Shown piece after piece: positions 1-64,000 of a DNA stretch of 64,000 bases. Both the position numbers and the translations under genes were made by a program. Every line of letters starts with the position of its first letter. Within the stretch, counting starts at the first letter, position 1. The stretch is from NCBI RefSeq assembly GCF_002196705.1, contig NZ_NADJ01000029.1, positions 1 through 64,000 on the forward strand, written 5' to 3'. The notes below the pieces were generated by a model, which was given only the letters and a program-made list of their open reading frames with translations, was not told where the DNA came from and ran no database searches. Source of the stretch: Desulfosporosinus sp. FKB. Its GTDB lineage: Bacteria; Bacillota; Desulfitobacteriia; Desulfitobacteriales; Desulfitobacteriaceae.

Positions 1-108
1 TGCCATACTTAATTTCTCTGAATTGAGTATTTTATGCAAGTTCTATCCGTGATAAGTTCTTTTGGTAAGTTAGCAATTCTATGAAAACAAGAGGAAAACA
101 ACGAAAAA

Positions 109-876
109 TTAAATTAATATAGGGAGAAAATGATTATTAGTTGTCTCGTTACTGAGGTTAGTCTCCTTGTCACTGAATTTAACTATAATTCCCTCCACTG
201 TAGAGTCGATGGATAGTACCATTTCTATGATGGCCTTTTTATACCGACTTTCTAACCAAGCTTGATAAAATTCGTTAGGACAGGTTAATACTAAATTATT
301 GCCATCTACGCTTGGAACTAAAGGGGCAATCCAATTCTCGTATGCTGCGGCTGAATAAAGTGACTGTAATTGTTTGGATGCTTTTTGCCATACATCTATA
401 AGGAGATCAGTAGACTCGTTTTTCTGTAATACTTTGCCGTGATCTGAGTCCATTTGAGTCTGCCCAATGGATTGGCAGTCATCAAAGATTGCCATGCTAG
501 CCTCTTGTTCACTTAGCCTTGTGAGGGATAGAGTGTTCTCTATGAAGAAGATCAATTTTTTGGAATATTCTATGTCACAATCTAGAATATACGTAACATG
601 GATATTCTCATTTTCGTTTTTTAAACTTAATATAATGATATGCCCCTTATAGTGAAACCCCAAAGATTCAGGAATAGTGCCAATTCTTAAGTTAGTGTCT
701 AATTTATCTATTGTGGATTGAGTACTTGTTTCAAATCCAGCTTCTCTGCGATGCAAAAAAATACGACTGTCTGAAGTGGGCATGTCGCAGAACCTAGCCA
801 GTTTCAGGGCAAATTGTTTTAGCTGACCCGAAGAAAAGATTTTATATTTGTAATCAAACATGACTTCAGTACGCAT
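109..876 (-). CDS. DnaA N-terminal-domain-containing protein, 255 aa
   Basis: The C-terminal third (about residues 160-235) matches the DnaA N-terminal protein-interaction domain: a Trp-containing first helix, then the pattern YENWIAPLVP, LVLTCPNEF and WLESRYK. No AAA+ ATPase or DNA-binding domain IV follows, so this is not a replication initiator by itself. The first 150 residues are unrecognised. In the family this domain binds DnaB helicase and other partners, and free-standing copies occur in accessory replication or regulatory proteins; a role in element replication is inference. The start at 876 has a G-rich stretch just upstream, but a second ATG 15 bases later is also possible. It lies at the left edge of the AT-rich accessory region. 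Confidence 0.65.
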   Translation of the reverse strand: MRTEVMFDYKYKIFSSGQLKQFALKLARFCDMPTSDSRIFLHRREAGFETSTQSTIDKLDTNLRIGTIPESLGFHYKGHIIILSLKNENENIHVTYILDCDIEYSKKLIFFIENTLSLTRLSEQEASMAIFDDCQSIGQTQMDSDHGKVLQKNESTDLLIDVWQKASKQLQSLYSAAAYENWIAPLVPSVDGNNLVLTCPNEFYQAWLESRYKKAIIEMVLSIDSTVEGIIVKFSDKETNLSNETTNNHFLPILI

Positions 877-1177
877 TGACCCCTACCCCCAAAATTCAAG
901 AATGTCTACCCTATATATTCCGCTCTATAGGTTTGAAACCCCTTTCTGAGTTTGATAAGATGCCCCTTGCCTTTTTATATGAAAGTTTTTGATTTAATAA
1001 GTACAAAAAATTATTCAGGTTGTAAGTCTTGGGTCAATATAGCTGAAACAAGGTGCGTGAAATAATTATCCCTTTCCACATGATCGTTTAGATAATCATT
1101 CTAATCATATGAAAGGATAATTTTATCTTTATGGAAGCATGGCCTGCGTATTCCGGCGTATCCGGACAGTGATTCTA

Positions 1178-1218
1178 GAGCCATCCGGATACTACCGGAA
1201 TTAGTGTCCGGATGGCTC
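1178..1218. repeat. Perfect 12-bp inverted repeat in a palindrome-rich gap
   Basis: The 429-base gap between 877 and 1305 has no gene but is full of dyad symmetry. GAGCCATCCGGA (1178-1189) is answered by TCCGGATGGCTC (1207-1218), and imperfect arms extend the fold outward to about 1140-1240. A second imperfect inverted repeat lies at about 1059-1130. The GC-rich CCGGA motifs contrast with the AT-rich surroundings. It could be an origin, recombination or REP-like structure; the sequence alone does not decide. Confidence 0.6.
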
Positions 1219-1249
1219 CGAAATATGCATATGGCCTTTCTAGAAAAGA

Positions 1250-1286
1250 TTAATACAAATAAGGTGTAGCCAAAACGGTTACACCC
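1250..1286 (-). terminator. Rho-independent terminator of the 1306-2115 gene
   Basis: On the minus strand GGTGTAACC and GGCTACACC form a 9-bp stem with one mismatch, followed by a T-rich run, 20 bases past the stop codon at 1306. Confidence 0.6.
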
Positions 1287-1305
1287 TATTTGTTCTCCTA
1301 AGGAA

Positions 1306-2115
1306 TTAGTTCTGAACTGCGGTTAATATTCCGTTGTCAAGATACAAATAGCCACCATTATCATAAACCCATTGCTCATGAGTGCCAAAGGTAGTTACAG
1401 TTCTATTTATTTTATTTGGTTTTCCCCAAGCGGAATCCAATATTTCTTGTGCTGTCATTCCGATCTTTACGCCTCGTGTTTTTGCTAAGGCTTTAGCTTT
1501 AGCATCTGTTTCTGCCTGAGCTTTAGCATCTGCTGCCGCTTGAGCTTTGGCTTCAGCATCTAAATCAGCTTGATACTGCTGTAAGAGTGCTTTTGCAGTT
1601 TCGTTAGAAGAGTCAAATTTTAAAACTAAATTTATCTCGTTAATTGCCGTGTCATAATCTTGATTACTTGAGGCTGCTTTAGCATCTGCAAATTTTCCAT
1701 TAATATAAAGTTTACTGCACTCTGCAATTTTGTCTTTAGCAGAACTGAACCTTTTTGAATCTTGAGGAATTACCTCTTTAAATGCATCATAAGCCTCTAA
1801 ATAATTTTTATTGTTTAGTTGATTCATCCCCTCTTGATATTTGTCTGAGGAAAGTTTTAAACTATTGGCTAATTTAAGTTTTTCTTGTACAGAATCATCT
1901 GTTTTATAGGAAAGTGCGGCTTTATAGTGTTCTATTGCATCTGAATAATTCTCAGCCTTAAAACTTTTGTCACCTTCCGTTATATTTGAGTTAAAATCCC
2001 TATAATTACTCGCCCATAAAATAAGTGCAATACAAATACATGAAAATATAATTGCCCCTAACTGGAGCTTTCTTTTAGAGAAATTACTATTGCTTAGGAG
2101 CCTCTTAAGTGACAT
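1306..2115 (-). CDS. Membrane-anchored TPR-like protein with C-terminal BamE/SmpA-like domain, 269 aa
   Basis: One membrane segment lies at about residues 16-36, after a Lys/Arg-rich N-terminus, so the rest probably faces outside. Residues 45-185 hold helical repeats with TPR spacing (AENYSDAIEHYKAAL, NKNYLEAYDAFKEV), then an Ala/Lys/Asp-rich stretch, then a domain beginning at about 212 with the pattern IGMTAQEILDSAWGKP, typical of SmpA/BamE-like folds. The end of the protein is nearly identical to that of the gene at 5935-7029, so the two are paralogs. In a Gram-positive there is no BAM complex, so a cell-surface scaffold role is only inference. A terminator follows the gene. Confidence 0.7.
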   Translation of the reverse strand: MSLKRLLSNSNFSKRKLQLGAIIFSCICIALILWASNYRDFNSNITEGDKSFKAENYSDAIEHYKAALSYKTDDSVQEKLKLANSLKLSSDKYQEGMNQLNNKNYLEAYDAFKEVIPQDSKRFSSAKDKIAECSKLYINGKFADAKAASSNQDYDTAINEINLVLKFDSSNETAKALLQQYQADLDAEAKAQAAADAKAQAETDAKAKALAKTRGVKIGMTAQEILDSAWGKPNKINRTVTTFGTHEQWVYDNGGYLYLDNGILTAVQN

Positions 2116-2342
2116 TTTCTAACGCATCCTTTCAGATATTTATATATCATTCACTATATCACCAGATATAATAATAATTTGTCAAAATTCATCGAATCAC
2201 TGAAAATGACTTTAGCTTATTTAGAACATTATTTAACTTTGTCTATAAATCAATTGATTTCGCATACAATAAAGGGGGCGTTTTTATAAAGTGAAATCCC
2301 CCTAGTATTAGGCATGTTAAAAGGTAATCCAGATACAATGAT

Positions 2343-2377
2343 ATGTCTACGAAATATAAATATGATTACATAGACAT
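2343..2377. promoter_or_regulatory. Inverted repeat upstream of the recombinase gene
   Basis: ATGTCTA (2343-2349) and TAGACAT (2371-2377) form a 7-bp inverted repeat 47 bases before the recombinase start. Resolvases often bind dyads upstream of their own gene, so this is a candidate operator or crossover site. The rest of the 2116-2423 gap is AT-rich with no other clear signal. Confidence 0.3.
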
Positions 2378-2423
2378 GCGATAAAAATTGTGATAATATT
2401 TGTTTAGAAGGAGTTGGTACTTC

Positions 2424-3062
2424 GTGACAAATATTATAGGCTATATGAGAGTTTCAACTAAGGATAGACAAACAACAGATAGACAGGAGTTAACTCTTAA
2501 AGATTATGCCAAAAGAAATGGATTTACATTTGATAAGTTGGTTAGTGATAAAGTAAGTGGTACAATCAAAGCAAATAATAGGTTTGAATACGCTAAGATT
2601 AAAGAGAATATGCGGAGTGGAGACATACTGGTTCTCACTGACCTAGATAGACTTGGCAGAAATGCCGATGATGTAATTCGAGAGCTTAAGGAACTAAAAG
2701 CCAATAACATTAAAGTTGTTGCTTTAGATATGCCATATCTGAATGAGTGGAACAGGGTTAATGATAATTCAATGTTTGATATGGTCATAGATATTGTCAT
2801 AACGATTAAAGCACATATGGCTCAGCAAGAGAGAGAAAAGATAGTTTCTAGGATTAATCAAGGTTTAGCAGTTGCCAAAGAGAGAGGGAAAAAGCTAGGC
2901 AGACCAAGGGTTACGTTACCAGATAATTTTGTAAAGGAATATAAGAAGTTTTCAAATGGAGAATACGGTAAAATGACAGCTTCAGGATTCGCCAAGATGT
3001 TAGGTATTGGCAGAGCAACGCTCTATAAATATATCGAAATATATAAGTCTGTGGTGGATTGA
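2424..3062 (+). CDS. Serine recombinase (resolvase/invertase family), 212 aa
   Basis: The N-terminus reads GYMRVSTKDRQ, with the nucleophile serine at residue 11, followed by the resolvase pattern DRLGRNADDV (about 77-86) and the long helix containing QQEREKI. Residues 150-165 (GLAVAKERGKKLGRPR) lead into a C-terminal helix-turn-helix, as in gamma-delta/Hin-type small recombinases. I chose the GTG at 2424 because AAGGAG lies 10 bases upstream and the catalytic-domain start then aligns; the ATG at 2400 lacks such a site. It probably performs resolution or inversion for the surrounding mobile region; an inverted repeat just upstream could be its site. Confidence 0.88.
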   Translation: MTNIIGYMRVSTKDRQTTDRQELTLKDYAKRNGFTFDKLVSDKVSGTIKANNRFEYAKIKENMRSGDILVLTDLDRLGRNADDVIRELKELKANNIKVVALDMPYLNEWNRVNDNSMFDMVIDIVITIKAHMAQQEREKIVSRINQGLAVAKERGKKLGRPRVTLPDNFVKEYKKFSNGEYGKMTASGFAKMLGIGRATLYKYIEIYKSVVD

Positions 3063-3572
3063 TCCTTCATTTTTTCTAGAATTTCTGTTGACGATATGGA
3101 TGGGGCGATAAAACACTACTTTTCATAGCCTTAAATAAAAAAAAGAAGGAGTGTATCTACTCACAGGAAAAGGAAATATTCAAATTTTAAGTTATTCTAA
3201 ACTACATATCTTAGAAAATCGAAAAGTTGATCACCCAATGATTATCGTCAGGTTCGGTAGCTACTTATTTCTTATTTCTCATCATACTAAAGGTAGTGAT
3301 TTTCTTCTCAAAGGCGAGGCTAATCATTTTTCTTTAATTGTATTTGGTGGAGTGTAGTTTATTGAACGAAAAACAAAAATTAATAAAACACACCCCCCAC
3401 TTCTTTGATGATAGGGATTATTACAATATTTTTACAGCATTCTTTTGGATCTTTTAACGTAAAAATGAAGGAAAAATAGAAACATATAGTAATAGTAACT
3501 CAAATGAAATTGATTTAGCCGTTTTACTTATTGCAGTTTGAATATCTTTTATAGAATAGAGGATGTGACAGG
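3063..3572. other. Intergenic stretch, no convincing gene
   Basis: A 68-codon frame opens at GTG 3151, but that GTG is part of the AAGGAG-like sequence itself, so nothing places a ribosome there, and the product matches no family I know. There is low-complexity A/T sequence near 3360-3480. It may be a remnant of a decayed gene. Confidence 0.4.
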
Positions 3573-4106
3573 ATGAGTTCAGATCAAGTACAATGGATAC
3601 AAGCCATTGCAGCTGTAGTTCAAGCGATTGCTGCAATAATGATTATAGGGGTTACGTATCATCTAACTCAAAAAAGTGTTGAAATATCAAAACAGCAAAA
3701 AGAAATTTCTGAGTCCTTGTTTAATAATGCTAGTGAAATGGATGATCAAATTAGAAAAAAAGTTAGTATAGTACTTCAGTTAAAATTAATTGAAATTGAG
3801 GATTCTCTGCGTACTTTCACAAACCAAGCAAATTGTCTTGGTATTGTAAATCTAGATATAGACGTAGATATTAGTACCGAAATGCTAATTAAATACCTAT
3901 CTGTAAAGCAGTATAAAGAATTTTTAGATGTTCTAAAAGATTTTAGTTTTTTACGCAAGGGTTTTAGAGAATCATCATCTGGTTGTGGTTATTTCATACC
4001 AGATGAAGCACATAGTAATGCTAATCGAATTATTGATACGACAAGAAGATTAAAATTTGAGTTGGCAAAAATCATAGATATTGACTCAGGAATGAATTTT
4101 ATGTAA
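3573..4106 (+). CDS. Hypothetical membrane-anchored coiled-coil protein, 177 aa
   Basis: An Ala/Ile-rich hydrophobic segment spans about residues 9-30 (AIAAVVQAIAAIMIIGVTY), followed by a charged helical stretch (about 32-60) and a soluble C-terminal domain of about 110 residues. I recognise no family. This layout (short N-terminal anchor plus helical cytosolic domain) is common among small accessory genes near defence loci and phage islands. GAGG at about 3560 precedes the ATG. The next gene begins 53 bases downstream, so the two may be co-transcribed. Function unknown. Confidence 0.55.
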   Translation: MSSDQVQWIQAIAAVVQAIAAIMIIGVTYHLTQKSVEISKQQKEISESLFNNASEMDDQIRKKVSIVLQLKLIEIEDSLRTFTNQANCLGIVNLDIDVDISTEMLIKYLSVKQYKEFLDVLKDFSFLRKGFRESSSGCGYFIPDEAHSNANRIIDTTRRLKFELAKIIDIDSGMNFM

Positions 4107-4158
4107 CTCTAAGTTAGAATTTGGGTAATTAGATTATAGGAAAGGTGCATCAATAGTT

Positions 4159-5097
4159 TTGGATGAGAGCTTACGGAATATTATAGAACAAGTAGTACGT
4201 GCGGAAATTGCCAAAGATTTAAGTGAATTACTTAAAGAATGCCTTTGTGTATTAGAGTCAAAAAATGCTAATAAAAGAGAATTCATTAGTGTTCTTAATG
4301 AGAGATTGACAAATATTGGAGGAGTCCATAGGCTTGATACACTATTGAGTAGTAATACACATATTTTACAAAATGTTTATGTGCATGATTACAAAGTAGC
4401 ACCAGTAATTTATGTGTCTCATAGGCTCATTTCAAGCAATAAAATTCGAGACTATAAAGTTACACTACATAAATTAATAGATATGTTTGACAATGAATTT
4501 AATGAACCTAAGACAGTGGGCTTAAAGAAAGATCAGGTTAATAACGTTTTACATTTTCTTCAATCCGAGTATAGAATTTTTGACATTATAACATGCAAAA
4601 CAGACCTAGAAATATTTCTTTTTAATAACTCACACAAACAATTCAATTCGTTCTGTGAAGTATTTTACGATGAAAAGGAGCCAGAAACTTATCACAAAAG
4701 GTTTATATTTACCTTTGCCTCTCGATCTGAAGAACATGACCCATATCAAGTGTTGATTCATGAGATTGGACATGCATTACAAGTCGCATTAACCCATCAA
4801 GGTATGATGACACCAGACTCCTTTATTGAAATGAATAAAGAACTTGATGTTTATCTGGAAAACAATACAGTTGTGTCTGCAGAGGTATTTGCAGACATAT
4901 TTTCTGTTGTAGTAATGAATAACTCATACTTTGCTGTCCATAATGATCTAATCAGAATTTTCCCACCTGAAGTCTTGGATTTATTCAAGTGTTATTTTAA
5001 AATGCTATTTGAATATGCTCTTGAGAATAAAGAAGTGCTAAAAACCAAAAAGTTGGATATAATTTGGGCTAACTCTGGAAAGCCCCCGAAAAGTTGA
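4159..5097 (+). CDS. Putative zinc metallopeptidase (HExxH), 312 aa
   Basis: Residues 201-205 read HEIGH, the zinc-binding motif of gluzincin/metzincin-like proteases, within VLIHEIGHALQVAL. About 40 residues later comes AEVFADIFS (E242, D246), a plausible third ligand and support helix. The first 190 residues are unrecognised and mostly helical. There is no signal peptide or membrane segment, so it probably acts in the cytosol, as ImmA/IrrE-like island peptidases do, although it is longer and not clearly of that family. The start is TTG, with GGAAAGGTG about 12 bases upstream. Its 3' end overlaps the antisense decayed gene at 5179-5375. Confidence 0.6.
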   Translation: MDESLRNIIEQVVRAEIAKDLSELLKECLCVLESKNANKREFISVLNERLTNIGGVHRLDTLLSSNTHILQNVYVHDYKVAPVIYVSHRLISSNKIRDYKVTLHKLIDMFDNEFNEPKTVGLKKDQVNNVLHFLQSEYRIFDIITCKTDLEIFLFNNSHKQFNSFCEVFYDEKEPETYHKRFIFTFASRSEEHDPYQVLIHEIGHALQVALTHQGMMTPDSFIEMNKELDVYLENNTVVSAEVFADIFSVVVMNNSYFAVHNDLIRIFPPEVLDLFKCYFKMLFEYALENKEVLKTKKLDIIWANSGKPPKS

Positions 5098-5178
5098 CCC
5101 ATGTGACTTCCAAAAAACGGACTCCCTTTGGCACTTTTTTGATTAGAGTCAGTTTTTAGCTTGAAACAAAGAGATAAT

Positions 5179-5375
5179 TTAAAAATGAAAATCTCTAAAT
5201 GAATCGAAATTACCTTCAGCAAGTTCCTGTTTTGCCCTAATTGCTTGTTCCTTATCCTAGTCGATTTTAACCACTTCAAAAGTGTCATTGATGTACTTTC
5301 AAAGCTTTTCTGCACCTTTTCATCGATGTATTTAACAAAATCTAAAAGTACTTCTTTAGTATCCTTCGCATTCAT
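5179..5375 (-). pseudogene. Decayed small gene with frameshift and in-frame stop
   Basis: AAGGAGG lies 7 bases before an ATG at 5375, giving MNAKDTKEVLLDFVKYIDEK. After about 25 codons the coding character moves to another frame, which reads NDTFEVVKID, a TAG stop, then DKEQAIRAKQELAEGNFDSF and a TAA at 5179. The strong ribosome site plus a sensible protein in two frames points to a frameshift and a nonsense mutation in a protein of about 65 residues. Staying in the first frame would run antisense into the metallopeptidase gene. Function unknown. Confidence 0.5.
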
Positions 5376-5934
5376 GATATGCCTCCTTGCTTGAAACTAT
5401 TGGCTATTATATTCTTGCACTTATCACAGAAACCCTTATTGAATGAAATTGGTTTAGTACGGACGGGGGTACTTTACATATATCGGAATTATCTTCCAGA
5501 GCAATAAAGACATAGTTGTTCTGTATCAATCGGCAATTTATTTGATGACTTGCGATTGTATCGGAACGTAAAGTTTAAATTACTAAATAAATACTAAATA
5601 AAATGTGCGAGAGGATTGTCAGTAAGACCAAAGGGTTAAAAATATAAAGCCTTAGATAATAAATATCGAAATCTATGCTCAAGAGAGGCGTACAGTACGT
5701 CTTTTTTGTTTTTATATAAAAATTGGAAGGACTTTTGTGTAAAAAGCAGAATTTTGTAGAGAGATGGATTTGTGCTTTATTATACGAAATTGATACTGGG
5801 GATATTGAAGAGTCGTGATTTGGCAACAGGGAGGTAATATCACAGATCAATTATTCAAGTGTATAACTCATAGGCAAGAAAAAAGAGGTAGTCAGATTTG
5901 AGAAAATTACTAACATATTGGAATTTAAAAATTT
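5376..5934. other. Intergenic stretch with possible gene remnant
   Basis: AT-rich sequence with short direct repeats (ACTAAATAA at about 5580-5600). On the plus strand at about 5724-5817 an open stretch reads LEGLLCKKQNFVERWICALL then YEIDTGDIEES before a stop, without a ribosome site: perhaps the end of a lost gene. A minus-strand frame at 5575-5850 has no ribosome site and an implausible composition. Confidence 0.35.
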
Positions 5935-7029
5935 ATGAAATTACAAAATCCAAGTAAAGGGAAACTACTTCAATATCGAAAAGGAAAATACTTTTCAACG
6001 AGAGGAATGGTCGTTTTGGACTTATCTAATAATTTTGAGAAAGTCGAAGGAATAGAACGACAAAAAAATAAGGAGAAATTCAAAGAGTTTATTATAAAGA
6101 TTAGAAGTTTATCGAAAAAATATAAAATATTTTTTGCAATATTTATATCTGTTTTGGTATCCATACCAATTATTATTTATTACAATAACATTAGACTATT
6201 TAATTCATATGTAACAAAAGGTAATACATATATGTCAAATAGCCAATATTCAGAAGCAAAAGCATCCTTTGTATTGGCTTTAAAATATCATTCTGATAAT
6301 TTAATTTTAGAAAAATTAAATTTGGCTAATTTTAATTTGAATGTCGTAAAAGGTAATACCTATATGTCAAGTGAACAATATTTAAATGCCGAATCCTCGT
6401 TTGAATTAGCTTTAAAATATCACTCTGATAATTCCATTTTAGAAAAACATGATTTAGCTGAAGCATTAGCAAATTCATTAAACTGCTATAATCAAGGTAT
6501 AATCCATTACAAAGATAATGATTTTTTAAATGCTTCTTTATTGTTTAGTTCTGTTTCGCCAAAAGATACAAAAAGATATTCCGATGCACAATCAAGATTA
6601 CAAGATAGTAAACGGAAATTTTTTGAAAGTATTAACAATATAGCAAATCAGGGTGACTATACTGATGCAATTTCTCAATTAACAAAATCGTCTTCTGATT
6701 TATATGCTAACTTATTTACTAACGATAAATTAGAAATAGAACAATTAGAAAAGCAATATCAATCAGATGCAGATCTAAAATCAAATACTGAAGCTGAAGC
6801 GAGGGCTAAAGATCAAGCAAAAGAAGAAACAGATGCAAAAGCTCTAGAAAAGACACAAGGGGTGCGAATAGGAATGACTGAACAAGAAGTATTGGATTCT
6901 TCTTGGGGAAAACCTCAAAAAACAAACAAAACGATAACAGCATATGGAACTACTGAGCAATGGGTTTATGCTGACGGTAATGGATATTTATATTTTGATA
7001 ATGGAATTTTGACTGCTGTGCAAAATTAA
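5935..7029 (+). CDS. Membrane-anchored TPR-like protein with C-terminal BamE/SmpA-like domain, 364 aa
   Basis: This is a paralog of the gene at 1306-2115. A basic N-terminal region of about 65 residues precedes one membrane segment (KIFFAIFISVLVSIPIIIYY). Two nearly identical repeats follow (VTKGNTYMSNSQYSEAKASF and VVKGNTYMSSEQYLNAESSF), then further helical repeats, an acidic/Ala-rich linker and the domain starting GVRIGMTEQEVLDSSWGKP. The last residues, DNGILTAVQN, match the paralog exactly. The start is uncertain: the ATG at 5935 has no good ribosome site, and an ATG at 6007 has GAGAGG too close. A hairpin terminator follows at 7099. Confidence 0.68.
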   Translation: MKLQNPSKGKLLQYRKGKYFSTRGMVVLDLSNNFEKVEGIERQKNKEKFKEFIIKIRSLSKKYKIFFAIFISVLVSIPIIIYYNNIRLFNSYVTKGNTYMSNSQYSEAKASFVLALKYHSDNLILEKLNLANFNLNVVKGNTYMSSEQYLNAESSFELALKYHSDNSILEKHDLAEALANSLNCYNQGIIHYKDNDFLNASLLFSSVSPKDTKRYSDAQSRLQDSKRKFFESINNIANQGDYTDAISQLTKSSSDLYANLFTNDKLEIEQLEKQYQSDADLKSNTEAEARAKDQAKEETDAKALEKTQGVRIGMTEQEVLDSSWGKPQKTNKTITAYGTTEQWVYADGNGYLYFDNGILTAVQN

Positions 7030-7098
7030 ATAAATTTCTTTAGGACACAGAGTTTATTTCTATTTTAAATTCAAAATCGAATAAGATTATCAAGCAAA

Positions 7099-7131
7099 AA
7101 GCCAAGGCGTTAAAATATAACACTTTGGCTT
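7099..7131 (+). terminator. Terminator-like hairpin after the TPR/BamE-like gene
   Basis: AAGCCAA (7099-7105) pairs with TTGGCTT (7125-7131), and a moderately T-rich run follows. Confidence 0.5.
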
Positions 7132-7217
7132 CATTCATTTAACTAATATATATAGAAATTGAGGTGATTCTATGTTAGCAACAACTTATTTAACTGTATT
7201 CAAAATTTTAAAGAATA

Positions 7218-7391
7218 TTACGATGTAACGGAGAGAATGTTGTTGTGATCTCTGAAATCTAGGAGTTTAAAAGCTGTATAGACTACTAGAAGGTCATTAA
7301 TGCCTTCTGGAATGATTTCAAATATTTGCATTAAGGCAGGGATATTTAGGAAACTTGTTGAATTATAGGTTAGAGTAATATTTGCATACAT
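7218..7391 (-). CDS. Small hypothetical protein or gene remnant
   Basis: On the minus strand an ATG at 7391 has AAGGG 6 bases upstream and gives about 57 residues beginning MYANITLTYNSTSF and containing EGINDLLVVYTAFKLLDFRD. The composition is protein-like, but I know no family. On the opposite strand an 18-codon frame (7172-7228) also has a fair ribosome site (GAGGTGAT). One or both may be remnants; the 7030-7503 gap otherwise holds only the terminator at 7099. Confidence 0.25.
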   Translation of the reverse strand: MYANITLTYNSTSFLNIPALMQIFEIIPEGINDLLVVYTAFKLLDFRDHNNILSVTS

Positions 7392-7503
7392 AAATCCCTT
7401 AACCATAGGTTAGGTCACTTATATACGGGGCTATTAGGAAATTGCATTAATGATTAGAGAGTCAATTCATTATAATAAGTTGGGTACGATGGGTGGGTAT
7501 TTA

Positions 7504-8715
7504 GTGAAAGATAGAGCAGCTATTAATACAATTAAAGGTTATTTTTATCAATTTGATTATTCGATCCTAAAAATACTTGAATTACGTAATGATGCAGATT
7601 CAATAACTGTTGAAGGAATTGAAGATGTAGATATATCTGAGTTGGAGGGTAATACAGCAATTCAGTGTAAATATTATGCAAACACTGAATACAATCACTC
7701 TGAAATAGCACTGTCTATTAGATTTATGTTAAAAGATTTTAAAGGACGTAAGGATATTGGAACTGCCGCCATTAATTATAAATTGTATGGCTATTATCAA
7801 AAAGGGCAAGAAAAATTGCCAAATTCAATAACGGTAGATTTCTTAAAAAAACATTTTTTAACGTTTACTCATAACAAAGCTAAAATACTCTATTATCAAG
7901 ATTTGAAGATAGCTGATGTTGAACTTGAAGACTTCTTAAAACACTTACAAATAGAAATAAATGCTGAAGAATTCTCTCAACAAATTGAAAATATTCTTCA
8001 AATACTTCAAGTACGATTTAAGTGCTCAAAATTCGAGGCTGAACATTATTATTATAATAATGCGTTGAAGATAATTAAAGAATTTGCCATTCGGCAAGAT
8101 ATTAGGGATCGAAGAATATTTAAAAAGGAATTCATTGATTTGATCGACAAGAGGGAAATTTTGTTTAATAAATGGTTTTATTTCTTTAGAGGTCAAAAAG
8201 AGGTCTTTAAAAAATTAAGGAAGGAATATTTTTCTGATTTTAATGTATTGCCATTTGAAAGATTTTTTCTGATTGAGGTGGATAAATCAAATTATTCTAG
8301 AGTCGAGCTGAAAGATATACTTCGCTTAATTTCAGATAAATGGTCAAAGTTATCAAAACGAACCCCAAATCCTTTTTGCCCATATATATATATTCATGAT
8401 TTAGAGCGTGATGAATTAGTAAATTTGAAAACAGATTTACACCAAGAAGGGTTTAATTTTATTGATGGTTTTCCTTTTAATGGGGCACCCTTTGATTCTA
8501 AAGTGATCCTTAAGTCTGCAGATTATCATAACCAAATAAAAATAAAAATGATTGACAAATTAGATTATATAAATTTGATATTAGACGAAATAAATAAAAC
8601 AAAAGAAGTTTATCAATTTTATAAAGATAAGCCATATTTTGAATTAAATAATCCCAAGATTAAGCATGTAAAAATTCAAAATTTCCATATAAAAAACCTA
8701 AAGGAGATTATATAA
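7504..8715 (+). CDS. DUF4297-like putative nuclease, partner of HerA
   Basis: The N-terminus reads AAINTIKGYFYQFDYSILKI, and about 45 residues on comes VEGIEDVDI followed by NTAIQCKYY. This is the D-(x)n-QxK pattern of restriction-endonuclease-fold (PD-(D/E)XK/Mrr-like) DUF4297 proteins, which cut DNA in several antiphage systems. The remaining 300 residues are helical, unrecognised and probably sensor or assembly parts. The stop lies directly before the HerA reading frame, so they form an operon; DUF4297 nucleases paired with HerA are an established defence architecture. I chose GTG 7504, which follows GGGTGGG and starts next to the conserved region; ATG 7450 is in frame but lacks a ribosome site. 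Confidence 0.72.
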   Translation: MKDRAAINTIKGYFYQFDYSILKILELRNDADSITVEGIEDVDISELEGNTAIQCKYYANTEYNHSEIALSIRFMLKDFKGRKDIGTAAINYKLYGYYQKGQEKLPNSITVDFLKKHFLTFTHNKAKILYYQDLKIADVELEDFLKHLQIEINAEEFSQQIENILQILQVRFKCSKFEAEHYYYNNALKIIKEFAIRQDIRDRRIFKKEFIDLIDKREILFNKWFYFFRGQKEVFKKLRKEYFSDFNVLPFERFFLIEVDKSNYSRVELKDILRLISDKWSKLSKRTPNPFCPYIYIHDLERDELVNLKTDLHQEGFNFIDGFPFNGAPFDSKVILKSADYHNQIKIKMIDKLDYINLILDEINKTKEVYQFYKDKPYFELNNPKIKHVKIQNFHIKNLKEII

Positions 8716-8841
8716 ATGGAAGAATTAATTAAAATGAATGCAGAAGTTATATCTGTCTTTCCTAACAAAATTAGAATTGTTGTTGATAATCTGGAAGAAT
8801 TTAAGTTAGAAGATGAGGCCTTGAAGTCGGGTCGTATCTAA
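8716..8841 (+). pseudogene. 5' part of the HerA gene (HAS-barrel), cut off by a frameshift
   Basis: AAGGAG sits just upstream of the ATG at 8716. The 41-residue product contains VISVFPNKIRIVVDN and then ALKSGRI before TAA at 8839-8841: this is the first half of the HAS-barrel that opens HerA proteins. The downstream HerA frame reads GSYLRVADNDNSVLI across 8829-8873, the continuation of the same barrel. Restoring a single base near 8825 (AAG TCG to AAG GTC) would give ALKVGSYLRV without a break. It is therefore the true start of HerA, in a gene that is either frameshifted or misread here. Confidence 0.75.
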
Positions 8842-8843
8842 GA

Positions 8844-10493
8844 GTGGCAGATAATGATAATTCTGTGCTCATTGCTATTATCGAAAATTTTTCGATTGAA
8901 GTTACAAATGAGGGGAAAAGAGATTATATTATAGAAGCAACACCTCTGGGATTAATAAGAGACGGCAAATTTATTAGGGGGGGAGATACGATAGCGATTC
9001 CTCCCAAAAAAGTCGAACCTGCAACTAAAGCAGATATTGAAAAAATATATAATGAGTCGATCGATATACCAGAACAGTTTGTTTTCTCAACATTATCATC
9101 AAATAAAGATATTAAAATTCCAGTCGACGGGAATAAATTCTTCAATAAACATATTTCGGTAATTGGTTCTACTGGCTCTGGAAAATCACATACAGTTGCA
9201 ACGATTATTCAGAAAGCTGTTAATGCCAAAGATGGACAGTTTTCTTTAAACAATTCCCATATAATAATATTTGATATACATTCAGAATATAAAGCATCAT
9301 TTCCTGATGCTAATGTGATTAACATTGATAACTTGATTTTGCCTTATTGGCTTTTGAATAATGAAGAACTTGAAGAAATATTGCTTGATACAGGTGAACG
9401 TGATAATTATAATCAATCTTCAATATTCCGAACACTGGTCACTGAAAATAAGAAGAAGCATAATCCCACTAACGAGAAAATATTTTATGATACGCCAGTT
9501 TTTTTTGATATTAATGAAATCGTTTATGCAATAAATAATTACAAGAATGAAACTGAAAATGCTAAATGTTCGGGACGTTTTATGATAAACGATGGAACAT
9601 ATAATTTATTGCCAGATGGAAAAACCAATGAAAGTTTAGGAATTAAATTAACAAATGAACAACGTATTAGTAAATATTTTGAAGAAGAATATACTTTTTT
9701 TCCTACTAAAGCTCAAAGTATAACAAAAGGTGATTATGCCGATGGCACTTTGGATAAATTTTCTATAAGGCTACAATCCAAGGTATCTGATAAAAGACTA
9801 GACTTTTTGTTTGGAAAGAAATCCAAAATTCGTTCATTTGAAGAGACTTTACAAAAACTTATGGGCTTTTGTACGGGTGATTTCCGGAACGTTACAGTAA
9901 TTGATTTAAGTGGTATACCATTTGAAGTTTTGAGTATCACAGTCTCGTTAATATCAAGAATGATATTTGAATATGGTTATTACTATAAACGTTTGAGATG
10001 CAAAAAAAATCCAAAAGAAAAAATTAATAATGATGTTCCAATTCTTTTGGTTTATGAAGAAGCCCATAAATATGTCCCTAGGAGTGAATTGACAAAATAT
10101 CGAGCATCTCAAAAAGCAATTGAAAGAATCGCTAAAGAAGGAAGAAAATATGGTGTGACTTTGCTTTTGGCAAGCCAAAGACCATCGGAAATCTCAGAAA
10201 CAATTTTCTCCCAATGTAGTAATTTTATTGCTATGAGATTAACGAATCCTAATGATCAAGGATATGTTAAAAAGTTATTACCTGACACATTGGGGAATCT
10301 TATTGATAAACTGCCATCACTTAGAGCGGGCGAAGCACTACTGATCGGTGAGGCAGTTATACTACCATCAGTTGTCCAAATTGACGAATGTGAACTGCCA
10401 CCATCATCTAGTGATATTCCATATTGGGATTTGTGGAAAGAAGAATGGAGAATTATTAATTTAAGTGAAATAAAAGACGAATGGTATGAATAA
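8844..10493 (+). CDS. herA: HerA-family ATPase (DNA translocase/helicase), 5'-truncated by frameshift
   Basis: Hexameric HerA ATPases move double-stranded DNA and activate partner nucleases; here the partner is the upstream DUF4297-like protein. Walker A is GSTGSGKS at residues 108-115, and Walker B is LLVYEEAHK at about 401-409. A sensor/arginine-finger region follows (ASQRPSEISETIFSQCSNFI). The first 60 residues finish a HAS-barrel whose beginning lies in another frame at 8716-8841, so the GTG at 8844 is probably not the ancestral start and lacks a clear ribosome site. If the shift is real, the barrel that anchors the nuclease is split. The C-terminus is full length, with no other defect. 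Confidence 0.85.
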   Translation: MADNDNSVLIAIIENFSIEVTNEGKRDYIIEATPLGLIRDGKFIRGGDTIAIPPKKVEPATKADIEKIYNESIDIPEQFVFSTLSSNKDIKIPVDGNKFFNKHISVIGSTGSGKSHTVATIIQKAVNAKDGQFSLNNSHIIIFDIHSEYKASFPDANVINIDNLILPYWLLNNEELEEILLDTGERDNYNQSSIFRTLVTENKKKHNPTNEKIFYDTPVFFDINEIVYAINNYKNETENAKCSGRFMINDGTYNLLPDGKTNESLGIKLTNEQRISKYFEEEYTFFPTKAQSITKGDYADGTLDKFSIRLQSKVSDKRLDFLFGKKSKIRSFEETLQKLMGFCTGDFRNVTVIDLSGIPFEVLSITVSLISRMIFEYGYYYKRLRCKKNPKEKINNDVPILLVYEEAHKYVPRSELTKYRASQKAIERIAKEGRKYGVTLLLASQRPSEISETIFSQCSNFIAMRLTNPNDQGYVKKLLPDTLGNLIDKLPSLRAGEALLIGEAVILPSVVQIDECELPPSSSDIPYWDLWKEEWRIINLSEIKDEWYE

Positions 10494-10537
10494 ATATATT
10501 GGATATTAAAAAGAGTGTACTAGCACTCTCATTAATC

Positions 10538-11509
10538 TCAAAATTCCATATTATCTAATGGACTGTATTTTTGAAATTCTTCTAGTTTATCATCTGATGA
10601 CCAATATAAATATTTCTCAACCGTCTCAATCGTTCTATGTCCTAATTGTTCTCTGAGCGAGGCCGTAGACCCTCCATTTTTAAGGTAATTGATTGCATAG
10701 GTATGTCTAAAAGTATGTGGACTAACCCTGATTCTAGGGTCAATATTAGCTTGCTTACCATATTCCCTGAAATTAGCCTGAATAGTATTGTCTGCAAGTT
10801 TTTTACTATCATGATTCTGAAAAAGAAAATCAAAGGGTTTTGCATTGGAAAGACATAAGCGAATGAAACGTTGTAACTCGGGTTTGATCTTTTTAGCCAT
10901 TCCTACAATTCTCGGAGTCCTGTTTTTACTTTCTCGAATGAGTATTCTATTATTTTTAAAGTCAACATCAGAAATGGTTAGATTAAGACATTCACTGATT
11001 CTCATTCCAGTCGATAAAAGCATAAGCATCATGCAATAATCCCTGTATCCTGCATGTCGGGACTTATCAGGCTGTTTAAGAAGGTTTTGGATATCTTCGC
11101 TTGAAAAAGGTATAATTGGTTTCTGGTCAACTTTACCCTTTTTAATTCTTGCCATAGGATGATCTTTAATAACGTCTTGCTCAATAAGGTAATTGAAAAA
11201 GGGTCTTATTGATGCAATTGCAGAATTGAGTGTGGCTTGATTATTATCTTTGGCTTTACGCATGTAAGTTAGAAATCCCCTAATATCTCTTTCTACGATT
11301 TCGTTTACTAATAATGAGTGTTGATTTTCTTCTAAATATCTTTTGAGATATCCCAAATAAAAGCGATAACCTTCAACAGTACCTTGAGTCAGATTTCGTT
11401 CTTCACAATGATTGAGATAATCATCAAATTGAATTGAGTAGTCGGTAGGTACAATAATCTTTCTTGATTTCCGTTTGGCAGGGGTAACAATTGCTGATTT
11501 TCTAGCCAT
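10538..11509 (-). CDS. Tyrosine recombinase/integrase (XerC/D type), 323 aa
   Basis: An N-terminal SAM-like core-binding domain (about residues 20-115) is followed by a complete catalytic domain. Counting from the TTG at 11518, the catalytic residues are R173 (GMRISE), H268 and R271 (HTFRHTY), H294 (LGHRTIETV) and the nucleophile Y303. I prefer the ATG at 11509 because AGGAAAGG lies about 9 bases upstream. The gene is about 160 bases from a tRNA-Leu gene and reads away from it, the usual layout of an integrase next to its attachment site. It is very probably the integrase of the AT-rich element to its left. Confidence 0.9.
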   Translation of the reverse strand: MARKSAIVTPAKRKSRKIIVPTDYSIQFDDYLNHCEERNLTQGTVEGYRFYLGYLKRYLEENQHSLLVNEIVERDIRGFLTYMRKAKDNNQATLNSAIASIRPFFNYLIEQDVIKDHPMARIKKGKVDQKPIIPFSSEDIQNLLKQPDKSRHAGYRDYCMMLMLLSTGMRISECLNLTISDVDFKNNRILIRESKNRTPRIVGMAKKIKPELQRFIRLCLSNAKPFDFLFQNHDSKKLADNTIQANFREYGKQANIDPRIRVSPHTFRHTYAINYLKNGGSTASLREQLGHRTIETVEKYLYWSSDDKLEEFQKYSPLDNMEF

Positions 11510-11575
11510 AATGAACAACCTTTCCTTTGTTGTTTCCTGCTAGACTTTTCATTAAATATGGGCATTTTCCTAGAA

Positions 11576-11608
11576 ATCTAGTGCGGTTCAATGTGCCGAA
11601 TCTAGTGC
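11576..11608. repeat. Direct repeats between integrase and tRNA-Leu (candidate att/arm sites)
   Basis: ATCTAGTGC occurs at 11576-11584 and 11600-11608, and a near copy, ATCTAGCGC, lies in the tRNA anticodon arm at 11722-11730. Repeats with 24-base spacing between an integrase and a tRNA gene are candidate integrase-binding sites. The exact core cannot be fixed without the other element end. Confidence 0.4.
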
Positions 11609-11618
11609 ATACCCTGAA

Positions 11619-11651
11619 AAAACAAAAAAGACAAATTGATTTCTCAATTTG
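11619..11651 (-). terminator. Terminator of the tRNA-Leu gene
   Basis: On the minus strand CAAATTGA and TCAATTTG form a perfect 8-bp stem with a 4-base loop, followed by a long T run, directly past the tRNA 3' end. Confidence 0.8.
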
Positions 11652-11667
11652 CCCTTAAACCCTTATT

Positions 11668-11754
11668 TGGTGCGGTCGAGAGGACTTGAACCTCCATGCC
11701 CTTGCGAGCACTAGAACCTGAATCTAGCGCGTCTGCCAGTTCCGCCACGACCGC
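11668..11754 (-). tRNA. tRNA-Leu (anticodon CAG)
   Basis: The 87-base gene folds as a class II tRNA. The acceptor strands GCGGTCG and CGACCGC pair, the anticodon loop is TTCAGGT with anticodon CAG, a long variable arm follows, the T arm contains GGTTCAAGTCC, and the 3' CCA is encoded (11668-11670). The long variable arm and the D-arm TGGCAGACGC are typical of tRNA-Leu. It appears intact next to the integrase, as expected when an element restores the tRNA 3' end. Confidence 0.93.
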
Positions 11755-12026
11755 GTAACATTGATTATTATAGGAGATGACATTCATCTTGTCAACCTAT
11801 TTTGTAAATATTTTTTAGTAGCGTTCACCATTGTTCACACCCAACGCTTCTGTATTCAGTATAATGAAACTTAAATATTTCGCGTTCTGATTTTCTATGG
11901 TACAATTATGGCTTAAAGAATAAGTTATCGAAGGTTTCAATATAATCATGAATTAACTTTGTAAGATCTTATTATGAAAAGTTACAACTAGGAAACGTTG
12001 TACCTAGTCTTCTAGGAAAAAGAGTA

Positions 12027-12063
12027 GACCCCGGCATCATAAACAATTATGCCAGGGGTCTTT
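12027..12063 (+). terminator. Terminator-like hairpin ahead of the EamA gene
   Basis: GACCCCGGCAT (12027-12037) pairs with ATGCC-A-GGGGTC (12049-12060) with one bulge, followed by TTTAGT. It lies 29 bases before the EamA start codon, so it may attenuate this gene or end upstream transcription. The 11755-12091 gap holds no gene. Confidence 0.5.
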
Positions 12064-12091
12064 AGTATAGAGAGGGAAGAGAGAGTTTCTT

Positions 12092-13000
12092 ATGAGGAAT
12101 CGGTCAACGGGAGATTTTCCGGAGTGGGTGATCTGGGGAGTTGTTTTAGTATGGGGAGCAAACTATGTTGTTGGGAAATGGGGAATGGCTGGATTTGATC
12201 CTCTGTCGTTTACTGTGCTTCGCTTTGTAGGAGCATCTCCTATCCTTCTTCTGCTTTTATATGCTCTGGAAAAAAATATACGAGTTGAATTAAAGGATTG
12301 TTGGAGTTTAGCTCTAATAGGTTTAGTAGGAGTTACGATCTATCAGACGTTGTTTATGGCTGCCGTAAAATATGCGACTGCGACAAATGCTTCCTTGATG
12401 TTAGCGGTTTCTCCGGTTTTTACGGCTATATTTGCTTGGCTGGCGGGACAAGAACGTTTGAGTTCAAGAGGGCGAAGAGGGAGTGCCTTGTCAATAGTGG
12501 GAGTGGTTTTTGTTCTATTATTTGGAACAAATAAATTAGCCCTCGGTTGGGAAGTATTGCGAGGAGATCTTATTGCCTTGTTGTCTTCCTGTATCTGGGG
12601 GTTATATCCTGTGCTTGCCAAACGCATGCTAAGTAAGTATTCTGCCTTGAAAACGATTACTTTCTCCTCTCTCTTTGGAACCATTTTTCTTTTGATTGTT
12701 GGTCTAAAAGGTGTTACCGAGTTATCCTGGTCAACAATCCCCTTTTCAGCATGGGGTTCGGTGCTGTTTTCAACGCTCCTCGTCACAGCTTATGGCCTGG
12801 TGGTTTGGTATTATGCCATAAACAGGATTGGAGTGAATCGAGTGATGGCTTATATGTATGCTGTTCCCGCTGTTGCCGTCATCACGGCTGCTCTGATTCT
12901 TAAAGAAAGGATTCATCTTTTGCAGGTTGTGGGAGCAGTCATTATTTTCGGGGGAATTCGTCTTATACGCAAAGATAAGATTTTGATGATAGAGGATTAG
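12092..13000 (+). CDS. EamA/DMT-family transporter, 302 aa
   Basis: Ten hydrophobic segments occur in two halves of five, the pattern of drug/metabolite exporters. The first half starts WVIWGVVLVWGANYVVGKW, and the second includes GLYPVLAKRML. Proline and glycine positions in the helices fit EamA repeats. The substrate cannot be read from sequence; relatives export amino acids, metabolites or drugs. The ubiX and DUF1294 genes follow with short gaps on the same strand. A hairpin ahead of the gene may tune expression. Confidence 0.88.
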   Translation: MRNRSTGDFPEWVIWGVVLVWGANYVVGKWGMAGFDPLSFTVLRFVGASPILLLLLYALEKNIRVELKDCWSLALIGLVGVTIYQTLFMAAVKYATATNASLMLAVSPVFTAIFAWLAGQERLSSRGRRGSALSIVGVVFVLLFGTNKLALGWEVLRGDLIALLSSCIWGLYPVLAKRMLSKYSALKTITFSSLFGTIFLLIVGLKGVTELSWSTIPFSAWGSVLFSTLLVTAYGLVVWYYAINRIGVNRVMAYMYAVPAVAVITAALILKERIHLLQVVGAVIIFGGIRLIRKDKILMIED

Positions 13001-13030
13001 AGATTGAGGATTAGACTATAGGAGGGCATC

Positions 13031-13591
13031 ATGACTAAACGGATCATTGTGGGAATAACCGGAGCAAGTGGCTCAATCTATGCACTGACCCTGATTAAGG
13101 TTCTGGCGTTAATGGAATGGCAGGTTGAGTTGGTTATGACGTCGACGGGCGAAAAAGTATTGACCTTTGAGACGGGGTCTGATCGCCAGAGCTTACCTGA
13201 GAATGTTCATATCCATGAAAATACGAATTTGTTTTCCTCTCTGGCAAGCGGTTCTTATCGAACTCATGGGATGGTTGTTATTCCCTGTTCGATGAATACT
13301 TTAGGTTTAATGGCAACCGGCACAGGAGATCATCTCTTAGCACGTGCGGCCCAGGTAACGTTGAAAGAACGTCGACCTTTTGTGGTTGTGCCGCGTGAAA
13401 TGCCCTACAACATTATTCACTTAGAAAATATGCTGCGGCTGGCAAGAGCTGGAGCGACAATTATGCCTGCTTCACCGGGCTTTTATCATCATCCTCAGGA
13501 GATTCAGGATTTAGTGAACCATGTGGTTGGCCGAGTGTTGGATCAGTTTGGAGTAGATCATACTTTATTTGAACGTTGGAACGGCGTCTAG
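13031..13591 (+). CDS. ubiX: UbiX-family flavin prenyltransferase, 186 aa
   Basis: UbiX joins dimethylallyl phosphate to FMN, producing the prenylated flavin cofactor used by UbiD-type decarboxylases. The start reads IIVGITGASGSIYALTLIKV, the FMN/phosphate-binding loop, and later segments VIPCSMNTLGLMATG and VPREMPYNIIHLENM carry the conserved Ser and Arg/Glu residues of the active site. Length is typical (about 190). GGAGG precedes the ATG. No ubiD lies nearby, so its decarboxylase partner must be elsewhere or absent. Confidence 0.92.
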   Translation: MTKRIIVGITGASGSIYALTLIKVLALMEWQVELVMTSTGEKVLTFETGSDRQSLPENVHIHENTNLFSSLASGSYRTHGMVVIPCSMNTLGLMATGTGDHLLARAAQVTLKERRPFVVVPREMPYNIIHLENMLRLARAGATIMPASPGFYHHPQEIQDLVNHVVGRVLDQFGVDHTLFERWNGV

Positions 13592-13636
13592 AAAGCTGTT
13601 AGACATCAAGATATCGGTGAAAGGGGAGACCAAAAA

Positions 13637-13918
13637 TTGCTTCCTATTAAATATGTCATTTTGATTTATTTTCTTTGGAATTGTTATGTTTTTATTACCA
13701 TGGGAAGAGATAAGAAAAAGGCAAAATTGGGATGCTGGAGGATTCCGGAAGCAACCTTGCTCTGGATGGGGGCATTTGGCGGAGTGGGACTGTTTGTTGG
13801 CATGAAGTATTTTCACCACAAAACCTCTCATCCCAAATTTCTCGTTGCTGCGCCTGTATTTGTGATTTTAAATACAGCTGTTCTGGGTTTCCTGATTTAC
13901 AAGCATATTATTGCCTAA
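13637..13918 (+). CDS. DUF1294 small membrane protein, 93 aa
   Basis: Membrane segments lie at about residues 3-21, 38-60 and 68-90, with the loop MGRDKKKAKLGCWRIPEATL and later GGVGLFVGMKYFHHKTSHPKF, both highly characteristic of DUF1294. Function in the family is unknown. Translation starts at TTG 13637 with AAAGGGGAG about 10 bases upstream. It follows ubiX by 45 bases and ends 72 bases before the sigma-54 activator start. Confidence 0.85.
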   Translation: MLPIKYVILIYFLWNCYVFITMGRDKKKAKLGCWRIPEATLLWMGAFGGVGLFVGMKYFHHKTSHPKFLVAAPVFVILNTAVLGFLIYKHIIA

Positions 13919-13990
13919 GTCTAAATGATTGATCGATTCACTGTTTCGATTGGGGATAGAAAATCGAAAAAGCTAATGGGGGTTAATCAC

Positions 13991-15763
13991 ATGGTTGAAC
14001 TGATCGATGTGAAAGATTATGCTCAGCAGATTGCTGAAGCAATCGCGACTGTTGTGAAAATAGATATCGAAATAGCCGATAAAAAGTTAATTCGTATTGC
14101 CGGAACGGGTCGCTATCATAAAGGAGTCGGGCAATCTATGGACCGACAAGGGTATGTGTATCGTGAAGTTCTTCGCACAGGTCATCAGTTTGTCATTGAA
14201 ACCCCGGGTATCCATCCTCTATGTGGTCCTTGTATGGCTCGTGGCAATTGTTCGGAGAAGTATGAGGTGGTATCGCCAATTAATGTTGATGGTAAGGCAG
14301 TGGGTGCTATTGGAATGATCTGTTTTACGGAAGTACAGGCCAAACTAATAGCCGAGAATCAACATTCATATCTCATTTTTCTAACAAAAATGGCAGAGAC
14401 GATTGCCTTAAAACTTAAAGAACAGGAATTTTTGGCGGGACTCGTTTCGGCAAACCATTATTTGAATTCAATTATCGATTGTTTGGATGAGGGGCTGCTT
14501 ACAACAGATCTTGACGGAACGATACTTCATTTTAACCAGGCAGCCCAAGGCCTTTTCAGTGCAAATCTGCTTCATCCCAGCAGTCGTTTAGACTCCCTCT
14601 TTCCTCCACAGATCGTTGCGGAGATTCTAACGGTTGGAAAAAGTGCGGAAGATGTTGTTGAGCGAGAAGTATATATTGAGTCTAAGAAAAATCGGCAGCA
14701 CATGCTTTTGCGGGCGTTGCCTATGGAAGGCGAAGACGGGGTTAAAAGTCTTGCTGTGATTCTTCGGCCCTTCGACGAAATCAGTCGCATTGTTCATCGC
14801 TTGAGTTCCCGGGAGATCGGTTATTCAATCCAAGATATCCTGGGAGAGAGCGCGTGCATGTGTCAAATTCGAGAACAGGCCAGAGTCGTCGCAGAGAGTA
14901 AGTCGACAGTTATAATTCGGGGAGAGAGTGGAACTGGGAAGGAGATGCTGGCTCGGTCGATTCACAATCTTAGTCCGAGACACCAAGGCATGTTTATGGC
15001 TATCAATTGTACAGCCATTCCTGAAAATTTACTGGAAAGTGAACTTTTTGGTTATGAAGATGGTGCCTTTACCGGAGCCCGCAAAGGCGGGAAGATTGGT
15101 AAAATTGAATTAGCCAATAAAGGAACCGTATTTCTGGATGAAATCGGGGATATGCCTCTTTATTTACAGGCTAAGATTCTACGAGTTCTCCAAGAACGAA
15201 AGATCGAACGCATCGGCGGTATCACGGCAAGTCCTGTTGATGTAAGGATCATAGCGGCCACCCATCGTAATTTGGAAGAAATGATGGCTAAAGGGGAATT
15301 CCGGGAGGATTTATATTATCGGATCAATGTCATTCCTATGCATATCAAGCCTTTGCGGGAGAGGAAAGAAGACCTGCCGATTTTGATTAAGCACTTTATC
15401 CAAGTATATAATCAGCAATTGAATAAAAATGTTCATGACCTATCGGAGGGTTTTCGCCAGAGACTCCAGGGCTATGCTTTTCCTGGTAATGTTCGCGAGT
15501 TACAAAACATTATCGAGTATGCTATGAATCTAGCGGAGGATTCAAGATTAACGGAAGACCATTTGCCTGTAAGAATGAAACAAGCAGAATTACGGGAAGA
15601 AAATCAAGATCGGTTTAATTTAGAGAGGATTGAACGGGAAACTATTCTTCGCTGTTACCGGATGACTGAGGGAGGGGCTAGAGGGAAAGAAAAGGCAGCT
15701 AAAGCTTTAGGGATTGGCCTGGCAACGTTATATCGCAAGTTAGCGCGTTACAATATTGAATAA
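13991..15763 (+). CDS. Sigma-54-dependent transcriptional activator of the purine cluster, 590 aa
   Basis: Order of parts: a sensory N-terminal domain (about 1-145) carrying a Cys cluster LCGPCMARGNC (C78, C81, C87); a PAS-like domain (about 155-260); the AAA+ activator core with Walker A GESGTGKE, the sigma-54 contact loop ESELFGYEDGAFTGA, and Walker B VFLDEIGDM; and a Fis-type helix-turn-helix at the end (KALGIGLATLYRKLARY). The paralog at 38780 is alignable throughout and fixes the ATG at 13991 (GGGGGT upstream) rather than 13925. It probably drives the sigma-54 promoters at 15990 and 23214 from the palindromic sites beside them. The ligand is unknown; a purine or a redox signal is inference. 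Confidence 0.88.
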   Translation: MVELIDVKDYAQQIAEAIATVVKIDIEIADKKLIRIAGTGRYHKGVGQSMDRQGYVYREVLRTGHQFVIETPGIHPLCGPCMARGNCSEKYEVVSPINVDGKAVGAIGMICFTEVQAKLIAENQHSYLIFLTKMAETIALKLKEQEFLAGLVSANHYLNSIIDCLDEGLLTTDLDGTILHFNQAAQGLFSANLLHPSSRLDSLFPPQIVAEILTVGKSAEDVVEREVYIESKKNRQHMLLRALPMEGEDGVKSLAVILRPFDEISRIVHRLSSREIGYSIQDILGESACMCQIREQARVVAESKSTVIIRGESGTGKEMLARSIHNLSPRHQGMFMAINCTAIPENLLESELFGYEDGAFTGARKGGKIGKIELANKGTVFLDEIGDMPLYLQAKILRVLQERKIERIGGITASPVDVRIIAATHRNLEEMMAKGEFREDLYYRINVIPMHIKPLRERKEDLPILIKHFIQVYNQQLNKNVHDLSEGFRQRLQGYAFPGNVRELQNIIEYAMNLAEDSRLTEDHLPVRMKQAELREENQDRFNLERIERETILRCYRMTEGGARGKEKAAKALGIGLATLYRKLARYNIE

Positions 15764-15825
15764 CTTAAGTAAAATGATGCTTTCAGGGAATACTGACAAG
15801 AGGAATACTTTTTTGTAGGTGTAAT

Positions 15826-15914
15826 TTCTCAAAATGATAATAAATTATATTTTTGATAAGTCTTTAAATGCCGTCATTTAAAGGTGTGTTGCTTTCTTTT
15901 TATCATTTTGAGAA
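15826..15914. promoter_or_regulatory. Paired upstream activator sites
   Basis: TTCTCAAAATGATAA (15826-15840) and TTATCATTTTGAGAA (15900-15914) are exact reverse complements, spaced 74 bases apart (about seven helical turns), 75-165 bases ahead of the sigma-54 promoter. This is the position expected for sigma-54 activator binding. Other sites in the window share the pattern TT(A/C)TCA-N3-TGA(T/G)AA. Confidence 0.75.
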
Positions 15915-15989
15915 TTAGTATTCATTATATTTTTTTGTCTTTTCGTAAAAACTCCGTAAAAATGCTATTTTTCAGAGATTTTTGTTATC

Positions 15990-16005
15990 TGGCATGAATA
16001 TTGCA
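15990..16005 (+). promoter_or_regulatory. Sigma-54 promoter
   Basis: TGGCATGAATATTGCA has GG at -24 and GC at -12 with exactly 10 bases between, close to the consensus TGGCACG-N4-TTGCA. It drives the molybdenum hydroxylase genes that start at 16122. The 15764-16121 gap otherwise holds the activator sites. Confidence 0.88.
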
Positions 16006-16121
16006 CTGATAGATAAGAGAGGGGATGGCTAATTTTACTTGTCGGTAAAGAATATACTATGTCTTGTCTTCACTTGTAAGATTGTGATTTAAAATAAATG
16101 TTTTGGGATGGAGGGGTAAAA

Positions 16122-18485
16122 TTGGCTTACGATGTTGTAGGAAAAAGTGTCAGTAGAGTTGACGCTGTCGCTAAGGTAACCGGCAAGGCCAGATATACGG
16201 ATGATTTTTCGGAACGGGATATGTTAGTTGCCAAAATCTTGCATAGTCCTCATGCTCATGCCGTTGTCAAATCGATCGATGTAAGTGAGGCTAAATCTTT
16301 GCCGGGTGTTGAAGCGGTAATAACATATAAAGATTTACCACACATCAAGTTTTCCACCGCTTTACCTGGGGTTATGAACGATGTTTTAGATGATGAACAA
16401 GAGGTGGATTTGCCTTTGTTTGCCACCGCTGGACATCCTTATTCTTTAGACCCGGGGCATCGGGATAAAGAGGACCGATTTATTTTAGCTAAGAAGGCTC
16501 GTTATGTCGGAGATGCTATTGCAGCAGTTGTTGCTGTGGATGCAGTTGTTGCTGCTAAAGCTTTAAAATTAATTCAGGTTGAATATGAAGTCCTTGAGGC
16601 ATTGATAACCCCTGAAGCGGCTATGCGTGAAGGCGCCCCTCGAATTCATGAGGAGAGTGAGGGAAACGTTCTCTCTACGGGAGGCGGCTTTGAACGGGGT
16701 GATATGGAGGCTGCATTGCAAGAGTCGGATTATGTTTTTGAGGGAGAGTACGAGACAAGTATCGTTCAACATTGTCATCTTGAACTTCAGACGTCCCATG
16801 CTTATGTGGATGCGGATGGCCGAATCGTGATTGTTACCTCGACTCAAATTCCCCAGATTGTACGGCGTATTGTAGCACAATCTCTGGGTTTGCCCTGGGG
16901 AAAAGTTAGAGTTATCAAGCCTTATATCGGCGGCGGTTTTGGCAATAAGCAAGATGTTTGTTATGAACCTTTGAATGCGGCCCTGACTCTCGCCGTCGGT
17001 GGTCGGCCTGTTAAATTGGAACTTTCCCGGGAGGAAGGAATGGTTGATACTCGAACACGTCATGCCTTCAAATTTAAGATTAAAACTGGTGTCAATGAAG
17101 ATGGAACAATTAATGCTATTCAAATTTCTGCAATTTCCAATACTGGAGCTTATGCCTCCCACGGAAGTTCAATTGCCGGGAGCGGAGGAAGCAAGTTCCG
17201 TTATCTTTATCCTGTGAAAGCCATGAAATACTCGCCGGTCACGGTCTATACAAATTTGCCTGTGGCAGGTGCTATGCGCGGCTATGGAACTCCGCAGATC
17301 TTTTTTGCCTTCGAGTCTCATATTGAAGATATTGCCAAAAGGCTTAACCTGGATCCTATCGAAGTGCGCCGAAAAAACTTAGTGGATGTTGGTTATGTTG
17401 AACCATTCAGCAAAAATAAAGTTCTCAGCTGCGGAATTCGCGAATGTATTGACAAAGGTAAGGAGCTTATCCGTTGGGATGAAAAGAAGGAACGTTACAA
17501 AAATCAGACGGGAGATATACGCCGTGGGGTAGGAATGGCCTGTTTCAGCTATGCTTCGGGAACTTATCCTGTCGCTTTGGAACTTGCAGCTGCCCGCATT
17601 GTCCTTAATCAGGACGGCTCAGTTCAGCTTCAGCTTGGTGCTACGGAAATAGGCCAAGGTAGTGATACGGTATTTGCTCAAATGACAGCGGAAATTTTGG
17701 GACTCCCGGTGTCTATGGTACATGTAATTTCTCAACAAGATACGGATATTTCTCCCTTTGATACGGGTTCCTACGCTTCGCGTCAAACCTATGTCAGTGG
17801 GATGGCGGTTGAAAAAGCTGCTTTAGAAGTCAAGAGCAAAATCTTAGCTTTCGCGCAAAAAATTACCGATCTACCTGCGCATATTTTGAATCTTAAAGAC
17901 CAGATGATCGTCTATAAACATTCGGGGGAATCGGTCCTGCCTCTCTGGGAAGTTGCCATGCAGTCCTTTTATGATCGGGTCAATGCCCAGCCGATAACGA
18001 GCGATGTTTCCAATAATGCCCGAATTAATGCCGTACCCTTTGGTGTAACCTTTGCTGAGGTAGAAGTGGATCTTAAAACAGGAAAGATAAAAGTTTTGGA
18101 AATCTACAACGTTCATGATTCAGGTAAAATTGTTAATCCCCAGCTGGCGGCGGGACAGGTCCATGGCGGTGTGAGCATGGCCATAGGATATGCTTTGTCC
18201 GAGCAATTGCTTTTTGATGAAACAACAGGGAAACCTTTGAATAATAATTTGCTGGACTACAAACTTCCCACCATCATGGATACGCCGGAGATTGGCGCTG
18301 CCTTTGTGGAGATCGAAGATCCGACCGGGCCCTTTGGGGTAAAAGCTTTGGGAGAACCTCCGGTTATTTCCCCGGCTCCGGCTATTCGCAATGCGGTTTT
18401 AGACGCTACAGGCGTTGCCTTCAATCGCATACCGATGAATCCCCAACGAGTCTTTGAGAGTTTTAAAAAGGCTGGATTATTATAA
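16122..18485 (+). CDS. Xanthine dehydrogenase-family molybdenum subunit, 787 aa
   Basis: It contains the molybdopterin-binding subunit of a molybdenum hydroxylase: the GGGFGNKQDV loop that holds the cofactor, the ALRGYGTPQ-type substrate-channel segment (here AMRGYGTPQ), GQGSDTVFAQ, and the C-terminal GVKALGEPP with the catalytic Glu. Substrate is unproven; position beside ygfK and purine genes suggests xanthine, hypoxanthine or a ring-derived purine. The adjacent FAD and Fe-S genes complete a three-subunit enzyme. I chose TTG 16122 because GGAGGGG is 6-7 bases upstream; the in-frame ATG at 16098 lies before that site. Length is typical. Confidence 0.88.
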   Translation: MAYDVVGKSVSRVDAVAKVTGKARYTDDFSERDMLVAKILHSPHAHAVVKSIDVSEAKSLPGVEAVITYKDLPHIKFSTALPGVMNDVLDDEQEVDLPLFATAGHPYSLDPGHRDKEDRFILAKKARYVGDAIAAVVAVDAVVAAKALKLIQVEYEVLEALITPEAAMREGAPRIHEESEGNVLSTGGGFERGDMEAALQESDYVFEGEYETSIVQHCHLELQTSHAYVDADGRIVIVTSTQIPQIVRRIVAQSLGLPWGKVRVIKPYIGGGFGNKQDVCYEPLNAALTLAVGGRPVKLELSREEGMVDTRTRHAFKFKIKTGVNEDGTINAIQISAISNTGAYASHGSSIAGSGGSKFRYLYPVKAMKYSPVTVYTNLPVAGAMRGYGTPQIFFAFESHIEDIAKRLNLDPIEVRRKNLVDVGYVEPFSKNKVLSCGIRECIDKGKELIRWDEKKERYKNQTGDIRRGVGMACFSYASGTYPVALELAAARIVLNQDGSVQLQLGATEIGQGSDTVFAQMTAEILGLPVSMVHVISQQDTDISPFDTGSYASRQTYVSGMAVEKAALEVKSKILAFAQKITDLPAHILNLKDQMIVYKHSGESVLPLWEVAMQSFYDRVNAQPITSDVSNNARINAVPFGVTFAEVEVDLKTGKIKVLEIYNVHDSGKIVNPQLAAGQVHGGVSMAIGYALSEQLLFDETTGKPLNNNLLDYKLPTIMDTPEIGAAFVEIEDPTGPFGVKALGEPPVISPAPAIRNAVLDATGVAFNRIPMNPQRVFESFKKAGLL

Positions 18486-18495
18486 AGGCGGTGAA

Positions 18496-19380
18496 ATGAT
18501 GTACGACATTAGAGGATATTACGAGGCGGAAACAGTTCGCGAAGCAACGGAACTTCTTGGGGCGAATCCAAAGCTTAAAATTATTGCCGGCGGAACGGAT
18601 GTGCTTGTAAAGATGCATGGCGGGCAGCTGGAAGACGCCGAGTTGTTAAGCATTCGCAAGATACAAGAGTTGAGGGATATTCGCAAATTGGAGAATGGGA
18701 CGATTGCTATTGGTCCGATGGCAGCGTTTACTAACGTATTTAATGATCAAATCATGAAGAAGCATGTTCCTATTCTTACAGAAGCGGCGATCTCTATGGG
18801 GGGGCCGCAGATCAGGAATATTGCTACTATCGGCGGAAATGTCTGCAATGGGGCAACCTCAGCCGACAGTGCCTCATCCTTGTTTGCCCTTAATGCTCAC
18901 TTAAAATTGCAGAACCTCCAAGGGGAACGGGTGATTCCCATTCAGGAATTCTATCTCGGACCCGGCAAGGTCGACTTAAAGCCTGGGGAAGTTCTTACAG
19001 ATATCCTTATCTATCCGGAAGATTATCAGGGGTTTGGAGGACAGTATATTAAATTTGCTATGCGGGAGGCTATGGATATCGCCACACTTGGAGTTGCTGT
19101 TCTCTGTAAGTTGGATTCCGGTAACTTCAGTGAGATTCGTATCGGGCTGGGCGTCGCTGGGCCGACACCTTTGCGCTGTGTGGAAGCGGAAGATTTTGCT
19201 CGCGGGAAGAAAATTTCTCCGGAAACAATTGAGGAAATAAGCAAATTAGCTGTCAAATCAGCCAAGGCCCGAACTTCCTGGAGAGCTTCCAAAGAGTATC
19301 GTGAACATTTGGTGGAGGAATTGACTCAAAGGGCTTTGCAGACGGCTATTGTGAGGGCGGGAGGTGTAGATCTTGTTTAA
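18496..19380 (+). CDS. Molybdenum hydroxylase FAD subunit, 294 aa
   Basis: This is the FAD-binding subunit that passes electrons from the Fe-S clusters to NAD or another acceptor. Residues about 30-40 read IIAGGTDVLVKM, and IRNIATIGGNVCNGATSADS (about 101-120) is the second flavin-binding loop of the CO-dehydrogenase-type flavoprotein family. A C-terminal domain from about 180 matches the family. AAGGCGG precedes the ATG at 18496. It begins 11 bases after the Mo gene, and its end overlaps the Fe-S gene by 8 bases, so the three are translationally coupled. Confidence 0.88.
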   Translation: MMYDIRGYYEAETVREATELLGANPKLKIIAGGTDVLVKMHGGQLEDAELLSIRKIQELRDIRKLENGTIAIGPMAAFTNVFNDQIMKKHVPILTEAAISMGGPQIRNIATIGGNVCNGATSADSASSLFALNAHLKLQNLQGERVIPIQEFYLGPGKVDLKPGEVLTDILIYPEDYQGFGGQYIKFAMREAMDIATLGVAVLCKLDSGNFSEIRIGLGVAGPTPLRCVEAEDFARGKKISPETIEEISKLAVKSAKARTSWRASKEYREHLVEELTQRALQTAIVRAGGVDLV

Positions 19381-19903
19381 AAGGATTTCATTTACGGTTA
19401 ATGGGAAATCGTATACCTTGGAAGTTGATGTCCGTATGTCTCTGCTGGAACTTTTGCGAAATCAGCTGGGGTATACCGGCGCTAAACAAGGGTGCAGCGT
19501 CGGCGAATGCGGGGCCTGCAGTGTTTTGATTGATGGGACTCCTTATGACTCTTGCATTTATTTAGCTGTTTGGGCGGATGGTAAAGCTATCACAACTATC
19601 GAAGGGGTAGCCGCTAAGAATGGGGAACTTTCTAAGGTTCAGAAAGCCTTTATTGAGGAAGGTGCTGTCCAGTGCGGTTTTTGCACGCCTGGACTTATCT
19701 TAACCACTACAGCTATGACAGAAAGCGGTAAAGACTACACTCGTGAGGAAGTTAAGCGGGAACTTTCGGGGCATTTATGCCGCTGTACAGGGTATCAAAA
19801 TATTCTTAAGGCAGCGGAAAAGTCTTTGGAAGGACATATTTGTACATGTGTGGACAGCCCTCATTATAAGCAGCAACAAGAACAACTTAAGGGGAGACAA
19901 TAA
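19373..19903 (+). CDS. Molybdenum hydroxylase 2Fe-2S subunit, 176 aa
   Basis: It carries two [2Fe-2S] clusters. The plant-ferredoxin motif is CSVGECGACSVL followed by a later Cys (DSCIYLAV), and the second cluster motifs are CGFCTPGL and CRCTGY. Length and layout are typical of XdhC/CoxS-type small subunits, with a short extra tail holding two more Cys (HICTCVDSPHY). TTG 19373 follows GGAGGTG and overlaps the FAD gene. It relays electrons from Mo to FAD. YgfK begins 3 bases after its stop, so it is part of the same operon. Confidence 0.9.
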   Translation: MFKRISFTVNGKSYTLEVDVRMSLLELLRNQLGYTGAKQGCSVGECGACSVLIDGTPYDSCIYLAVWADGKAITTIEGVAAKNGELSKVQKAFIEEGAVQCGFCTPGLILTTTAMTESGKDYTREEVKRELSGHLCRCTGYQNILKAAEKSLEGHICTCVDSPHYKQQQEQLKGRQ

Positions 19904-19905
19904 TT

Positions 19906-22900
19906 ATGAGCGATAAAATGGCTTTGATTCCTTTTCGACAATTGCTTCTTTGGGTTATGGAGGAATATAAGCACAGCGGGATGGTATTTGGTATTCCGGA
20001 AGAGAAATTCATCAAAAAAACTAACGATCATTATATGGAGTTGTTTGGGGAAGCCATCGCTACTCCTGTCGGACCGGCAGCTGGACCGCACTCTCAATTG
20101 GCTCAAAACATTATTGCTTCTTATATGAGCGGAAGTCGTTTCTTCGAGCTTAAATCTGTTCAGATTATGGATGAGTTAGAAATTGCCAAGCCTTGTATTT
20201 CCGCCGAAGACGAGTGCTATAATACAGAATGGTCAACAGAACTTCCGATTATGGGTGCTTTTGCGGAATATGTGAAAGCTTGGTTCATCTTGCACGTTAT
20301 ACAAAAAGAGTTCTTTAAACAATCTGAGCGGCGCTTTATGTTTAATATGAGTGTTGGCTATGACTTGAAGGGTATTCAGTCGCCTAAAGTTGATGAGTTT
20401 ATCGAAGGTTTGAAAGATGCAGCAAAAACGAAGATTTTCCAGGAATGTCAAGACGTCTTGCGGGAAGAATTAGGACTTTTCCAACATGTGGACCGCACCT
20501 TTGTGGATCAGATCTCTCCGCAGATATGCAACTCCATCACCCTATCGACGATGCACGGATGCCCGCCAACTGAAATTGAGGCGATTATTCGGTATCTAAT
20601 TAGCGAGAAGAAGCTCCATACCTTTGTAAAAATGAATCCCACGTTATTAGGCTATAAGTATGTGCGTAATACCTTTGACAAGATGGGGTATGACTATATT
20701 CAATTAAAAGAAGCATCATTTACTCATGATTTGCAATTTGGCGATGGTGTAGAAATGTTAAAGCGGCTGAAACTTTTTGCTGCGGACAATAAGAAAGACT
20801 TTGGCGTTAAACTATCAAATACTTTGCCAGTGAGGATAACTCGGGATGAGCTGCCGGGAGAAGAAATGTATATGTCCGGTCGAGCTCTCTATCCCTTAAC
20901 AATTAATTTGGCTTATAAACTTGCGACTGAATTTGATGGGGAGCTTAAAATTTCCTATTCCGGCGGTGCGGACGCTTTTAATATTGAGCGTATCTTTGCT
21001 GCAGGGATTCGCCCTATAACAGTAGCTACAACACTGCTCAAACCAGGTGGTTACCAACGGTTCAAACAATTAGCTGAACTTCTGGAACCGCTTTTGGATA
21101 ATCAAGAATCAAGCCGCTTAGATATGAAGAAGCTTAAAGCCTTAGCGGAAAGCGCTTTTGATGATGCCAATCATATCAAGGAGTCTCGGGATATGCTCAG
21201 CAGGAAAACTTCTCTCAAATTGCCGCTTCTAGATTGCTTTATTGCACCCTGTGAAAAGGGATGCCCTATCGAACAAGACGTTCCCGAGTACTTGCGCCTG
21301 GTCGGCGAAAAACGTTATGAGGAAGCCTTTGACGTTATTGTCTCTAAAAATCCGCTGCCTTTTACTACGGGAACGATTTGTACACACACCTGTATGACGA
21401 AGTGCACTCGCCTGGACTACGATGAATCGGTGCATATCCGAGGCCAGAAACTTGTGGCGGCTGAAAAAGGATATGCTGGTTATATGCAAAAAGTTTCCAA
21501 AGGCCAACCCCAGTCAAAGGCTAGTGTCGCTGTGATCGGTGCGGGACCGGCAGGACTTTCGGCAGCTTACTTCTTAGCCAAGGCAGGTATGAATGTCACA
21601 GTCTTTGATAAGCGTGAAAAGGCTGGAGGAACAGTTGAATTTGTTATTCCGGATTTTCGGATATCCCGTGAGGCGATTAAGAAGGATATAGAACTTATTG
21701 AGTCTATGGGGGTTAAGTTTAAATTTGGAGTCAACCCGAATGTTTCGGTGGCTGATTATAAGGCACAAGGGTTTAATTATGTCGTTTTAGCCATAGGGGC
21801 AGGAAGAACAAATGCTTTAGCGATCCAAGGCGATATGGAGCGTATCCGCGGAGCTATTCCTTTCTTGGAAGCCTTTAATACGGATCGCCAAGGGTTGAAT
21901 CTTGGCAAGAGGGTGGCAGTAGTCGGAGGCGGAAATTCAGCTATGGACGCTGCACGAGCAGCCCTTAGGGTTCAGGGAGTCGAAGAAGTCTCCATCGTCT
22001 ATCGTCGGACGAAAGATTACATGCCTGCTGACGAGGAGGAATTGGCCTATGCTCAAAAGGATGGCGTGATCTTTAAGGAGCTTCTGGCTCCGGTATCTTT
22101 AAGCGGCGGGGTTCTTAAGTGCCAAGTTATGGAGTTAGGGCCGGCCGATGCTTCCGGACGACGGAGCCCGGTTCCGCGGGAAGGGATTTATGAAGAGCTT
22201 CCGGTTGACACTGTCTTGTCGGCAATCGGCGAGCTGATTGATTTTGATCTCTTGAAGACGAATGGGATTGAAGTTGGAGAAAAGGGGAAAATCAAGGTTA
22301 ATGAAGAGACATTAGAAACGAACGTCGAGAATGTCTTTATCGGCGGGGACGCCCTGGCCGGTCCTTGGACTGTGGTTGGCGCTATTTCTCATGGTACAAA
22401 AATTGCTAAGGCGATCCTTACCAAAGAACATCTGGAGTTCAGTCAGGAATTTGCTTCCAGGATTTCCTTCGATAAGGATAAACAATTGCTTGAAGTTCGG
22501 ACAAAAAAAGCAGTTCTGCAGCCGGTCTTTGACGGAGAAGAAGAAACTGAACGCTGCCTGGAATGCAATTATATCTGCAATATTTGTTCCGAGGTATGCC
22601 CGAACCGTGCTAATTTAATGATTCCGGTGGAAGGTGAAGGACTAACGAATCGCAATCAAATTCTCCATGTTGATGGCATGTGTAATGAGTGCGGCAATTG
22701 TGAGACCTTCTGTCCTTATGATGATGCGCCGTATAAAGTGAAGCTGACGTTATATTGGAGTGAAAAGGAATTTGCAGATTCCTTGAATACTGGCTTTGTA
22801 ATCCTTAAGGGAGGGAATGAATCTGTCGTTAAACTTCGACTAAAGGGAGAAGTCATGGAAGTGGCTTTTGATCAAACCGGGCGTACAGATGCTCCTATCG

Positions 22901-22965
22901 ATGGTTCCCTTGCGGCCTTTATGTGGACAGTTATTCAACAATATCCTTATCTGTATAAAGTTTAA
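19906..22965 (+). CDS. ygfK: YgfK-type putative selenate/purine-ring oxidoreductase, 1019 aa
   Basis: A large Fe-S flavoprotein. An N-terminal TIM-barrel-like part (about 1-430) resembles dihydropyrimidine dehydrogenase. Next comes a GltD-like region with the Cys segments CEKGCPIEQDVPEYL and CTHTCMTKCTRLD, FAD-binding VIGAGPAGLSAAYFLAKAG, and NAD(P)-binding VAVVGGGNSAMDAA. The C-terminus carries ferredoxin motifs CLECNYICNICSEVCPNRAN and CNECGNCETFCPYDDAP. Published work on gut anaerobes links ygfK to anaerobic urate/purine consumption; reduction of a purine-ring intermediate is the likely role. Length fits the Escherichia homolog. It closes the first operon. Confidence 0.88.
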   Translation: MSDKMALIPFRQLLLWVMEEYKHSGMVFGIPEEKFIKKTNDHYMELFGEAIATPVGPAAGPHSQLAQNIIASYMSGSRFFELKSVQIMDELEIAKPCISAEDECYNTEWSTELPIMGAFAEYVKAWFILHVIQKEFFKQSERRFMFNMSVGYDLKGIQSPKVDEFIEGLKDAAKTKIFQECQDVLREELGLFQHVDRTFVDQISPQICNSITLSTMHGCPPTEIEAIIRYLISEKKLHTFVKMNPTLLGYKYVRNTFDKMGYDYIQLKEASFTHDLQFGDGVEMLKRLKLFAADNKKDFGVKLSNTLPVRITRDELPGEEMYMSGRALYPLTINLAYKLATEFDGELKISYSGGADAFNIERIFAAGIRPITVATTLLKPGGYQRFKQLAELLEPLLDNQESSRLDMKKLKALAESAFDDANHIKESRDMLSRKTSLKLPLLDCFIAPCEKGCPIEQDVPEYLRLVGEKRYEEAFDVIVSKNPLPFTTGTICTHTCMTKCTRLDYDESVHIRGQKLVAAEKGYAGYMQKVSKGQPQSKASVAVIGAGPAGLSAAYFLAKAGMNVTVFDKREKAGGTVEFVIPDFRISREAIKKDIELIESMGVKFKFGVNPNVSVADYKAQGFNYVVLAIGAGRTNALAIQGDMERIRGAIPFLEAFNTDRQGLNLGKRVAVVGGGNSAMDAARAALRVQGVEEVSIVYRRTKDYMPADEEELAYAQKDGVIFKELLAPVSLSGGVLKCQVMELGPADASGRRSPVPREGIYEELPVDTVLSAIGELIDFDLLKTNGIEVGEKGKIKVNEETLETNVENVFIGGDALAGPWTVVGAISHGTKIAKAILTKEHLEFSQEFASRISFDKDKQLLEVRTKKAVLQPVFDGEEETERCLECNYICNICSEVCPNRANLMIPVEGEGLTNRNQILHVDGMCNECGNCETFCPYDDAPYKVKLTLYWSEKEFADSLNTGFVILKGGNESVVKLRLKGEVMEVAFDQTGRTDAPIDGSLAAFMWTVIQQYPYLYKV

Positions 22966-23058
22966 TTTTAGGGACATATATAAAGGGGTCGAACAATTTG
23001 TTGGACCTCTTTATGTAAATACCTCAAGATTAAGCCTCGATAAAAGAGCTGGGTAGTC

Positions 23059-23150
23059 TTATCAATATGATAATTGTCTTATCGATTTGACATGGTTTCT
23101 TTACTAGGCATAGAGAAAGAGATGACCATAAAACCTTATCACTTTGATAA
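23059..23150. promoter_or_regulatory. Activator sites upstream of the NCS2 permease
   Basis: TTATCAATATGATAA (23059-23073) and TTATCACTTTGATAA (23136-23150) are perfect TTATCA-N3-TGATAA palindromes, 77 bases apart, with a degenerate copy at 23079-23093. They lie 65-155 bases ahead of a sigma-54 promoter. The pattern differs from the TCTCA-N3-TGAGA sites near 40.6 kb. Confidence 0.75.
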
Positions 23151-23213
23151 AGATATGTTTTCTAATCTCTGATAAGTAAGGCAAATGTCGGATAAAATAA
23201 GGTATTATCAGAT

Positions 23214-23229
23214 TGGCACGAATATTGCT
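23214..23229 (+). promoter_or_regulatory. Sigma-54 promoter of the permease operon
   Basis: TGGCACGAATATTGCT has the GG-N10-GC spacing and the full TGGCACG half. The 22966-23362 gap also holds a weak hairpin at 22981-23012, the activator sites and a 22-codon frame. Confidence 0.88.
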
Positions 23230-23275
23230 AACTTTTCATCTAGGAACAATCTATCCAAGGAGAGAAACCCTGAAT

Positions 23276-23344
23276 TTGAAAGCAGGAATTATTCAAGGTT
23301 TTGAGGACGGAGGTGTGTGCTTAAAAGTAGTTATCCTGCAGTAA
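23276..23344 (+). CDS. Candidate 22-aa leader peptide
   Basis: TTG 23276 lies about 11 bases after AGGAGAG, and the frame reads LKAGIIQGFEDGGVCLKVVI and ends at TAA 23344, 18 bases before the permease start. It sits between the sigma-54 promoter and the permease. No alternative hairpins are obvious, so attenuation is speculative; it may only be a chance frame. Confidence 0.3.
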   Translation: MKAGIIQGFEDGGVCLKVVILQ

Positions 23345-23362
23345 ATAACAAGGAGGAAAAAA

Positions 23363-24715
23363 ATGGCTAACACACAACATTCTGTTGCACCTGTTGACGA
23401 AATGATGCCAGCAGCTAAACTTTTTGTGTTTGGCTTGCAGCACGTACTGGCGATGTACGCCGGGGCGGTAGCGGTGCCTTTGATTATTGCCGGAGCCGCT
23501 GGATTAACTAAAGCTCAAACTGCTTTTCTAATTAACGCAGATCTGTTTACTTGTGGGATCGCTACCTTGCTGCAGACGTTGGGGATTTGGAAAATCGGCA
23601 TTAAAATTCCTGTTATCCAAGGTGTGACTTTTGCTGCTGTGACTCCGATGATTATTATGGCCAAAACAGGAGGCATGGAGACGATCTACGGATCAATTAT
23701 TATAGCTGGTATATGTACTTTTCTCTTAGCCCCTTTCTTTAGCAAGTTGATTCGGTTTTTTCCACCTATTGTTACAGGAAGCGTTATCACGGTTATTGGT
23801 ATTTCCTTGTTGCCTGTAGGTATTGCCTGGGCAGCCGGCGGTACCGGAGATCCTCATTATGGAAGCATGACTTATATTGGGGTTGCAGCCATAGTCCTTG
23901 TCGCTATTCTTTTAATCAATAAGTTTTTCCGGGGGTTCGTTGCTCATATTTCTGTGCTTCTAGGGTTAATTATTGGTCTTATCATCGCCATGCCCGTGGG
24001 GCTTGTGAACTTCTCGGGAGTTTCCTCTGCCGCTTGGCTAGGCATCGATTATCCGTTTGCATTTGGGATGCCGAAGTTTGATCTCGGCTCTATCATTGCT
24101 ATGATTATTGTTATGTTAGTGGTTATGGTGGAGTCTACGGGAGATTTCTTAGCAATTGGTGTGATGGTTGATAAACCGATAGGCGAGAAGGAATTAACGG
24201 CTGGGTTACGGGCAGACGGTCTGGCTACGGCTCTCGGCGGGATTTTAAATGCCTTCCCTTACACTGCTTTTGCCCAGAATGTTGGTCTTGTCGGTCTGAC
24301 TGGAGTTAAAAGTCGTTTCGTAGTAGCCACTTCAGGCGCAATTTTAGTAGTTATGGGTTTCTTCCCTAAATTAGCAACGATTATTGCTTCCCTGCCAAAT
24401 GCTGTACTCGGTGGTGCTGGGATTGCTATGTTTGGTATTGTTGCTGCCAATGGAATTAAAACATTATCCAAAGTCGACTACGAAAAAAAACCCAACAACA
24501 TTTTTATTGTTGCCATTAGCATAGGTTTGGGTGTTATTCCAGTTGTTGACGCGAATTTCTTTAAACTATTCCCTGATTGGAGTCAAACTATTTTGCACAG
24601 TGGTATTACTCTGGGTTCCGTGGCGGCTGTTATCCTCAATGCCCTGTTTAACGGCAGCAAAGGCGGAGAAGAGGCTCAAAAGGAACTGGCCGATAATGCA
24701 GGAATGAACGCTTAG
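23363..24715 (+). CDS. NCS2-family purine permease (xanthine/uric acid type), 450 aa
   Basis: About 14 membrane segments, beginning FVFGLQHVLAMYAGAVAVPL, the NCS2 signature, with the later motif VVMVESTGDFLAIG, where the Glu sits in the substrate site, and NAFPYTAFAQNVGLVGLTGV. The pattern is that of the xanthine/uric acid branch (UacT/XanQ/PbuX-like) rather than the AzgA branch seen at 54810. It brings purines in with protons or sodium. A sigma-54 promoter and paired activator sites lie upstream, and AAGGAGG precedes the ATG. It leads an operon with the PreA-like, ssnA and PLP-enzyme genes. Confidence 0.92.
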   Translation: MANTQHSVAPVDEMMPAAKLFVFGLQHVLAMYAGAVAVPLIIAGAAGLTKAQTAFLINADLFTCGIATLLQTLGIWKIGIKIPVIQGVTFAAVTPMIIMAKTGGMETIYGSIIIAGICTFLLAPFFSKLIRFFPPIVTGSVITVIGISLLPVGIAWAAGGTGDPHYGSMTYIGVAAIVLVAILLINKFFRGFVAHISVLLGLIIGLIIAMPVGLVNFSGVSSAAWLGIDYPFAFGMPKFDLGSIIAMIIVMLVVMVESTGDFLAIGVMVDKPIGEKELTAGLRADGLATALGGILNAFPYTAFAQNVGLVGLTGVKSRFVVATSGAILVVMGFFPKLATIIASLPNAVLGGAGIAMFGIVAANGIKTLSKVDYEKKPNNIFIVAISIGLGVIPVVDANFFKLFPDWSQTILHSGITLGSVAAVILNALFNGSKGGEEAQKELADNAGMNA

Positions 24716-24723
24716 GACATTTA

Positions 24724-24750
24724 GTGGGAAAGAAGCTGCTTCTTTCCCAC
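24724..24750 (+). terminator. Hairpin between permease and PreA-like gene
   Basis: GTGGGAAAGAAG (24724-24735) and CTTCTTTCCCAC (24739-24750) form a perfect 12-bp stem with a 3-base loop. The following run is A-rich, not T-rich, so it may be an attenuator or RNA-processing/stability hairpin rather than a full terminator. Confidence 0.5.
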
Positions 24751-24795
24751 GTTAAAATGATCTCGAATAATGGGTGTTAGAAGGGGAATTAAAAA

Positions 24796-26007
24796 ATGTC
24801 AGTTGATTTATCAGTGGATTATTGCGGATTTCAACTTGAAAACCCCTTTGTTTTGGCTCCTTCTCCAAGCACAGATCAAGTCGATCAGTTAATTAAGGCT
24901 TTTGAAGCAGGTTGGGCAGGCGCTGTTTTAAAGACTATCAGTATTGACTCCAGTGTAGTTAGGCGTGTCTTTCCCTTAGTCATGAAGGTGGAACATCTTA
25001 AAGGTTTTATGGGCCTCCAGAATATTGACTTAATATCAGAACATTCCGTTGAACAGATTGAACAAACTATTCGTTATTTAAAAAAACGCTTTCCGTTTAA
25101 GGCTGTAATTCCAAGCATTATTGCCAACAATAAGGGCGACTGGCAAATGCTGGCTCACCGTATGGCGGCGGCGGGAGCGGACTTATTGGAATGCAGTATT
25201 TCCTTTCCCCATGGCGCCGATTGGGGACTAGGTTCGAAAATTCAAGAGCCAGCCAGTACGGAAGAAATCGCAGGTTGGGTTAAGGAAGCGGCGGGGAAGG
25301 TCCCTGTTGTTGTCAAGTTATCGGCGCAAGATTCAGATATTATTGCTACTGCAGCAGCTGTCGAACGCAGCGGAGCAGAGGGTGTTTGTGCCTTAAATAC
25401 CCTGAAAAGCATTACTGGAGTGGATTTAGATACCCTGATTCCCACCCCAAATATCGCTGGGCTTTCTACATACGGAGGACTTTCCGGACCGGCCCTAAAG
25501 CCCATTGCCTTAAGATGTACTGCGGAAATTGCGCAGAAGTTAAATCTCGACATTGCAGCGAGCGGTGGAATTACCACCTGGCAGGATGGTACAGAATTTC
25601 TTCTGCTGGGAGCAAGTTCTTTACAGCTCTGTACGGCGGTTTTACGCTTTGGCGTCGGAATTATTCATGAATTAATTATAGGATTGCAAGGGTGGATGGA
25701 GGAAAAGTCCTTTCAGAGTCTAACAGATGTTATTGGGCGTTCTCTGCCGTATCTTGTGGGACACTCTCATCTTCCGAGAGGGATACAAGTAGTTTCTCAT
25801 ATTAATGCGGACCGTTGCAATCGGTGTGGTGATTGTTATTACGTCTGCCGAACCGGGGGGCATGATGCTGTTTTTTGGACAGAGGGGTTGCCGGAGGTTG
25901 ACATAAGGCGATGTATTGGCTGCGGGCTATGTCAAGCAATGTGCTCGAGTCAGGCGATTTCGCTGACCAGGTTAATAGGAGAGCGTTCGTCTCCCCAGAT
26001 AGGATAG
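24796..26007 (+). CDS. PreA-like dihydropyrimidine dehydrogenase/dihydroorotate dehydrogenase flavoprotein, 403 aa
   Basis: An FMN-binding TIM barrel of the dihydroorotate/dihydropyrimidine dehydrogenase family: the start reads VDYCGFQLENPFVLAPS, and the barrel contains PVVVKLSAQDSDI, GLSTYGGLSGPALKPIA and IAASGGITTWQD. Two [4Fe-4S] ferredoxin motifs follow at the end (CNRCGDCYYVC and CIGCGLCQAMCSSQ), typical of PreA. It probably reduces or oxidises a pyrimidine or ring-opened purine intermediate using ferredoxin or NAD(P)H. A PreT partner is absent nearby; YgfK carries a similar flavin/NAD unit and could partner it (inference). Confidence 0.85.
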   Translation: MSVDLSVDYCGFQLENPFVLAPSPSTDQVDQLIKAFEAGWAGAVLKTISIDSSVVRRVFPLVMKVEHLKGFMGLQNIDLISEHSVEQIEQTIRYLKKRFPFKAVIPSIIANNKGDWQMLAHRMAAAGADLLECSISFPHGADWGLGSKIQEPASTEEIAGWVKEAAGKVPVVVKLSAQDSDIIATAAAVERSGAEGVCALNTLKSITGVDLDTLIPTPNIAGLSTYGGLSGPALKPIALRCTAEIAQKLNLDIAASGGITTWQDGTEFLLLGASSLQLCTAVLRFGVGIIHELIIGLQGWMEEKSFQSLTDVIGRSLPYLVGHSHLPRGIQVVSHINADRCNRCGDCYYVCRTGGHDAVFWTEGLPEVDIRRCIGCGLCQAMCSSQAISLTRLIGERSSPQIG

Positions 26008-26063
26008 ATAAATCTAATTAATCATATCTAAAGTGAACTATTAAAGGGAGGATGAGTTAAGTA

Positions 26064-27392
26064 ATGCTTATAATCGGGAATGGGATGGTATTAACCTTAG
26101 GTAAGAGCAACCAGGTTATTCCTCAAGGCGGAGTGTTAATTCAGGACAGCAAGATTATCGAAGTTGGGTCCTCTCAAGAGCTGCAGACACGTTTTCCTGA
26201 AGCTCGGTTTATTGACGCTCATGGAAAGTTAATTATGCCGGGATTGATTAATACTCATATGCATCTCTATAGTACATTTGCTCGGGGGATGGATGCTAAA
26301 AGCAAACCACCGCGCAATTTCCGCGATATCCTGGAAGGACTTTGGTGGAAACTGGATAAATTGCTGACCATAGAGGATGTTTACTACAGCGCTCTGACTC
26401 CGCTTATTGAGTGTATTAAAACGGGCACAACGACGATTGTTGATCACCATGCCAGCCCAAATGCAGTAACAGGCAGCCTGTCAACTTTAGCTAAGGCTGC
26501 TAAAGAGATAGGAGTACGTGCCGCTTTTTGCTATGAGGTTTCGGACCGTGACGGCGAGTCTATCGCCCAAGAAGGTATTAAGGAGAATGCTGATTTTATT
26601 AAAGCCTGTCAAGGAACTCCCGATGCCATGACTGCCGGATTGTTTGGGCTTCACGCTTCTTTGACCTTATCTGACAAAACGCTGCAGCAGTGCAGTGATG
26701 AAGCGAAACGACTTGGGGCTGGATTTCATGTTCATGTGGCCGAGGGTATCGAAGACGTAAACGATTGTTTGACGAATCACGGGATGAGGGTTGTTGAGCG
26801 CTTTGAGAAATTCGGAATCCTTGGGCCTAAATCTATAGCGGCACATTGTGTCCATGTCAATGATCGGGAAATAGAACTTCTAAAAGCTTCAAAAACTCAA
26901 GTAGTTCATAATCCTGAGTCCAACATGGGAAATGCAGTTGGCGTAACTCCGGTTCTTAAAATGTTGGATAAAGGAGTTAGAGTCGGCTTGGGAACAGATG
27001 GGTATACCTGTGATATGTTTGAAAGCGCAAAAGTAGAAAATGTTCTGCAAAAGCATGCTGCCGCAGATCCCAGTGTGGCCTGGGCAGAAGTTCCTCAAAT
27101 GTTATATGGCAATAATTCCCTAATCGCTACCAATTTATTTGGCGGAACGTTTGGCGAACTGACCCCAGGAGCCTGGGCAGATGTGATTGTTGTTGATTAT
27201 ATCCCCGCAACGCCTTTGAACGAGACGAATTGGAGCGGACATCTTCTTTTCGGTGTTTCCGGTCATCACGTGGAAACAACGGTGATTAACGGAAGAGTGC
27301 GTATGTTGGACAGGGTACTTGTTGCTATTGATGAAGAAGCGATCTGTGCTCGTTCTCGCGAACTGGCCCAAGCAATTTGGAATAGGATTTGA
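26064..27392 (+). CDS. ssnA: SsnA-type amidohydrolase, 442 aa
   Basis: A metal-dependent amidohydrolase: HMHLYSTFARGM supplies the two metal-binding His of the HxH motif, then FHVHVAEG, AAHCVHVND and the final metal Asp in GLGTDGY. The length (442) and sequence layout match SsnA, named in E. coli and required with YgfK, HyuA and YgeXYW for anaerobic purine degradation in recent studies. The reaction is hydrolysis of a C-N bond of a ring intermediate; the exact substrate is not known to me. GGGAGGATG precedes the ATG. The next gene starts 11 bases after the stop. Confidence 0.9.
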   Translation: MLIIGNGMVLTLGKSNQVIPQGGVLIQDSKIIEVGSSQELQTRFPEARFIDAHGKLIMPGLINTHMHLYSTFARGMDAKSKPPRNFRDILEGLWWKLDKLLTIEDVYYSALTPLIECIKTGTTTIVDHHASPNAVTGSLSTLAKAAKEIGVRAAFCYEVSDRDGESIAQEGIKENADFIKACQGTPDAMTAGLFGLHASLTLSDKTLQQCSDEAKRLGAGFHVHVAEGIEDVNDCLTNHGMRVVERFEKFGILGPKSIAAHCVHVNDREIELLKASKTQVVHNPESNMGNAVGVTPVLKMLDKGVRVGLGTDGYTCDMFESAKVENVLQKHAAADPSVAWAEVPQMLYGNNSLIATNLFGGTFGELTPGAWADVIVVDYIPATPLNETNWSGHLLFGVSGHHVETTVINGRVRMLDRVLVAIDEEAICARSRELAQAIWNRI

Positions 27393-27402
27393 GGTGACTG
27401 AG

Positions 27403-28632
27403 ATGGAAAATGTTTTGGGATTGCGCTGTATTCAATGCGGTAAAGAATTAGCACCGGAACCGGGAGTATATACTTGCCCGACCTGTGGTTCGAAAGCTGG
27501 AATTATGGATGTTATCTATGACTATTCAGCGATCAACCGGATGATGTCGCGGGAAAAATTATCGCAATCGAAGGATTACTCAATCTTTCGCTATCTGCCG
27601 TTTCTTCCAATCCGTCCGGAAACTCCCCGGCCTCATCTGAGAGTAGGCTGGAGTCCATTGTATAAACCACCGGGACTTGGCAAGCAGTTAGGTATGAGTA
27701 ATTTGTATATTAAAGATGACGGGCAAAACCCTACAGCGTCTTTAAAGGACCGTGCTTCAATTATTGCCGTTGTTAAAGCCGTGGAGGAAAAGGCCCCAAC
27801 GGTTTCCTGCTCTTCGACGGGAAATGCCGCCTCATCTTTGGCCGGAAGTGCTGCTGCCATGGGACTGAAAAGTGTTATTTTTGTGCCCAGCCGCGCTCCT
27901 CAGGGAAAAGTAGCGCAATTGTTAATTTTTGGTGCTAAGGTTATCAGTGTTCAGGGTTCTTATGAGGACACCTTCAGATTATCTGCAGAAGCTATTGAAC
28001 GTTTTGGCTGGTATAACCGCAATGCTGCCATAAATCCCTATCTTGTTGAAGGCAAAAAAACAGTGGCTCTGGAAATCGCCGAGCAGTTTCACTGGGAGGT
28101 ACCTGATTGGGTTGTGCTTTCTGTCGGTGACGGATGTACGATTGCCGGAGTTTGGAAGGGCTTTAAAGATCTCTATCAAGCCGGCTGGATTGAGCGTTTG
28201 CCTAAGATTGTCGGGGTTCAATCCACGGGATGCTGCCCTCTCGTCGATGCCTTCTTAGAAAATCGCCCTTGGCATCCGGCGGAGGAAAACACGTTAGCAG
28301 ACAGTATCGCTGTAGGTGTGCCCCGTAATCCGGACAAGGCTTTGCGTGCTGTGCGCGAATCCGGGGGAACGATGATCGCGGTGCCCGATGAGGAAATACT
28401 GGAAGCCATGCGAGAGCTGGGAAGAACCAGCGGGATTTTCGGCGAACCGGCAGGGGTAACTGGAATGGCAGGACTTAAGGCTTTAGTTAAAAAAGGGGTC
28501 ATAGGGGCCGATGAAAAGGTTGTGGCTATAGTGACAGGTAATGGTCTTAAAGATGTCAAAAATGCCATTGCTGCAGTGGGTGAACCTATAAAAGTAGAGC
28601 CTTCCCTGGACGAATTGATGGGGAAATTGTAG
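27403..28632 (+). CDS. Threonine-synthase-like PLP enzyme, 409 aa
   Basis: Fold-type II PLP enzyme. An N-terminal zinc-ribbon-like segment, CIQCGKELAPEPGVYTCPTC, starts the protein, then DDGQNPTASLKDRASII with the PLP lysine, SSTGNAASSLAGSAAAMG for phosphate binding, and VSVGDG. These match threonine synthase, which turns phosphohomoserine into threonine. The neighbourhood (purine degradation) argues that it may instead act on another beta- or gamma-leaving-group amino acid; this is inference. ATG 27403 follows GAGGTGACTGAG. It shares the operon with ssnA. Confidence 0.82.
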   Translation: MENVLGLRCIQCGKELAPEPGVYTCPTCGSKAGIMDVIYDYSAINRMMSREKLSQSKDYSIFRYLPFLPIRPETPRPHLRVGWSPLYKPPGLGKQLGMSNLYIKDDGQNPTASLKDRASIIAVVKAVEEKAPTVSCSSTGNAASSLAGSAAAMGLKSVIFVPSRAPQGKVAQLLIFGAKVISVQGSYEDTFRLSAEAIERFGWYNRNAAINPYLVEGKKTVALEIAEQFHWEVPDWVVLSVGDGCTIAGVWKGFKDLYQAGWIERLPKIVGVQSTGCCPLVDAFLENRPWHPAEENTLADSIAVGVPRNPDKALRAVRESGGTMIAVPDEEILEAMRELGRTSGIFGEPAGVTGMAGLKALVKKGVIGADEKVVAIVTGNGLKDVKNAIAAVGEPIKVEPSLDELMGKL

Positions 28633-28798
28633 GCCCCCACTTCTATAAGTGGGGGTGGGTCCTTCGTTGACTTCAGGTGGGGTAGAGTCCTCCTTCGCCG
28701 CTAAGTATTTCTATTGGGAAAGGCGGCTCGGCAATAATGTCCACTGGATATTATTGTATCTGAAGCCCCGATGTTCAGCTTTAGCCGAACGAGTTCAC
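28633..28798 (+). mobile_element. IS200/IS605-like remnant with omega-RNA-type right end
   Basis: Immediately after the stop comes a hairpin, CCCCCACTT-CTAT-AAGTGGGGG (28634-28655), typical of an IS200/IS605 left end. About 110 bases later come TGAAGCCCCGATG, a hairpin GTTC-A-GC-TTTA-GC-C-GAAC, and GAGTTCAC at 28791-28798, the form of TnpB omega-RNA/right-end sequences. No tnpA or tnpB is present, so it would be a non-autonomous copy (about 166 bases). The next PLP gene has its own AAGGAGG 10-15 bases past the element. Confidence 0.55.
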
Positions 28799-28823
28799 TC
28801 GTTACCATAAAGGAGGAAAGACT

Positions 28824-30305
28824 ATGAAAAACTTAATTGATTTAACGATTAATGAAGAGCAGCTCGCAAAAACGGCCCAGAGTGTTAAAGAACGAAATAT
28901 TTTGATTCCAACGCTGGCTCAAATGAAAGATCCCAATAAAGTTCCTGTGAAAGTGAAAGAAAAATTGAAAAAGACCGGTTTATGGGATGTTGATCCCATT
29001 AACCTGTTTCGAATTTCCTGGAAAAATGAGCCGGTTAAAGAAGGCGGGCTTTATAATTCTTTGCCGAACTATCTTGAAATCCCCTCTGCCATTTCCGGCG
29101 TTAAAGCAAGGATTATTGCCATGGCAGGCAAGTATTTTCCAACAGGTGCCCATAAGGTTGGGGCAAGCTTTGCCTGTTTAGTTCCGCGCTTGGTAACCGG
29201 TCAATTTGATCCCAAATATCATGAGGCTGTCTGGCCCTCAACAGGCAATTATTGCCGCGGCGGCGCTTACAATTCGGCCTTGCTGGGCTGTAAATCAATT
29301 GCCATTTTGCCTGAGAACATGAGTAAAGAGCGTTTTGAATGGCTGAAAACAGTGGCCGGTGAAATTATTGCCACTCCCGGTTGTGAAAGCAATGTTAAGG
29401 AAATTTATGATAAAACTTGGGAGTTGAAAAGAACCCGTGATAACGTCGTGATTTTCAATCAGTTTGGGGAACTAGGCAATCATCTCTGGCACTATGAAGT
29501 AACCGGCAATGCCATGCAGGAGATCATCAAAGCCGAGGCCGGTCCTAAGGGAAGACTTGCCGGAGTATGTTTAACCTCTGGGTCAGCAGGTACTTTGGGT
29601 TGCGGTGATTACTTGAAAGACCAATATCCCAAAGCCAAATTAGCCGTCGGGGAAGCTTTGCAATGTCCCACCTTGTTAAATAATGGTTTTGGTGATCATA
29701 GAATTGAAGGGATCGGTGACAAACATATTCCTTGGATCCATAATGTTAAGAACACAGATATGGTGATTGCCATTGATGATAATGATAGTTTGGGAATGTT
29801 CCGGCTCCTTAGCGAACCTGCAGGGCAAACCTATTTGAAAGAGCAAGGTGTCGCCGATGATGTTATAGCAAAACTTCCATGGGTCGGAATTTCCGGAGCG
29901 GCTAATATTTTATCGGCAATTAAATTCGCAAAGTACTATGAACTGACAGAGGACGATATTGTCATGACCGTCCTTACCGATTCGGCTGAAATGTATCAAT
30001 CCCGCTTAAAAGAGATGGAAGACGAAAGAGGTCAAGAATATAGCCTGATTCATGCTGCCATCGATCATAACCGCAATGTCTTAGGTGTCAGAACAGACAG
30101 CATGGAGGAATTAACCTACCAAAGCAAAAAACGCATTCACAATCTGAAGTATTACACCTGGATTGAACAACAAATGTATGATTTAGACGAACTAAATGCC
30201 CAATGGTACGATTATGACAATTACTGGGGCCGACTCCATCAGATGGGACCAGAATTAGACAAACTTATTGAACAGTTTAATGCCAGAACCGGCCTGGCAG
30301 AATAA
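28824..30305 (+). CDS. Fold-type II PLP-dependent lyase/synthase-like protein, 493 aa
   Basis: The family of PLP-dependent beta-subunit-like proteins often annotated as cysteine-synthase-like. The PLP lysine lies in KYFPTGAHKVGASFACLVPR, and the phosphate-binding loop is LTSGSAGTLGCGDY. A substrate-binding STGNYCRGGAYN segment precedes it. It is longer than cysteine synthase or threonine synthase, and its reaction is unknown; homologs recur in ygeX/ygfK-type purine clusters of Clostridia. Possible roles include elimination from a diaminopropionate- or serine-like product of ring opening. AAGGAGG precedes the ATG. A REP-type repeat follows and can terminate the transcript. Confidence 0.8.
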   Translation: MKNLIDLTINEEQLAKTAQSVKERNILIPTLAQMKDPNKVPVKVKEKLKKTGLWDVDPINLFRISWKNEPVKEGGLYNSLPNYLEIPSAISGVKARIIAMAGKYFPTGAHKVGASFACLVPRLVTGQFDPKYHEAVWPSTGNYCRGGAYNSALLGCKSIAILPENMSKERFEWLKTVAGEIIATPGCESNVKEIYDKTWELKRTRDNVVIFNQFGELGNHLWHYEVTGNAMQEIIKAEAGPKGRLAGVCLTSGSAGTLGCGDYLKDQYPKAKLAVGEALQCPTLLNNGFGDHRIEGIGDKHIPWIHNVKNTDMVIAIDDNDSLGMFRLLSEPAGQTYLKEQGVADDVIAKLPWVGISGAANILSAIKFAKYYELTEDDIVMTVLTDSAEMYQSRLKEMEDERGQEYSLIHAAIDHNRNVLGVRTDSMEELTYQSKKRIHNLKYYTWIEQQMYDLDELNAQWYDYDNYWGRLHQMGPELDKLIEQFNARTGLAE

Positions 30306-30308
30306 TTC

Positions 30309-30362
30309 AAAAGCGTGTCGAGCGAGCGTGTCGGGGGACGGTCCTTCTAACACGCTTTTTTA
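30309..30362 (+). repeat. REP repeat acting as terminator
   Basis: AAAAGCGTGT (30309-30318) pairs with ACACGCTTTT (about 30349-30358), with a T-rich tail, and the core GGGGGACGGTCCTT is the reverse complement of the REP core beside the RAYT gene at 36 kb. So the REP doubles as a terminator for the PLP gene. Confidence 0.7.
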
Positions 30363-30541
30363 ACACGTTTGCAAAACGGTTTTTCATATGTTTTTTGGGA
30401 GACGTAAATTTTCATATTATAGTTTTGGTGATATTATCGAGAAGATATTTATCACCAATTTTTTTTAAAAAAGAATGGAACTTTTTAAACGATAAAAGCA
30501 TCTTTAGAGTGAACTCAGGACGAAGGGAGAGAAATAAGGTT

Positions 30542-32323
30542 TTGGATCAGGTCTCGGAATTTGTTAGGGATGTACAAAACGGCAATAAAGAAGCGTGGGA
30601 GTCTCTTTTGCGAAATGTTTATCCGTCAGCTCTAAGTCAAGCAAAGATGCTGCTTCGTGATCAGGATCTTGCGGAAGACGCTTTGCAAAATGCTCTGATT
30701 AAAGTTTTTAAATTTCTCCCGACGTTAGAGACACCGGAAGCTTTCAAGGCATGGTTCCGCAGAGTTCTGATGAATGAGGTGTATTTAATTCTCAGAATCA
30801 GGCAGAAAGAAACGGAAGGCTTAAATGCCGAGCTTCTAGTTGATCAATGCGCTGCCCCTGATGAACGCGTAACGTTGAAAGTTGAAATTTTTCGTGTTCT
30901 TCAGATGTTACCTTTTGAACAACAACAAGTTTTCATCGAGGTAGATGTGTGGGGCAAATCTCTTAATGATACGGCAAAAGAATATGGATTGCCATTGGGA
31001 ACGGTTAAATCCCGTCTATTTCGGGCAAGAGAACGTTTGCGCAGGGAGTTGCAGGATTGGTTAGGAGCAGAAACGGTCAAGAACCGCTGCAGGTTGGCTG
31101 ATAATGATGACGAGGGGAGTTGGATTGTGGTGAGTAAAGAACAAAATAATTGGCCCACAAGGGATCAATTTTACGACTATTTGGAAGGTACAATGCCCTC
31201 AGAAGAAAGGGCGGATTTTGAAAAACAATGGTCAAATAATTCTGAGTGGTCAATGGAGTTATCCAGGCATAAAAACTTTTTAACGTTGCTTCATTCCCTA
31301 ACAGGACGACTTACTCTTTCATCCCAAGAGATTGCGGAGAAAGCTCGGAAACTAAATGATCAGATCCAAGATTATGAAATGGTGCAAGAACACACTTATT
31401 TTAAAGAAACAGGACCTAGCACGATTTCTAATCATGTTTGGTTTAAGCGACCTGGACAACTTCGAATCGAGTCTTCTAATCCAAAGGTTGATAAAACGAT
31501 CACGACCGTTCGCGGGCAGGAAATGTTATGTTGGACAAAATCGAGTCAAAAAGCTAGAAGGTTAAAGTTTAATCAAGAGATAAGTAAGCAGATGGGCCCA
31601 AATTATCTTGATGCTCTGAAGAAATTGGCCGCTGATAAAAACTGCAAAGTATTAGGAACGGATTATGTCGAAGGCCGTCCTGCCTTGCACATTCAATTTA
31701 TGGAAAAAGCAGATAATATGAAGGACATGAATACTCATGTATGGCTGGATAAGGTTTCCTGGATGCTCTTAGTAACAGAACGTTATAATTCAGAAGGAAA
31801 GCTTATACTCAGAACCCTTGCCAGAGAATTGAAACTAAATCAGGGTATTCCCGACTCTTTTTTTGAATTAGAGATCCCTGAAGGGGTTAAGATTGAGGAA
31901 GAAGAGAGCGAAGAGATTCATCCATTCAGAGAGATTTCTCTTGAAGAAGCAAGCCGGCGTTTGTCATGCCCGATGTATTATTTTCAAACCAAAAATCTTA
32001 GCGTCAAACACCAATGGGTTCATTTTTCTGATAAGCAAGAAGTGTTGGTGAGCCTTTACAAGAAGAAAGGAGAACCAATAGCCTATTTAACACTTACACA
32101 AGGAAAAACTCCTCAAACGAACAATCCTTCTCAAGAATCTGGTGAGGTTATGTATTTTATGTTTGAAGGAAGTGAAGTTAAAGGAGTATTTCGCGAGTTT
32201 GATTTTGGCTCGGTTATGAACATGATTACTTGGGTATATCAAGGACAGTATTTTTCTGTAGCATGTACTGGGAGTAAAGAAGAGTTAATGGATAATATCA
32301 AAGAACTTCATTGTACTAATTGA
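30542..32323 (+). CDS. ECF sigma factor fused to LolA/DUF4367-like region, 593 aa
   Basis: Residues 1-180 are an ECF sigma-70 factor: region 2 contains LLRDQDLAEDALQNALIKVF, and region 4 contains LPLGTVKSRLFRARERL. Residues from about 200 hold an anti-sigma-like N-terminus (RDQFYDYLEGTMPSEERADF) without Cys/His zinc ligands, then a LolA/outer-membrane-lipoprotein-carrier-like beta fold (about 280-440), then a DUF4367-like end (GQYFSVACTGSKEELMDNI). There is no membrane segment. An internal GTG at 31127/31130 with GAGGGGAG upstream suggests a former two-gene sigma/anti-sigma pair, now fused or translated twice. I used TTG 30542 as the start. Confidence 0.78.
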   Translation: MDQVSEFVRDVQNGNKEAWESLLRNVYPSALSQAKMLLRDQDLAEDALQNALIKVFKFLPTLETPEAFKAWFRRVLMNEVYLILRIRQKETEGLNAELLVDQCAAPDERVTLKVEIFRVLQMLPFEQQQVFIEVDVWGKSLNDTAKEYGLPLGTVKSRLFRARERLRRELQDWLGAETVKNRCRLADNDDEGSWIVVSKEQNNWPTRDQFYDYLEGTMPSEERADFEKQWSNNSEWSMELSRHKNFLTLLHSLTGRLTLSSQEIAEKARKLNDQIQDYEMVQEHTYFKETGPSTISNHVWFKRPGQLRIESSNPKVDKTITTVRGQEMLCWTKSSQKARRLKFNQEISKQMGPNYLDALKKLAADKNCKVLGTDYVEGRPALHIQFMEKADNMKDMNTHVWLDKVSWMLLVTERYNSEGKLILRTLARELKLNQGIPDSFFELEIPEGVKIEEEESEEIHPFREISLEEASRRLSCPMYYFQTKNLSVKHQWVHFSDKQEVLVSLYKKKGEPIAYLTLTQGKTPQTNNPSQESGEVMYFMFEGSEVKGVFREFDFGSVMNMITWVYQGQYFSVACTGSKEELMDNIKELHCTN

Positions 32324-32427
32324 GAACATTTTCTTGTGAAGAATTGCTTTCAAATCCCTGAATTGAGTTCAAAAGACAGCTAATTAGGGGAACGTTGCAT
32401 AATAACATCTATCTGTTTTTATAAATG

Positions 32428-32478
32428 AAATCCTGCATAGGTGGAGGATTAAACCACTATTTATGCAGGATTTTATTT
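32428..32478 (+). terminator. Terminator-like hairpin after the sigma-fusion gene
   Basis: TCCTGCATA (32431-32439) pairs with TATGCAGGA (32462-32470), with a nested GTGG/CCAC pair, followed by TTTTATTT. It is the likely terminator of the 30542 transcript; the 32324-32595 gap holds nothing else clear. Confidence 0.65.
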
Positions 32479-32595
32479 AGACTCTGTCACAACAGATAGT
32501 TGAAATCTAGCGTTTTTTTAGCAGAGCATTTTAATCGCGCTGCTAAGCTAATTTATGAAGCAAGGCCAAGACTGTTTAGTGTCAATGCGTTGACC

Positions 32596-33012
32596 TTACT
32601 TCCAAGAAATATCAGTTGAACCAGAGGGCTTTATAGCTATTAACTTAGTAGTATTACTATCCTTTACAATCTCTTCGATCTGTAACTGATATGGTTTGAG
32701 CAGTTTATTCGGGTCAGGTTCAGAAGTAAATGAAGCAGAGTCTTTAAGGTAAGACTGAATAGCTTGTTGCAAATCTCCATTGGCTATTTTCTGATGGTCT
32801 ATGGCAAGTCCGATTTTAAATAGTTTTTTTTCAGGGTCACTTGAGAAGCCAACATGTGTAATTTCAGGCTGCTTATAGAGCTGGTTAACGTTTTTTGCTA
32901 ATCCATCAGCGATAGAAGTAAACGATACGTTGGTTTTACTATTGCTACAACCAGAAAGTGCCACCAGACTGAGTAAGCTGAACAAGAGAATTGGCAGTAA
33001 ATGTCTCTTCAT
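32596..33012 (-). CDS. Small lipoprotein, 138 aa
   Basis: A signal peptide with a Lys/Arg start (MKRHLLPILLFSLL) is followed by the lipobox LSGC near residue 21, so it is anchored on the outer face of the membrane. The mature part (about 115 residues) is mixed alpha/beta with no recognised domain. On the minus strand AGGGGG lies about 8 bases before the ATG. It lies just downstream of a broken IS1595 transposase and could be a passenger gene, but this is not shown. Confidence 0.72.
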   Translation of the reverse strand: MKRHLLPILLFSLLSLVALSGCSNSKTNVSFTSIADGLAKNVNQLYKQPEITHVGFSSDPEKKLFKIGLAIDHQKIANGDLQQAIQSYLKDSASFTSEPDPNKLLKPYQLQIEEIVKDSNTTKLIAIKPSGSTDISWK

Positions 33013-33075
33013 TTAATTACCCCCTCACAAAATTAAAACAAATTCACATTATCTAACTAATGCGACTTAAGCCAA

Positions 33076-33937
33076 TCAGCTAAGCAAAGGAATGATTGGC
33101 CTACTTGATAAACTTCGGCACTTAACAGACGCATTCGCGGTAATCGCAGCCCTTAAAATCGAGTCTATTTTGTGTTGTGTAGAGCCTTTTTTTACAGTGA
33201 GCCAACTATTCCACAATAGGTAGTTATTTAGATACTTCGATGTAACGCCGTTAAAAGCCCGAATAAAGCGCTTTAGGCTACTATGGAATGCGTTTATATG
33301 CTGTATGTTATAGATACCCTTCTTTGATTTGCCTGATTTTAACTGCACGAGATTTAGATTCGAATCTAACGTATGAGTTCATTTTATCGGTGCAAAGCGT
33401 AGCCTCTTCGCTAATTTTACCGTCGTATAGAAGGTGCAAATCTTTAGTTTTAACTCTCCCTAATGTAGCGATCTTACTCACAGCATGACTAGATCGATCT
33501 ATGGCGCAGGGTACACAAACTTGTTTTTTTGATAACCCCCTGGTATGTATCGATTTACCGCGCTTATGGGCTGCTCGTGGCAGCATAAAGGGGCCTTTTT
33601 TATGGTTCCCCCTTGTATGATATGTATGATATAGGGAAGAATGTTTCGTCAGCTTCAACGTAATAGAGTTGGTATTTGCAACGAATGTTCTTCCGCAATC
33701 TTTGCAGATATACCTCTGTTTACCATCTTTTCTGTGACCATTCCTAGATATATGATCGATACACCCACAGAGATGGCATATAAGGCCTCTCGAAAAACGG
33801 CTTTCAGTGAGTAGTTGCTCCAATTTGCTCGCTTTTGATGAATCATCTGTTAAAACTGTCATTAACCGGCTTTGCTCAGTCGGTGAAAGACCTTGTATTA
33901 AACTTAAAATTTCTTCAACAGTCACTATATGGCCCAT
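33076..33937 (-). pseudogene. Broken IS1595-family transposase
   Basis: An N-terminal zinc ribbon (CHLCGCIDHISRNGHRKDGK then YICKDCGRTF) is followed by an abrupt jump from NSITLKLTKHSS to GNHKKGPFMLPRAAHKRGKS. The helix-turn-helix and first catalytic Asp normally found between them are missing, so there is an internal deletion. The second Asp segments are present (AIDRSSH, CTDKMNSYV). The frame then changes near 33310-33348, and the C-terminus reads IQHINAFHSSLKRFIRAFNG and KYLNNYLLW in another frame. The element is inactive. The start used is the ATG at 33937. Confidence 0.8.
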
Positions 33938-33939
33938 CA

Positions 33940-33980
33940 CTTCCAGTTTATGTATTTTATTATACCACATAAACTGGAAG
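33940..33980. repeat. Perfect inverted repeat over the IS1595 promoter
   Basis: CTTCCAGTTTATG (33940-33952) and CATAAACTGGAAG (33968-33980) form a perfect 13-bp inverted repeat just before the transposase start, with a TATAAT-like -10 between the arms on the minus strand. It is a candidate operator for self-repression. Confidence 0.6.
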
Positions 33981-34204
33981 CCTGGGAATTTCAACTAATG
34001 GTTGTGAGCGTTTATGCATTTTGCAACAGGTTTTTTTAGTTTTAAGAACATAAGATGTTAGCTAGTTTTTTTCTATACTTGGAATTTTGTTTGGCTGTTA
34101 AAACTTGACAGTAAATCTAATTAGATAGTCATCGAACCTCTTTTGGTTCTTATAGATTCCTAAAACAGCGTTTTTAGAGATTGCAGAAAAGGAGTGGTTA
34201 ACTA

Positions 34205-34813
34205 TTGCAGCTAAATCGAATTATTAATTTTCATAAGGCATTGTCTGATCCTACACGTATTCGTATTCTGGAGCTTTTGGCGAAGGAGCCTCAACATGGT
34301 CAGGCACTTGCAGAACGCCTCGGGATAACCCCTTCGACGATTACTCACCATATGGCAAGACTTCGCGATGCGGGTCTCATAAAAAGCAGACGAGAGAAAA
34401 ACACTATTTTTTTTTCGTTGGAGGAGATGACATTACAACGGGATGCTCAGGCAACTTTAAATTTTATTCTAGAATCAGTAAACAATGGGCTCATGAAAAC
34501 TGAATGGGAGGAAGGCATTTCAAATAGTCGTGAAAAAGAACGTGATCGCGTTCTCAGGAATTTCTTTACTCCTGATGGCAAACTGAAGCAAATTCCTGTG
34601 CAGTGTAAGAAAAGGCGATTTGTTTTAGAACGAATGTTAGACGGATTAACGGTAGGGCGAAAGTATTTGGAAAACGAGATTAACGAGCATATTAAAGCAT
34701 TTCACCCGGATTACGCAACCATTCGGCGTGAGTTCATTATCTGGGGCTACATGTACCGAGATAATGGGATCTATGAAATGAATCCTCCAGAATTATGGAA
34801 AAGAGAGGATTAA
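34205..34813 (+). CDS. ArsR-type regulator with DUF2087, 202 aa
   Basis: A winged-helix domain (about 1-90) includes ALSDPTRIRILELLAKEPQH and LAERLGITPSTITHHMARL, an ArsR-family HTH. The C-terminal part (about 105-195) matches DUF2087, with TPDGKLKQIPVQCKKRRFVL and HPDYATIRREFI. The function of DUF2087 is unknown. The family's metal-binding Cys pairs are not evident, so the signal may not be a metal. Translation starts at TTG 34205 after GGAGTGG. It is transcribed alone; its targets are unknown. Confidence 0.85.
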   Translation: MQLNRIINFHKALSDPTRIRILELLAKEPQHGQALAERLGITPSTITHHMARLRDAGLIKSRREKNTIFFSLEEMTLQRDAQATLNFILESVNNGLMKTEWEEGISNSREKERDRVLRNFFTPDGKLKQIPVQCKKRRFVLERMLDGLTVGRKYLENEINEHIKAFHPDYATIRREFIIWGYMYRDNGIYEMNPPELWKRED

Positions 34814-35101
34814 GATAGTGTGAGGAAAAGTAGGCTTAATCCGAGGCAATATATTATTTCGATGCTTGCTCAATGCAACGTTTGTTAGTTCATTGGGGAT
34901 TGGTTTAATAGTTTGGTAGTGACCTTGGCGATGCGTATGATTCCATATCTCATCGCGGGTCCAATTGAGTGGGCTAAGTGACTATTACGACTGGGCTTAA
35001 TGGCTTGCCATGATTGGGATTTAGCATAGCGGGAATTTCTATTGCGGAATTTAGTGTTTTGATATTTAAGATAAATAATCAAAATTAAGGAGACTGTATT
35101 T

Positions 35102-35764
35102 ATGCAAGATAATATTATGGTAATAGAACGCTGCTTAACCCAAAGAAGAGAACTACAGTTACAAAAACGTAATCAGGATTATGAGATAATAAGTAATGGA
35201 GTATTCTTAATGTCAACGTATAATGGCGATTCTGAACGGAAATTGGTTACCCTGGCTTTAAGATTCTCATCCAATCCCCAAAAAGTCTTAGTCGCAGGTT
35301 TAGGTGTTGGTTATTCTCTTCAAGAAATGCTTGGCGAAACTCAAGTTAAGGAAATTGTAGTTCTTGAACTTGAGACTAAGATTATTGAATGGAATTATAC
35401 TTACTTTTCTCCGCTAATGGGTAATTATTTAAAAGATCCTCGGATTCGGATTATACAAGAGGACTTACTGACCTGGCTGGATTCTACTGAAGACAAATTC
35501 GACATCATTTGCATAGATATTGATAACGGTCCTGAGTGGACGGTCATGGAATCTAATTGTCGTTTATACACGGAAAAAGGACTTTATGCACTTTCTAAGA
35601 TTCTTAATCCATATGGAGTAGTCTCATTTTGGAGTTCTTCAGCATCAGAGAATTTTCATAATCGCTTAAAGAACTATTTTAGTAATGTAAAGGAATATCA
35701 AGTTGAAAGTAAGCGTGGAGAACCAGACTACATTTATCTTGGGCTAAATTACGATAAACAATAA
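35102..35764 (+). CDS. Spermidine-synthase-like methyltransferase-fold protein, 220 aa
   Basis: The Rossmann-like core of spermidine synthases: VLVAGLGVGYSLQEML (nucleotide-binding glycine loop), IVVLELETKI, DPRIRIIQEDLLTWL and FDIICIDIDNGP (the acidic residue that binds the aminopropyl donor in the family). The length is short, and the amine-binding N-terminal beta domain is reduced, so true polyamine synthesis is uncertain; it may be a methyltransferase of this superfamily. AAGGAG precedes the ATG. The 34814-35101 gap upstream holds no gene. Confidence 0.75.
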   Translation: MQDNIMVIERCLTQRRELQLQKRNQDYEIISNGVFLMSTYNGDSERKLVTLALRFSSNPQKVLVAGLGVGYSLQEMLGETQVKEIVVLELETKIIEWNYTYFSPLMGNYLKDPRIRIIQEDLLTWLDSTEDKFDIICIDIDNGPEWTVMESNCRLYTEKGLYALSKILNPYGVVSFWSSSASENFHNRLKNYFSNVKEYQVESKRGEPDYIYLGLNYDKQ

Positions 35765-35915
35765 CAAACTATGCGCACCTGATGCAGAATATAAGGGACG
35801 CGAATAAAGTTGGGTTAGCGCTAACCGCTCTGATGATAGCAAAAATATTTCGTCTTGGTATCACGGTAATTCACTTTATAAGTACATCGTATTAGTTAAA
35901 TATAAAGCGATAAGT

Positions 35916-35953
35916 AGGGGTTGGATAGAATAGGAGCTCGAAAACCCCTTTTT
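35916..35953 (+). terminator. Terminator after the spermidine-synthase-like gene
   Basis: AGGGGTT (35916-35922) pairs with AACCCCT (35943-35949), then TTTT. A separate palindrome, GGTTAGCGCTAACC, lies at 35813-35826. The 35765-36096 gap also contains the REP copy at 35986. Confidence 0.55.
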
Positions 35954-35985
35954 GAGTTTGATATTCTGTTAAAACAGTGAATGTT

Positions 35986-36026
35986 GTGTGTTGCAAGGAC
36001 CGTCCCCCTGACACACCCCTGACACA
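35986..36026 (+). repeat. REP repeat upstream of the RAYT gene
   Basis: The core GGACCGTCCCCC is flanked by GTGTGT- and ACACAC-type arms that can pair (35986-36026). The same core occurs at 37183-37212, and inverted at 30309-30362. Confidence 0.75.
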
Positions 36027-36096
36027 CTGGCACATATTGACATCATGGTAGATAATGGATATGCTGAACGGAAAGGGGATGAAAGGGAGAATCTAA

Positions 36097-36897
36097 ATGA
36101 CCAGATTACAACGGAGATATAGTAATTCTGGATGTTATCATATTATGCTCAGAGGGAACGAACGCAAAAATATATTCTTAGATGATGAAGATCGTCTAAG
36201 ATTTATTAATAGTGTTAATAAAAAGCAAACTGACAATAAGCTTATTTTATATGCTTATTGCCTTATGGACAATCATGTTCATTTAGCCCTAAAAGATACT
36301 AACAATGACATTTCAATTTTAATGAAAGGAATTGCAACTAGTTATGCGATGCATTTCAACAAAAAGTATGGTCGTGTAGGGCATGTATTTCAAGGGCGCT
36401 ATAGAAGTGAGGTAATTGAAAATGACAGTTACCTATTAGCAGTTATTCGCTATATTCACCAGAATCCGAAAAAGGCCTTTTTGGTACAACGAGCTGAACA
36501 GTATCAGTGGAGCAGTTACCAATGGTACTTAGAACCGAACAGAGAAGAGGCAACGATTGTGGATGTTCAATATATCCTAAAAATCTTTGCCGAAGATCAA
36601 AACGATGCGATCAATGAGTTTATTAGATTCTCAAGCGGAAATAATAATGATACTAATCCCTATATGGACGACAATGAAGGTGATGGTACAATTCGAACTA
36701 TTCAGGATGGTAAAGTTTATTTGCATAACTACCTGAACCAGAATTGGCCAGAAATGAGTTTAGACATGATTAAAACAGACAAAAATTTTAGAACTACAGT
36801 AATAAGAAATTTACGAACCAACACGAATCTATCGGTGGTTTGTATTGCCAAATTGCTCGGAATTAATAGGGGAATGGTTGAGAGAGTTAGGCCTTAA
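36097..36897 (+). CDS. REP-associated tyrosine transposase (RAYT, Y1 HUH family), 266 aa
   Basis: HUH Y1 transposases nick single-stranded DNA using a tyrosine. The His-hydrophobe-His motif is DNHVHLAL (about residues 66-73), and the segments GHVFQGRYRSEVIENDSYL and IRYIHQNPKKA are typical of the REP-associated branch. The nucleophile is probably Y122 or nearby, in the IRYIHQNP helix region. The N-terminus reads GCYHIMLRGNERKNIF. The flanking REP repeats at 35986 and 37183 match its expected substrates. It is a domesticated or active mobiliser of REPs. A C-terminal extension ends in a helix-turn-helix-like LSVVCIAKLLGINRG. Confidence 0.88.
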   Translation: MTRLQRRYSNSGCYHIMLRGNERKNIFLDDEDRLRFINSVNKKQTDNKLILYAYCLMDNHVHLALKDTNNDISILMKGIATSYAMHFNKKYGRVGHVFQGRYRSEVIENDSYLLAVIRYIHQNPKKAFLVQRAEQYQWSSYQWYLEPNREEATIVDVQYILKIFAEDQNDAINEFIRFSSGNNNDTNPYMDDNEGDGTIRTIQDGKVYLHNYLNQNWPEMSLDMIKTDKNFRTTVIRNLRTNTNLSVVCIAKLLGINRGMVERVRP

Positions 36898-37182
36898 AGA
36901 GTTTGCCTGTTGAATAGAGTTCAAAAGTTAGTAGGATTAGGACGATCAGTTTGATAAATTAAGCGGATCGTCTTTTTATTTACAAAATAAGATTGGTTCA
37001 GGTTCTTTGCTATATTTGGATTTTTTATGATATTAAATTCGGTAAACAATATAGTTTAGTACTAGAGGTATATCTCTAGATTCACTCCCTTGGAAATATT
37101 AATCAATGGGGAAATCTAAAATTTATTGCAGGAAAAAATTTTTAACGGTAATAGCATGGTTCAAAGCGAGCCAGAAGAAAAA

Positions 37183-37212
37183 GCGTGTCAAAAGGACCGT
37201 CCCCCTGACACG
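37183..37212 (+). repeat. REP repeat downstream of the RAYT gene
   Basis: GCGTGTCA and TGACACGT arms flank GGACCGTCCCCC (37183-37212). It lies between the RAYT gene and the sigma-54 promoter of ygeX. The 36898-37365 gap also has an inverted repeat, CTAGAG...CTCTAG, near 37065-37080, a possible activator site. Confidence 0.75.
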
Positions 37213-37239
37213 TTAGAAAAGATGTGAGGTGATAAAAGT

Positions 37240-37255
37240 TGGCATGATAATTGCA
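37240..37255 (+). promoter_or_regulatory. Sigma-54 promoter of ygeX
   Basis: TGGCATGATAATTGCA has GG-N10-GC spacing and lies 111 bases before the ygeX start codon. Confidence 0.85.
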
Positions 37256-37365
37256 TTAAATATTCCTTGATTTAAATGAGAACAATTCATTTAGGGGGAG
37301 ATAAAATCTAAGGGTTTCAACAAGAAATTGTTTTCGATAGTAATTTTGGAATAGGAGCGATTATC

Positions 37366-38589
37366 GTGAGTGACGAAATTAAATGGATTAAAAATAACAT
37401 GTTAAAAACTTATGGAAAAGGTTCTTCCACCAAGCTTTTCAGTAAAGATGAAATTGATAAAGCGAGACGATTTCATGAGACGTTTCCTGATTATCAGCCT
37501 ACACCTCTGCGGGCGTTAAATAGATTGGCCTCAAATTATGGGGTGAAAGGCATTTATGTCAAGGATGAATCCTTTCGTTTTGGATTAAATGCCTTTAAGG
37601 CCTTAGGGGGTTCCTATGCTATCGGGAGATATCTTGCCCAGCGACTCCATAAAGATATTAGTGAGCTTCCTTATCAAGTTCTAACTTCCCCGGAAGTTAA
37701 AGAACAATTAGGTGATATAACCTTTGCAACAACGACGGATGGTAATCATGGCCGGGGTATAGCCTGGACTGCCCGCCAATTAGGACAAAAATCAGTTGTT
37801 TATATGCCGAAAGGATCGTCTCAGTTTCGTTTGGATAAAATCAAGGAAGAGGGCGCAGAAGCTTCGATTACGGACTTGAATTACGATGATGCCGTTCGCA
37901 TGACGGCTGAGGAAGCAGAAAAAAATGGCTGGGTGGTTGTACAGGATACTTCCTGGGAAGGTTATGAAGAAATTCCCTCGTGGATTATGCAGGGCTATGG
38001 TACTATGTCGGCTGAAGCGTTGGAAGAACTCAATAATCTTGGCATAGAGAAACCGACCCATATCTTTGTGCAGGCCGGTGTGGGTGCCTTGGCAGGCTCA
38101 GTGCAAGGGTATTTCGCCTCACTCTTTCAAGAGGATCGTCCTAAGACAGTGGTAGTCGAAGCTAATAAAGCGGATTGTTTATATAAGTCTGCTCTTGCCG
38201 GAGATGGCAGGCCACGGGTCGTCGGCGGAGATATGTCGACGATTATGGCCGGATTGGCTTGCGGCGAACCGAACCTTATTGGCTGGAATATTCTCAGAGA
38301 CTACAGCCAGATGTTTGTCTCTTCTCCGGATTGGGTTGCGGCCAGAGGAATGAGAGTTCTGGCCAATCCCTTGCTTGGAGATCCCAGGATTATATCCGGA
38401 GAATCTGGGGCAGTGACGGCGGGGCTCTTAGGCTCCTTTTTAAGGGATAAGGCCTTTAAAGCTGCCAGAGAGCAGTTGAATATCAATGATCAATCACAGA
38501 TTCTCATCTTTAACACAGAAGGGAATACTGATCCTTATAAATATCTAAGCATTGTTTGGGATGGAGAATTGCCGTCAACGGGCCGCTAA
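37366..38589 (+). CDS. ygeX: Diaminopropionate ammonia-lyase, 407 aa
   Basis: Fold-type II PLP enzyme that converts 2,3-diaminopropionate to pyruvate and two ammonia. The start region DYQPTPLRALNRLASNYGVK leads to FRFGLNAFKALGGSYA with the PLP lysine, then TTDGNHGRGIAWTARQLGQ (phosphate-binding) and QAGVGALAGSVQGYF. Length agrees with the family (about 400). In gut purine degraders ygeX is essential for purine use, probably acting on a diaminopropionate-like product of ring opening. It has its own sigma-54 promoter and a terminator after it, so it is expressed as a single gene. Confidence 0.93.
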   Translation: MSDEIKWIKNNMLKTYGKGSSTKLFSKDEIDKARRFHETFPDYQPTPLRALNRLASNYGVKGIYVKDESFRFGLNAFKALGGSYAIGRYLAQRLHKDISELPYQVLTSPEVKEQLGDITFATTTDGNHGRGIAWTARQLGQKSVVYMPKGSSQFRLDKIKEEGAEASITDLNYDDAVRMTAEEAEKNGWVVVQDTSWEGYEEIPSWIMQGYGTMSAEALEELNNLGIEKPTHIFVQAGVGALAGSVQGYFASLFQEDRPKTVVVEANKADCLYKSALAGDGRPRVVGGDMSTIMAGLACGEPNLIGWNILRDYSQMFVSSPDWVAARGMRVLANPLLGDPRIISGESGAVTAGLLGSFLRDKAFKAAREQLNINDQSQILIFNTEGNTDPYKYLSIVWDGELPSTGR

Positions 38590-38627
38590 AGCAGCAATTC
38601 TTAATCGAGCGGAAGTTTTGAATATAA

Positions 38628-38660
38628 GGAGCACTATTGAGATCAAGAGTGCTCCCTTCT
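38628..38660 (+). terminator. Terminator of ygeX
   Basis: GGAGCACT (38628-38635) pairs with AGTGCTCC (38648-38655), followed by CTTCTTT. Confidence 0.7.
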
Positions 38661-38713
38661 TTATGGGTTCGCTGCCTTTTGTTTTTCAAATTTTGCCGCA
38701 AATGGACTTCGAG

Positions 38714-38726
38714 TCTCGAAATGAGA
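38714..38726. promoter_or_regulatory. Candidate activator/operator site of the second regulator
   Basis: TCTCGAAATGAGA fits TCTC(A/G)-N3-TGAGA, the same motif as the sites at 40594 and 40676. It lies 13 bases before a TATAAT (38739-38744) and 54 bases before the regulator start, a position suited to self-regulation. Confidence 0.55.
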
Positions 38727-38779
38727 CTAAGAGTTGTATATAATGTAATCAGGTAGTGAATTATTATTGAGGTGCTAAG

Positions 38780-40543
38780 ATGTATCACCTAAGTGACATA
38801 AAAACAACAGTACAGCAGACCGCAGATGCTATTGCTGCGGCTTTAAAAATCGAGGTTGAAATTGCCGACGCCGATTTAATTAGGGTTGCCGGCACGGGTA
38901 AATATAAGATTCGCTCCGGGAGTCCAATGAACGATGGCTTTGTTTATCGTCATGTTATGAAAACCGGAGACCCGGTAATTATTGATAATCCCGGTTACAA
39001 TGAGCTTTGTAAGCCGTGTACTTGTCGAGGGAATTGTCTTGAGTTTGCCGAAGTCGCGATTCCTATTCGTGTGGATGATCAAATTATTGGTGTGATAGGC
39101 CTGGTAAGCTTTGATGAAGAGCAGACCATGCGCTTGATGGATAATAAGCAATCGCTTTTGAGCTTTCTGGAAAAGATGTCTGAGCTACTTGTAGGCAAAG
39201 TGGTGGAAAGTCACCAAAACCGTGAGCGTGAGCTTCTGACAAGTCAGTTGCTTACAGTTCTCAATTTATTGCCTGATGGTATTTTATTAATTAACGATCA
39301 GAAGAAACTAACCCATTTTAACGCCCATGCGAGAAAGCTGCTGGATATTGAAGCGAACCAGGAATTGGAGCTCTATCAGTTATTAGATGATAAAAAGCTG
39401 TGGCTGGCCGTGGAAAGAGGAGAACAGTTTTCCGGTCCAATCCGCGGGAAGCGTGTAGCTACTCAGCTTTATTGCGATGTAGTTCCCATTAAGAACAATG
39501 AAGTCATCGAAGGTGCCGTTATTACAATTAAAGATATTCAGCAGATTAAAAAGTTAGTTAAAGAGGCCACTGTGAGTGAAATTGAAACCCATTTTTCCCA
39601 GATTATCGGCAATTCGGCTAAGATGAGCGAGCTTAAAACCATGGCTTTGCATGTTGCCCCCAGTAAGGCTACGTTATTAATTCAAGGGGAAAGCGGAACA
39701 GGTAAAGAATTGCTGGCTCGGGCTATTCATCAGAGCAGCAATCGTAAAGGGCATGCTTTTATTGCGATTAACTGCGGGGCAATACCTGAAAACTTATTGG
39801 AAAGCGAACTCTTTGGCTATGAAGAGGGCTCCTTCACCGGTGCACGGCGGGGCGGTAAGATGGGAAAATTTGAACTGGCTCATAATGGGACAATCTTTCT
39901 GGACGAAATTGGCGACATGCCTCTGCATTTACAGGTTAAGATTTTAAGAGTTTTACAGGAGCGCCGAGTTGAACGTATCGGCAGTACACGTTCGATTCCG
40001 TTAGACGTTCGTGTGATTGCCGCAACCCACCGTGATCTTGAAGAGATGGTGAAGACTGGTGAATTTCGCGAAGATCTTTACTATCGGCTCAATGTTATTC
40101 CTTTAATGATTCCTCCCTTACGCGAGCGCCAAGAAGATATTCCAGTTTTAGTTCAATTCTATTTGGATTATTATTCGTCCGTTACAGAAAAAGCAGTCAA
40201 AGGCCTAACACCTGAGGCAATGGTAAAATTAACCCATTATCCTTGGCCAGGCAATGTTCGGGAATTAGGCAATGTCATCGAATACTGTGTAACCATGGTC
40301 GTAGGAGACTTTATTTCCATCGACAATCTCCCCCAACGCATTAAGGATGGCCTAAAATCGGAGCCTAAAAGCAGCTCTTTGAACTTAAAACAGCTTGAGC
40401 GAGAGGCAATTACGAAAGCCCTGACCATTGCTGAAACAGAGGGGCATAAAGAAGATGCAGCTAATATGCTTGGGATTAGCAGAGCTACCCTTTACCGAAA
40501 GATAAAAGAGTATCAAATTGGAGAAAATAAAACCTTTTTTTAG
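38780..40543 (+). CDS. ygeV: Sigma-54-dependent activator of the ygeX/ygeY operons, 587 aa
   Basis: A paralog of the activator at 13991 with the same layout. The N-terminal sensor has the Cys cluster LCKPCTCRGNC (C77, C80, C82, C86); a PAS-like region follows (about 150-245); then the AAA+ core with GESGTGKE, ESELFGYEEGSFTGA and IFLDEIGDM; and a C-terminal Fis-type helix-turn-helix (ANMLGISRATLYRKIKEY). GAGGTGCTAAG precedes the ATG. E. coli has a sigma-54 activator, YgeV, beside ygeW-ygeX-ygeY, so the symbol is used on this context. It probably binds TCTCA-N3-TGAGA sites. Confidence 0.85.
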   Translation: MYHLSDIKTTVQQTADAIAAALKIEVEIADADLIRVAGTGKYKIRSGSPMNDGFVYRHVMKTGDPVIIDNPGYNELCKPCTCRGNCLEFAEVAIPIRVDDQIIGVIGLVSFDEEQTMRLMDNKQSLLSFLEKMSELLVGKVVESHQNRERELLTSQLLTVLNLLPDGILLINDQKKLTHFNAHARKLLDIEANQELELYQLLDDKKLWLAVERGEQFSGPIRGKRVATQLYCDVVPIKNNEVIEGAVITIKDIQQIKKLVKEATVSEIETHFSQIIGNSAKMSELKTMALHVAPSKATLLIQGESGTGKELLARAIHQSSNRKGHAFIAINCGAIPENLLESELFGYEEGSFTGARRGGKMGKFELAHNGTIFLDEIGDMPLHLQVKILRVLQERRVERIGSTRSIPLDVRVIAATHRDLEEMVKTGEFREDLYYRLNVIPLMIPPLRERQEDIPVLVQFYLDYYSSVTEKAVKGLTPEAMVKLTHYPWPGNVRELGNVIEYCVTMVVGDFISIDNLPQRIKDGLKSEPKSSSLNLKQLEREAITKALTIAETEGHKEDAANMLGISRATLYRKIKEYQIGENKTFF

Positions 40544-40593
40544 CTTTGTGGTGAAAATAACGGTGCATTTCCTGTATCAAAACTTGACGAATG

Positions 40594-40688
40594 TCTCAAA
40601 ATGAGATTGAAGGCTTCAATCCTGCTTGTAGCACTGGTCGAGAAATTTCTTGGGTTTAGTTCATTAAAAATGCAGTCTCAATTTGAGA
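40594..40688. promoter_or_regulatory. Paired activator sites upstream of ygeY
   Basis: TCTCAAAATGAGA (40594-40606) and TCTCAATTTGAGA (40676-40688) are perfect palindromes 82 bases apart and 86-180 bases ahead of the sigma-54 promoter. Confidence 0.78.
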
Positions 40689-40773
40689 TTGTAGTTAAAA
40701 AACTATGTTGTTGATTTGATTCAATTCAATCTGCTTAGAACCCTAAAATATTAAGAAACAAGGTATCTGGAAG

Positions 40774-40789
40774 TGGCATGAATCTTGCA
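40774..40789 (+). promoter_or_regulatory. Sigma-54 promoter of the ygeY operon
   Basis: TGGCATGAATCTTGCA has GG-N10-GC spacing. The 40544-40875 gap holds this promoter and the activator sites, with no gene. Confidence 0.88.
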
Positions 40790-40875
40790 TTAATCTATAA
40801 GGGAACGATCATAATATCTATGACGATCGAAAATCCACAATCAATAATCCAAACGTAGTGAAAGGGGAATTTATT

Positions 40876-42123
40876 TTGGATACCGATTTTGCAAAAGTTC
40901 TGGAATTGGCCAAAAAGTATGAACCTGAAATGAGCCGTTTCTTACGTGATCTCATCGCCATACCAAGCGAGAGTTGTGCTGAAAAAGATGTCGTGCTGCG
41001 AATCAAAGAAGAAATGCTTAAAGTAGGGTTTGATCGAGTAGATATTGACCCTATGGGTAATGTCCTTGGGTATATCGGTCATGGCAAACACCTTATAGCC
41101 ATGGATGCCCATATTGATACCGTGGGAGTCGGTGATCCGGGACTTTGGAAATATGATCCCTATCAAGGGTACGAAGATGAAGAGATTATTATCGGCCGCG
41201 GCGCATCGGACCAAACCGGAGGTATGGCCTCCATGGTTTATGCCGGCAAGATTATTAAAGATCTTGGTTTAGAAGATGAATATACATTAGTGGTTGTTGG
41301 GTCTGTGCAGGAAGAAGACTGCGATGGCTTATGCTGGCAATATATTATTAATGAAGACAAAGTTGTCCCTGAATTTGTGGTCATAACCGAACCCACTGAT
41401 GGCAAAATTTATCGCGGGCATCGGGGACGGATGGAAATTAAAGTGATGACGAAAGGCGTTAGCTGCCATGGTTCTGCTCCTGAACGAGGAGATAATGCTA
41501 TTTATAAAATGGCTCCGATTCTGACGGAACTTCGCAGTTTACATGAAAACTTGACGGATCATCCTTTCTTAGGTAAAGGCAGTTTAACAGTTTCAGAGAT
41601 TTTCCACACGTCGCCATCACGTTGCGCCGTAGCTGACAGCTGCTGGATTTCGGTCGACCGTCGTTTAACAGCCGGAGAATCCTGGGAATTCGCCCTTCAA
41701 CAAATAAGAAATCTTCCTTCTGTCAAAGCGGCAAATGCCGAAGTGAGTATGTACACTTATGAAAGACCATCTTATACGAATCTCGTTTATCCTACCGAAT
41801 CATATTTCCCAACCTGGTTGATTGAGGCCGGACATCCGGTGAGCACGACCTTAGAAGAGTCCTACAAAGGACTGTTTGGCAAGGACCCCGTTGTTGATAA
41901 GTGGACCTTCTCCACAAACGGTGTTTCCATTATGGGTCGTTATGGAATTCCTTGCATTGGTTTTGGACCTGGTCATGAGGATCAGGCTCATGCGCCCAAT
42001 GAGCGTACCTGGAAAAAGGAACTCGTGGATTGTGCCGCTATGTATGCAGTCATTCCAAGTTTATATGTCCAAAAGTATGTCGATCTCATGCCAAGCGCTA
42101 CAGAAAATTTAGTAAAGCTGTAA
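40876..42123 (+). CDS. ygeY: YgeY-type M20 metallopeptidase, 415 aa
   Basis: M20-family di-zinc hydrolase. Metal ligands are in [38 protein letters not shown] (catalytic Glu then metal Glu), [15 protein letters not shown] and [15 protein letters not shown]. The family cleaves amide bonds of small N-carbamoyl or N-acyl compounds, and YgeY is implicated in hydrolysing a ring-opened purine product. I chose TTG 40876 because AAAGGGGA lies about 8 bases upstream; the in-frame GTG at 40858 precedes the ribosome site. It is the first gene of the ygeY-ygeW-carbamate-kinase set. Confidence 0.9.
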
Positions 42124-42210
42124 GTTGCCTTAGAACGACTACAAAATGGACAAGGAATTCTAACACATTTACTGATCTTAAAGAATTAACTAGTAGGAGG
42201 AACCAATACA

Positions 42211-43215
42211 ATGCAAACAGTATTCAGAGGACGTCATTTCATCAATTTAGAGGATTTTACCAAAGAAGAACTTGACACAATGCTGGAAGTTTCTATGGAA
42301 CTTAAGCGGAAGTTTGCCATGGGTGAAGATACACCCTATCTTACGAACAAAACCGGTTTTTTAATGTTCTTTGAACAATCGACCAGAACCAGAAACTCTA
42401 TGGAAGCAGGAATGGCTCAATTAGGTGGTCATGCAGGTTTCCTCGATTCCAGCACCATGCAGGTTGCTCACGGCGAAACAGCCAAAGACACCGCCATCAT
42501 CCTTTCACGCTTTGGGCATATGATTGCCTGCCGTTACTGCAACTGGGGCAGAGGAAATGCCTACTTAAACGAGATGGCTCGCTGGTCTTCAGTGCCTATT
42601 ATGAATCTGCAGTGCGACCTCTACCATCCTTTCCAAGGATTAGCTGACCTAATGACCATCAAAGAGAAACTTCCTGATTTACGCCGCAAAAAAATCTCCA
42701 TCATTTGGGCTTATGCTGAAAGCCATAAAAAACCTATCTCTGTACCGGTTACCCAAGTGTTGCTCTTCCCTCGATACGGTATGGATGTTTGGTTGGCTTA
42801 TCCCAAGGGCTGGGAACTTCCTGACTGGGTTATTGATCAAGCCAGAGCCAACGCTGAGAAGCACGGCGGCACTCTGACGATTACCCATGATGAGGCAGCT
42901 GCCTACAAAGATGCCGATATCGTTATTCCGAAGAGTTGGGGGAACTGGGTTACAGACCAAACAGGAGCTACCGAAACCGGTGCCAGCAAAGTGATTGATG
43001 ATGCTCTAATTGCTAATAAGAGCTGGAAATGTACAGAAGCTAAAATGGCTACAGCCAGCAAAGATGTTATGTATATGCATGCTCTGCCGGCTGACCGCAA
43101 TAACGAAGTTGAAGATTCGGTTATTGACGGACCTCATTCAATTGTTTATGATGCAGCTGAAAACCGCTTGCATACTGCAAAAGCAGTGATGACTCTATTG
43201 GTAGGTGGAAAATAA
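42211..43215 (+). CDS. ygeW: YgeW-type knotted carbamoyltransferase, 334 aa
   Basis: An aspartate/ornithine-carbamoyltransferase-fold protein of the YgeW (knotted) branch. The carbamoyl-phosphate motif is FFEQSTRTRNSM, and the second substrate region includes QCDLYHPFQGLADLM. Its physiological substrate is not settled in the literature I know; in purine users it is thought to phosphorolyse a carbamoyl compound to carbamoyl phosphate, which the next gene's enzyme turns into ATP. It is shorter than the E. coli YgeW (about 396). AGGAGG precedes the ATG. Carbamate kinase starts 3 bases after its stop. Confidence 0.9.
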   Translation: MQTVFRGRHFINLEDFTKEELDTMLEVSMELKRKFAMGEDTPYLTNKTGFLMFFEQSTRTRNSMEAGMAQLGGHAGFLDSSTMQVAHGETAKDTAIILSRFGHMIACRYCNWGRGNAYLNEMARWSSVPIMNLQCDLYHPFQGLADLMTIKEKLPDLRRKKISIIWAYAESHKKPISVPVTQVLLFPRYGMDVWLAYPKGWELPDWVIDQARANAEKHGGTLTITHDEAAAYKDADIVIPKSWGNWVTDQTGATETGASKVIDDALIANKSWKCTEAKMATASKDVMYMHALPADRNNEVEDSVIDGPHSIVYDAAENRLHTAKAVMTLLVGGK

Positions 43216-43217
43216 AC

Positions 43218-44168
43218 GTGAGTACGTTAGCTGTTGTTGCTATCGGTGGGAATTCTCTGATTCGGGATAAAGGACATGAAACCGTTGAGGATCAATATCA
43301 GGCGGTCTGTGAAACAGCTAAGCATATTGTGGGAATGATTGAGCAAGGGTATGAAGTGATCATTACTCATGGTAATGGTCCCCAAGTTGGGTTTATTCTC
43401 AGAAGGTCTGAAATTGCTACGGATGTTGCCAGAATGCACCAGGTGCCTTTAGTGAGCTGTGGAGCCGATACTCAGGGTGCTATTGGCTATCAAATTCAGC
43501 AGGCCATGGATAATGAGTTTAAAAAACGAGGCGTGAAAAAGTCTGCCGTCACCATAGTGACTCAGGTCGTGGTTTCCCCGGATGATCCGGCCTTTCAAAA
43601 GCCGGCAAAACCCATTGGCTCCTTTTATTCACAGGAACAGGCAGAACTTATCAAAAGATCTAATCCTTCCTGGGTGATGGTTGAAGATGCAGGACGGGGA
43701 TACCGCAGAGTTGTACCGTCACCACTGCCCCAAGAAATTGTTGAAAAAGACGTCATTAGCCGCCTGGCCCGCGACGGCTATTGCGTTGTGAGTGTTGGAG
43801 GCGGCGGAATTCCTGTTATGAAACGAGAAGATAATTCGTTCCAGGGCGTTGACGCTGTGATTGACAAAGATTTTGCTTCCAGTCTTTTAGCCTCCGACAT
43901 TAAAGCCGATCTCCTAATAATTTCAACCGGAGTTCCGACGGTTTACCTCAACTATGGGAAATCTGACGAAAAAGCCTTAACGAACGTGTCTCTGGCTGAA
44001 CTCAAACAATATATGGCTGAAAATCACTTCGCCCCTGGGAGCATGCTGCCAAAAGTTCAGGCGGTAATCAAATTCTTGGAGAATGGCGGCAAAGAAGCAA
44101 TCATTACTAATCCGGAATCCCTTGAAGATGCCGTAGCCGGAAAAACAGGAACTCATGTCTTTCCTTAA
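43218..44168 (+). CDS. Carbamate kinase (ArcC/YqeA type), 316 aa
   Basis: Makes ATP from carbamoyl phosphate and ADP, releasing carbamate (NH3 + CO2). The start reads AVVAIGGNSLIRDKGHETVE, followed by ITHGNGPQVG (phosphate-binding), VSVGGGGIPVM and GVDAVIDKDFASSLLA (ADP site), all conserved in carbamate kinase. Length is typical. The GTG start lies 3 bases after ygeW with GGTGG upstream. With YgeW it is the substrate-level phosphorylation step of the pathway. A strong hairpin follows the stop, so hyuA may be expressed separately or at a lower level. Confidence 0.93.
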   Translation: MSTLAVVAIGGNSLIRDKGHETVEDQYQAVCETAKHIVGMIEQGYEVIITHGNGPQVGFILRRSEIATDVARMHQVPLVSCGADTQGAIGYQIQQAMDNEFKKRGVKKSAVTIVTQVVVSPDDPAFQKPAKPIGSFYSQEQAELIKRSNPSWVMVEDAGRGYRRVVPSPLPQEIVEKDVISRLARDGYCVVSVGGGGIPVMKREDNSFQGVDAVIDKDFASSLLASDIKADLLIISTGVPTVYLNYGKSDEKALTNVSLAELKQYMAENHFAPGSMLPKVQAVIKFLENGGKEAIITNPESLEDAVAGKTGTHVFP

Positions 44169-44218
44169 GAATTCAGTTTTTACATTGAATCAGATTGAGT
44201 AACAATAGTTCGTCAAAC

Positions 44219-44244
44219 AGAGTGCTTTCCTTGGAAAGCACTCT
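44219..44244 (+). terminator. Perfect 26-base palindrome after carbamate kinase
   Basis: AGAGTGCTTTCC and GGAAAGCACTCT (44219-44244) form a 12-bp stem with a 2-base loop, 51 bases after the stop. It lacks a T tract, so it may be a processing or stability hairpin rather than a full terminator. Confidence 0.5.
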
Positions 44245-44364
44245 GTCTCAAACTTTTGGAATCCTCTGAAGGTTTTCGATAAATGTTAGTTCAAGATTAG
44301 TAAACTCGCAAGGATGGGAGCCAATCCCACGAACATCTAAAATAAGCCTTAAGGAGATTTTAGA

Positions 44365-45759
44365 ATGGGTATTGTTTTAAATGGCGGGACAGTTGTAACG
44401 GCTGCCGACGTGTATCAAGCAGACGTCCGGATTGAAGGCGAGAGAATTGCAGCCCTTGGCTGCGAGATCAAGCAACCTGGTGATCAGGTGATAAATGTGG
44501 GCGGTTGCTTGATATTTCCGGGTGGTATTGACCCCCATACCCACTTTGACCTCCCGGCGGGAGATATTACGACTTCCGATGATTTTTATTCAGGGACTAA
44601 AGCTGCTTTATTGGGAGGCACTACGACAATCTTGGATTATGCCACTCAATTTAAAGGGGAAAGTCTCAAAACAGGTTTGGAAAATTGGCATAAAAAAGCC
44701 GACGGCAAATGTTTTGTTGATTATGGTTTTCATATGGCTATTACTGATTGGAACGATGCCATCGCTCAAGAAATGACAACAATGGTCCGCCAGGAAGGTG
44801 TACCTTCTTTTAAATTGTATATGGCTTATAAGAATGTTTTGCAAGTCGACGACGGTTCACTCTTGCAGGCCCTGCGTCAGGCCGGAAAATGCGGAGCACT
44901 CGTTTGTGTGCATTGCGAAAACGGAGATGTGGTTTATGATCTTGTGCAAAAGGCTTGTCTAGAAGGGAAAACTGCACCTCGCTATCATCCATTAACCCGA
45001 CCTCCCGAGGTAGAAGCTGAAGCAACGTCGCGGGTAATTACTCTCGCTCAATTGGCCGATGCGCCTCTTTATATTGTTCATCTTACCTGCAGTGGTGCCC
45101 TTGAGGCTGTAACAAAGGCCAAATTACAGGGTGAGGAAGTCTATGCGGAAACTTGCCCTCAGTATTTGTTGCTCGATGATAGTTGTTACTGTTCCGAAGG
45201 CTTTAATGGTGCGAAATACGTGATATCTCCGCCCTTGCGTCCTATTCAGAACCAAGCCGCCTTATGGTCGGCTCTGCAAACGGGAATTTTAGAGACGGTT
45301 GCCACCGACCATTGTGCGTTTAATTATAAAGGTCAAAAAGAACTGGGCCTTGAGGATTTTAGTAAGATTCCTAACGGAGCACCCGGTGTAGAAACCAGGA
45401 TGGGGTTACTTTACACTTATGGCGTAAAGTCGGGCAAATTAAACCTTAATGAATTTGTCGCTTTAACTTCTACAAATGCCGCAAAATTATTCGGGTTATT
45501 CCCCCGCAAAGGGACAATCGCACCTGGTAGTGATGCAGATCTGGTGGTATGGGACCCGAGTATTTCCTCTGGAATCTCAGTCGAAAGACTGCACCAGGAT
45601 GTTGACTACACCCCCTTTGAGGGCTTTAAACAGCAGGGAAAAGCGATTCGTATATTTTTGCGAGGCAGGCAGGTGAGTCAAGACGGCCAATTAACCCAAG
45701 AATTACCTGCAGGAAAGTATTTGTTCCGGAATCCATTTCTGAGGAGAAAGGATGGGTAG
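44365..45759 (+). CDS. hyuA: HyuA-type hydantoinase/dihydropyrimidinase, 464 aa
   Basis: Cyclic amidohydrolase. GGIDPHTHFDLPAGD gives the metal His pair, FKLYMAYKNV the carboxylated-lysine segment (K), CVHCENG and YIVHLTCSGALEAV the other metal His, and ATDHCAFNY the final Asp. The family opens hydantoin or dihydropyrimidine rings. In this cluster a ring-opened purine or imidazolone-derived hydantoin is the probable substrate; allantoin is another possibility. AAGGAG precedes the ATG. The next gene overlaps its stop by 8 bases, so they are coupled. Confidence 0.9.
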   Translation: MGIVLNGGTVVTAADVYQADVRIEGERIAALGCEIKQPGDQVINVGGCLIFPGGIDPHTHFDLPAGDITTSDDFYSGTKAALLGGTTTILDYATQFKGESLKTGLENWHKKADGKCFVDYGFHMAITDWNDAIAQEMTTMVRQEGVPSFKLYMAYKNVLQVDDGSLLQALRQAGKCGALVCVHCENGDVVYDLVQKACLEGKTAPRYHPLTRPPEVEAEATSRVITLAQLADAPLYIVHLTCSGALEAVTKAKLQGEEVYAETCPQYLLLDDSCYCSEGFNGAKYVISPPLRPIQNQAALWSALQTGILETVATDHCAFNYKGQKELGLEDFSKIPNGAPGVETRMGLLYTYGVKSGKLNLNEFVALTSTNAAKLFGLFPRKGTIAPGSDADLVVWDPSISSGISVERLHQDVDYTPFEGFKQQGKAIRIFLRGRQVSQDGQLTQELPAGKYLFRNPFLRRKDG

Positions 45760-48316
45760 AATGTTTAAGATTAATGTCAATGGAACAGAGTATTCTTGCC
45801 AGGATGATATGAACCTTATGGAATATTTAAGGGACGTATTACACATCACATCCTTGAAAAACGGCTGCGGTGAAGGAACATGCGGTGCCTGTACTGTACT
45901 TGTTGATGACAAGAAAGTGCGCGCTTGTACGCAAACATTGGCTAAAGCAGCAGGGAAAAAAGTCTTAACAGTAGATGGGTTGTCCGAACGGGAAAAGGAA
46001 GCCTATACCTGGGCCTTCGCCGAAGCAGGTGCTGTCCAGTGCGGATTCTGTATTCCCGGAATGGTCATAAGTGCCAAAGCTTTAATTGACAAGTCTCCCA
46101 ATCCGACCTCCAAAGAGATCAAAGAGGCAATCCGAGGCAATATTTGCCGCTGTACCGGATATGTCAAAATTGAACAAGGAATTATGTTAGCAGCTAAGGT
46201 ACTGCGCGGTGAACTTCAGCCTAATGCGGTAAATATCACCGGAGCTGGAGTGGGGACGAGCATTCAGCGTTTGGATGCTCGGGAAAAGGTTCTGGGAACC
46301 GGCGAATATGTGGATGATTTATTTATTAATGATATGCTTCATGCTGCAGTTTTGCGCACAACTTATCCCCGTGCCTTGGTTAAAGGGATCGATACCTCCG
46401 CAGCACGTGTTTATCCCGGTGTCGAGGCAGTTTTGACAGCAGAAGATATTCCTGGGGTTAATGAACACGGGCATATATTTCATGATTGGCCGACTCTGAT
46501 TCCTGTCGGGCAAGAAACCCGTTACGTTGGGGACGCTATTGCTTTGGTTGCAGCGCAGACAAAGAAGCAAGCCCGCGAGGCATTGGCTTTAATCAAGGTT
46601 GATTATGAAGAGCTTAAACCCGTTCTCAGCCCGACGGAGGCTTTAGCAGAGGAAGCTCCGAAAATTCATACTCAAGGAAATCTGTTAAGCACCACTAAAA
46701 TTAAGCGGGGTAATGTTGAGGAAGCGCTGGCAAAATCTGCTTATGTGGTAACTCAGCGTTATTCGACGCCGCCTACGGAACATGCTTATATGGAACCGGA
46801 AAGTGCTTTGGCGATCCCGCAGGACGATGGAGGAATTTTAGTCTATGTCGGAGACCAAAGCGTTTATGACGATCAACATGGAATAATGGGGATTTTGGGG
46901 CTTCCTGCGGAAAAAGTTCGGGTCATCAGTAAGCTTGTGGGCGGGGGCTTTGGGGGTAAAGAGGATTTAAGCGTTCAGCATCATGCGGCTCTTTTGGCTT
47001 ACATCACTCAAAAACCCGTAAAACTTACTCTTTCGCGTAAGGAGAGCATTTTAGTTCATCCAAAACGACATGCTATGGAATTAGAGGTTACAACCGGGTG
47101 TGATGCAGAGGGAAGACTGACAGCTTTGACAGCAAAGATCGTAGCTGATACAGGAGCTTATGCTTCCTTGGGGACCGCCGTTTTGCAGAGAGCCTGTACT
47201 CATGTGGCCGGCCCATATCAAATTGCCAATGTCGACATTACCGGACTTTGTGTCTATACCAATAATCCTCCTGCCGGAGCCTTCAGAGGCTTTGGAGTTC
47301 CGCAGGCGGCGTTTGCCTCGGAAACAAATCTTGATCTTTTGGCTGAAAAAGTTGGTGTTTCTCCTTGGGAAATTCGTTACCGCAATGCCTTGGAGCCCGG
47401 AATGATTAATCCGACAGGTCAGATTACCGATGAGGGAACGGCTGTTAAAGAAACACTCCTGGCGGTTCGTGAGGTGTACGAGTCCAATCCTTATGCAGGG
47501 ATTGCTACTGTCATGAAAAATACGGGTATTGGTGTCGGCTTGCCGGATACGGGTCGGGTAAAACTGCAAGTCCGAGACGGAAAAGTAGTGGTGCTCACCA
47601 GCGCCGCCTGTATCGGGCAGGGATTGGTCACTGTGGCGACCCAGATCGTGAACGAGGCTACCGGCCTGCCTCTGGAACGGATCACTTTCGGCGCCCCCGA
47701 TACCTTTCTGACTCCTGATTCGGGAACTACCACAGCCTCGCGTCAAACTTTGTTCACTGGAGAGGCTATTCGCCAGGCATCCTTGAAACTTCAGCATGAG
47801 TTATACAAATCGTCTCTGGAAGAGCTGGAGGGCATGGAGTTCTACGGAGAATATTTTGGAAAGACGGACCCCATCAATTCCGATAAACAAAATCCGGTCA
47901 GCCATGTTGCCTACAGCTATGCTACTCAAGTGGTGATTCTCAATGAGCAGGGCCTCGTGAAAAAGGTTATTGCGGCTCATGATGTGGGGCGGGCCATCAA
48001 TCCTAAGGCTGTAGAAGGGCAAATTGAAGGCGGTGTCGTCATGGGGCTGGGTTACGCGTTAAAAGAAGATTTCCCCTTGCAAAATGGCGTTCCAACCGCA
48101 AAATTCGGTACTTTAGGGTTATTGAGATCGACAGATGTCCCGGAAATTGAGACCATCATTATTGAAAAGAATACTTCTCCCTTGGCCTATGGAGCTAAAG
48201 GTATCGGAGAAATTTCTTCTATTCCGACGGCCCCTGCTGTTGCCTCAGCCTATCATAAGTTTGACAGCAAGGTGCGCTGCACGCTTCCACTGCGTGAGAC
48301 GCCCTATAAGAAATAA
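45752..48316 (+). CDS. xdhD: XdhD-type Fe-S/molybdenum hydroxylase fusion, 854 aa
   Basis: One chain combines the small and large subunits. Residues about 1-155 hold two [2Fe-2S] motifs (CGEGTCGACTVLVDD with a later Cys, then CGFCIPGM and CRCTGY), and residues from about 165 hold the Mo domain with GGGFGGKEDLS, FRGFGVPQAAF, IGQGLVTVATQ and the C-terminal GAKGIGEISS with the catalytic Glu. There is no FAD domain, so a separate flavoprotein (perhaps one of the FAD subunits here, or YgfK) accepts the electrons. The fusion matches XdhD of E. coli, a selenium-dependent type beside yqeB/yqeC. ATG 45752 overlaps the hyuA stop. Confidence 0.88.
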   Translation: MGRMFKINVNGTEYSCQDDMNLMEYLRDVLHITSLKNGCGEGTCGACTVLVDDKKVRACTQTLAKAAGKKVLTVDGLSEREKEAYTWAFAEAGAVQCGFCIPGMVISAKALIDKSPNPTSKEIKEAIRGNICRCTGYVKIEQGIMLAAKVLRGELQPNAVNITGAGVGTSIQRLDAREKVLGTGEYVDDLFINDMLHAAVLRTTYPRALVKGIDTSAARVYPGVEAVLTAEDIPGVNEHGHIFHDWPTLIPVGQETRYVGDAIALVAAQTKKQAREALALIKVDYEELKPVLSPTEALAEEAPKIHTQGNLLSTTKIKRGNVEEALAKSAYVVTQRYSTPPTEHAYMEPESALAIPQDDGGILVYVGDQSVYDDQHGIMGILGLPAEKVRVISKLVGGGFGGKEDLSVQHHAALLAYITQKPVKLTLSRKESILVHPKRHAMELEVTTGCDAEGRLTALTAKIVADTGAYASLGTAVLQRACTHVAGPYQIANVDITGLCVYTNNPPAGAFRGFGVPQAAFASETNLDLLAEKVGVSPWEIRYRNALEPGMINPTGQITDEGTAVKETLLAVREVYESNPYAGIATVMKNTGIGVGLPDTGRVKLQVRDGKVVVLTSAACIGQGLVTVATQIVNEATGLPLERITFGAPDTFLTPDSGTTTASRQTLFTGEAIRQASLKLQHELYKSSLEELEGMEFYGEYFGKTDPINSDKQNPVSHVAYSYATQVVILNEQGLVKKVIAAHDVGRAINPKAVEGQIEGGVVMGLGYALKEDFPLQNGVPTAKFGTLGLLRSTDVPEIETIIIEKNTSPLAYGAKGIGEISSIPTAPAVASAYHKFDSKVRCTLPLRETPYKK

Positions 48317-48508
48317 GATAAAGAGGCCGGCGCCGAGTGTCTATTCAAGCCGTTCCTGACTTCAAAGACGCCCGGCGTCCATGTTTAACGACAGATTACG
48401 TTTGCCCTTTGGTTAGAAAAAGGATAAAGTTTATAATTTTTGATAGAAACAATTAAAATGGTCTTGATATTGCCTCATAAAAAGGTTAATCTCAAACAGG
48501 TGCAGGTA

Positions 48509-49360
48509 ATGAATATGGTGGAATTTAACAATAATTCTCGAACAAAATGGACAAGAGGAAGTCTCTGGGAAATGACGAAGTACGCACAAGTCATTACCTT
48601 GATCGGGGCAGGCGGCAAAACTACTTGCCTCCAGGCCCTGACCCAAGAAATACAAGCTGCAGGATATCCGGTGATTGCCACAACCACGACGAAAGTGTAT
48701 CCGGATAACCAAGTACGGCCATGGCGTCATGCCAATCCTCCGCCCTTTGAGTCTCATGGTGTTTATTTTTGGTATGCTGGCGAAGAACAAGGCAGCGGAA
48801 AATGGCTGGGAAATTCTCCGTCCACAGTCGATAAAGCGGTCTTGGGGGAATGCCGGCGTTACTGGATTGTTGAAGGTGATGGGGCACGGGAGCGCCGTCT
48901 AAAGTGTTGGGCGTCCCATGAACCTCAAATTCCCCTGGGTTCAGATTGCGGAGTTTTGGTTTTGGATGGCAGACTGTGGGGGCAGGAGTTGAAAGACGAG
49001 GATATCCATCGACCAGAATATTGTCCTTATTTGGTCCATCAGCAGTTCACTGAGGAAAACGCCTGGCGATATTTTAAGAAGTCCCCGGTATTTTACCCTC
49101 AGTATCAACATCTAGCGTGGGTTATCTTCCTTAATATCCCTCAGCGGCCTGTTCACGGACATCCTATACAAGCGGAGTCTTCTGAGAGAGCGTATTTCTC
49201 TGATTTAAGGGCCCCCGAACCTGAAGTTCTGCTCGATGCTCTTTACCGCAAGGGGACGGAAGAGGTGCACTCTAAAGGATTGAAGGTAAAGCCAAGAAGC
49301 TTTAGACTGGCTGCAGGTGATGCTAAAGGGGGGAAGCTGCAATGGTTCGACTTGTGGTAA
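48509..49360 (+). CDS. yqeC: YqeC-type selenium-dependent hydroxylase accessory protein, 283 aa
   Basis: A P-loop protein: ITLIGAGGKTTCLQAL holds the Walker-A-like GAGGKTT, and IATTTTKVYPD follows. YqeC is a genomic marker of selenium-dependent molybdenum hydroxylases, found with yqeB and the SelD/Mo genes, and is thought to act in delivering labile selenium. The mid-region includes VLDGRLWGQ. I chose ATG 48509; TTG 48440 is in frame but gives an odd N-terminus, and the ribosome site is not strong for either. The end overlaps the MocA-like gene by 19 bases. Confidence 0.85.
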   Translation: MNMVEFNNNSRTKWTRGSLWEMTKYAQVITLIGAGGKTTCLQALTQEIQAAGYPVIATTTTKVYPDNQVRPWRHANPPPFESHGVYFWYAGEEQGSGKWLGNSPSTVDKAVLGECRRYWIVEGDGARERRLKCWASHEPQIPLGSDCGVLVLDGRLWGQELKDEDIHRPEYCPYLVHQQFTEENAWRYFKKSPVFYPQYQHLAWVIFLNIPQRPVHGHPIQAESSERAYFSDLRAPEPEVLLDALYRKGTEEVHSKGLKVKPRSFRLAAGDAKGGKLQWFDLW

Positions 49361-50022
49361 TGGCGGCTGGGCAAGCAACTCGCATGGGACGGGATAAACT
49401 GGCGTTACCTTACATAAATACTACTGTCCTCGGGCATGTCATCCATACCATTTTAGAAGGGATTATACTGCAGCAAAAGTTATCACAGAACTTATCTCGG
49501 GATTTATCCCGCGAATTATCTCAAGATTTGCCTAAAGGATTAATAGAAATTCATGTGGTTACGCGACGGCCTCCGGAAGACTATCTGACTAAGGATACGC
49601 TTCTTTCTTTTCAAGAAATGGGGGGGAAGTGGTTTCAAGTCCCCCAAGCAATTCCTCTTTCGGAAACTCTTCGGATTGGGCTAAGGGATTTACAGAAAAC
49701 TACTCTGATGGTGGGCTTTTTACCCGGGGATCAGGTTGGCATTACCTCTCAAGGACTGGCAGGATGTTTTGAACAGGCCCTGAGAGAGGCTCCGGACTTT
49801 TTAGTGCCGGTCTCTCAGACAGGAGTCGGTTCTCCGGTCTTTTTCCACCGCCGCTATGTTTCGGAACTCCGTGAGCTGCAAGGGGAAGAAGGGGGAAGGA
49901 AGGTTTTATACCGTTATCCTGAACGTTGGGCTCGGCAGCGAGTAAAAGAAACCTTCCTGCAGGATGTGGATACACCTGAAGAGTATCAGGCCTGGATGGA
50001 CTATATTCAAAAGAAAGATTAA
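49342..50022 (+). CDS. mocA: MocA/YgfJ-like molybdenum cofactor nucleotidyltransferase, 226 aa
   Basis: Rossmann-like nucleotidyltransferase: VMAAGQATRMGRDKLALPY is the CTP/GTP-binding start; VGFLPGDQVGITSQ holds the PxDQP-like motif (here PGDQ), and GVGSPVFFHRRYVSELREL the later region. It adds a nucleotide to the pterin cofactor for a hydroxylase. An in-frame insertion at about residues 48-65 reads LSQNLSRDLSRELSQDL, made of repeated Leu-Ser units and probably a slippage expansion. The position between yqeC and yqeB matches the cluster type. Confidence 0.82.
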   Translation: MVRLVVMAAGQATRMGRDKLALPYINTTVLGHVIHTILEGIILQQKLSQNLSRDLSRELSQDLPKGLIEIHVVTRRPPEDYLTKDTLLSFQEMGGKWFQVPQAIPLSETLRIGLRDLQKTTLMVGFLPGDQVGITSQGLAGCFEQALREAPDFLVPVSQTGVGSPVFFHRRYVSELRELQGEEGGRKVLYRYPERWARQRVKETFLQDVDTPEEYQAWMDYIQKKD

Positions 50023-50063
50023 AACTCCATTTAATTAAAGACTATGGTAAGGAGAATCGCGTT

Positions 50064-50912
50064 ATGGATAAGAAACTTAAGCTGAATGGACCCGTCGTCT
50101 TAGTTCGCGGAGCCGGAGAGCAAGCTACAGGGGTCGGATGGTCTTTGGCCAAAGCGGGATTCCGAGTCGTCATGACGGAAGTCCCCAAGCCCTTAATGGT
50201 TCGCTGGCCGGTATGTTTTGGCACGGCTGTTGTGAAGGGCAATTGGCAAGTTGAAGGAATTGCGGCGAATCTCGTTTCTGAAGCAGAGACGTGCGCTAGT
50301 GTTTGGGAAGATGGTGCTATTCCAATTTTGATCGATCCCGAGCTTCAGTGTTTAGCAAGATTGAAGCCGACTTTCTTAGTTGATGCCATTCTGGCGAAAC
50401 GGAACATAGGGACACGTCGGGATATGGCACTATTGACTATAGGCTTAGGTCCTGGCTTTACGGCTGGTGATGATGTGGACCTGGTCATAGAAACGAACCG
50501 AGGACATGACTTGGGCAGGTTAATCTACACAGGTCCGGCCCAGCCGAATACGGGAATTCCGGGCAATATTGCCGGATATACCAAAGAACGCGTCGTTTAT
50601 TCCCAACAGGCAGGAGTCTTTCGGGTCAAACGAAATATCGGCGAGAAGGTTCAGGCGGGAGAATGTTTGGGGATTATTGATGACGGACTTAGTTCCCAGG
50701 AGATAGCATCCTCTATTGACGGAGTTTTACGAGGACTACTGCTGGACGGAACACCGGTAGATGCTGCGGTCAAAGTAGGCGATATTGATCCTCGAGGGAA
50801 GAACGAGTATTGTTATACGATTTCTGAAAAGGCCCGTGCTATTGGTGCAGCAGTCCTGCTTGGAATTATAGAGAGTAATCGGTTGAATCCTCTTAGTCTG
50901 AAAGCGGAATAG
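50064..50912 (+). CDS. yqeB: YqeB-type selenium-dependent hydroxylase protein, 282 aa
   Basis: The EF2563/YqeB family protein found only with selenium-dependent molybdenum hydroxylases. It starts GPVVLVRGAGEQATGVGWSL (a Rossmann-like glycine loop), followed by MTEVPKPLMVRWPV and TIGLGPGFTAGDDVDLVIET. A C-terminal barrel-like part holds VFRVKRNIGEKVQAGECLG. It is thought to help make or load the labile selenium-cofactor; the biochemistry is not settled. AAGGAG lies upstream of the ATG. It ends the ygeY-hyuA-yqeC group; a purine riboswitch follows. Confidence 0.9.
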   Translation: MDKKLKLNGPVVLVRGAGEQATGVGWSLAKAGFRVVMTEVPKPLMVRWPVCFGTAVVKGNWQVEGIAANLVSEAETCASVWEDGAIPILIDPELQCLARLKPTFLVDAILAKRNIGTRRDMALLTIGLGPGFTAGDDVDLVIETNRGHDLGRLIYTGPAQPNTGIPGNIAGYTKERVVYSQQAGVFRVKRNIGEKVQAGECLGIIDDGLSSQEIASSIDGVLRGLLLDGTPVDAAVKVGDIDPRGKNEYCYTISEKARAIGAAVLLGIIESNRLNPLSLKAE

Positions 50913-51010
50913 CAATAATAATTTGGGCTTTTAATAAATTACAAGTAGGAATTTTACCGAGCCTGACGAATAGATAGTATAGTAAGAAAAAAATGAATAG
51001 TTCTGCTCAA

Positions 51011-51077
51011 ACTCATATATCCTTGATAATCGGATCAAGGGTGTCTACGAGGCAACCGTAATTGCTTCTCTATGAGC
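51011..51077 (+). promoter_or_regulatory. Purine riboswitch aptamer, guanine class (C74)
   Basis: P1 is CTCATA (51012-51017) with TATGAG (51071-51076). P2 is CCTTGAT (51021-51027) with ATCAAGG (51034-51040), with loop AATCGG carrying the GG that pairs with L3. J2/3 is GTGTCTAC (51041-51048), matching U47, C50 and U51 of the xpt aptamer. P3 is GAGGCAA with TTGCTTC, and its loop CCGTAA carries the CC. The base at the C74 position is C (51070), so guanine/hypoxanthine/xanthine, not adenine, is the predicted ligand. L2 is one base shorter than usual. It controls the genes from 51159. Confidence 0.88.
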
Positions 51078-51116
51078 CATGATGGTTTATGGAGAAACAA
51101 TTACGGTTGCTTTTTT
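51052..51116 (+). terminator. Riboswitch expression platform: terminator overlapping P3/P1
   Basis: The 5' arm (51052-51070) uses the 3' part of the aptamer (P3, L3 and J3/1), and its 3' arm is at 51092-51110; they pair over 19 positions with one mismatch, followed by TTTTTT. The aptamer and the terminator cannot form together, so ligand binding should prevent termination: an ON switch, as in adenine pbuE, instead of the usual guanine OFF switch. Confidence 0.85.
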
Positions 51117-51158
51117 GTGGACTATTTTTATCGGGCTCTAAGCAAGGGAGGACATTCC

Positions 51159-52001
51159 ATGAAGTATTATCAACCGCAAAGTGTCAATGAAGCCATAGAA
51201 ATAGCACATTCATCTCAAGGAATGTTTTTGGCCGGAGGAACGGATCTGGTACTTCAAATGCAGAAACGTAAGATCCAACCCAAGGCGTTGATTGACCTTG
51301 GCAGAATTCCGGAACTTCGAGATATCAAGGAAACGAAAGAGTATATAGAAATCGGCAGCATGGCAACCTTCTCTGATATGGGACAGAATCAATTAATTGC
51401 AGAGAAGGCAGCTTCTCTCTGGTTAGCTTGCCAGACGATGGGTTCGCCGCAGATTCGCAATCAGGCGACCATTGGCGGAAATCTCGGAAACTGTTCTCCA
51501 GCGGCCGATGGCTTGCCTCCTCTCTTAGCCTTAGGGGCTGAAGCCGTTTTAATTTCCGGCGAAGGAGAGAAGCAGATGCCTCTTGCTGACTTATTAGAGC
51601 AGACGCCGTTACTTTCTCCAGGTACTCTGATTGTCGGATTTAAAATACCTAAAATTTATCAGTTGAGTGGATTTGCCAAACTAGGCCGACGTGAAGCCTT
51701 AGCCATTGCTCGCTTAAGTGTTGCTGTGGCTCTGGAACTTGATGGTTCAAAGGCAGGAAAGGTCCGGGTCGCGTTAGGTGCCGTCGGCAGACGCGCTTTT
51801 CTTAGTGACTCGCTGGCTCAAGCTTTAAGCCAGCGGGAGTTTAATGAATCATGGCTGGAACTGGGGATTAGTCAAGTTCAAGGTGTTGTCCGCGCTGCTT
51901 TGGGAGACAGAGCATCAGCTCCTTATAAACGGGTTGCCGTGGCCGGTGTTTTTCGTGAAGCGATTGCTTCTTTGAGGCAGCAAGGAGGTTTGGATAAATG
52001 A
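51159..52001 (+). CDS. Molybdenum hydroxylase FAD subunit (NdhF-like), 280 aa
   Basis: FAD subunit of the riboswitch-controlled four-subunit hydroxylase. FLAGGTDLVLQMQ and IRNQATIGGNLGNCSPAAD are the two flavin-binding loops of the family, followed by the C-terminal domain of about 100 residues. It passes electrons from the Fe-S subunit to NAD(P) or another acceptor. I chose ATG 51159 because GGGAGG lies about 8 bases upstream; the in-frame start at 51072 lies inside the riboswitch. Its stop overlaps the Fe-S gene start (ATGA), so all four subunits are coupled. Confidence 0.88.
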   Translation: MKYYQPQSVNEAIEIAHSSQGMFLAGGTDLVLQMQKRKIQPKALIDLGRIPELRDIKETKEYIEIGSMATFSDMGQNQLIAEKAASLWLACQTMGSPQIRNQATIGGNLGNCSPAADGLPPLLALGAEAVLISGEGEKQMPLADLLEQTPLLSPGTLIVGFKIPKIYQLSGFAKLGRREALAIARLSVAVALELDGSKAGKVRVALGAVGRRAFLSDSLAQALSQREFNESWLELGISQVQGVVRAALGDRASAPYKRVAVAGVFREAIASLRQQGGLDK

Positions 52002-52465
52002 TAACGATTGAATTTAGCGTTAACGATAAAACCTATGTTTTAGAGGTCGATCCGAGAGAACGATTGCTGGATGTGCTGCGCAATCGCTTGGGCTTGATGG
52101 GGACAAAGGAAGGATGCGGAGAAGGAGAATGCGGAGCCTGCACCGTGATTTTAGACGGAAAAACCGTCAACTCCTGTCTCATTCTGGCAGGCCAAGTCCA
52201 TAACTCCGTGATTACGACGATTGAGGGTGTCGGGAATCGTCAGAGCCCCCATCCTGTTCAAAAGGCTTTTGTGGAAGTTGGCGCCGTACAATGTGGTTTT
52301 TGTACTCCGGGGATGGTTCTTTCTGCGAAAAATTTACTGGACAAGAATCCTCATCCCAGCGACGAGGAAATCGGAGTTGCTTTATCTGGAAACCTCTGCC
52401 GCTGTACGGGCTATGATAAGATTCTGCGCGCTGTCAAGCTGGCTGCTGAGGAGGGAAAACAATGA
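51998..52465 (+). CDS. Molybdenum hydroxylase 2Fe-2S subunit (NdhS-like), 155 aa
   Basis: Two [2Fe-2S] motifs: CGEGECGACTVILDG with a later Cys (NSCLILAG), then CGFCTPGM and CRCTGY. Typical length for the small subunit of xanthine/nicotinate dehydrogenases (about 155). GGAGG lies upstream, ahead of the ATGA overlap with the FAD gene, and the end overlaps the first Mo gene the same way. It relays electrons from Mo to FAD. Confidence 0.9.
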   Translation: MITIEFSVNDKTYVLEVDPRERLLDVLRNRLGLMGTKEGCGEGECGACTVILDGKTVNSCLILAGQVHNSVITTIEGVGNRQSPHPVQKAFVEVGAVQCGFCTPGMVLSAKNLLDKNPHPSDEEIGVALSGNLCRCTGYDKILRAVKLAAEEGKQ

Positions 52466-53727
52466 AAACTGATGTAGTAGGTTCTCGAGTCCTGCGCGAA
52501 GATTCTTGGGGAAAGGTTTTTGGTCAGACGAAGTTTCCGGCAGATGTCAACCTTCCCAACCAACTATACGGAGTTGTTGTACGCAGTCCTCATCCTCATG
52601 CTCGGATTCTGAGTATTAACAGCGAAGAAGCCATGAAGCTCGCAGGTGTTGCAGCTGTTCTGACGGCTAAAGATGTGCCCCATAATTCTCATGGTGTATT
52701 GTTCAGGGATCAGCCGGTTATCGCCGACTATGTCCGTATGGTAGGGGACCCGGTTGCCGTTGTGGGAGCAGAAACCATGGAGATCGCCCGTGAGGCAGCG
52801 GAGCGAATCAGGGTTGACTATGAAATTTTACCGCCTATCTTTGACCCTGAGGAGGCCATGAAGCCGGAGGTTCCGTCTCTCCACCCGGAGCTTCAGCCTA
52901 CTAATGTTCTATATCACCTGCCTATTCGCCGGGGATCGCTGGAGGAAGGCTGGGTCAAGTCAGATGTTGTCGTCGAACAAGTCTATAAAACACCGCATGT
53001 GGATCATGCTTTTCTCCAACCGGAGGCGGTTCTCGCTTACTTGGACGAACGGGGGCATATGGTGGTTCAGACTGCTACGCAATATGCCCACTATGATCGC
53101 GGAGAAATTGCTCATGCCCTAGGGTTTCGTTACAGCCAGGTGCAAGTAAAGACTTTGGCTGTCGGTGGTGCTTTCGGCGGACGGGAAGATATCTCTCTGC
53201 AAATTATTGCGGCCTTACTGGCTTTGAAGACTCAGAGAGCCGTCAAAATGGAGAATACTCGGGAAGAATCTTTTTATTCCCACAGCAAACGTCATCCGAT
53301 GACCATGTATTACAAGACAGGAGCTGCCAGGGATGGCAAGCTTGTAGCCCTGCAGGCTAAGATTATTGGTGATGCAGGGGCGTATGCTTCCTGGAGCGTC
53401 AATGTTTTGCGCAAATCTGCTGTTCATGCTACAGGGCCCTATGCAATACCCAATGTTGAGATAGACAGTTTTGCAGTATTTACGAATAATCCCTTTACCG
53501 GTGCGATGCGGGGCTTCGGTGCGGCTCAAACGGTACTGGCCTATGAGAGCCAGATGGATCTTTTAGCTAAGAAGTTGGGAATATCACCTTTAGAAATTCG
53601 ATTGCGCAATTGTTTCCAAGTGGGAAGCATCACGGCAACGGGACAAGAGCTGACAAGCAGTGTTCCTCTGGATCAATGTTTAGCCAAGATCGCCCCATAT
53701 TTTCGAAGTGAGGTGGAAACTCTATGA
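52462..53727 (+). CDS. Molybdenum subunit, N-terminal half (NdhL-like), 421 aa
   Basis: The first half of a molybdenum hydroxylase large subunit. Residues about 1-110 are the a/b hammerhead domain (SPHPHARILSINSEEAMKL), then the first Mo domain with VGGAFGGREDIS and MRGFGAAQTVLAYES. It stops after LDQCLAKIAPYF, just where the second Mo domain begins in single-chain enzymes. The next gene starts with ATGA overlap and supplies the rest. The same split occurs in nicotinate dehydrogenase of Eubacterium barkeri (NdhL 425 aa + NdhM 330 aa), so it is an established variant and not a mutation. The substrate here may be a purine. Confidence 0.88.
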   Translation: MKTDVVGSRVLREDSWGKVFGQTKFPADVNLPNQLYGVVVRSPHPHARILSINSEEAMKLAGVAAVLTAKDVPHNSHGVLFRDQPVIADYVRMVGDPVAVVGAETMEIAREAAERIRVDYEILPPIFDPEEAMKPEVPSLHPELQPTNVLYHLPIRRGSLEEGWVKSDVVVEQVYKTPHVDHAFLQPEAVLAYLDERGHMVVQTATQYAHYDRGEIAHALGFRYSQVQVKTLAVGGAFGGREDISLQIIAALLALKTQRAVKMENTREESFYSHSKRHPMTMYYKTGAARDGKLVALQAKIIGDAGAYASWSVNVLRKSAVHATGPYAIPNVEIDSFAVFTNNPFTGAMRGFGAAQTVLAYESQMDLLAKKLGISPLEIRLRNCFQVGSITATGQELTSSVPLDQCLAKIAPYFRSEVETL

Positions 53728-54725
53728 AAAAGCGGGGAATAGGTTTGGGCTGCGCCTGGTATGGGACCGGGTACGGCAATGGCTTTCCGGATGTTTCAAG
53801 TGCTTTTGTGGAAATTCATGACGATGGTTCGGCTACGGTCCTGACTGGGGCCGTGGATGTGGGGCAGGGCAGCAGTTCGATTTTTGCGCAAATTGCCGCT
53901 GAAGAACTAGGCCTGAGAGCAGAAGATATTTGTGTTAATACGGCAGATACAGATGTAACTCCCGATTCAGGGACTACTGCTGCAACCCGTCAAACGTATA
54001 ATACCGGCAATGCGGTCCTCAAAGCGGTTCGTCAGGCGAAGTCTCGCTTACTGACCTTTGCCGCCCGTGAATTTTCCTGTCCCACACCGGAGGGTATAGA
54101 GCTTAAGGCAGGATATATCGGAGTCAAGGGTGATCCGTCCCGACGGATGATTCTGGGGTATATGGTTTTTAAAGCCCGTTTAAATGGGGAGCGCTTTATC
54201 AGCGCGGAAAGTTCGACAGCCCGTTCGACTCCCGTGGATCTGACGAGCGGACAGGGGGCGCCTTACTGGCCCTATTCCTTTGGCTGTCAGGCGGCGGAAG
54301 TGGAAGTAGATACGGAAACAGGCAAGGTGAAAGTTCTTAAAGTTATCGCCGTTCATGATGTGGGAAAGGCCTTAAATCCTACCCAAGTCGAAGGGCAAAT
54401 TGCAGGCGGAGTGACGCAGGGTATCGGTTATGCTCTTCTGGAAGAACTTGAGTTACAAAAGGGAATGATTAAAAATCCGGCATTTTCCAGTTATCTGATT
54501 CCCACGGCACTGGATGTGCCTAAAATAGAAGCATACTTTGTCGAAGAAGCTGAAGAGAGCGGCCCTTATGGCGCCAAGGGCCTCGGTGAACCTGCGATGC
54601 TTCCGACGGTTGCTGCTGTTATCAATGCAATCGATGATGCTGTGGGGGTAAGGATCACTGCGTTACCAGCGACACCGGAAAAGATCCTGCAGGCACTAGC
54701 AGAAAAAAAGGAGGAATTGGGGTAA
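53724..54725 (+). CDS. Molybdenum subunit, C-terminal half (NdhM-like), 333 aa
   Basis: It continues the Mo subunit: GIGLGCAWYGTGYGNGF, then VDVGQGSSSIFAQIAAEELG (cofactor-contact loop), TPDSGTTAATRQTY, and at the end GPYGAKGLGEPAMLPTVAAV with the catalytic Glu. Together with the upstream half it equals 754 residues, close to a single-chain subunit. It starts with ATGA overlap, so equal synthesis of both parts is likely. The neighbours (an NCS2 permease, an amidohydrolase and adenine deaminase) suggest a purine substrate, for example xanthine, hypoxanthine or a related oxopurine. Confidence 0.88.
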   Translation: MKKRGIGLGCAWYGTGYGNGFPDVSSAFVEIHDDGSATVLTGAVDVGQGSSSIFAQIAAEELGLRAEDICVNTADTDVTPDSGTTAATRQTYNTGNAVLKAVRQAKSRLLTFAAREFSCPTPEGIELKAGYIGVKGDPSRRMILGYMVFKARLNGERFISAESSTARSTPVDLTSGQGAPYWPYSFGCQAAEVEVDTETGKVKVLKVIAVHDVGKALNPTQVEGQIAGGVTQGIGYALLEELELQKGMIKNPAFSSYLIPTALDVPKIEAYFVEEAEESGPYGAKGLGEPAMLPTVAAVINAIDDAVGVRITALPATPEKILQALAEKKEELG

Positions 54726-54809
54726 ACTATAAAAATACTGTGCTTTATGTTTTGGCATCAAGGTCAGTCAGAATGAGGCATTAAATGTCGATTTTAGGGA
54801 GGGCTGCTC

Positions 54810-56171
54810 ATGTCAAGCGTGTCAAAGAATTCTACGCCTCCAGCCAATCATGGTTTTCTCGATAGCTATTTTCACCTATCCGAATTGGGAACCAATGTGC
54901 GGACCGAAATTCTAGCCGGAGTGACAACCTTTGTCACTATGGCCTATATCCTTTTCGTTAATCCGAATATTTTAAAAGACGCGGGAATGCCCATGAATGC
55001 AACCTTTGCTGCTACGGCGATTGCTGCTGCTGTCGCAACCTTAATCATGGGTGTGTATGCTAACTATCCAATCGCTATGGCTCCCGGGATGGGGCTTAAT
55101 GCATTTTTCACCTATTCAGTCGTCATCAACATGCATCTTCCCTGGCAAACTGCTCTCGGGGCGGTCTTTATTTCCGGATTAATTTTCTTTCTCTTAACCG
55201 TTACAAAAGTCCGGGAATGGATTATGGAAGGAGTTCCTACGGTTTTACGCCTTTCTATCGGCGTCGGTATTGGGCTGTTTATCGCGTTTATTGGGCTGCA
55301 AGATGGCGGTCTTGTCACAGCCAATAAGGATACTCTGGTTCAATTAGGCAATATGAAGTCTCCCAGTGTCCTTGTGACTGTATTCGGCTTAATTGTGACC
55401 GGATTTTTTATGGCTAAACGGATTAAAGGCGGTTTATTGTACGGAATTTTCCTGACTACAATTTTCAGTATGTTTATGGGCGTTAAGCAGTTTCCAACGG
55501 GCATATCGAGTTTTGTTGCCTTCTCCAATCCTTTCCATGCTGTAGCACCGATTATGGGTAAACTTGATCTTAAAGGTGTATTTAATTATGGTTTAATCTC
55601 AATTCTCTTTGCCTTTACGTTTGTCGATTTATTTGATAATATAGGGACCTTACTGGGGATTTCCCGCAAAGCTGGTCTTTTGGATGAAAACGGCAATCTG
55701 CCAAGAGTCGGCAGAGCTTTGATGTCCGATTCGATAGGTACAATGTTTGGTTCTATTATGGGAACTCCAACGGTAACGTCCTATATTGAAAGTACGGCAG
55801 GCGTAGCTGAGGGCGGCAAAAGTGGTTTAACTGCAGTAACCGTTGCAGTTCTTTTCGTTTTCGCCATTATCTTTGCTCCCCTTGTTGGTTTAATCCCAAG
55901 TCAAGCAACAGCACCTGTTCTTATTTTGGTAGGTGTCTTGATGATGGGCGAAGTAGTTCATATCAATTTTGAAGATTTTACAGATGCTTTCCCGGCCTTT
56001 ATCACCATCGTCATGATGCCTTTAACTTATTCTATTGCCCAAGGCTTGGCATTTGGGTTCATGTCTTATACCATTATTAAATTAATTACCGGAAGACACA
56101 AAGAAAACAATGCTGTAACCTATATCTTAACTATCTTATTTATCATTCACTTTATCCTTGGTGGGGGTTAA
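54810..56171 (+). CDS. NCS2-family hypoxanthine/guanine permease (AzgA/PbuG type), 453 aa
   Basis: About 12-14 membrane helices. LAGVTTFVTMAYILFVNPNI and GMGLNAFFTYSVV are diagnostic of the AzgA/PbuG branch, as is FVDLFDNIGTLLGISRKAGL (the substrate-site Asp) and GTPTVTSYIESTAGVAEGGKSG. The family imports hypoxanthine, guanine or adenine with protons. It complements the xanthine-type NCS2 at 23363. AGGGAGG lies about 8 bases before the ATG. It lies downstream of the guanine-class riboswitch, which fits purine-sensing control. Confidence 0.93.
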   Translation: MSSVSKNSTPPANHGFLDSYFHLSELGTNVRTEILAGVTTFVTMAYILFVNPNILKDAGMPMNATFAATAIAAAVATLIMGVYANYPIAMAPGMGLNAFFTYSVVINMHLPWQTALGAVFISGLIFFLLTVTKVREWIMEGVPTVLRLSIGVGIGLFIAFIGLQDGGLVTANKDTLVQLGNMKSPSVLVTVFGLIVTGFFMAKRIKGGLLYGIFLTTIFSMFMGVKQFPTGISSFVAFSNPFHAVAPIMGKLDLKGVFNYGLISILFAFTFVDLFDNIGTLLGISRKAGLLDENGNLPRVGRALMSDSIGTMFGSIMGTPTVTSYIESTAGVAEGGKSGLTAVTVAVLFVFAIIFAPLVGLIPSQATAPVLILVGVLMMGEVVHINFEDFTDAFPAFITIVMMPLTYSIAQGLAFGFMSYTIIKLITGRHKENNAVTYILTILFIIHFILGGG

Positions 56172-56187
56172 TAAGTCACGGGTATTA

Positions 56188-56225
56188 AGGAGAGATGTGT
56201 ATGAAACGTTAAGAACATCTCTCCT
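56188..56225 (+). terminator. Hairpin after the AzgA-type permease
   Basis: AGGAGAGATGT (56188-56198) and ACATCTCTCCT (56215-56225) form a perfect 11-bp stem. The following bases are not a strong T run, so the operon may read on to the amidohydrolase. Confidence 0.5.
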
Positions 56226-56284
56226 GATTCCTAGGTTTTTACGTGAATAATACTCTTTCGGAAGAGGAAAAGGTGGAATTTAGT

Positions 56285-57616
56285 ATGCGTATACTTTTTA
56301 AAAACGCGACCATTGTGACCATGAATGCTCGGCGTGAGGTTATCAAGGGCGATCTGTTAGTGGATGGCTCAAGGATTGCAGCGGTTGGGGAGGTTAAGGA
56401 ACCTTCTGCAGATCAAGTGATTGATTTGGATGGTGACTTGCTCATTCCCGGTTTAATTCAAACTCATATCCATCTCTGCCAGACCTTGTTTCGGGGGCAG
56501 GCTGATGATTTGGAACTTTTGGACTGGCTTAAACTTAGAATTTGGCCCTTGGAAGGCGGACATGATCCGGAATCGATCTACGATTCCGCATTGCTGGGAA
56601 TTGGCGAACTCTTTTTAGGCGGAACGACAACCATAGTCGATATGGAAACAGTGCATCATACAGAACATGCTTTTGAAGCCATTCTTTCAAGCGGGTTAAG
56701 GGCTCTGGCCGGGAAAGTCATGATGGATGACCCTAGCGGGGATGTACCTCTTTCCTTGCAGGAAACAACAGAGGCTTCTCTACAAGAAAGTGTAGATTTA
56801 TTTGAGAAATTTAACGGACAAGGAAACGGACGTCTGGAAGTTGCCTTTACGCCTCGCTTTGTTGTTTCTTGTACCGATACCTTATTAAAAGAAGTTTCAC
56901 GGTTGGCGCGGGAAAAGAATGCTTTCGTGCATACCCATGCTTCTGAAAACCGGGGCGAAATTCAAGTTGTGGAAAGTACTCGGGGAATGCGCAATGTTGT
57001 GTATTTGGATAAGGTCGGCTTGACAGGCCCGAAACTTATTCTTGCCCATTGCATTTGGCTGGATGAGGCTGAAAAAGATATCCTGATTCGCAGCAAAACG
57101 CGAATTTCACATTGCCCGTCATCAAATCTGAAATTGGCCTCGGGGATAGCTGCCATTCCAGAACTCCTGGAGCGAGGTGCTGAAGTCTCTCTCAGTTCCG
57201 ATGGAGCCCCCTGCAGCAATAATCTGGATGGATTTCGAGAAATGCGCCACGCAGCCTTAATGCAAAAGCCCTTACATGGTCCAACTGCAATGCCGGCTCA
57301 AAAAGTATTTGAACTGGCAACTATTGCGGGAGCACGTGCTCTGGGACGCGAAGGAGATCTTGGGAGTCTGGAGGTCGGAAAAAAAGCTGATTTGGCAGTT
57401 GTCAGCCTTCAGGGACTGCATACCTGGCCCAACCAACATGTGGACGTATACTCTCAGTTAGTTTATCAGGCTTATCCCTCGGATGTTCGTCTCACGATGG
57501 TGGATGGACAAATCGTCATGAAAGACCGCCAGTTGTTGACAATTGACGTCCCTGAACTTAAGAAAAGCGCAACTCAAAGCTTGAATCGAGTCATGAAACA
57601 AGTAGGAATGATTTGA
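56285..57616 (+). CDS. Amidohydrolase of the SsnA/5'-deoxyadenosine-deaminase type, 443 aa
   Basis: Metal-dependent deaminase: THIHLCQTLFRGQADDLELL carries the HxH metal ligands, followed by FVHTHASENRGE, LAHCIWLDEAE and SLSSDGAPCSNNLD (final Asp). This is the layout of the MtaD/DadD/guanine-deaminase-like group that removes an amino group from purines or purine nucleosides. Substrate is not determined; guanine or an adenosine derivative are both possible in this context. I chose ATG 56285 because GAGGAAAAGG lies upstream; the in-frame GTG at 56243 precedes it. Adenine deaminase follows. Confidence 0.82.
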   Translation: MRILFKNATIVTMNARREVIKGDLLVDGSRIAAVGEVKEPSADQVIDLDGDLLIPGLIQTHIHLCQTLFRGQADDLELLDWLKLRIWPLEGGHDPESIYDSALLGIGELFLGGTTTIVDMETVHHTEHAFEAILSSGLRALAGKVMMDDPSGDVPLSLQETTEASLQESVDLFEKFNGQGNGRLEVAFTPRFVVSCTDTLLKEVSRLAREKNAFVHTHASENRGEIQVVESTRGMRNVVYLDKVGLTGPKLILAHCIWLDEAEKDILIRSKTRISHCPSSNLKLASGIAAIPELLERGAEVSLSSDGAPCSNNLDGFREMRHAALMQKPLHGPTAMPAQKVFELATIAGARALGREGDLGSLEVGKKADLAVVSLQGLHTWPNQHVDVYSQLVYQAYPSDVRLTMVDGQIVMKDRQLLTIDVPELKKSATQSLNRVMKQVGMI

Positions 57617-57681
57617 GAAGGCGTCTCCAACAGAGAAGGAGAATTCCTTATCTCTTAGCGCTTTTCTGGAAGGAGGAGTGA

Positions 57682-59409
57682 ATGATGTCCAGCTTTAGGC
57701 AAAGAATGGATGAGTCGAGAGGGTTAGCGCGCCTAGATCTTATCTTGAAAAGGGCGAGGCTTGTTAATGTTTTTTCAGGCGAAATCCATGAAACAGATAT
57801 CGGTATCCATGAGGGAATGTTTGTTGGCATTGGAACTTATGAGGATGCGGAAAGAGTCCTGGATTTAGGCGGTGATTACGTCGTTCCTGGTCTTATTGAT
57901 GGACATGTCCATATAGAAAGCTCACATCTTTGCCCTGAAGAATTTTGCTCTCTTCTTCTTACCCACGGTGTAACGACCGCTGTTGTTGACCCCCATGAAA
58001 TCGCCAATGTCTTAGGTGTTCAAGGAATTCGCTATATCTTGGATAGTATTGAAGATTTGCCCTTCAATGCTTTTGTAGCTCTTCCTTCCTGTGTTCCGGC
58101 AACAGAATTAGAAACATCCGGGGCCCGCCTTAGGGCGGCTGATCTCAAGGAGTTTTTAGATCATCCAAGAGTAATCGGACTTGGAGAAGTCATGGATTAT
58201 CCGGGAGTTTTGGCAGCCAAAGAAGAGATGGTGGCAAAATTGGAACTTCCCCTGAGGTTTAAAGATGGTCATGCACCCGGAATATCTCCCCAGGATCTTA
58301 ATGCCTATTATCGAGCAGGAATTCATACGGAACATGAGTGTTCTACCGTTGAAGAGGCCAGAGAACGGCTGCGCCGAGGGTTTTATGTGATGCTGAGAGA
58401 AGGGAGCGCCGCTAAAAATCTCCGCGATCTTTTGCCCGCTGTGACGCCGGAGAACTCAGGCCAATGCTTGTTAGTAACCGATGATCGGCATCCCAGGGAT
58501 TTAATTCAAGAAGGTTCAATTGATCATTTAGTCCGCTTGGCGATTCAAGAGGGAGTAAATCCTGTTCGGGTAATCCAGATGGCTACTATTAATACTGCTC
58601 GGGCCATAGGGCTTTCAAGGCTGGGAGCAGTGGCACCGGGATTTCAGGCTGATTTTGTGATTTTAAAAGACCTTAATCGGTTTGAGATCGAAGAAGTATA
58701 TTGGCGGGGAAAACGTCAAAGTCGCAGAGGTGAGCGCCCTCGCTTGGCAAAATCCAGCATCAAAGGCTTGACGGGGAGTGTTCATCTGGGCAATAGGTCT
58801 CTCGATCAACTTAATGTGAAAATTGATTCTAAAGGATTACATTCTGCAAGAGTACGTGTCATTGGAGTTCAGGGGCATTCGCTCATAACTTCAGAACTTG
58901 TGCGAGAATTGCCGATAATTAATCATTGTATCTCTGCCGACCCTGCTCAAAAGATAGCCAAAATCGCCGTTCTGGAGCGTCATCATAAGACGGGGAATGT
59001 GGGCATCGGCTTTGTAGAGGGGTTAGGCCTGACCAAAGGAGCTATCGCTTCCACAGTTGCCCATGATTCACATAATCTCGTCGTCGTGGGAATGAGTGAT
59101 GAAGAAATGAACCTGGCTATTGAAACCTGCGTTGAGATGGGGGGCGGCCTTTGTCTGATAGAGGGCGAGCAAGTGATTGGCAAACTTCCGCTGCCGATCG
59201 CCGGATTAATGTCTGATCAAGACGCCTATTCTATTGCTCGGACTTTAAGCGAAATTCATGAACAAGCCCATAGTTTAGGCGTTTTTGAAACCATTGATCC
59301 CTTTATGACCCTGGCTTTTTTGTCTCTTCCGGTAATACCTGAATTAAAACTGACAGATTTGGGATTGGTCGATGCAGCTAAATTTCAATTAACCAGCCTT
59401 TTGGTTTGA
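57682..59409 (+). CDS. ade: Adenine deaminase, 575 aa
   Basis: Converts adenine to hypoxanthine and ammonia, feeding the purine pathway. LVNVFSGEIHETDIGIHEG and DGHVHIESSHLCPEEFC hold the amidohydrolase metal site, and DDRHPRDLIQEGSIDH the later Asp. The C-terminal domain contains RHHKTGNVGIGFVEGLGLTK and VAHDSHNLVVVGMSDEEM, both characteristic of the AdeC family. Length is typical (about 575-590). AAGGAGG lies upstream, with an ATGATG start. It is the last gene of the riboswitch group; a weak hairpin follows at 59469. Confidence 0.94.
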   Translation: MMSSFRQRMDESRGLARLDLILKRARLVNVFSGEIHETDIGIHEGMFVGIGTYEDAERVLDLGGDYVVPGLIDGHVHIESSHLCPEEFCSLLLTHGVTTAVVDPHEIANVLGVQGIRYILDSIEDLPFNAFVALPSCVPATELETSGARLRAADLKEFLDHPRVIGLGEVMDYPGVLAAKEEMVAKLELPLRFKDGHAPGISPQDLNAYYRAGIHTEHECSTVEEARERLRRGFYVMLREGSAAKNLRDLLPAVTPENSGQCLLVTDDRHPRDLIQEGSIDHLVRLAIQEGVNPVRVIQMATINTARAIGLSRLGAVAPGFQADFVILKDLNRFEIEEVYWRGKRQSRRGERPRLAKSSIKGLTGSVHLGNRSLDQLNVKIDSKGLHSARVRVIGVQGHSLITSELVRELPIINHCISADPAQKIAKIAVLERHHKTGNVGIGFVEGLGLTKGAIASTVAHDSHNLVVVGMSDEEMNLAIETCVEMGGGLCLIEGEQVIGKLPLPIAGLMSDQDAYSIARTLSEIHEQAHSLGVFETIDPFMTLAFLSLPVIPELKLTDLGLVDAAKFQLTSLLV

Positions 59410-59468
59410 GCGACACCAATTAATGCGGCAACACTGGAAAAAACAGCGGTCTATGCTTACCGAGATGG

Positions 59469-59488
59469 TTTTGGTTCTAGGACCAAAA
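59469..59488 (+). terminator. Weak hairpin after adenine deaminase
   Basis: TTTTGGT (59469-59475) pairs with ACCAAAA (59482-59488), followed by TATCCC. Weak evidence for termination. Confidence 0.35.
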
Positions 59489-59615
59489 ATATCCCGAGTG
59501 AGCATAATTTTTTTTCGGATGTATCAATATCCCAATAGCATGTTGTAGAATTGAAGGATTCTGAGAATAATATGTCGAATAGACGAATTTTGACCAAAGA
59601 ATGGAGGGTGAATTT

Positions 59616-60971
59616 TTGAAACAAGAGTCGCATGTTAAAAGAGAGGGTTTTTCAAGTAGTATTGGTGTCATTGCAGCTGTATTAGGCTCAGCCGTTGGTT
59701 TGGGGAATATATGGAAGTTCCCCTATGTAACCGGAGCGAATGGGGGAGCTGCCTTTATTCTCGTATATCTCCTGTGCTTAGCACTGGTCGGCTTGCCTGT
59801 AATGTTATCAGAGCATCTCATTGGACGGGCTACAAAATCCAATGCCGTCGCTGCTTTTAAGAAACTTGAGCCAAGACGGCCCTGGTTTTTAGTTGGCGGA
59901 GCCGGGGTAGTCAGCGCTTTCTTGATTATGGCTTTCTATACAACGGTGTCGGGCTGGGTTTATGCGTATATTTTTAAATCTGCCAGTGGTGCACTTTTGA
60001 CGAATAAACCACAGGAAACAACTCAAGTCTTTAACTCTTTGGTTTCAGGAGTCAGCGAGCCCTTATTTTGGCAAGTAGTTGTTCTCATAGTGATTGGAAT
60101 TATTATTATGGCAGGAGTTACAAAAGGTATTGAAAGAGTAACGAAATTTTTGATGCCTATGCTTTTTATCCTGCTCATTATTATCGATATCAGATCCTTA
60201 ACCTTGCCGGGAGCTTCTGCCGGATTATCCTTCTTGTTCAAACCGGACTTTTCCAAAATTACAGTCAGTGCCATATTGGCAGCTTTAGGATTAGCATTCT
60301 TTAAGCTGAGTGTTGGCATGGGAGCTATGATTACTTATGGCAGTTATGTTGATAATCGGGAAGACTTGCCAAAGATGGCAGTTAAAGTTGCTCTTTCCGA
60401 TACCTTAGTTTCCTTAATGGCTGGAATTGCTATTTTTCCGGCAGTATTTGCCTTTGGCTTTAAACCGGATGCTGGTCCCAGGTTATTATTTATCATTATT
60501 CCGACTGTCTTTAATTCCATGCCTTTAGGCAGAATCTTTATGGTCTTATTCTTTTTATTAACTGCTTTTGCCGCAACCGGTGCAATGTTGTCTCTATTAG
60601 AAGTTCCTATAGCCTATTTGACGGAAGAGTATCAATGGTCTCGCCGCAAAGCAACGCTATTAACAATTATTGGGATTGGGCTGCTTGGCTCAACGGCCAC
60701 TTTGTCAAATAGCTTGTTATCACATGTTTTGTTGTTTGGTAAGACATTTTTTGATTTCTTTGATTTTGCGACTTCAAATGTGCTTCTTCCCCTGGGAGGA
60801 ATCTTTATTGCCTTGTTTGTCGGTTGGCAATGGAGCTTTGCTAGTGTCAAACGAGAGATGACCAATGAAGGCCAATTAGCTAATGAAGGCTTGTTTAATG
60901 TCTACATGTTTTTAGTGAGGTTCGTAGTCCCCATTGCGATTACCATTGTTCTGGTAACAGGTTTAGTTTAA
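59616..60971 (+). CDS. SNF-family sodium-dependent symporter, 451 aa
   Basis: Neurotransmitter:sodium symporter (LeuT-like), about 11-12 helices. The first helix holds SAVGLGNIWKFPYVTGANGGA, with the sodium/substrate-binding unwound segment, and later ALGLAFFKLSVGMGAMITYG for the sixth helix. Bacterial members import amino acids; the ligand cannot be read from sequence. The true start is probably TTG 59616, since GGAGGGTG inside the in-frame ATG region at 59601 is the ribosome site. It is transcribed separately from the purine genes. Confidence 0.9.
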   Translation: MKQESHVKREGFSSSIGVIAAVLGSAVGLGNIWKFPYVTGANGGAAFILVYLLCLALVGLPVMLSEHLIGRATKSNAVAAFKKLEPRRPWFLVGGAGVVSAFLIMAFYTTVSGWVYAYIFKSASGALLTNKPQETTQVFNSLVSGVSEPLFWQVVVLIVIGIIIMAGVTKGIERVTKFLMPMLFILLIIIDIRSLTLPGASAGLSFLFKPDFSKITVSAILAALGLAFFKLSVGMGAMITYGSYVDNREDLPKMAVKVALSDTLVSLMAGIAIFPAVFAFGFKPDAGPRLLFIIIPTVFNSMPLGRIFMVLFFLLTAFAATGAMLSLLEVPIAYLTEEYQWSRRKATLLTIIGIGLLGSTATLSNSLLSHVLLFGKTFFDFFDFATSNVLLPLGGIFIALFVGWQWSFASVKREMTNEGQLANEGLFNVYMFLVRFVVPIAITIVLVTGLV

Positions 60972-61129
60972 ATTTCATTTATGTCTATACTGAATTTCCC
61001 AGAAAGTAATAGGACTAATGGGAAAATTATATTTAGATTTATCAACAAAAGAGGTTATTTCGCATATTTTGACGAACTAAAAAATTCAGGGGTGATATCA
61101 CACTAAATTTGGATAGGGTGAGTAGATTA

Positions 61130-62197
61130 ATGCGCTTGGTGAATACACATTTCGTCAAAGAAGGATCTGTCCTGGCACGTCCCGTGATTAACTCGTCCGG
61201 CAAGATTTTGTTACAGTCCGGGATTCGTGTGACGGCATTATATATTGAACGCTTAATTGCTATGGGTTACGATGTTCTGTTTATTGAAGACGACCGCCTT
61301 GACGATGTAGAATTATTTGCGACTATTTCTGAGAAAACCCGTGAAGTTGCTTATAAGACAATTCAAGATATCAGCAAATACATTGAGAGCAATTCTGAAA
61401 AGTCATTACCTGTTTCCGGAGTTCGTTTGACGATTAAAGAAATGATTAATGATCTTTTGTCGAGCAAAGATATTTTGGGCAATTTGACGGATATCCAAGG
61501 ATATGACAACTATACCTTCCACCATTCCATTAATACAACAATTATTGCCCTCGTTCTGGGAATTGGTTCCGGTTATAATGAACAACGCTTGCTTGAATTT
61601 GGTATGGGTGTCCTGATGCATGATATCGGAAAAATTATGATACCCGAATGTATCCTTAATAAGAAAACGCCCCTTACAGATGAAGAATTTATGGAAATTA
61701 AGAAACATACAATAAACGGCTTTGATATGTTACGTAAAAATAATGATTTTAGTTTGCTTTCTGCACATATTGCTTTTCAACATCAGGAAAAGTGGAATGG
61801 TTCCGGTTATCCTCGGGGATTGAAGGGTACTGAAATCCATGAATACGGCAGGATGGCCGCGGTTGCTGATGTTTATGAAGCATTAACCAGCCGCAGGGTC
61901 TATCGTAAGGCTGTAGAGCCTAACGCGGCGTATGAGTATATTATTGCTCAAGCAAATTCTCATTTTGACCCTAAAATGTTAGAGTTGTTCAAGAAACATA
62001 TTGCTGTTTACCCTTCCGGTTCGGGTATTTTGTTAAGTAATGGACAAAGGGGAAATGTTGTTAAACAAAACTTGTTATTTCCTAATCGTCCTTATGTAAG
62101 AGTTTTCTATCAAGGGGAAGAAGAACTCTCCGAACCTATTGATTATAATTTAGCCGATTGTCCGTCGATCATGATTATGGCAGTTGATAATCGTTAA
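61130..62197 (+). CDS. HD-GYP domain phosphodiesterase-like protein, 355 aa
   Basis: The N-terminus, MRLVNTHFVKEGSVLARPV then SSGKILLQSGIRVTALYIER, is the unit that precedes many HD-GYP domains. The HD-GYP core holds YTFHHSINTTIIALVLG, LMHDIGKIMIP (the HD), HQEKWNGSGYPRGLKG (the GYP) and VADVYEALTSRRVYRKA. HD-GYP proteins hydrolyse cyclic di-GMP or related dinucleotides. All key residues are present. TTG 61109 is also in frame, but the family-typical start and GGGTGAG favour ATG 61130. A strong terminator follows. Confidence 0.9.
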   Translation: MRLVNTHFVKEGSVLARPVINSSGKILLQSGIRVTALYIERLIAMGYDVLFIEDDRLDDVELFATISEKTREVAYKTIQDISKYIESNSEKSLPVSGVRLTIKEMINDLLSSKDILGNLTDIQGYDNYTFHHSINTTIIALVLGIGSGYNEQRLLEFGMGVLMHDIGKIMIPECILNKKTPLTDEEFMEIKKHTINGFDMLRKNNDFSLLSAHIAFQHQEKWNGSGYPRGLKGTEIHEYGRMAAVADVYEALTSRRVYRKAVEPNAAYEYIIAQANSHFDPKMLELFKKHIAVYPSGSGILLSNGQRGNVVKQNLLFPNRPYVRVFYQGEEELSEPIDYNLADCPSIMIMAVDNR

Positions 62198-62277
62198 GTT
62201 CCGCTTTGAGTTCTGAATTGAATCTAACTAAGATCACTATTACATTTATATTTAAGGGAATATGCTCAACGAATTAA

Positions 62278-62321
62278 GGGCTGCAACAAGTAGATTAGTA
62301 AACTTGTTGCAGCCCTTTTTT
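62278..62321 (+). terminator. Rho-independent terminator of the HD-GYP gene
   Basis: GGGCTGCAACAAG (62278-62290) pairs with CTTGTTGCAGCCC (about 62303-62315), then TTTTTT. Perfect 13-bp stem. Confidence 0.9.
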
Positions 62322-62380
62322 CCCTGCTTCCTTTATAAGATTGGGGGTTAAAGTGATTTCAGATATCAACAAATAACAAG

Positions 62381-64000
62381 TTAAGAAGTGAGAAGAGTTT
62401 TGAATTCTTCAATTCCATGAACCGGACTTTGACAGGTGAAGTTCTGACAGAGATAGGCGGTTGTTTGGCCCGTCTCTATCGGGTAATCCTTGAGCCAAGG
62501 AATAAAAGAGTCAAGGCTTCCTTCATGATAAAGAACCGATGCGAAGGGACGGAAGTCTGAGAAAAAGGTTTTACGCATCTCTGAAAGTTGGGGAGAGTTC
62601 AGGGATCCGGCAAGAATCAGTTCCTGGCTTGGCTGCAGAGCAAATTGCAGGGCTTGCAAAAATGACGTGTAGCCTGAGGGATGTTCTTCAAGCAGCGGAC
62701 GGAAGCAGAAGAAAAGCTGCTCTGCTTTTTTATTCCACCGTTCTTCACCGGTAAGGCGTGCGAATCGAATTAGATTTTGCGCTGTCAGTGAATTACCGGA
62801 CGGAAGAGCTCCGTCATAACTTTCCTTAGGGCGGATAAGAAGCTCTTCGGCATCTAAACCAGTCAAAAAATATCCCCCATCGTTGTTGTCAAAAAAGAGT
62901 CGTTCAAGCTGATCTTGAAGTTCAAGGGCAGTTTCAAGATAATGGGACTTTCCGCAGGCAGAATAGAGCTCCAAGAGTCCCTCGATTAAAAAGGCATAGT
63001 CATCTAAATAGCCTAAATAGGCTGAATCTCCTTTCCTGAATCGAGCTAAAAGCCGACCATCACTGCGTCGGAGGTTAGTAAGGATAAAGTTGACAGCTGT
63101 TTCTGCAGCCTTCAAAAATTCTGGGTTGCCTAATACTTGCGCGCCCTTGGCTAAGGCTGTGATCATCAGACCATTCCAGGCTGTTAGAATCTTATCATCT
63201 TTGTGAGGATGAACTCGTTGCTCACGGGCGTCAAACAAAGCACGGCGAGATGTTTCAAGAGATTCCAGCTCTTCAGGAATCAAATCAGGATTGTCAATTA
63301 AACTCTTTCCTAAAACTCCCTGAAGTAAATTGGGTATATTTTTTCCTTCGAAATTTCCTTTTGAAGTTATGTTATAGACCTCACAATATCTTGAACCCGC
63401 ATCTTGACCGAGCACGTTTTCTACTTCTTCAGGCGTCCAAACATGGAATTTTCCCTCAATTCCTTCGGCATCAGCATCTTCTGCTGAATAAAATCCTCCC
63501 TCAGGAGAGGTCATATCACGAAGCACATAGGTAAAAACGCTTCTGGCTATTTGCGCATCTTTGGGCTGATGACTAACTTGATAAGCTTCCAGGTAGGCTA
63601 AAGCAAGCAGTGCGTTGTCATAGAGCATTTTTTCGAAATGAGGAACCAGCCATTTCTCATCGGTGCTATACCGGGCAAAACCGAAACCAATATGATCATA
63701 AATTCCTCCCCAGGCCATTCCGTCTAAAGTTTTGCGTACCATAGCAAGGGCATTGCTCTGAGGTTGGTCTTGGGCATAACGTAAGAGGAAGGTCAGTGTG
63801 TGAGGGGAGGGGAATTTTGGAGCTTGACCAAAACCACCATAACGAGAATCAAAACTTCGGGATAACGTTTGATAAGCTTTTTCAATAACGTCTTTTCCCC
63901 AGGACTGGATTCCCTCAGTTGTAGAAGGCTGGAATACGGCCTTTGTTGGGACAGCTTGCTGAGATTGAACGGCTGATACAATCTGTTCGCTTGTCTCTCG
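62381..64000 (-). CDS. YyaL/DUF255-type thioredoxin-domain protein, C-terminal part (5' end beyond window)
   Basis: The frame stays open to base 64000, so the start lies outside the window; the first ATG at 63742 is internal. Reading inwards from the edge the protein contains SFDSRYGGFGQAPKFPSPHT, then WLVPHFEKMLYDNALLAL and GGFYSAEDADAEGIEGKF, diagnostic of the YyaL/spermatogenesis-associated-20 family (six-hairpin glycosidase fold after a thioredoxin-like domain). The thioredoxin part (about the first 150 residues) is missing here. No enzyme activity is established. About 540 of the usual 680 residues are present; the C-terminus is intact. Confidence 0.9.
   Translation of the reverse strand, partial: RETSEQIVSAVQSQQAVPTKAVFQPSTTEGIQSWGKDVIEKAYQTLSRSFDSRYGGFGQAPKFPSPHTLTFLLRYAQDQPQSNALAMVRKTLDGMAWGGIYDHIGFGFARYSTDEKWLVPHFEKMLYDNALLALAYLEAYQVSHQPKDAQIARSVFTYVLRDMTSPEGGFYSAEDADAEGIEGKFHVWTPEEVENVLGQDAGSRYCEVYNITSKGNFEGKNIPNLLQGVLGKSLIDNPDLIPEELESLETSRRALFDAREQRVHPHKDDKILTAWNGLMITALAKGAQVLGNPEFLKAAETAVNFILTNLRRSDGRLLARFRKGDSAYLGYLDDYAFLIEGLLELYSACGKSHYLETALELQDQLERLFFDNNDGGYFLTGLDAEELLIRPKESYDGALPSGNSLTAQNLIRFARLTGEERWNKKAEQLFFCFRPLLEEHPSGYTSFLQALQFALQPSQELILAGSLNSPQLSEMRKTFFSDFRPFASVLYHEGSLDSFIPWLKDYPIETGQTTAYLCQNFTCQSPVHGIEEFKTLLTS

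Follow-up and report, generated by a model that had tools for sequence, protein, structure and literature searches.

A guanine-class riboswitch predicted to switch on purine uptake and breakdown genes in Desulfosporosinus sp. FKB

The operon and its leader

We analyzed a window of 64,000 nucleotides from Desulfosporosinus sp. FKB, in which a purine riboswitch precedes genes for purine uptake and breakdown (Table 1). An earlier note on this DNA had listed a hydroxylase, a purine permease and deaminases downstream; domain matches agree, and divide the molybdenum subunit between two ORFs. The product of the deaminase gene at 56285 falls short of the NCBIfam cut-off for guanine deaminase (TIGR02967, 230 of 375 bits) and passes that for 5'-deoxyadenosine deaminase (PRK07228, 671 of 522 bits). 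In PDB alignments its TPRFVVSC aligns with TPRFSLSC of human and TPRFAPSC of yeast guanine deaminase, while the TPRF..SC motif is absent from three other alignment rows: 8-oxoguanine deaminase, MTA/SAH deaminase (APHAPYTV at this site) and one unassigned amidohydrolase. We take the R-F pair of the motif to bind guanine. The gene probably encodes a guanine deaminase, judging by these alignments, and guanine would then be both signal and substrate.

Table 1. Features of the switch and the operon (positions in the window)
Feature	Position	Strand	Basis
Guanine-class purine aptamer (P1, P2, P3, three-way junction)	51012..51076	+	RF00167 score, fold, orthologue covariation
Aptamer P1	51012-51017/51071-51076	+	cmscan alignment
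Aptamer P2	51021-51027/51034-51040	+	cmscan alignment
Aptamer J2/3, GUGUCUAC, 8 nt	51041-51048	+	cmscan alignment
Aptamer P3	51049-51055/51062-51068	+	cmscan alignment
Aptamer J3/1, UC	51069-51070	+	cmscan alignment
Predicted intrinsic terminator hairpin; 5' half is aptamer P3-L3-P3'-J3/1-P1'	51049..51113	+	fold energy, inverted repeat, covariation
Terminator U tract; first three U also pair with the stem base	51111..51116	+	sequence, fold
Shine-Dalgarno-like AGGGAGGA of the first gene	51145..51152	+	sequence
FAD-binding subunit of xanthine-dehydrogenase-type hydroxylase (first gene, ATG at 51159)	51159..52001	+	PF00941, PF03450
[2Fe-2S] subunit	51998..52465	+	PF01799, PF00111
Molybdenum subunit, N-terminal half, separate ORF	52462..53727	+	PF01315, PF02738
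Molybdenum subunit, C-terminal half, separate ORF	53724..54725	+	PF20256
Purine permease, NCS2 type	54810..56171	+	PF00860; no NCBIfam match
Amidohydrolase deaminase, probably guanine deaminase	56285..57616	+	PF01979; TPRF..SC motif
Adenine deaminase	57682..59409	+	TIGR01178, 619 bits (cut-off 472.5)

A consensus scan yielded no plus-strand promoter and a single minus-strand match, at chance level. By eye, an A/T-rich -10-like stretch lies 12-18 nt 5' of P1 in many orthologues. Upstream, a second purine/selenium cluster occupies 37366-50912 of the window. It holds diaminopropionate ammonia-lyase, a PrdR-like regulator, YgeY, a carbamoyltransferase, carbamate kinase, dihydropyrimidinase, a selenium-dependent xanthine dehydrogenase, YqeC, a YgfJ-like protein and YqeB; the PrdR, carbamoyltransferase and YgfJ assignments are below cut-off.

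The aptamer

A cmscan of the whole window places a match to the Rfam Purine family (RF00167) at 50993-51092 (+), scoring 63.1 bits (E 1.3e-8) against a gathering cut-off of 37 bits. This covariance-model search, proposed in the earlier note, confirms at the sequence level that the guanine-class aptamer is real. In xpt numbering, the aptamer reads U22, U47, G48, U49, C50, U51, A52, C53, U73 and C74. The pocket letters U22, U47, U51 and C74 are of guanine type and the junctions have no insertions, as in guanine-I aptamers; adenine riboswitches have U74 in place of C74.

The alignment bears out the xpt-type fold with P1, P2, P3, J2/3 and C74 that had been proposed from the letters alone, and with it two departures from the usual form: U73 in place of A73, and an L2 of 6 nt, 1 nt below the Rfam consensus. 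L3 (CCGUAA), which the note overlooked, is also 1 nt below the consensus. An aptamer with U73 and shortened loops could be a weaker one. Folded alone, the aptamer has an energy of -22.4 kcal/mol (z -3.9).

A terminator built from the aptamer

The letters after the aptamer repeat part of it in inverted form. Arms of 29 nt at 51052-51080 and 51082-51110, separated by a 1-base spacer and 86% complementary, are followed by six T, and the repeat covers most of P3 together with L3, P3', J3/1 and the 3' strand of P1. Folded alone, 51049-51116 forms a single long hairpin of -42.1 kcal/mol, compared with -11.6 +/- 2.8 in shuffles (n=200; z -11). The best fold of the full 107 nt consists of P2 and this hairpin (-54.9 kcal/mol). 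The first reading of the locus had given the terminator's 5' arm as P3 and J3/1, which is right and understated, the strands of L3, P3' and P1' being used as well. Since the 5' half of the terminator is the aptamer's own P3, L3, J3/1 and P1', ligand binding and termination should be mutually exclusive, as had been proposed.

The usual guanine-I arrangement is an OFF switch, in which the terminator is compatible with the bound aptamer and the aptamer would stabilize it, as in xpt. That reading is scarcely credible here: the only strong hairpin before a U tract consumes P3, J3/1 and P1' and cannot coexist with P1 and P3. The folds and covariation instead give the arrangement of pbuE-type ON switches, where the terminator forms by invasion of P1, J3/1 and P3. 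A weaker second hairpin (-13.6), which begins 32 nt beyond the first base of P3, goes with a T run further on. A simple terminator scan of 50800-51250 listed no terminators; it is uninformative either way, because the hairpin at 51049-51113 was itself among those missed.

When the RNA is folded at growing length in 3-nt steps, no structure is better than the aptamer until 51085. From there the cost of keeping P1 and P3 rises from 0.5 at 51088 to 5.9 at 51100, 16.8 at 51106 and 25.8 kcal/mol at 51112, and the switch must therefore be kinetic. The two folds, their exclusion, their conservation and the gene context, all computed, probably reflect an ON switch that acts on transcription through an aptamer of guanine-I type, its ligand, kinetic gate and direction of control being our inference. 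P1, P2 and P3 would fold first during RNA synthesis. Bound guanine (or hypoxanthine) would lock J2/3 and P1, RNA polymerase would pass the U tract, and the purine uptake and breakdown operon would be expressed. Without ligand, RNA made after about 51085 would invade P1, then J3/1, then P3, and the terminator would be completed at 51113-51116.

The switch in the same genome and family

The genome has three purine matches, scoring 63.1 (the window element), 84.7 and 80.9 bits, and only the window element has a terminator that consumes its aptamer. The other two, L001, before what we take to be a purE-like gene, and L002, before a gene of a group whose representative has some likeness to FAD-binding Mo-hydroxylase subunits but reaches none of the cut-offs, have terminators that start well 3' of the aptamer. 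Together with L002, 20 relatives carry a canonical guanine aptamer before a different FAD-binding Mo-hydroxylase-type subunit, the terminator being far downstream in most (exception L104). With the terminator so placed in most of them, a single cell may have one FAD-binding Mo-hydroxylase-type gene that guanine represses and another that it induces. Sequences after several canonical matches of the family resemble the PRPP aptamer consensus; cmscan of twelve loci gave no PRPP aptamer at the gathering cut-off.

Across 45 genomes of the family we found 115 purine-riboswitch matches, and in 30 of them the 5' arm of the terminator starts in P3. The script called 29 of these (the arm begins with base one of P3 in 28 and at +3 in L062); L071, whose interrupted U tract the script missed, was called by eye. 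The strongest hairpin begins inside P3' or J3/1 in L039, L040, L064, L066 and L104, and in P1' in L086.

All 30 ON-wired elements precede this operon or its remnant. The first gene is the FAD gene in 22 of the 30, a remnant of the molybdenum subunit in L056 and L057, the permease in L034 and the deaminase in L038, L041, L042 and L068; in L063 the start of the FAD gene is visible before the contig ends (last 136 nt read). The most constant downstream gene is the deaminase, found at 28/30 loci including the window; in L036 and L063 the sequence stops short of its expected place. At five of the 30 loci the stretch examined, which covered 2.7 and 2.1 kb after the element in L034 and L041, showed no hydroxylase gene, and the switch stands directly before the permease or deaminase. 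The ON-type control predicted by the earlier note is supported as a prediction; its target, a molybdenum hydroxylase, is too narrow, because no hydroxylase gene appears in the stretch examined at these five loci and two more have a remnant only.

Searched with an alignment of the FAD subunit, named genomes yielded 26 relatives, 19 of them at an identity of at least 52%. These 19 belong to Desulfosporosinus species, including Desulfosporosinus acididurans (L116), Paradesulfitobacterium ferrireducens, Acididesulfobacillus acetoxydans, Peptococcaceae bacterium CEB3 and other Bacillota, and all five that were scanned directly carry the element; the sequences of L116 and L128 were also inspected. 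The other seven, at no more than 34% identity, had no purine match in the six scanned (L140 left out). A plasmid search with the element gave zero matches.

Covariation in orthologues

We collected 32 elements, the 30 family loci with L129 and L131, and aligned 28 distinct ones after dropping L068, which has a damaged J2/3, and the duplicates L053, L058 and L059. For the aptamer structure, paired cells make up 97.9% overall and 100% in P3, and two-sided changes occur at 5 of the 7 P3/P3' pairs. In the terminator fold, with 3' arms chosen for best complementarity, 91.5% of cells pair: 98.8% in the lower stem, where the P3 5' strand meets the terminator arm and 5 of 9 pairs show two-sided changes, and only 84.0% in the upper stem. 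Controls with a slid register drop to 29-51%. Independent covariation events are few, because most two-sided changes split the Desulfosporosinus clade from the rest.

We also exchanged arms between loci, again with 3' arms chosen for best complementarity. Arms of the same locus form 8.5 of 9 pairs, exchanged arms 7.2 of 9, and none of 10,000 shuffles did as well; the test used 13 distinct arm pairs. Most of the drop is due to Desulfosporosinus 5' arms combined with 3' arms of other origin (4.5/9), whereas 5' arms from outside the genus still fit the U-rich Desulfosporosinus 3' arms (7.1/9), so the exchange signal is one-sided. Orthologue covariation supports both of the mutually exclusive folds.

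The same alignment speaks to the state of the aptamer. Were the aptamer decayed, the hairpin would be a constitutive attenuator only. The short L2 and L3 fit such a history, as do the Rfam score, lower than those of the genome's other purine matches, and the damaged relatives—L044, with a decayed upstream copy, and L068. However, the pocket letters are invariant in 28/28 aligned orthologues, L068 being left out, and P3 pairs throughout, and we regard decay as very unlikely. The L044 copy (1661-1764) lies about 250 nt 5' of an intact element as a tandem; its junction letters are lost, its terminator is kept, and it scores 63.4 bits with the model R1 described below.

The unusual letters of the window element, G48 and U73, could instead mark the same ON switch tuned not to guanine but to another oxidised purine (xanthine, uric acid). 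Hypoxanthine and xanthine are substrates of hydroxylases of the operon's type, as is established for the family, and a change of ligand to xanthine is known in variant guanine aptamers (PMC9295807). In that source, however, the xanthine-II change consists of U51G with insertions in J2/3 and J3/1, while the window element keeps U51 and has no insertions. Moreover, U48 is present in 26/30 ON-wired elements of the family and A73 in 5/30, so neither G48 nor U73 goes with the operon as such; a xanthine or uric acid switch is accordingly improbable, though less so than decay. U73 occurs in 25/30 ON-wired elements and in 0/85 of the others. We rejected U73 as a specificity change: its alignment column, 62, pairs with column 88 in 24/28 orthologues, and ON elements of other families often have G73. 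More likely, U73 follows from the pairing of the terminator.

Other families of the phylum

For a wider search we used R1, a covariance model built on the terminator fold; because it contains the terminator, the phylum sample is biased towards ON. Among 82 genomes of the class, families f1 and f2 contain strong matches; f3 and f4, represented by 34 genomes, contain none. In G045, from another family of the same order, an R1 match stands directly before a relative of the window deaminase (77% identity), arm complementarity being judged by eye. Among 398 genomes sampled from the phylum, 93 had a match at 1e-4 or better, many of them ordinary guanine aptamers.

We examined all listed matches from other orders with an E-value of 4.0e-6 or lower (n=68). 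With the 5' arm required to start in P3, 31 are ON, 7 weak and 30 not, a count that is too low for elements whose 5' arm is P3'-J3/1-P1'. A wider criterion, by which the terminator pairs back into the aptamer, makes 42 of the 68 ON; it drops L208 and L244 and accepts the doubtful L188, L204, L215, L216 and L226. The 42 include 32 from family f16. C74 is present in 40/42 and G73 in 24/42, and J3/1 is GC in 24 and AC in 15.

Forty of the 42 stand before Mo-hydroxylase, deaminase or purine-transport genes. To assign first genes, we compared the first ORF preceded by a ribosome-binding-like site with the window proteins and one BMP protein by BLASTP and took the best match. A Mo-hydroxylase subunit comes first in 22/42 ON elements and in 1/26 others (Fisher p 1.9e-5, kinship ignored), the sole case among the latter being L208, which is ON when the P3 arm is the criterion. 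The remaining ON elements are followed by BMP-type transporters (8), permeases (6), window-like deaminases (3), an adenine deaminase (1) and others (2). Against a clean split, non-ON elements also precede permeases (12/26) and BMP transporters (4/26). The ON logic thus appears to recur in other families of the phylum and not to be private to the window locus.

A short L2 was considered as a general enabler of strand exchange and rejected, as ON elements of other families are not uniformly short. The distance from A21 to G46, which depends on P2 as well as L2, is 23 nt in 29/30 ON-wired elements of the own family and 24 nt in 77/85 others; in other families it is 23 nt in 22/42 ON elements (f16 20/32, f25 2/2, elsewhere 0/8) and 8/26 others. 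With A73 kept in 5/30 ON-wired elements of the family, U73 is not a general mark of ON wiring, nor, on these counts, is a short L2.

Several f16 loci (L178-L180, L182, L183, L185, L187, L192, L193, L203, L205) have first ORFs of 420-430 aa behind their own ON switches, 55-59% identical; in the window the molybdenum subunit (52462-54725) is split into two overlapping ORFs. As ORFs of like length follow ON switches there too, switch and split hydroxylase may travel together. In L177 (G438), two successive U-tract hairpins follow one aptamer, on J3/1-P1' and on P3, a possible double terminator.

Relation to known switches

The window element shares with guanine-I riboswitches (B. subtilis xpt type, RF00167) the three-way junction, U22, U47, U51 and C74, the length of J2/3 and the CCG and GG loop letters. 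It differs in that its terminator consumes the aptamer, whereas the guanine-I terminator forms with the aptamer bound, and in U73, an L2 and L3 each 1 nt short, and a catabolic operon. The adenine riboswitch of B. subtilis pbuE, an efflux gene, shares the ON architecture, the strand exchange through P1, J3/1 and P3, and one G in J2/3, presumably at position 48 as in the window element. It has U74 (adenine) where the window element has C74 (guanine), and the window switch precedes purine breakdown genes rather than an efflux gene. Strand exchange in pbuE is gated by bound ligand, and its J2/3 has G where xpt has U (PMC7707468). According to the same paper, chimeras that joined the xpt guanine aptamer to the strand-invading pbuE platform worked in E. 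coli only after changes to two regions, one of which weakened the L2-L3 contact.

Guanine riboswitches commonly reduce expression, and guanine-I is OFF in Paenibacillus; ON control is predicted for guanine-II, xanthine-II and one guanosine-type variant, with candidates from Paenibacillus, Propionispira and Clostridium (PMC9295807). The string 'desulf' is absent from the text of that paper. These guanine-aptamer relatives resemble the window element in their predicted ON control, and xanthine-II precedes xanthine dehydrogenase and other purine-degradation genes, comparable to the window operon; both classes carry J2/3 and J3/1 insertions, xanthine-II also U51G, all absent from the window element (PMC9295807). 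The tandem guanine-PRPP riboswitch, whose gates are described in PMC5912903, likewise has a guanine aptamer, but its guanine input is OFF, and no PRPP-like aptamer follows the window element. Xanthine-I is OFF (PMC7373994), and among the three riboswitch mentions of PMC3519856 those in the accessible text concern glycine. Titles and abstract openings among the matches listed describe no guanine-I ON switch before purine-catabolic genes, which is weak evidence of absence, subscription literature being thinly covered.

ON purine switches are already known, and the window element is therefore not a new class; it is a variant, a guanine-I core wired ON, which is conserved together with its catabolic operon and has counterparts in other families. 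If nature has an ON version whose guanine core is unchanged, this would place the direction of control in the expression platform, and would be a natural solution to the design problem of the xpt-aptamer/pbuE-platform chimeras. Its wiring offers a physiological reason: breakdown induced by its substrate. Matches to RF00167 should then not be annotated as OFF by default. On balance we lean towards a guanine-activated regulon for anaerobic purine breakdown, in which guanine-I ON switches with self-consuming terminators act on hydroxylases, guanine deaminase and purine transporters in several families of Bacillota, overlooked so far since aptamers of this class are assumed to be OFF. If so, with guanine OFF switches for purine synthesis in the same genomes, one ligand would set synthesis and breakdown in opposite directions by RNA alone.

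Further switches in related genomes

A purine aptamer with G73 and C74 and no long U tract lies at L043 8950-9101 (-) on contig 4 of G041. By its sequence features, the 554-aa ORF downstream resembles a chemotaxis receptor. The Shine-Dalgarno sequence GGAGGTTGC is complementary to the P3 5' strand GCAACC, and for this reason L043 may switch on the translation of a chemoreceptor. In a sister genus, the aptamers of L064 and L066 are of the adenine class (U74); each has an ON-like terminator and is followed by an adenine deaminase relative. L039, L040 and L046 carry U51G xanthine-II-like aptamers before an xdhA-type gene, with an ON-like terminator in L039 and L040. They come from the same genus as carriers of the guanine ON switch; the xanthine-II candidates of PMC9295807 are from Paenibacillus, Propionispira and Clostridium. 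About 6.8 kb 3' of its xanthine-II-like aptamer, L039 also has an Rfam molybdenum/tungsten cofactor riboswitch (8897-9050, 56.7 bits).
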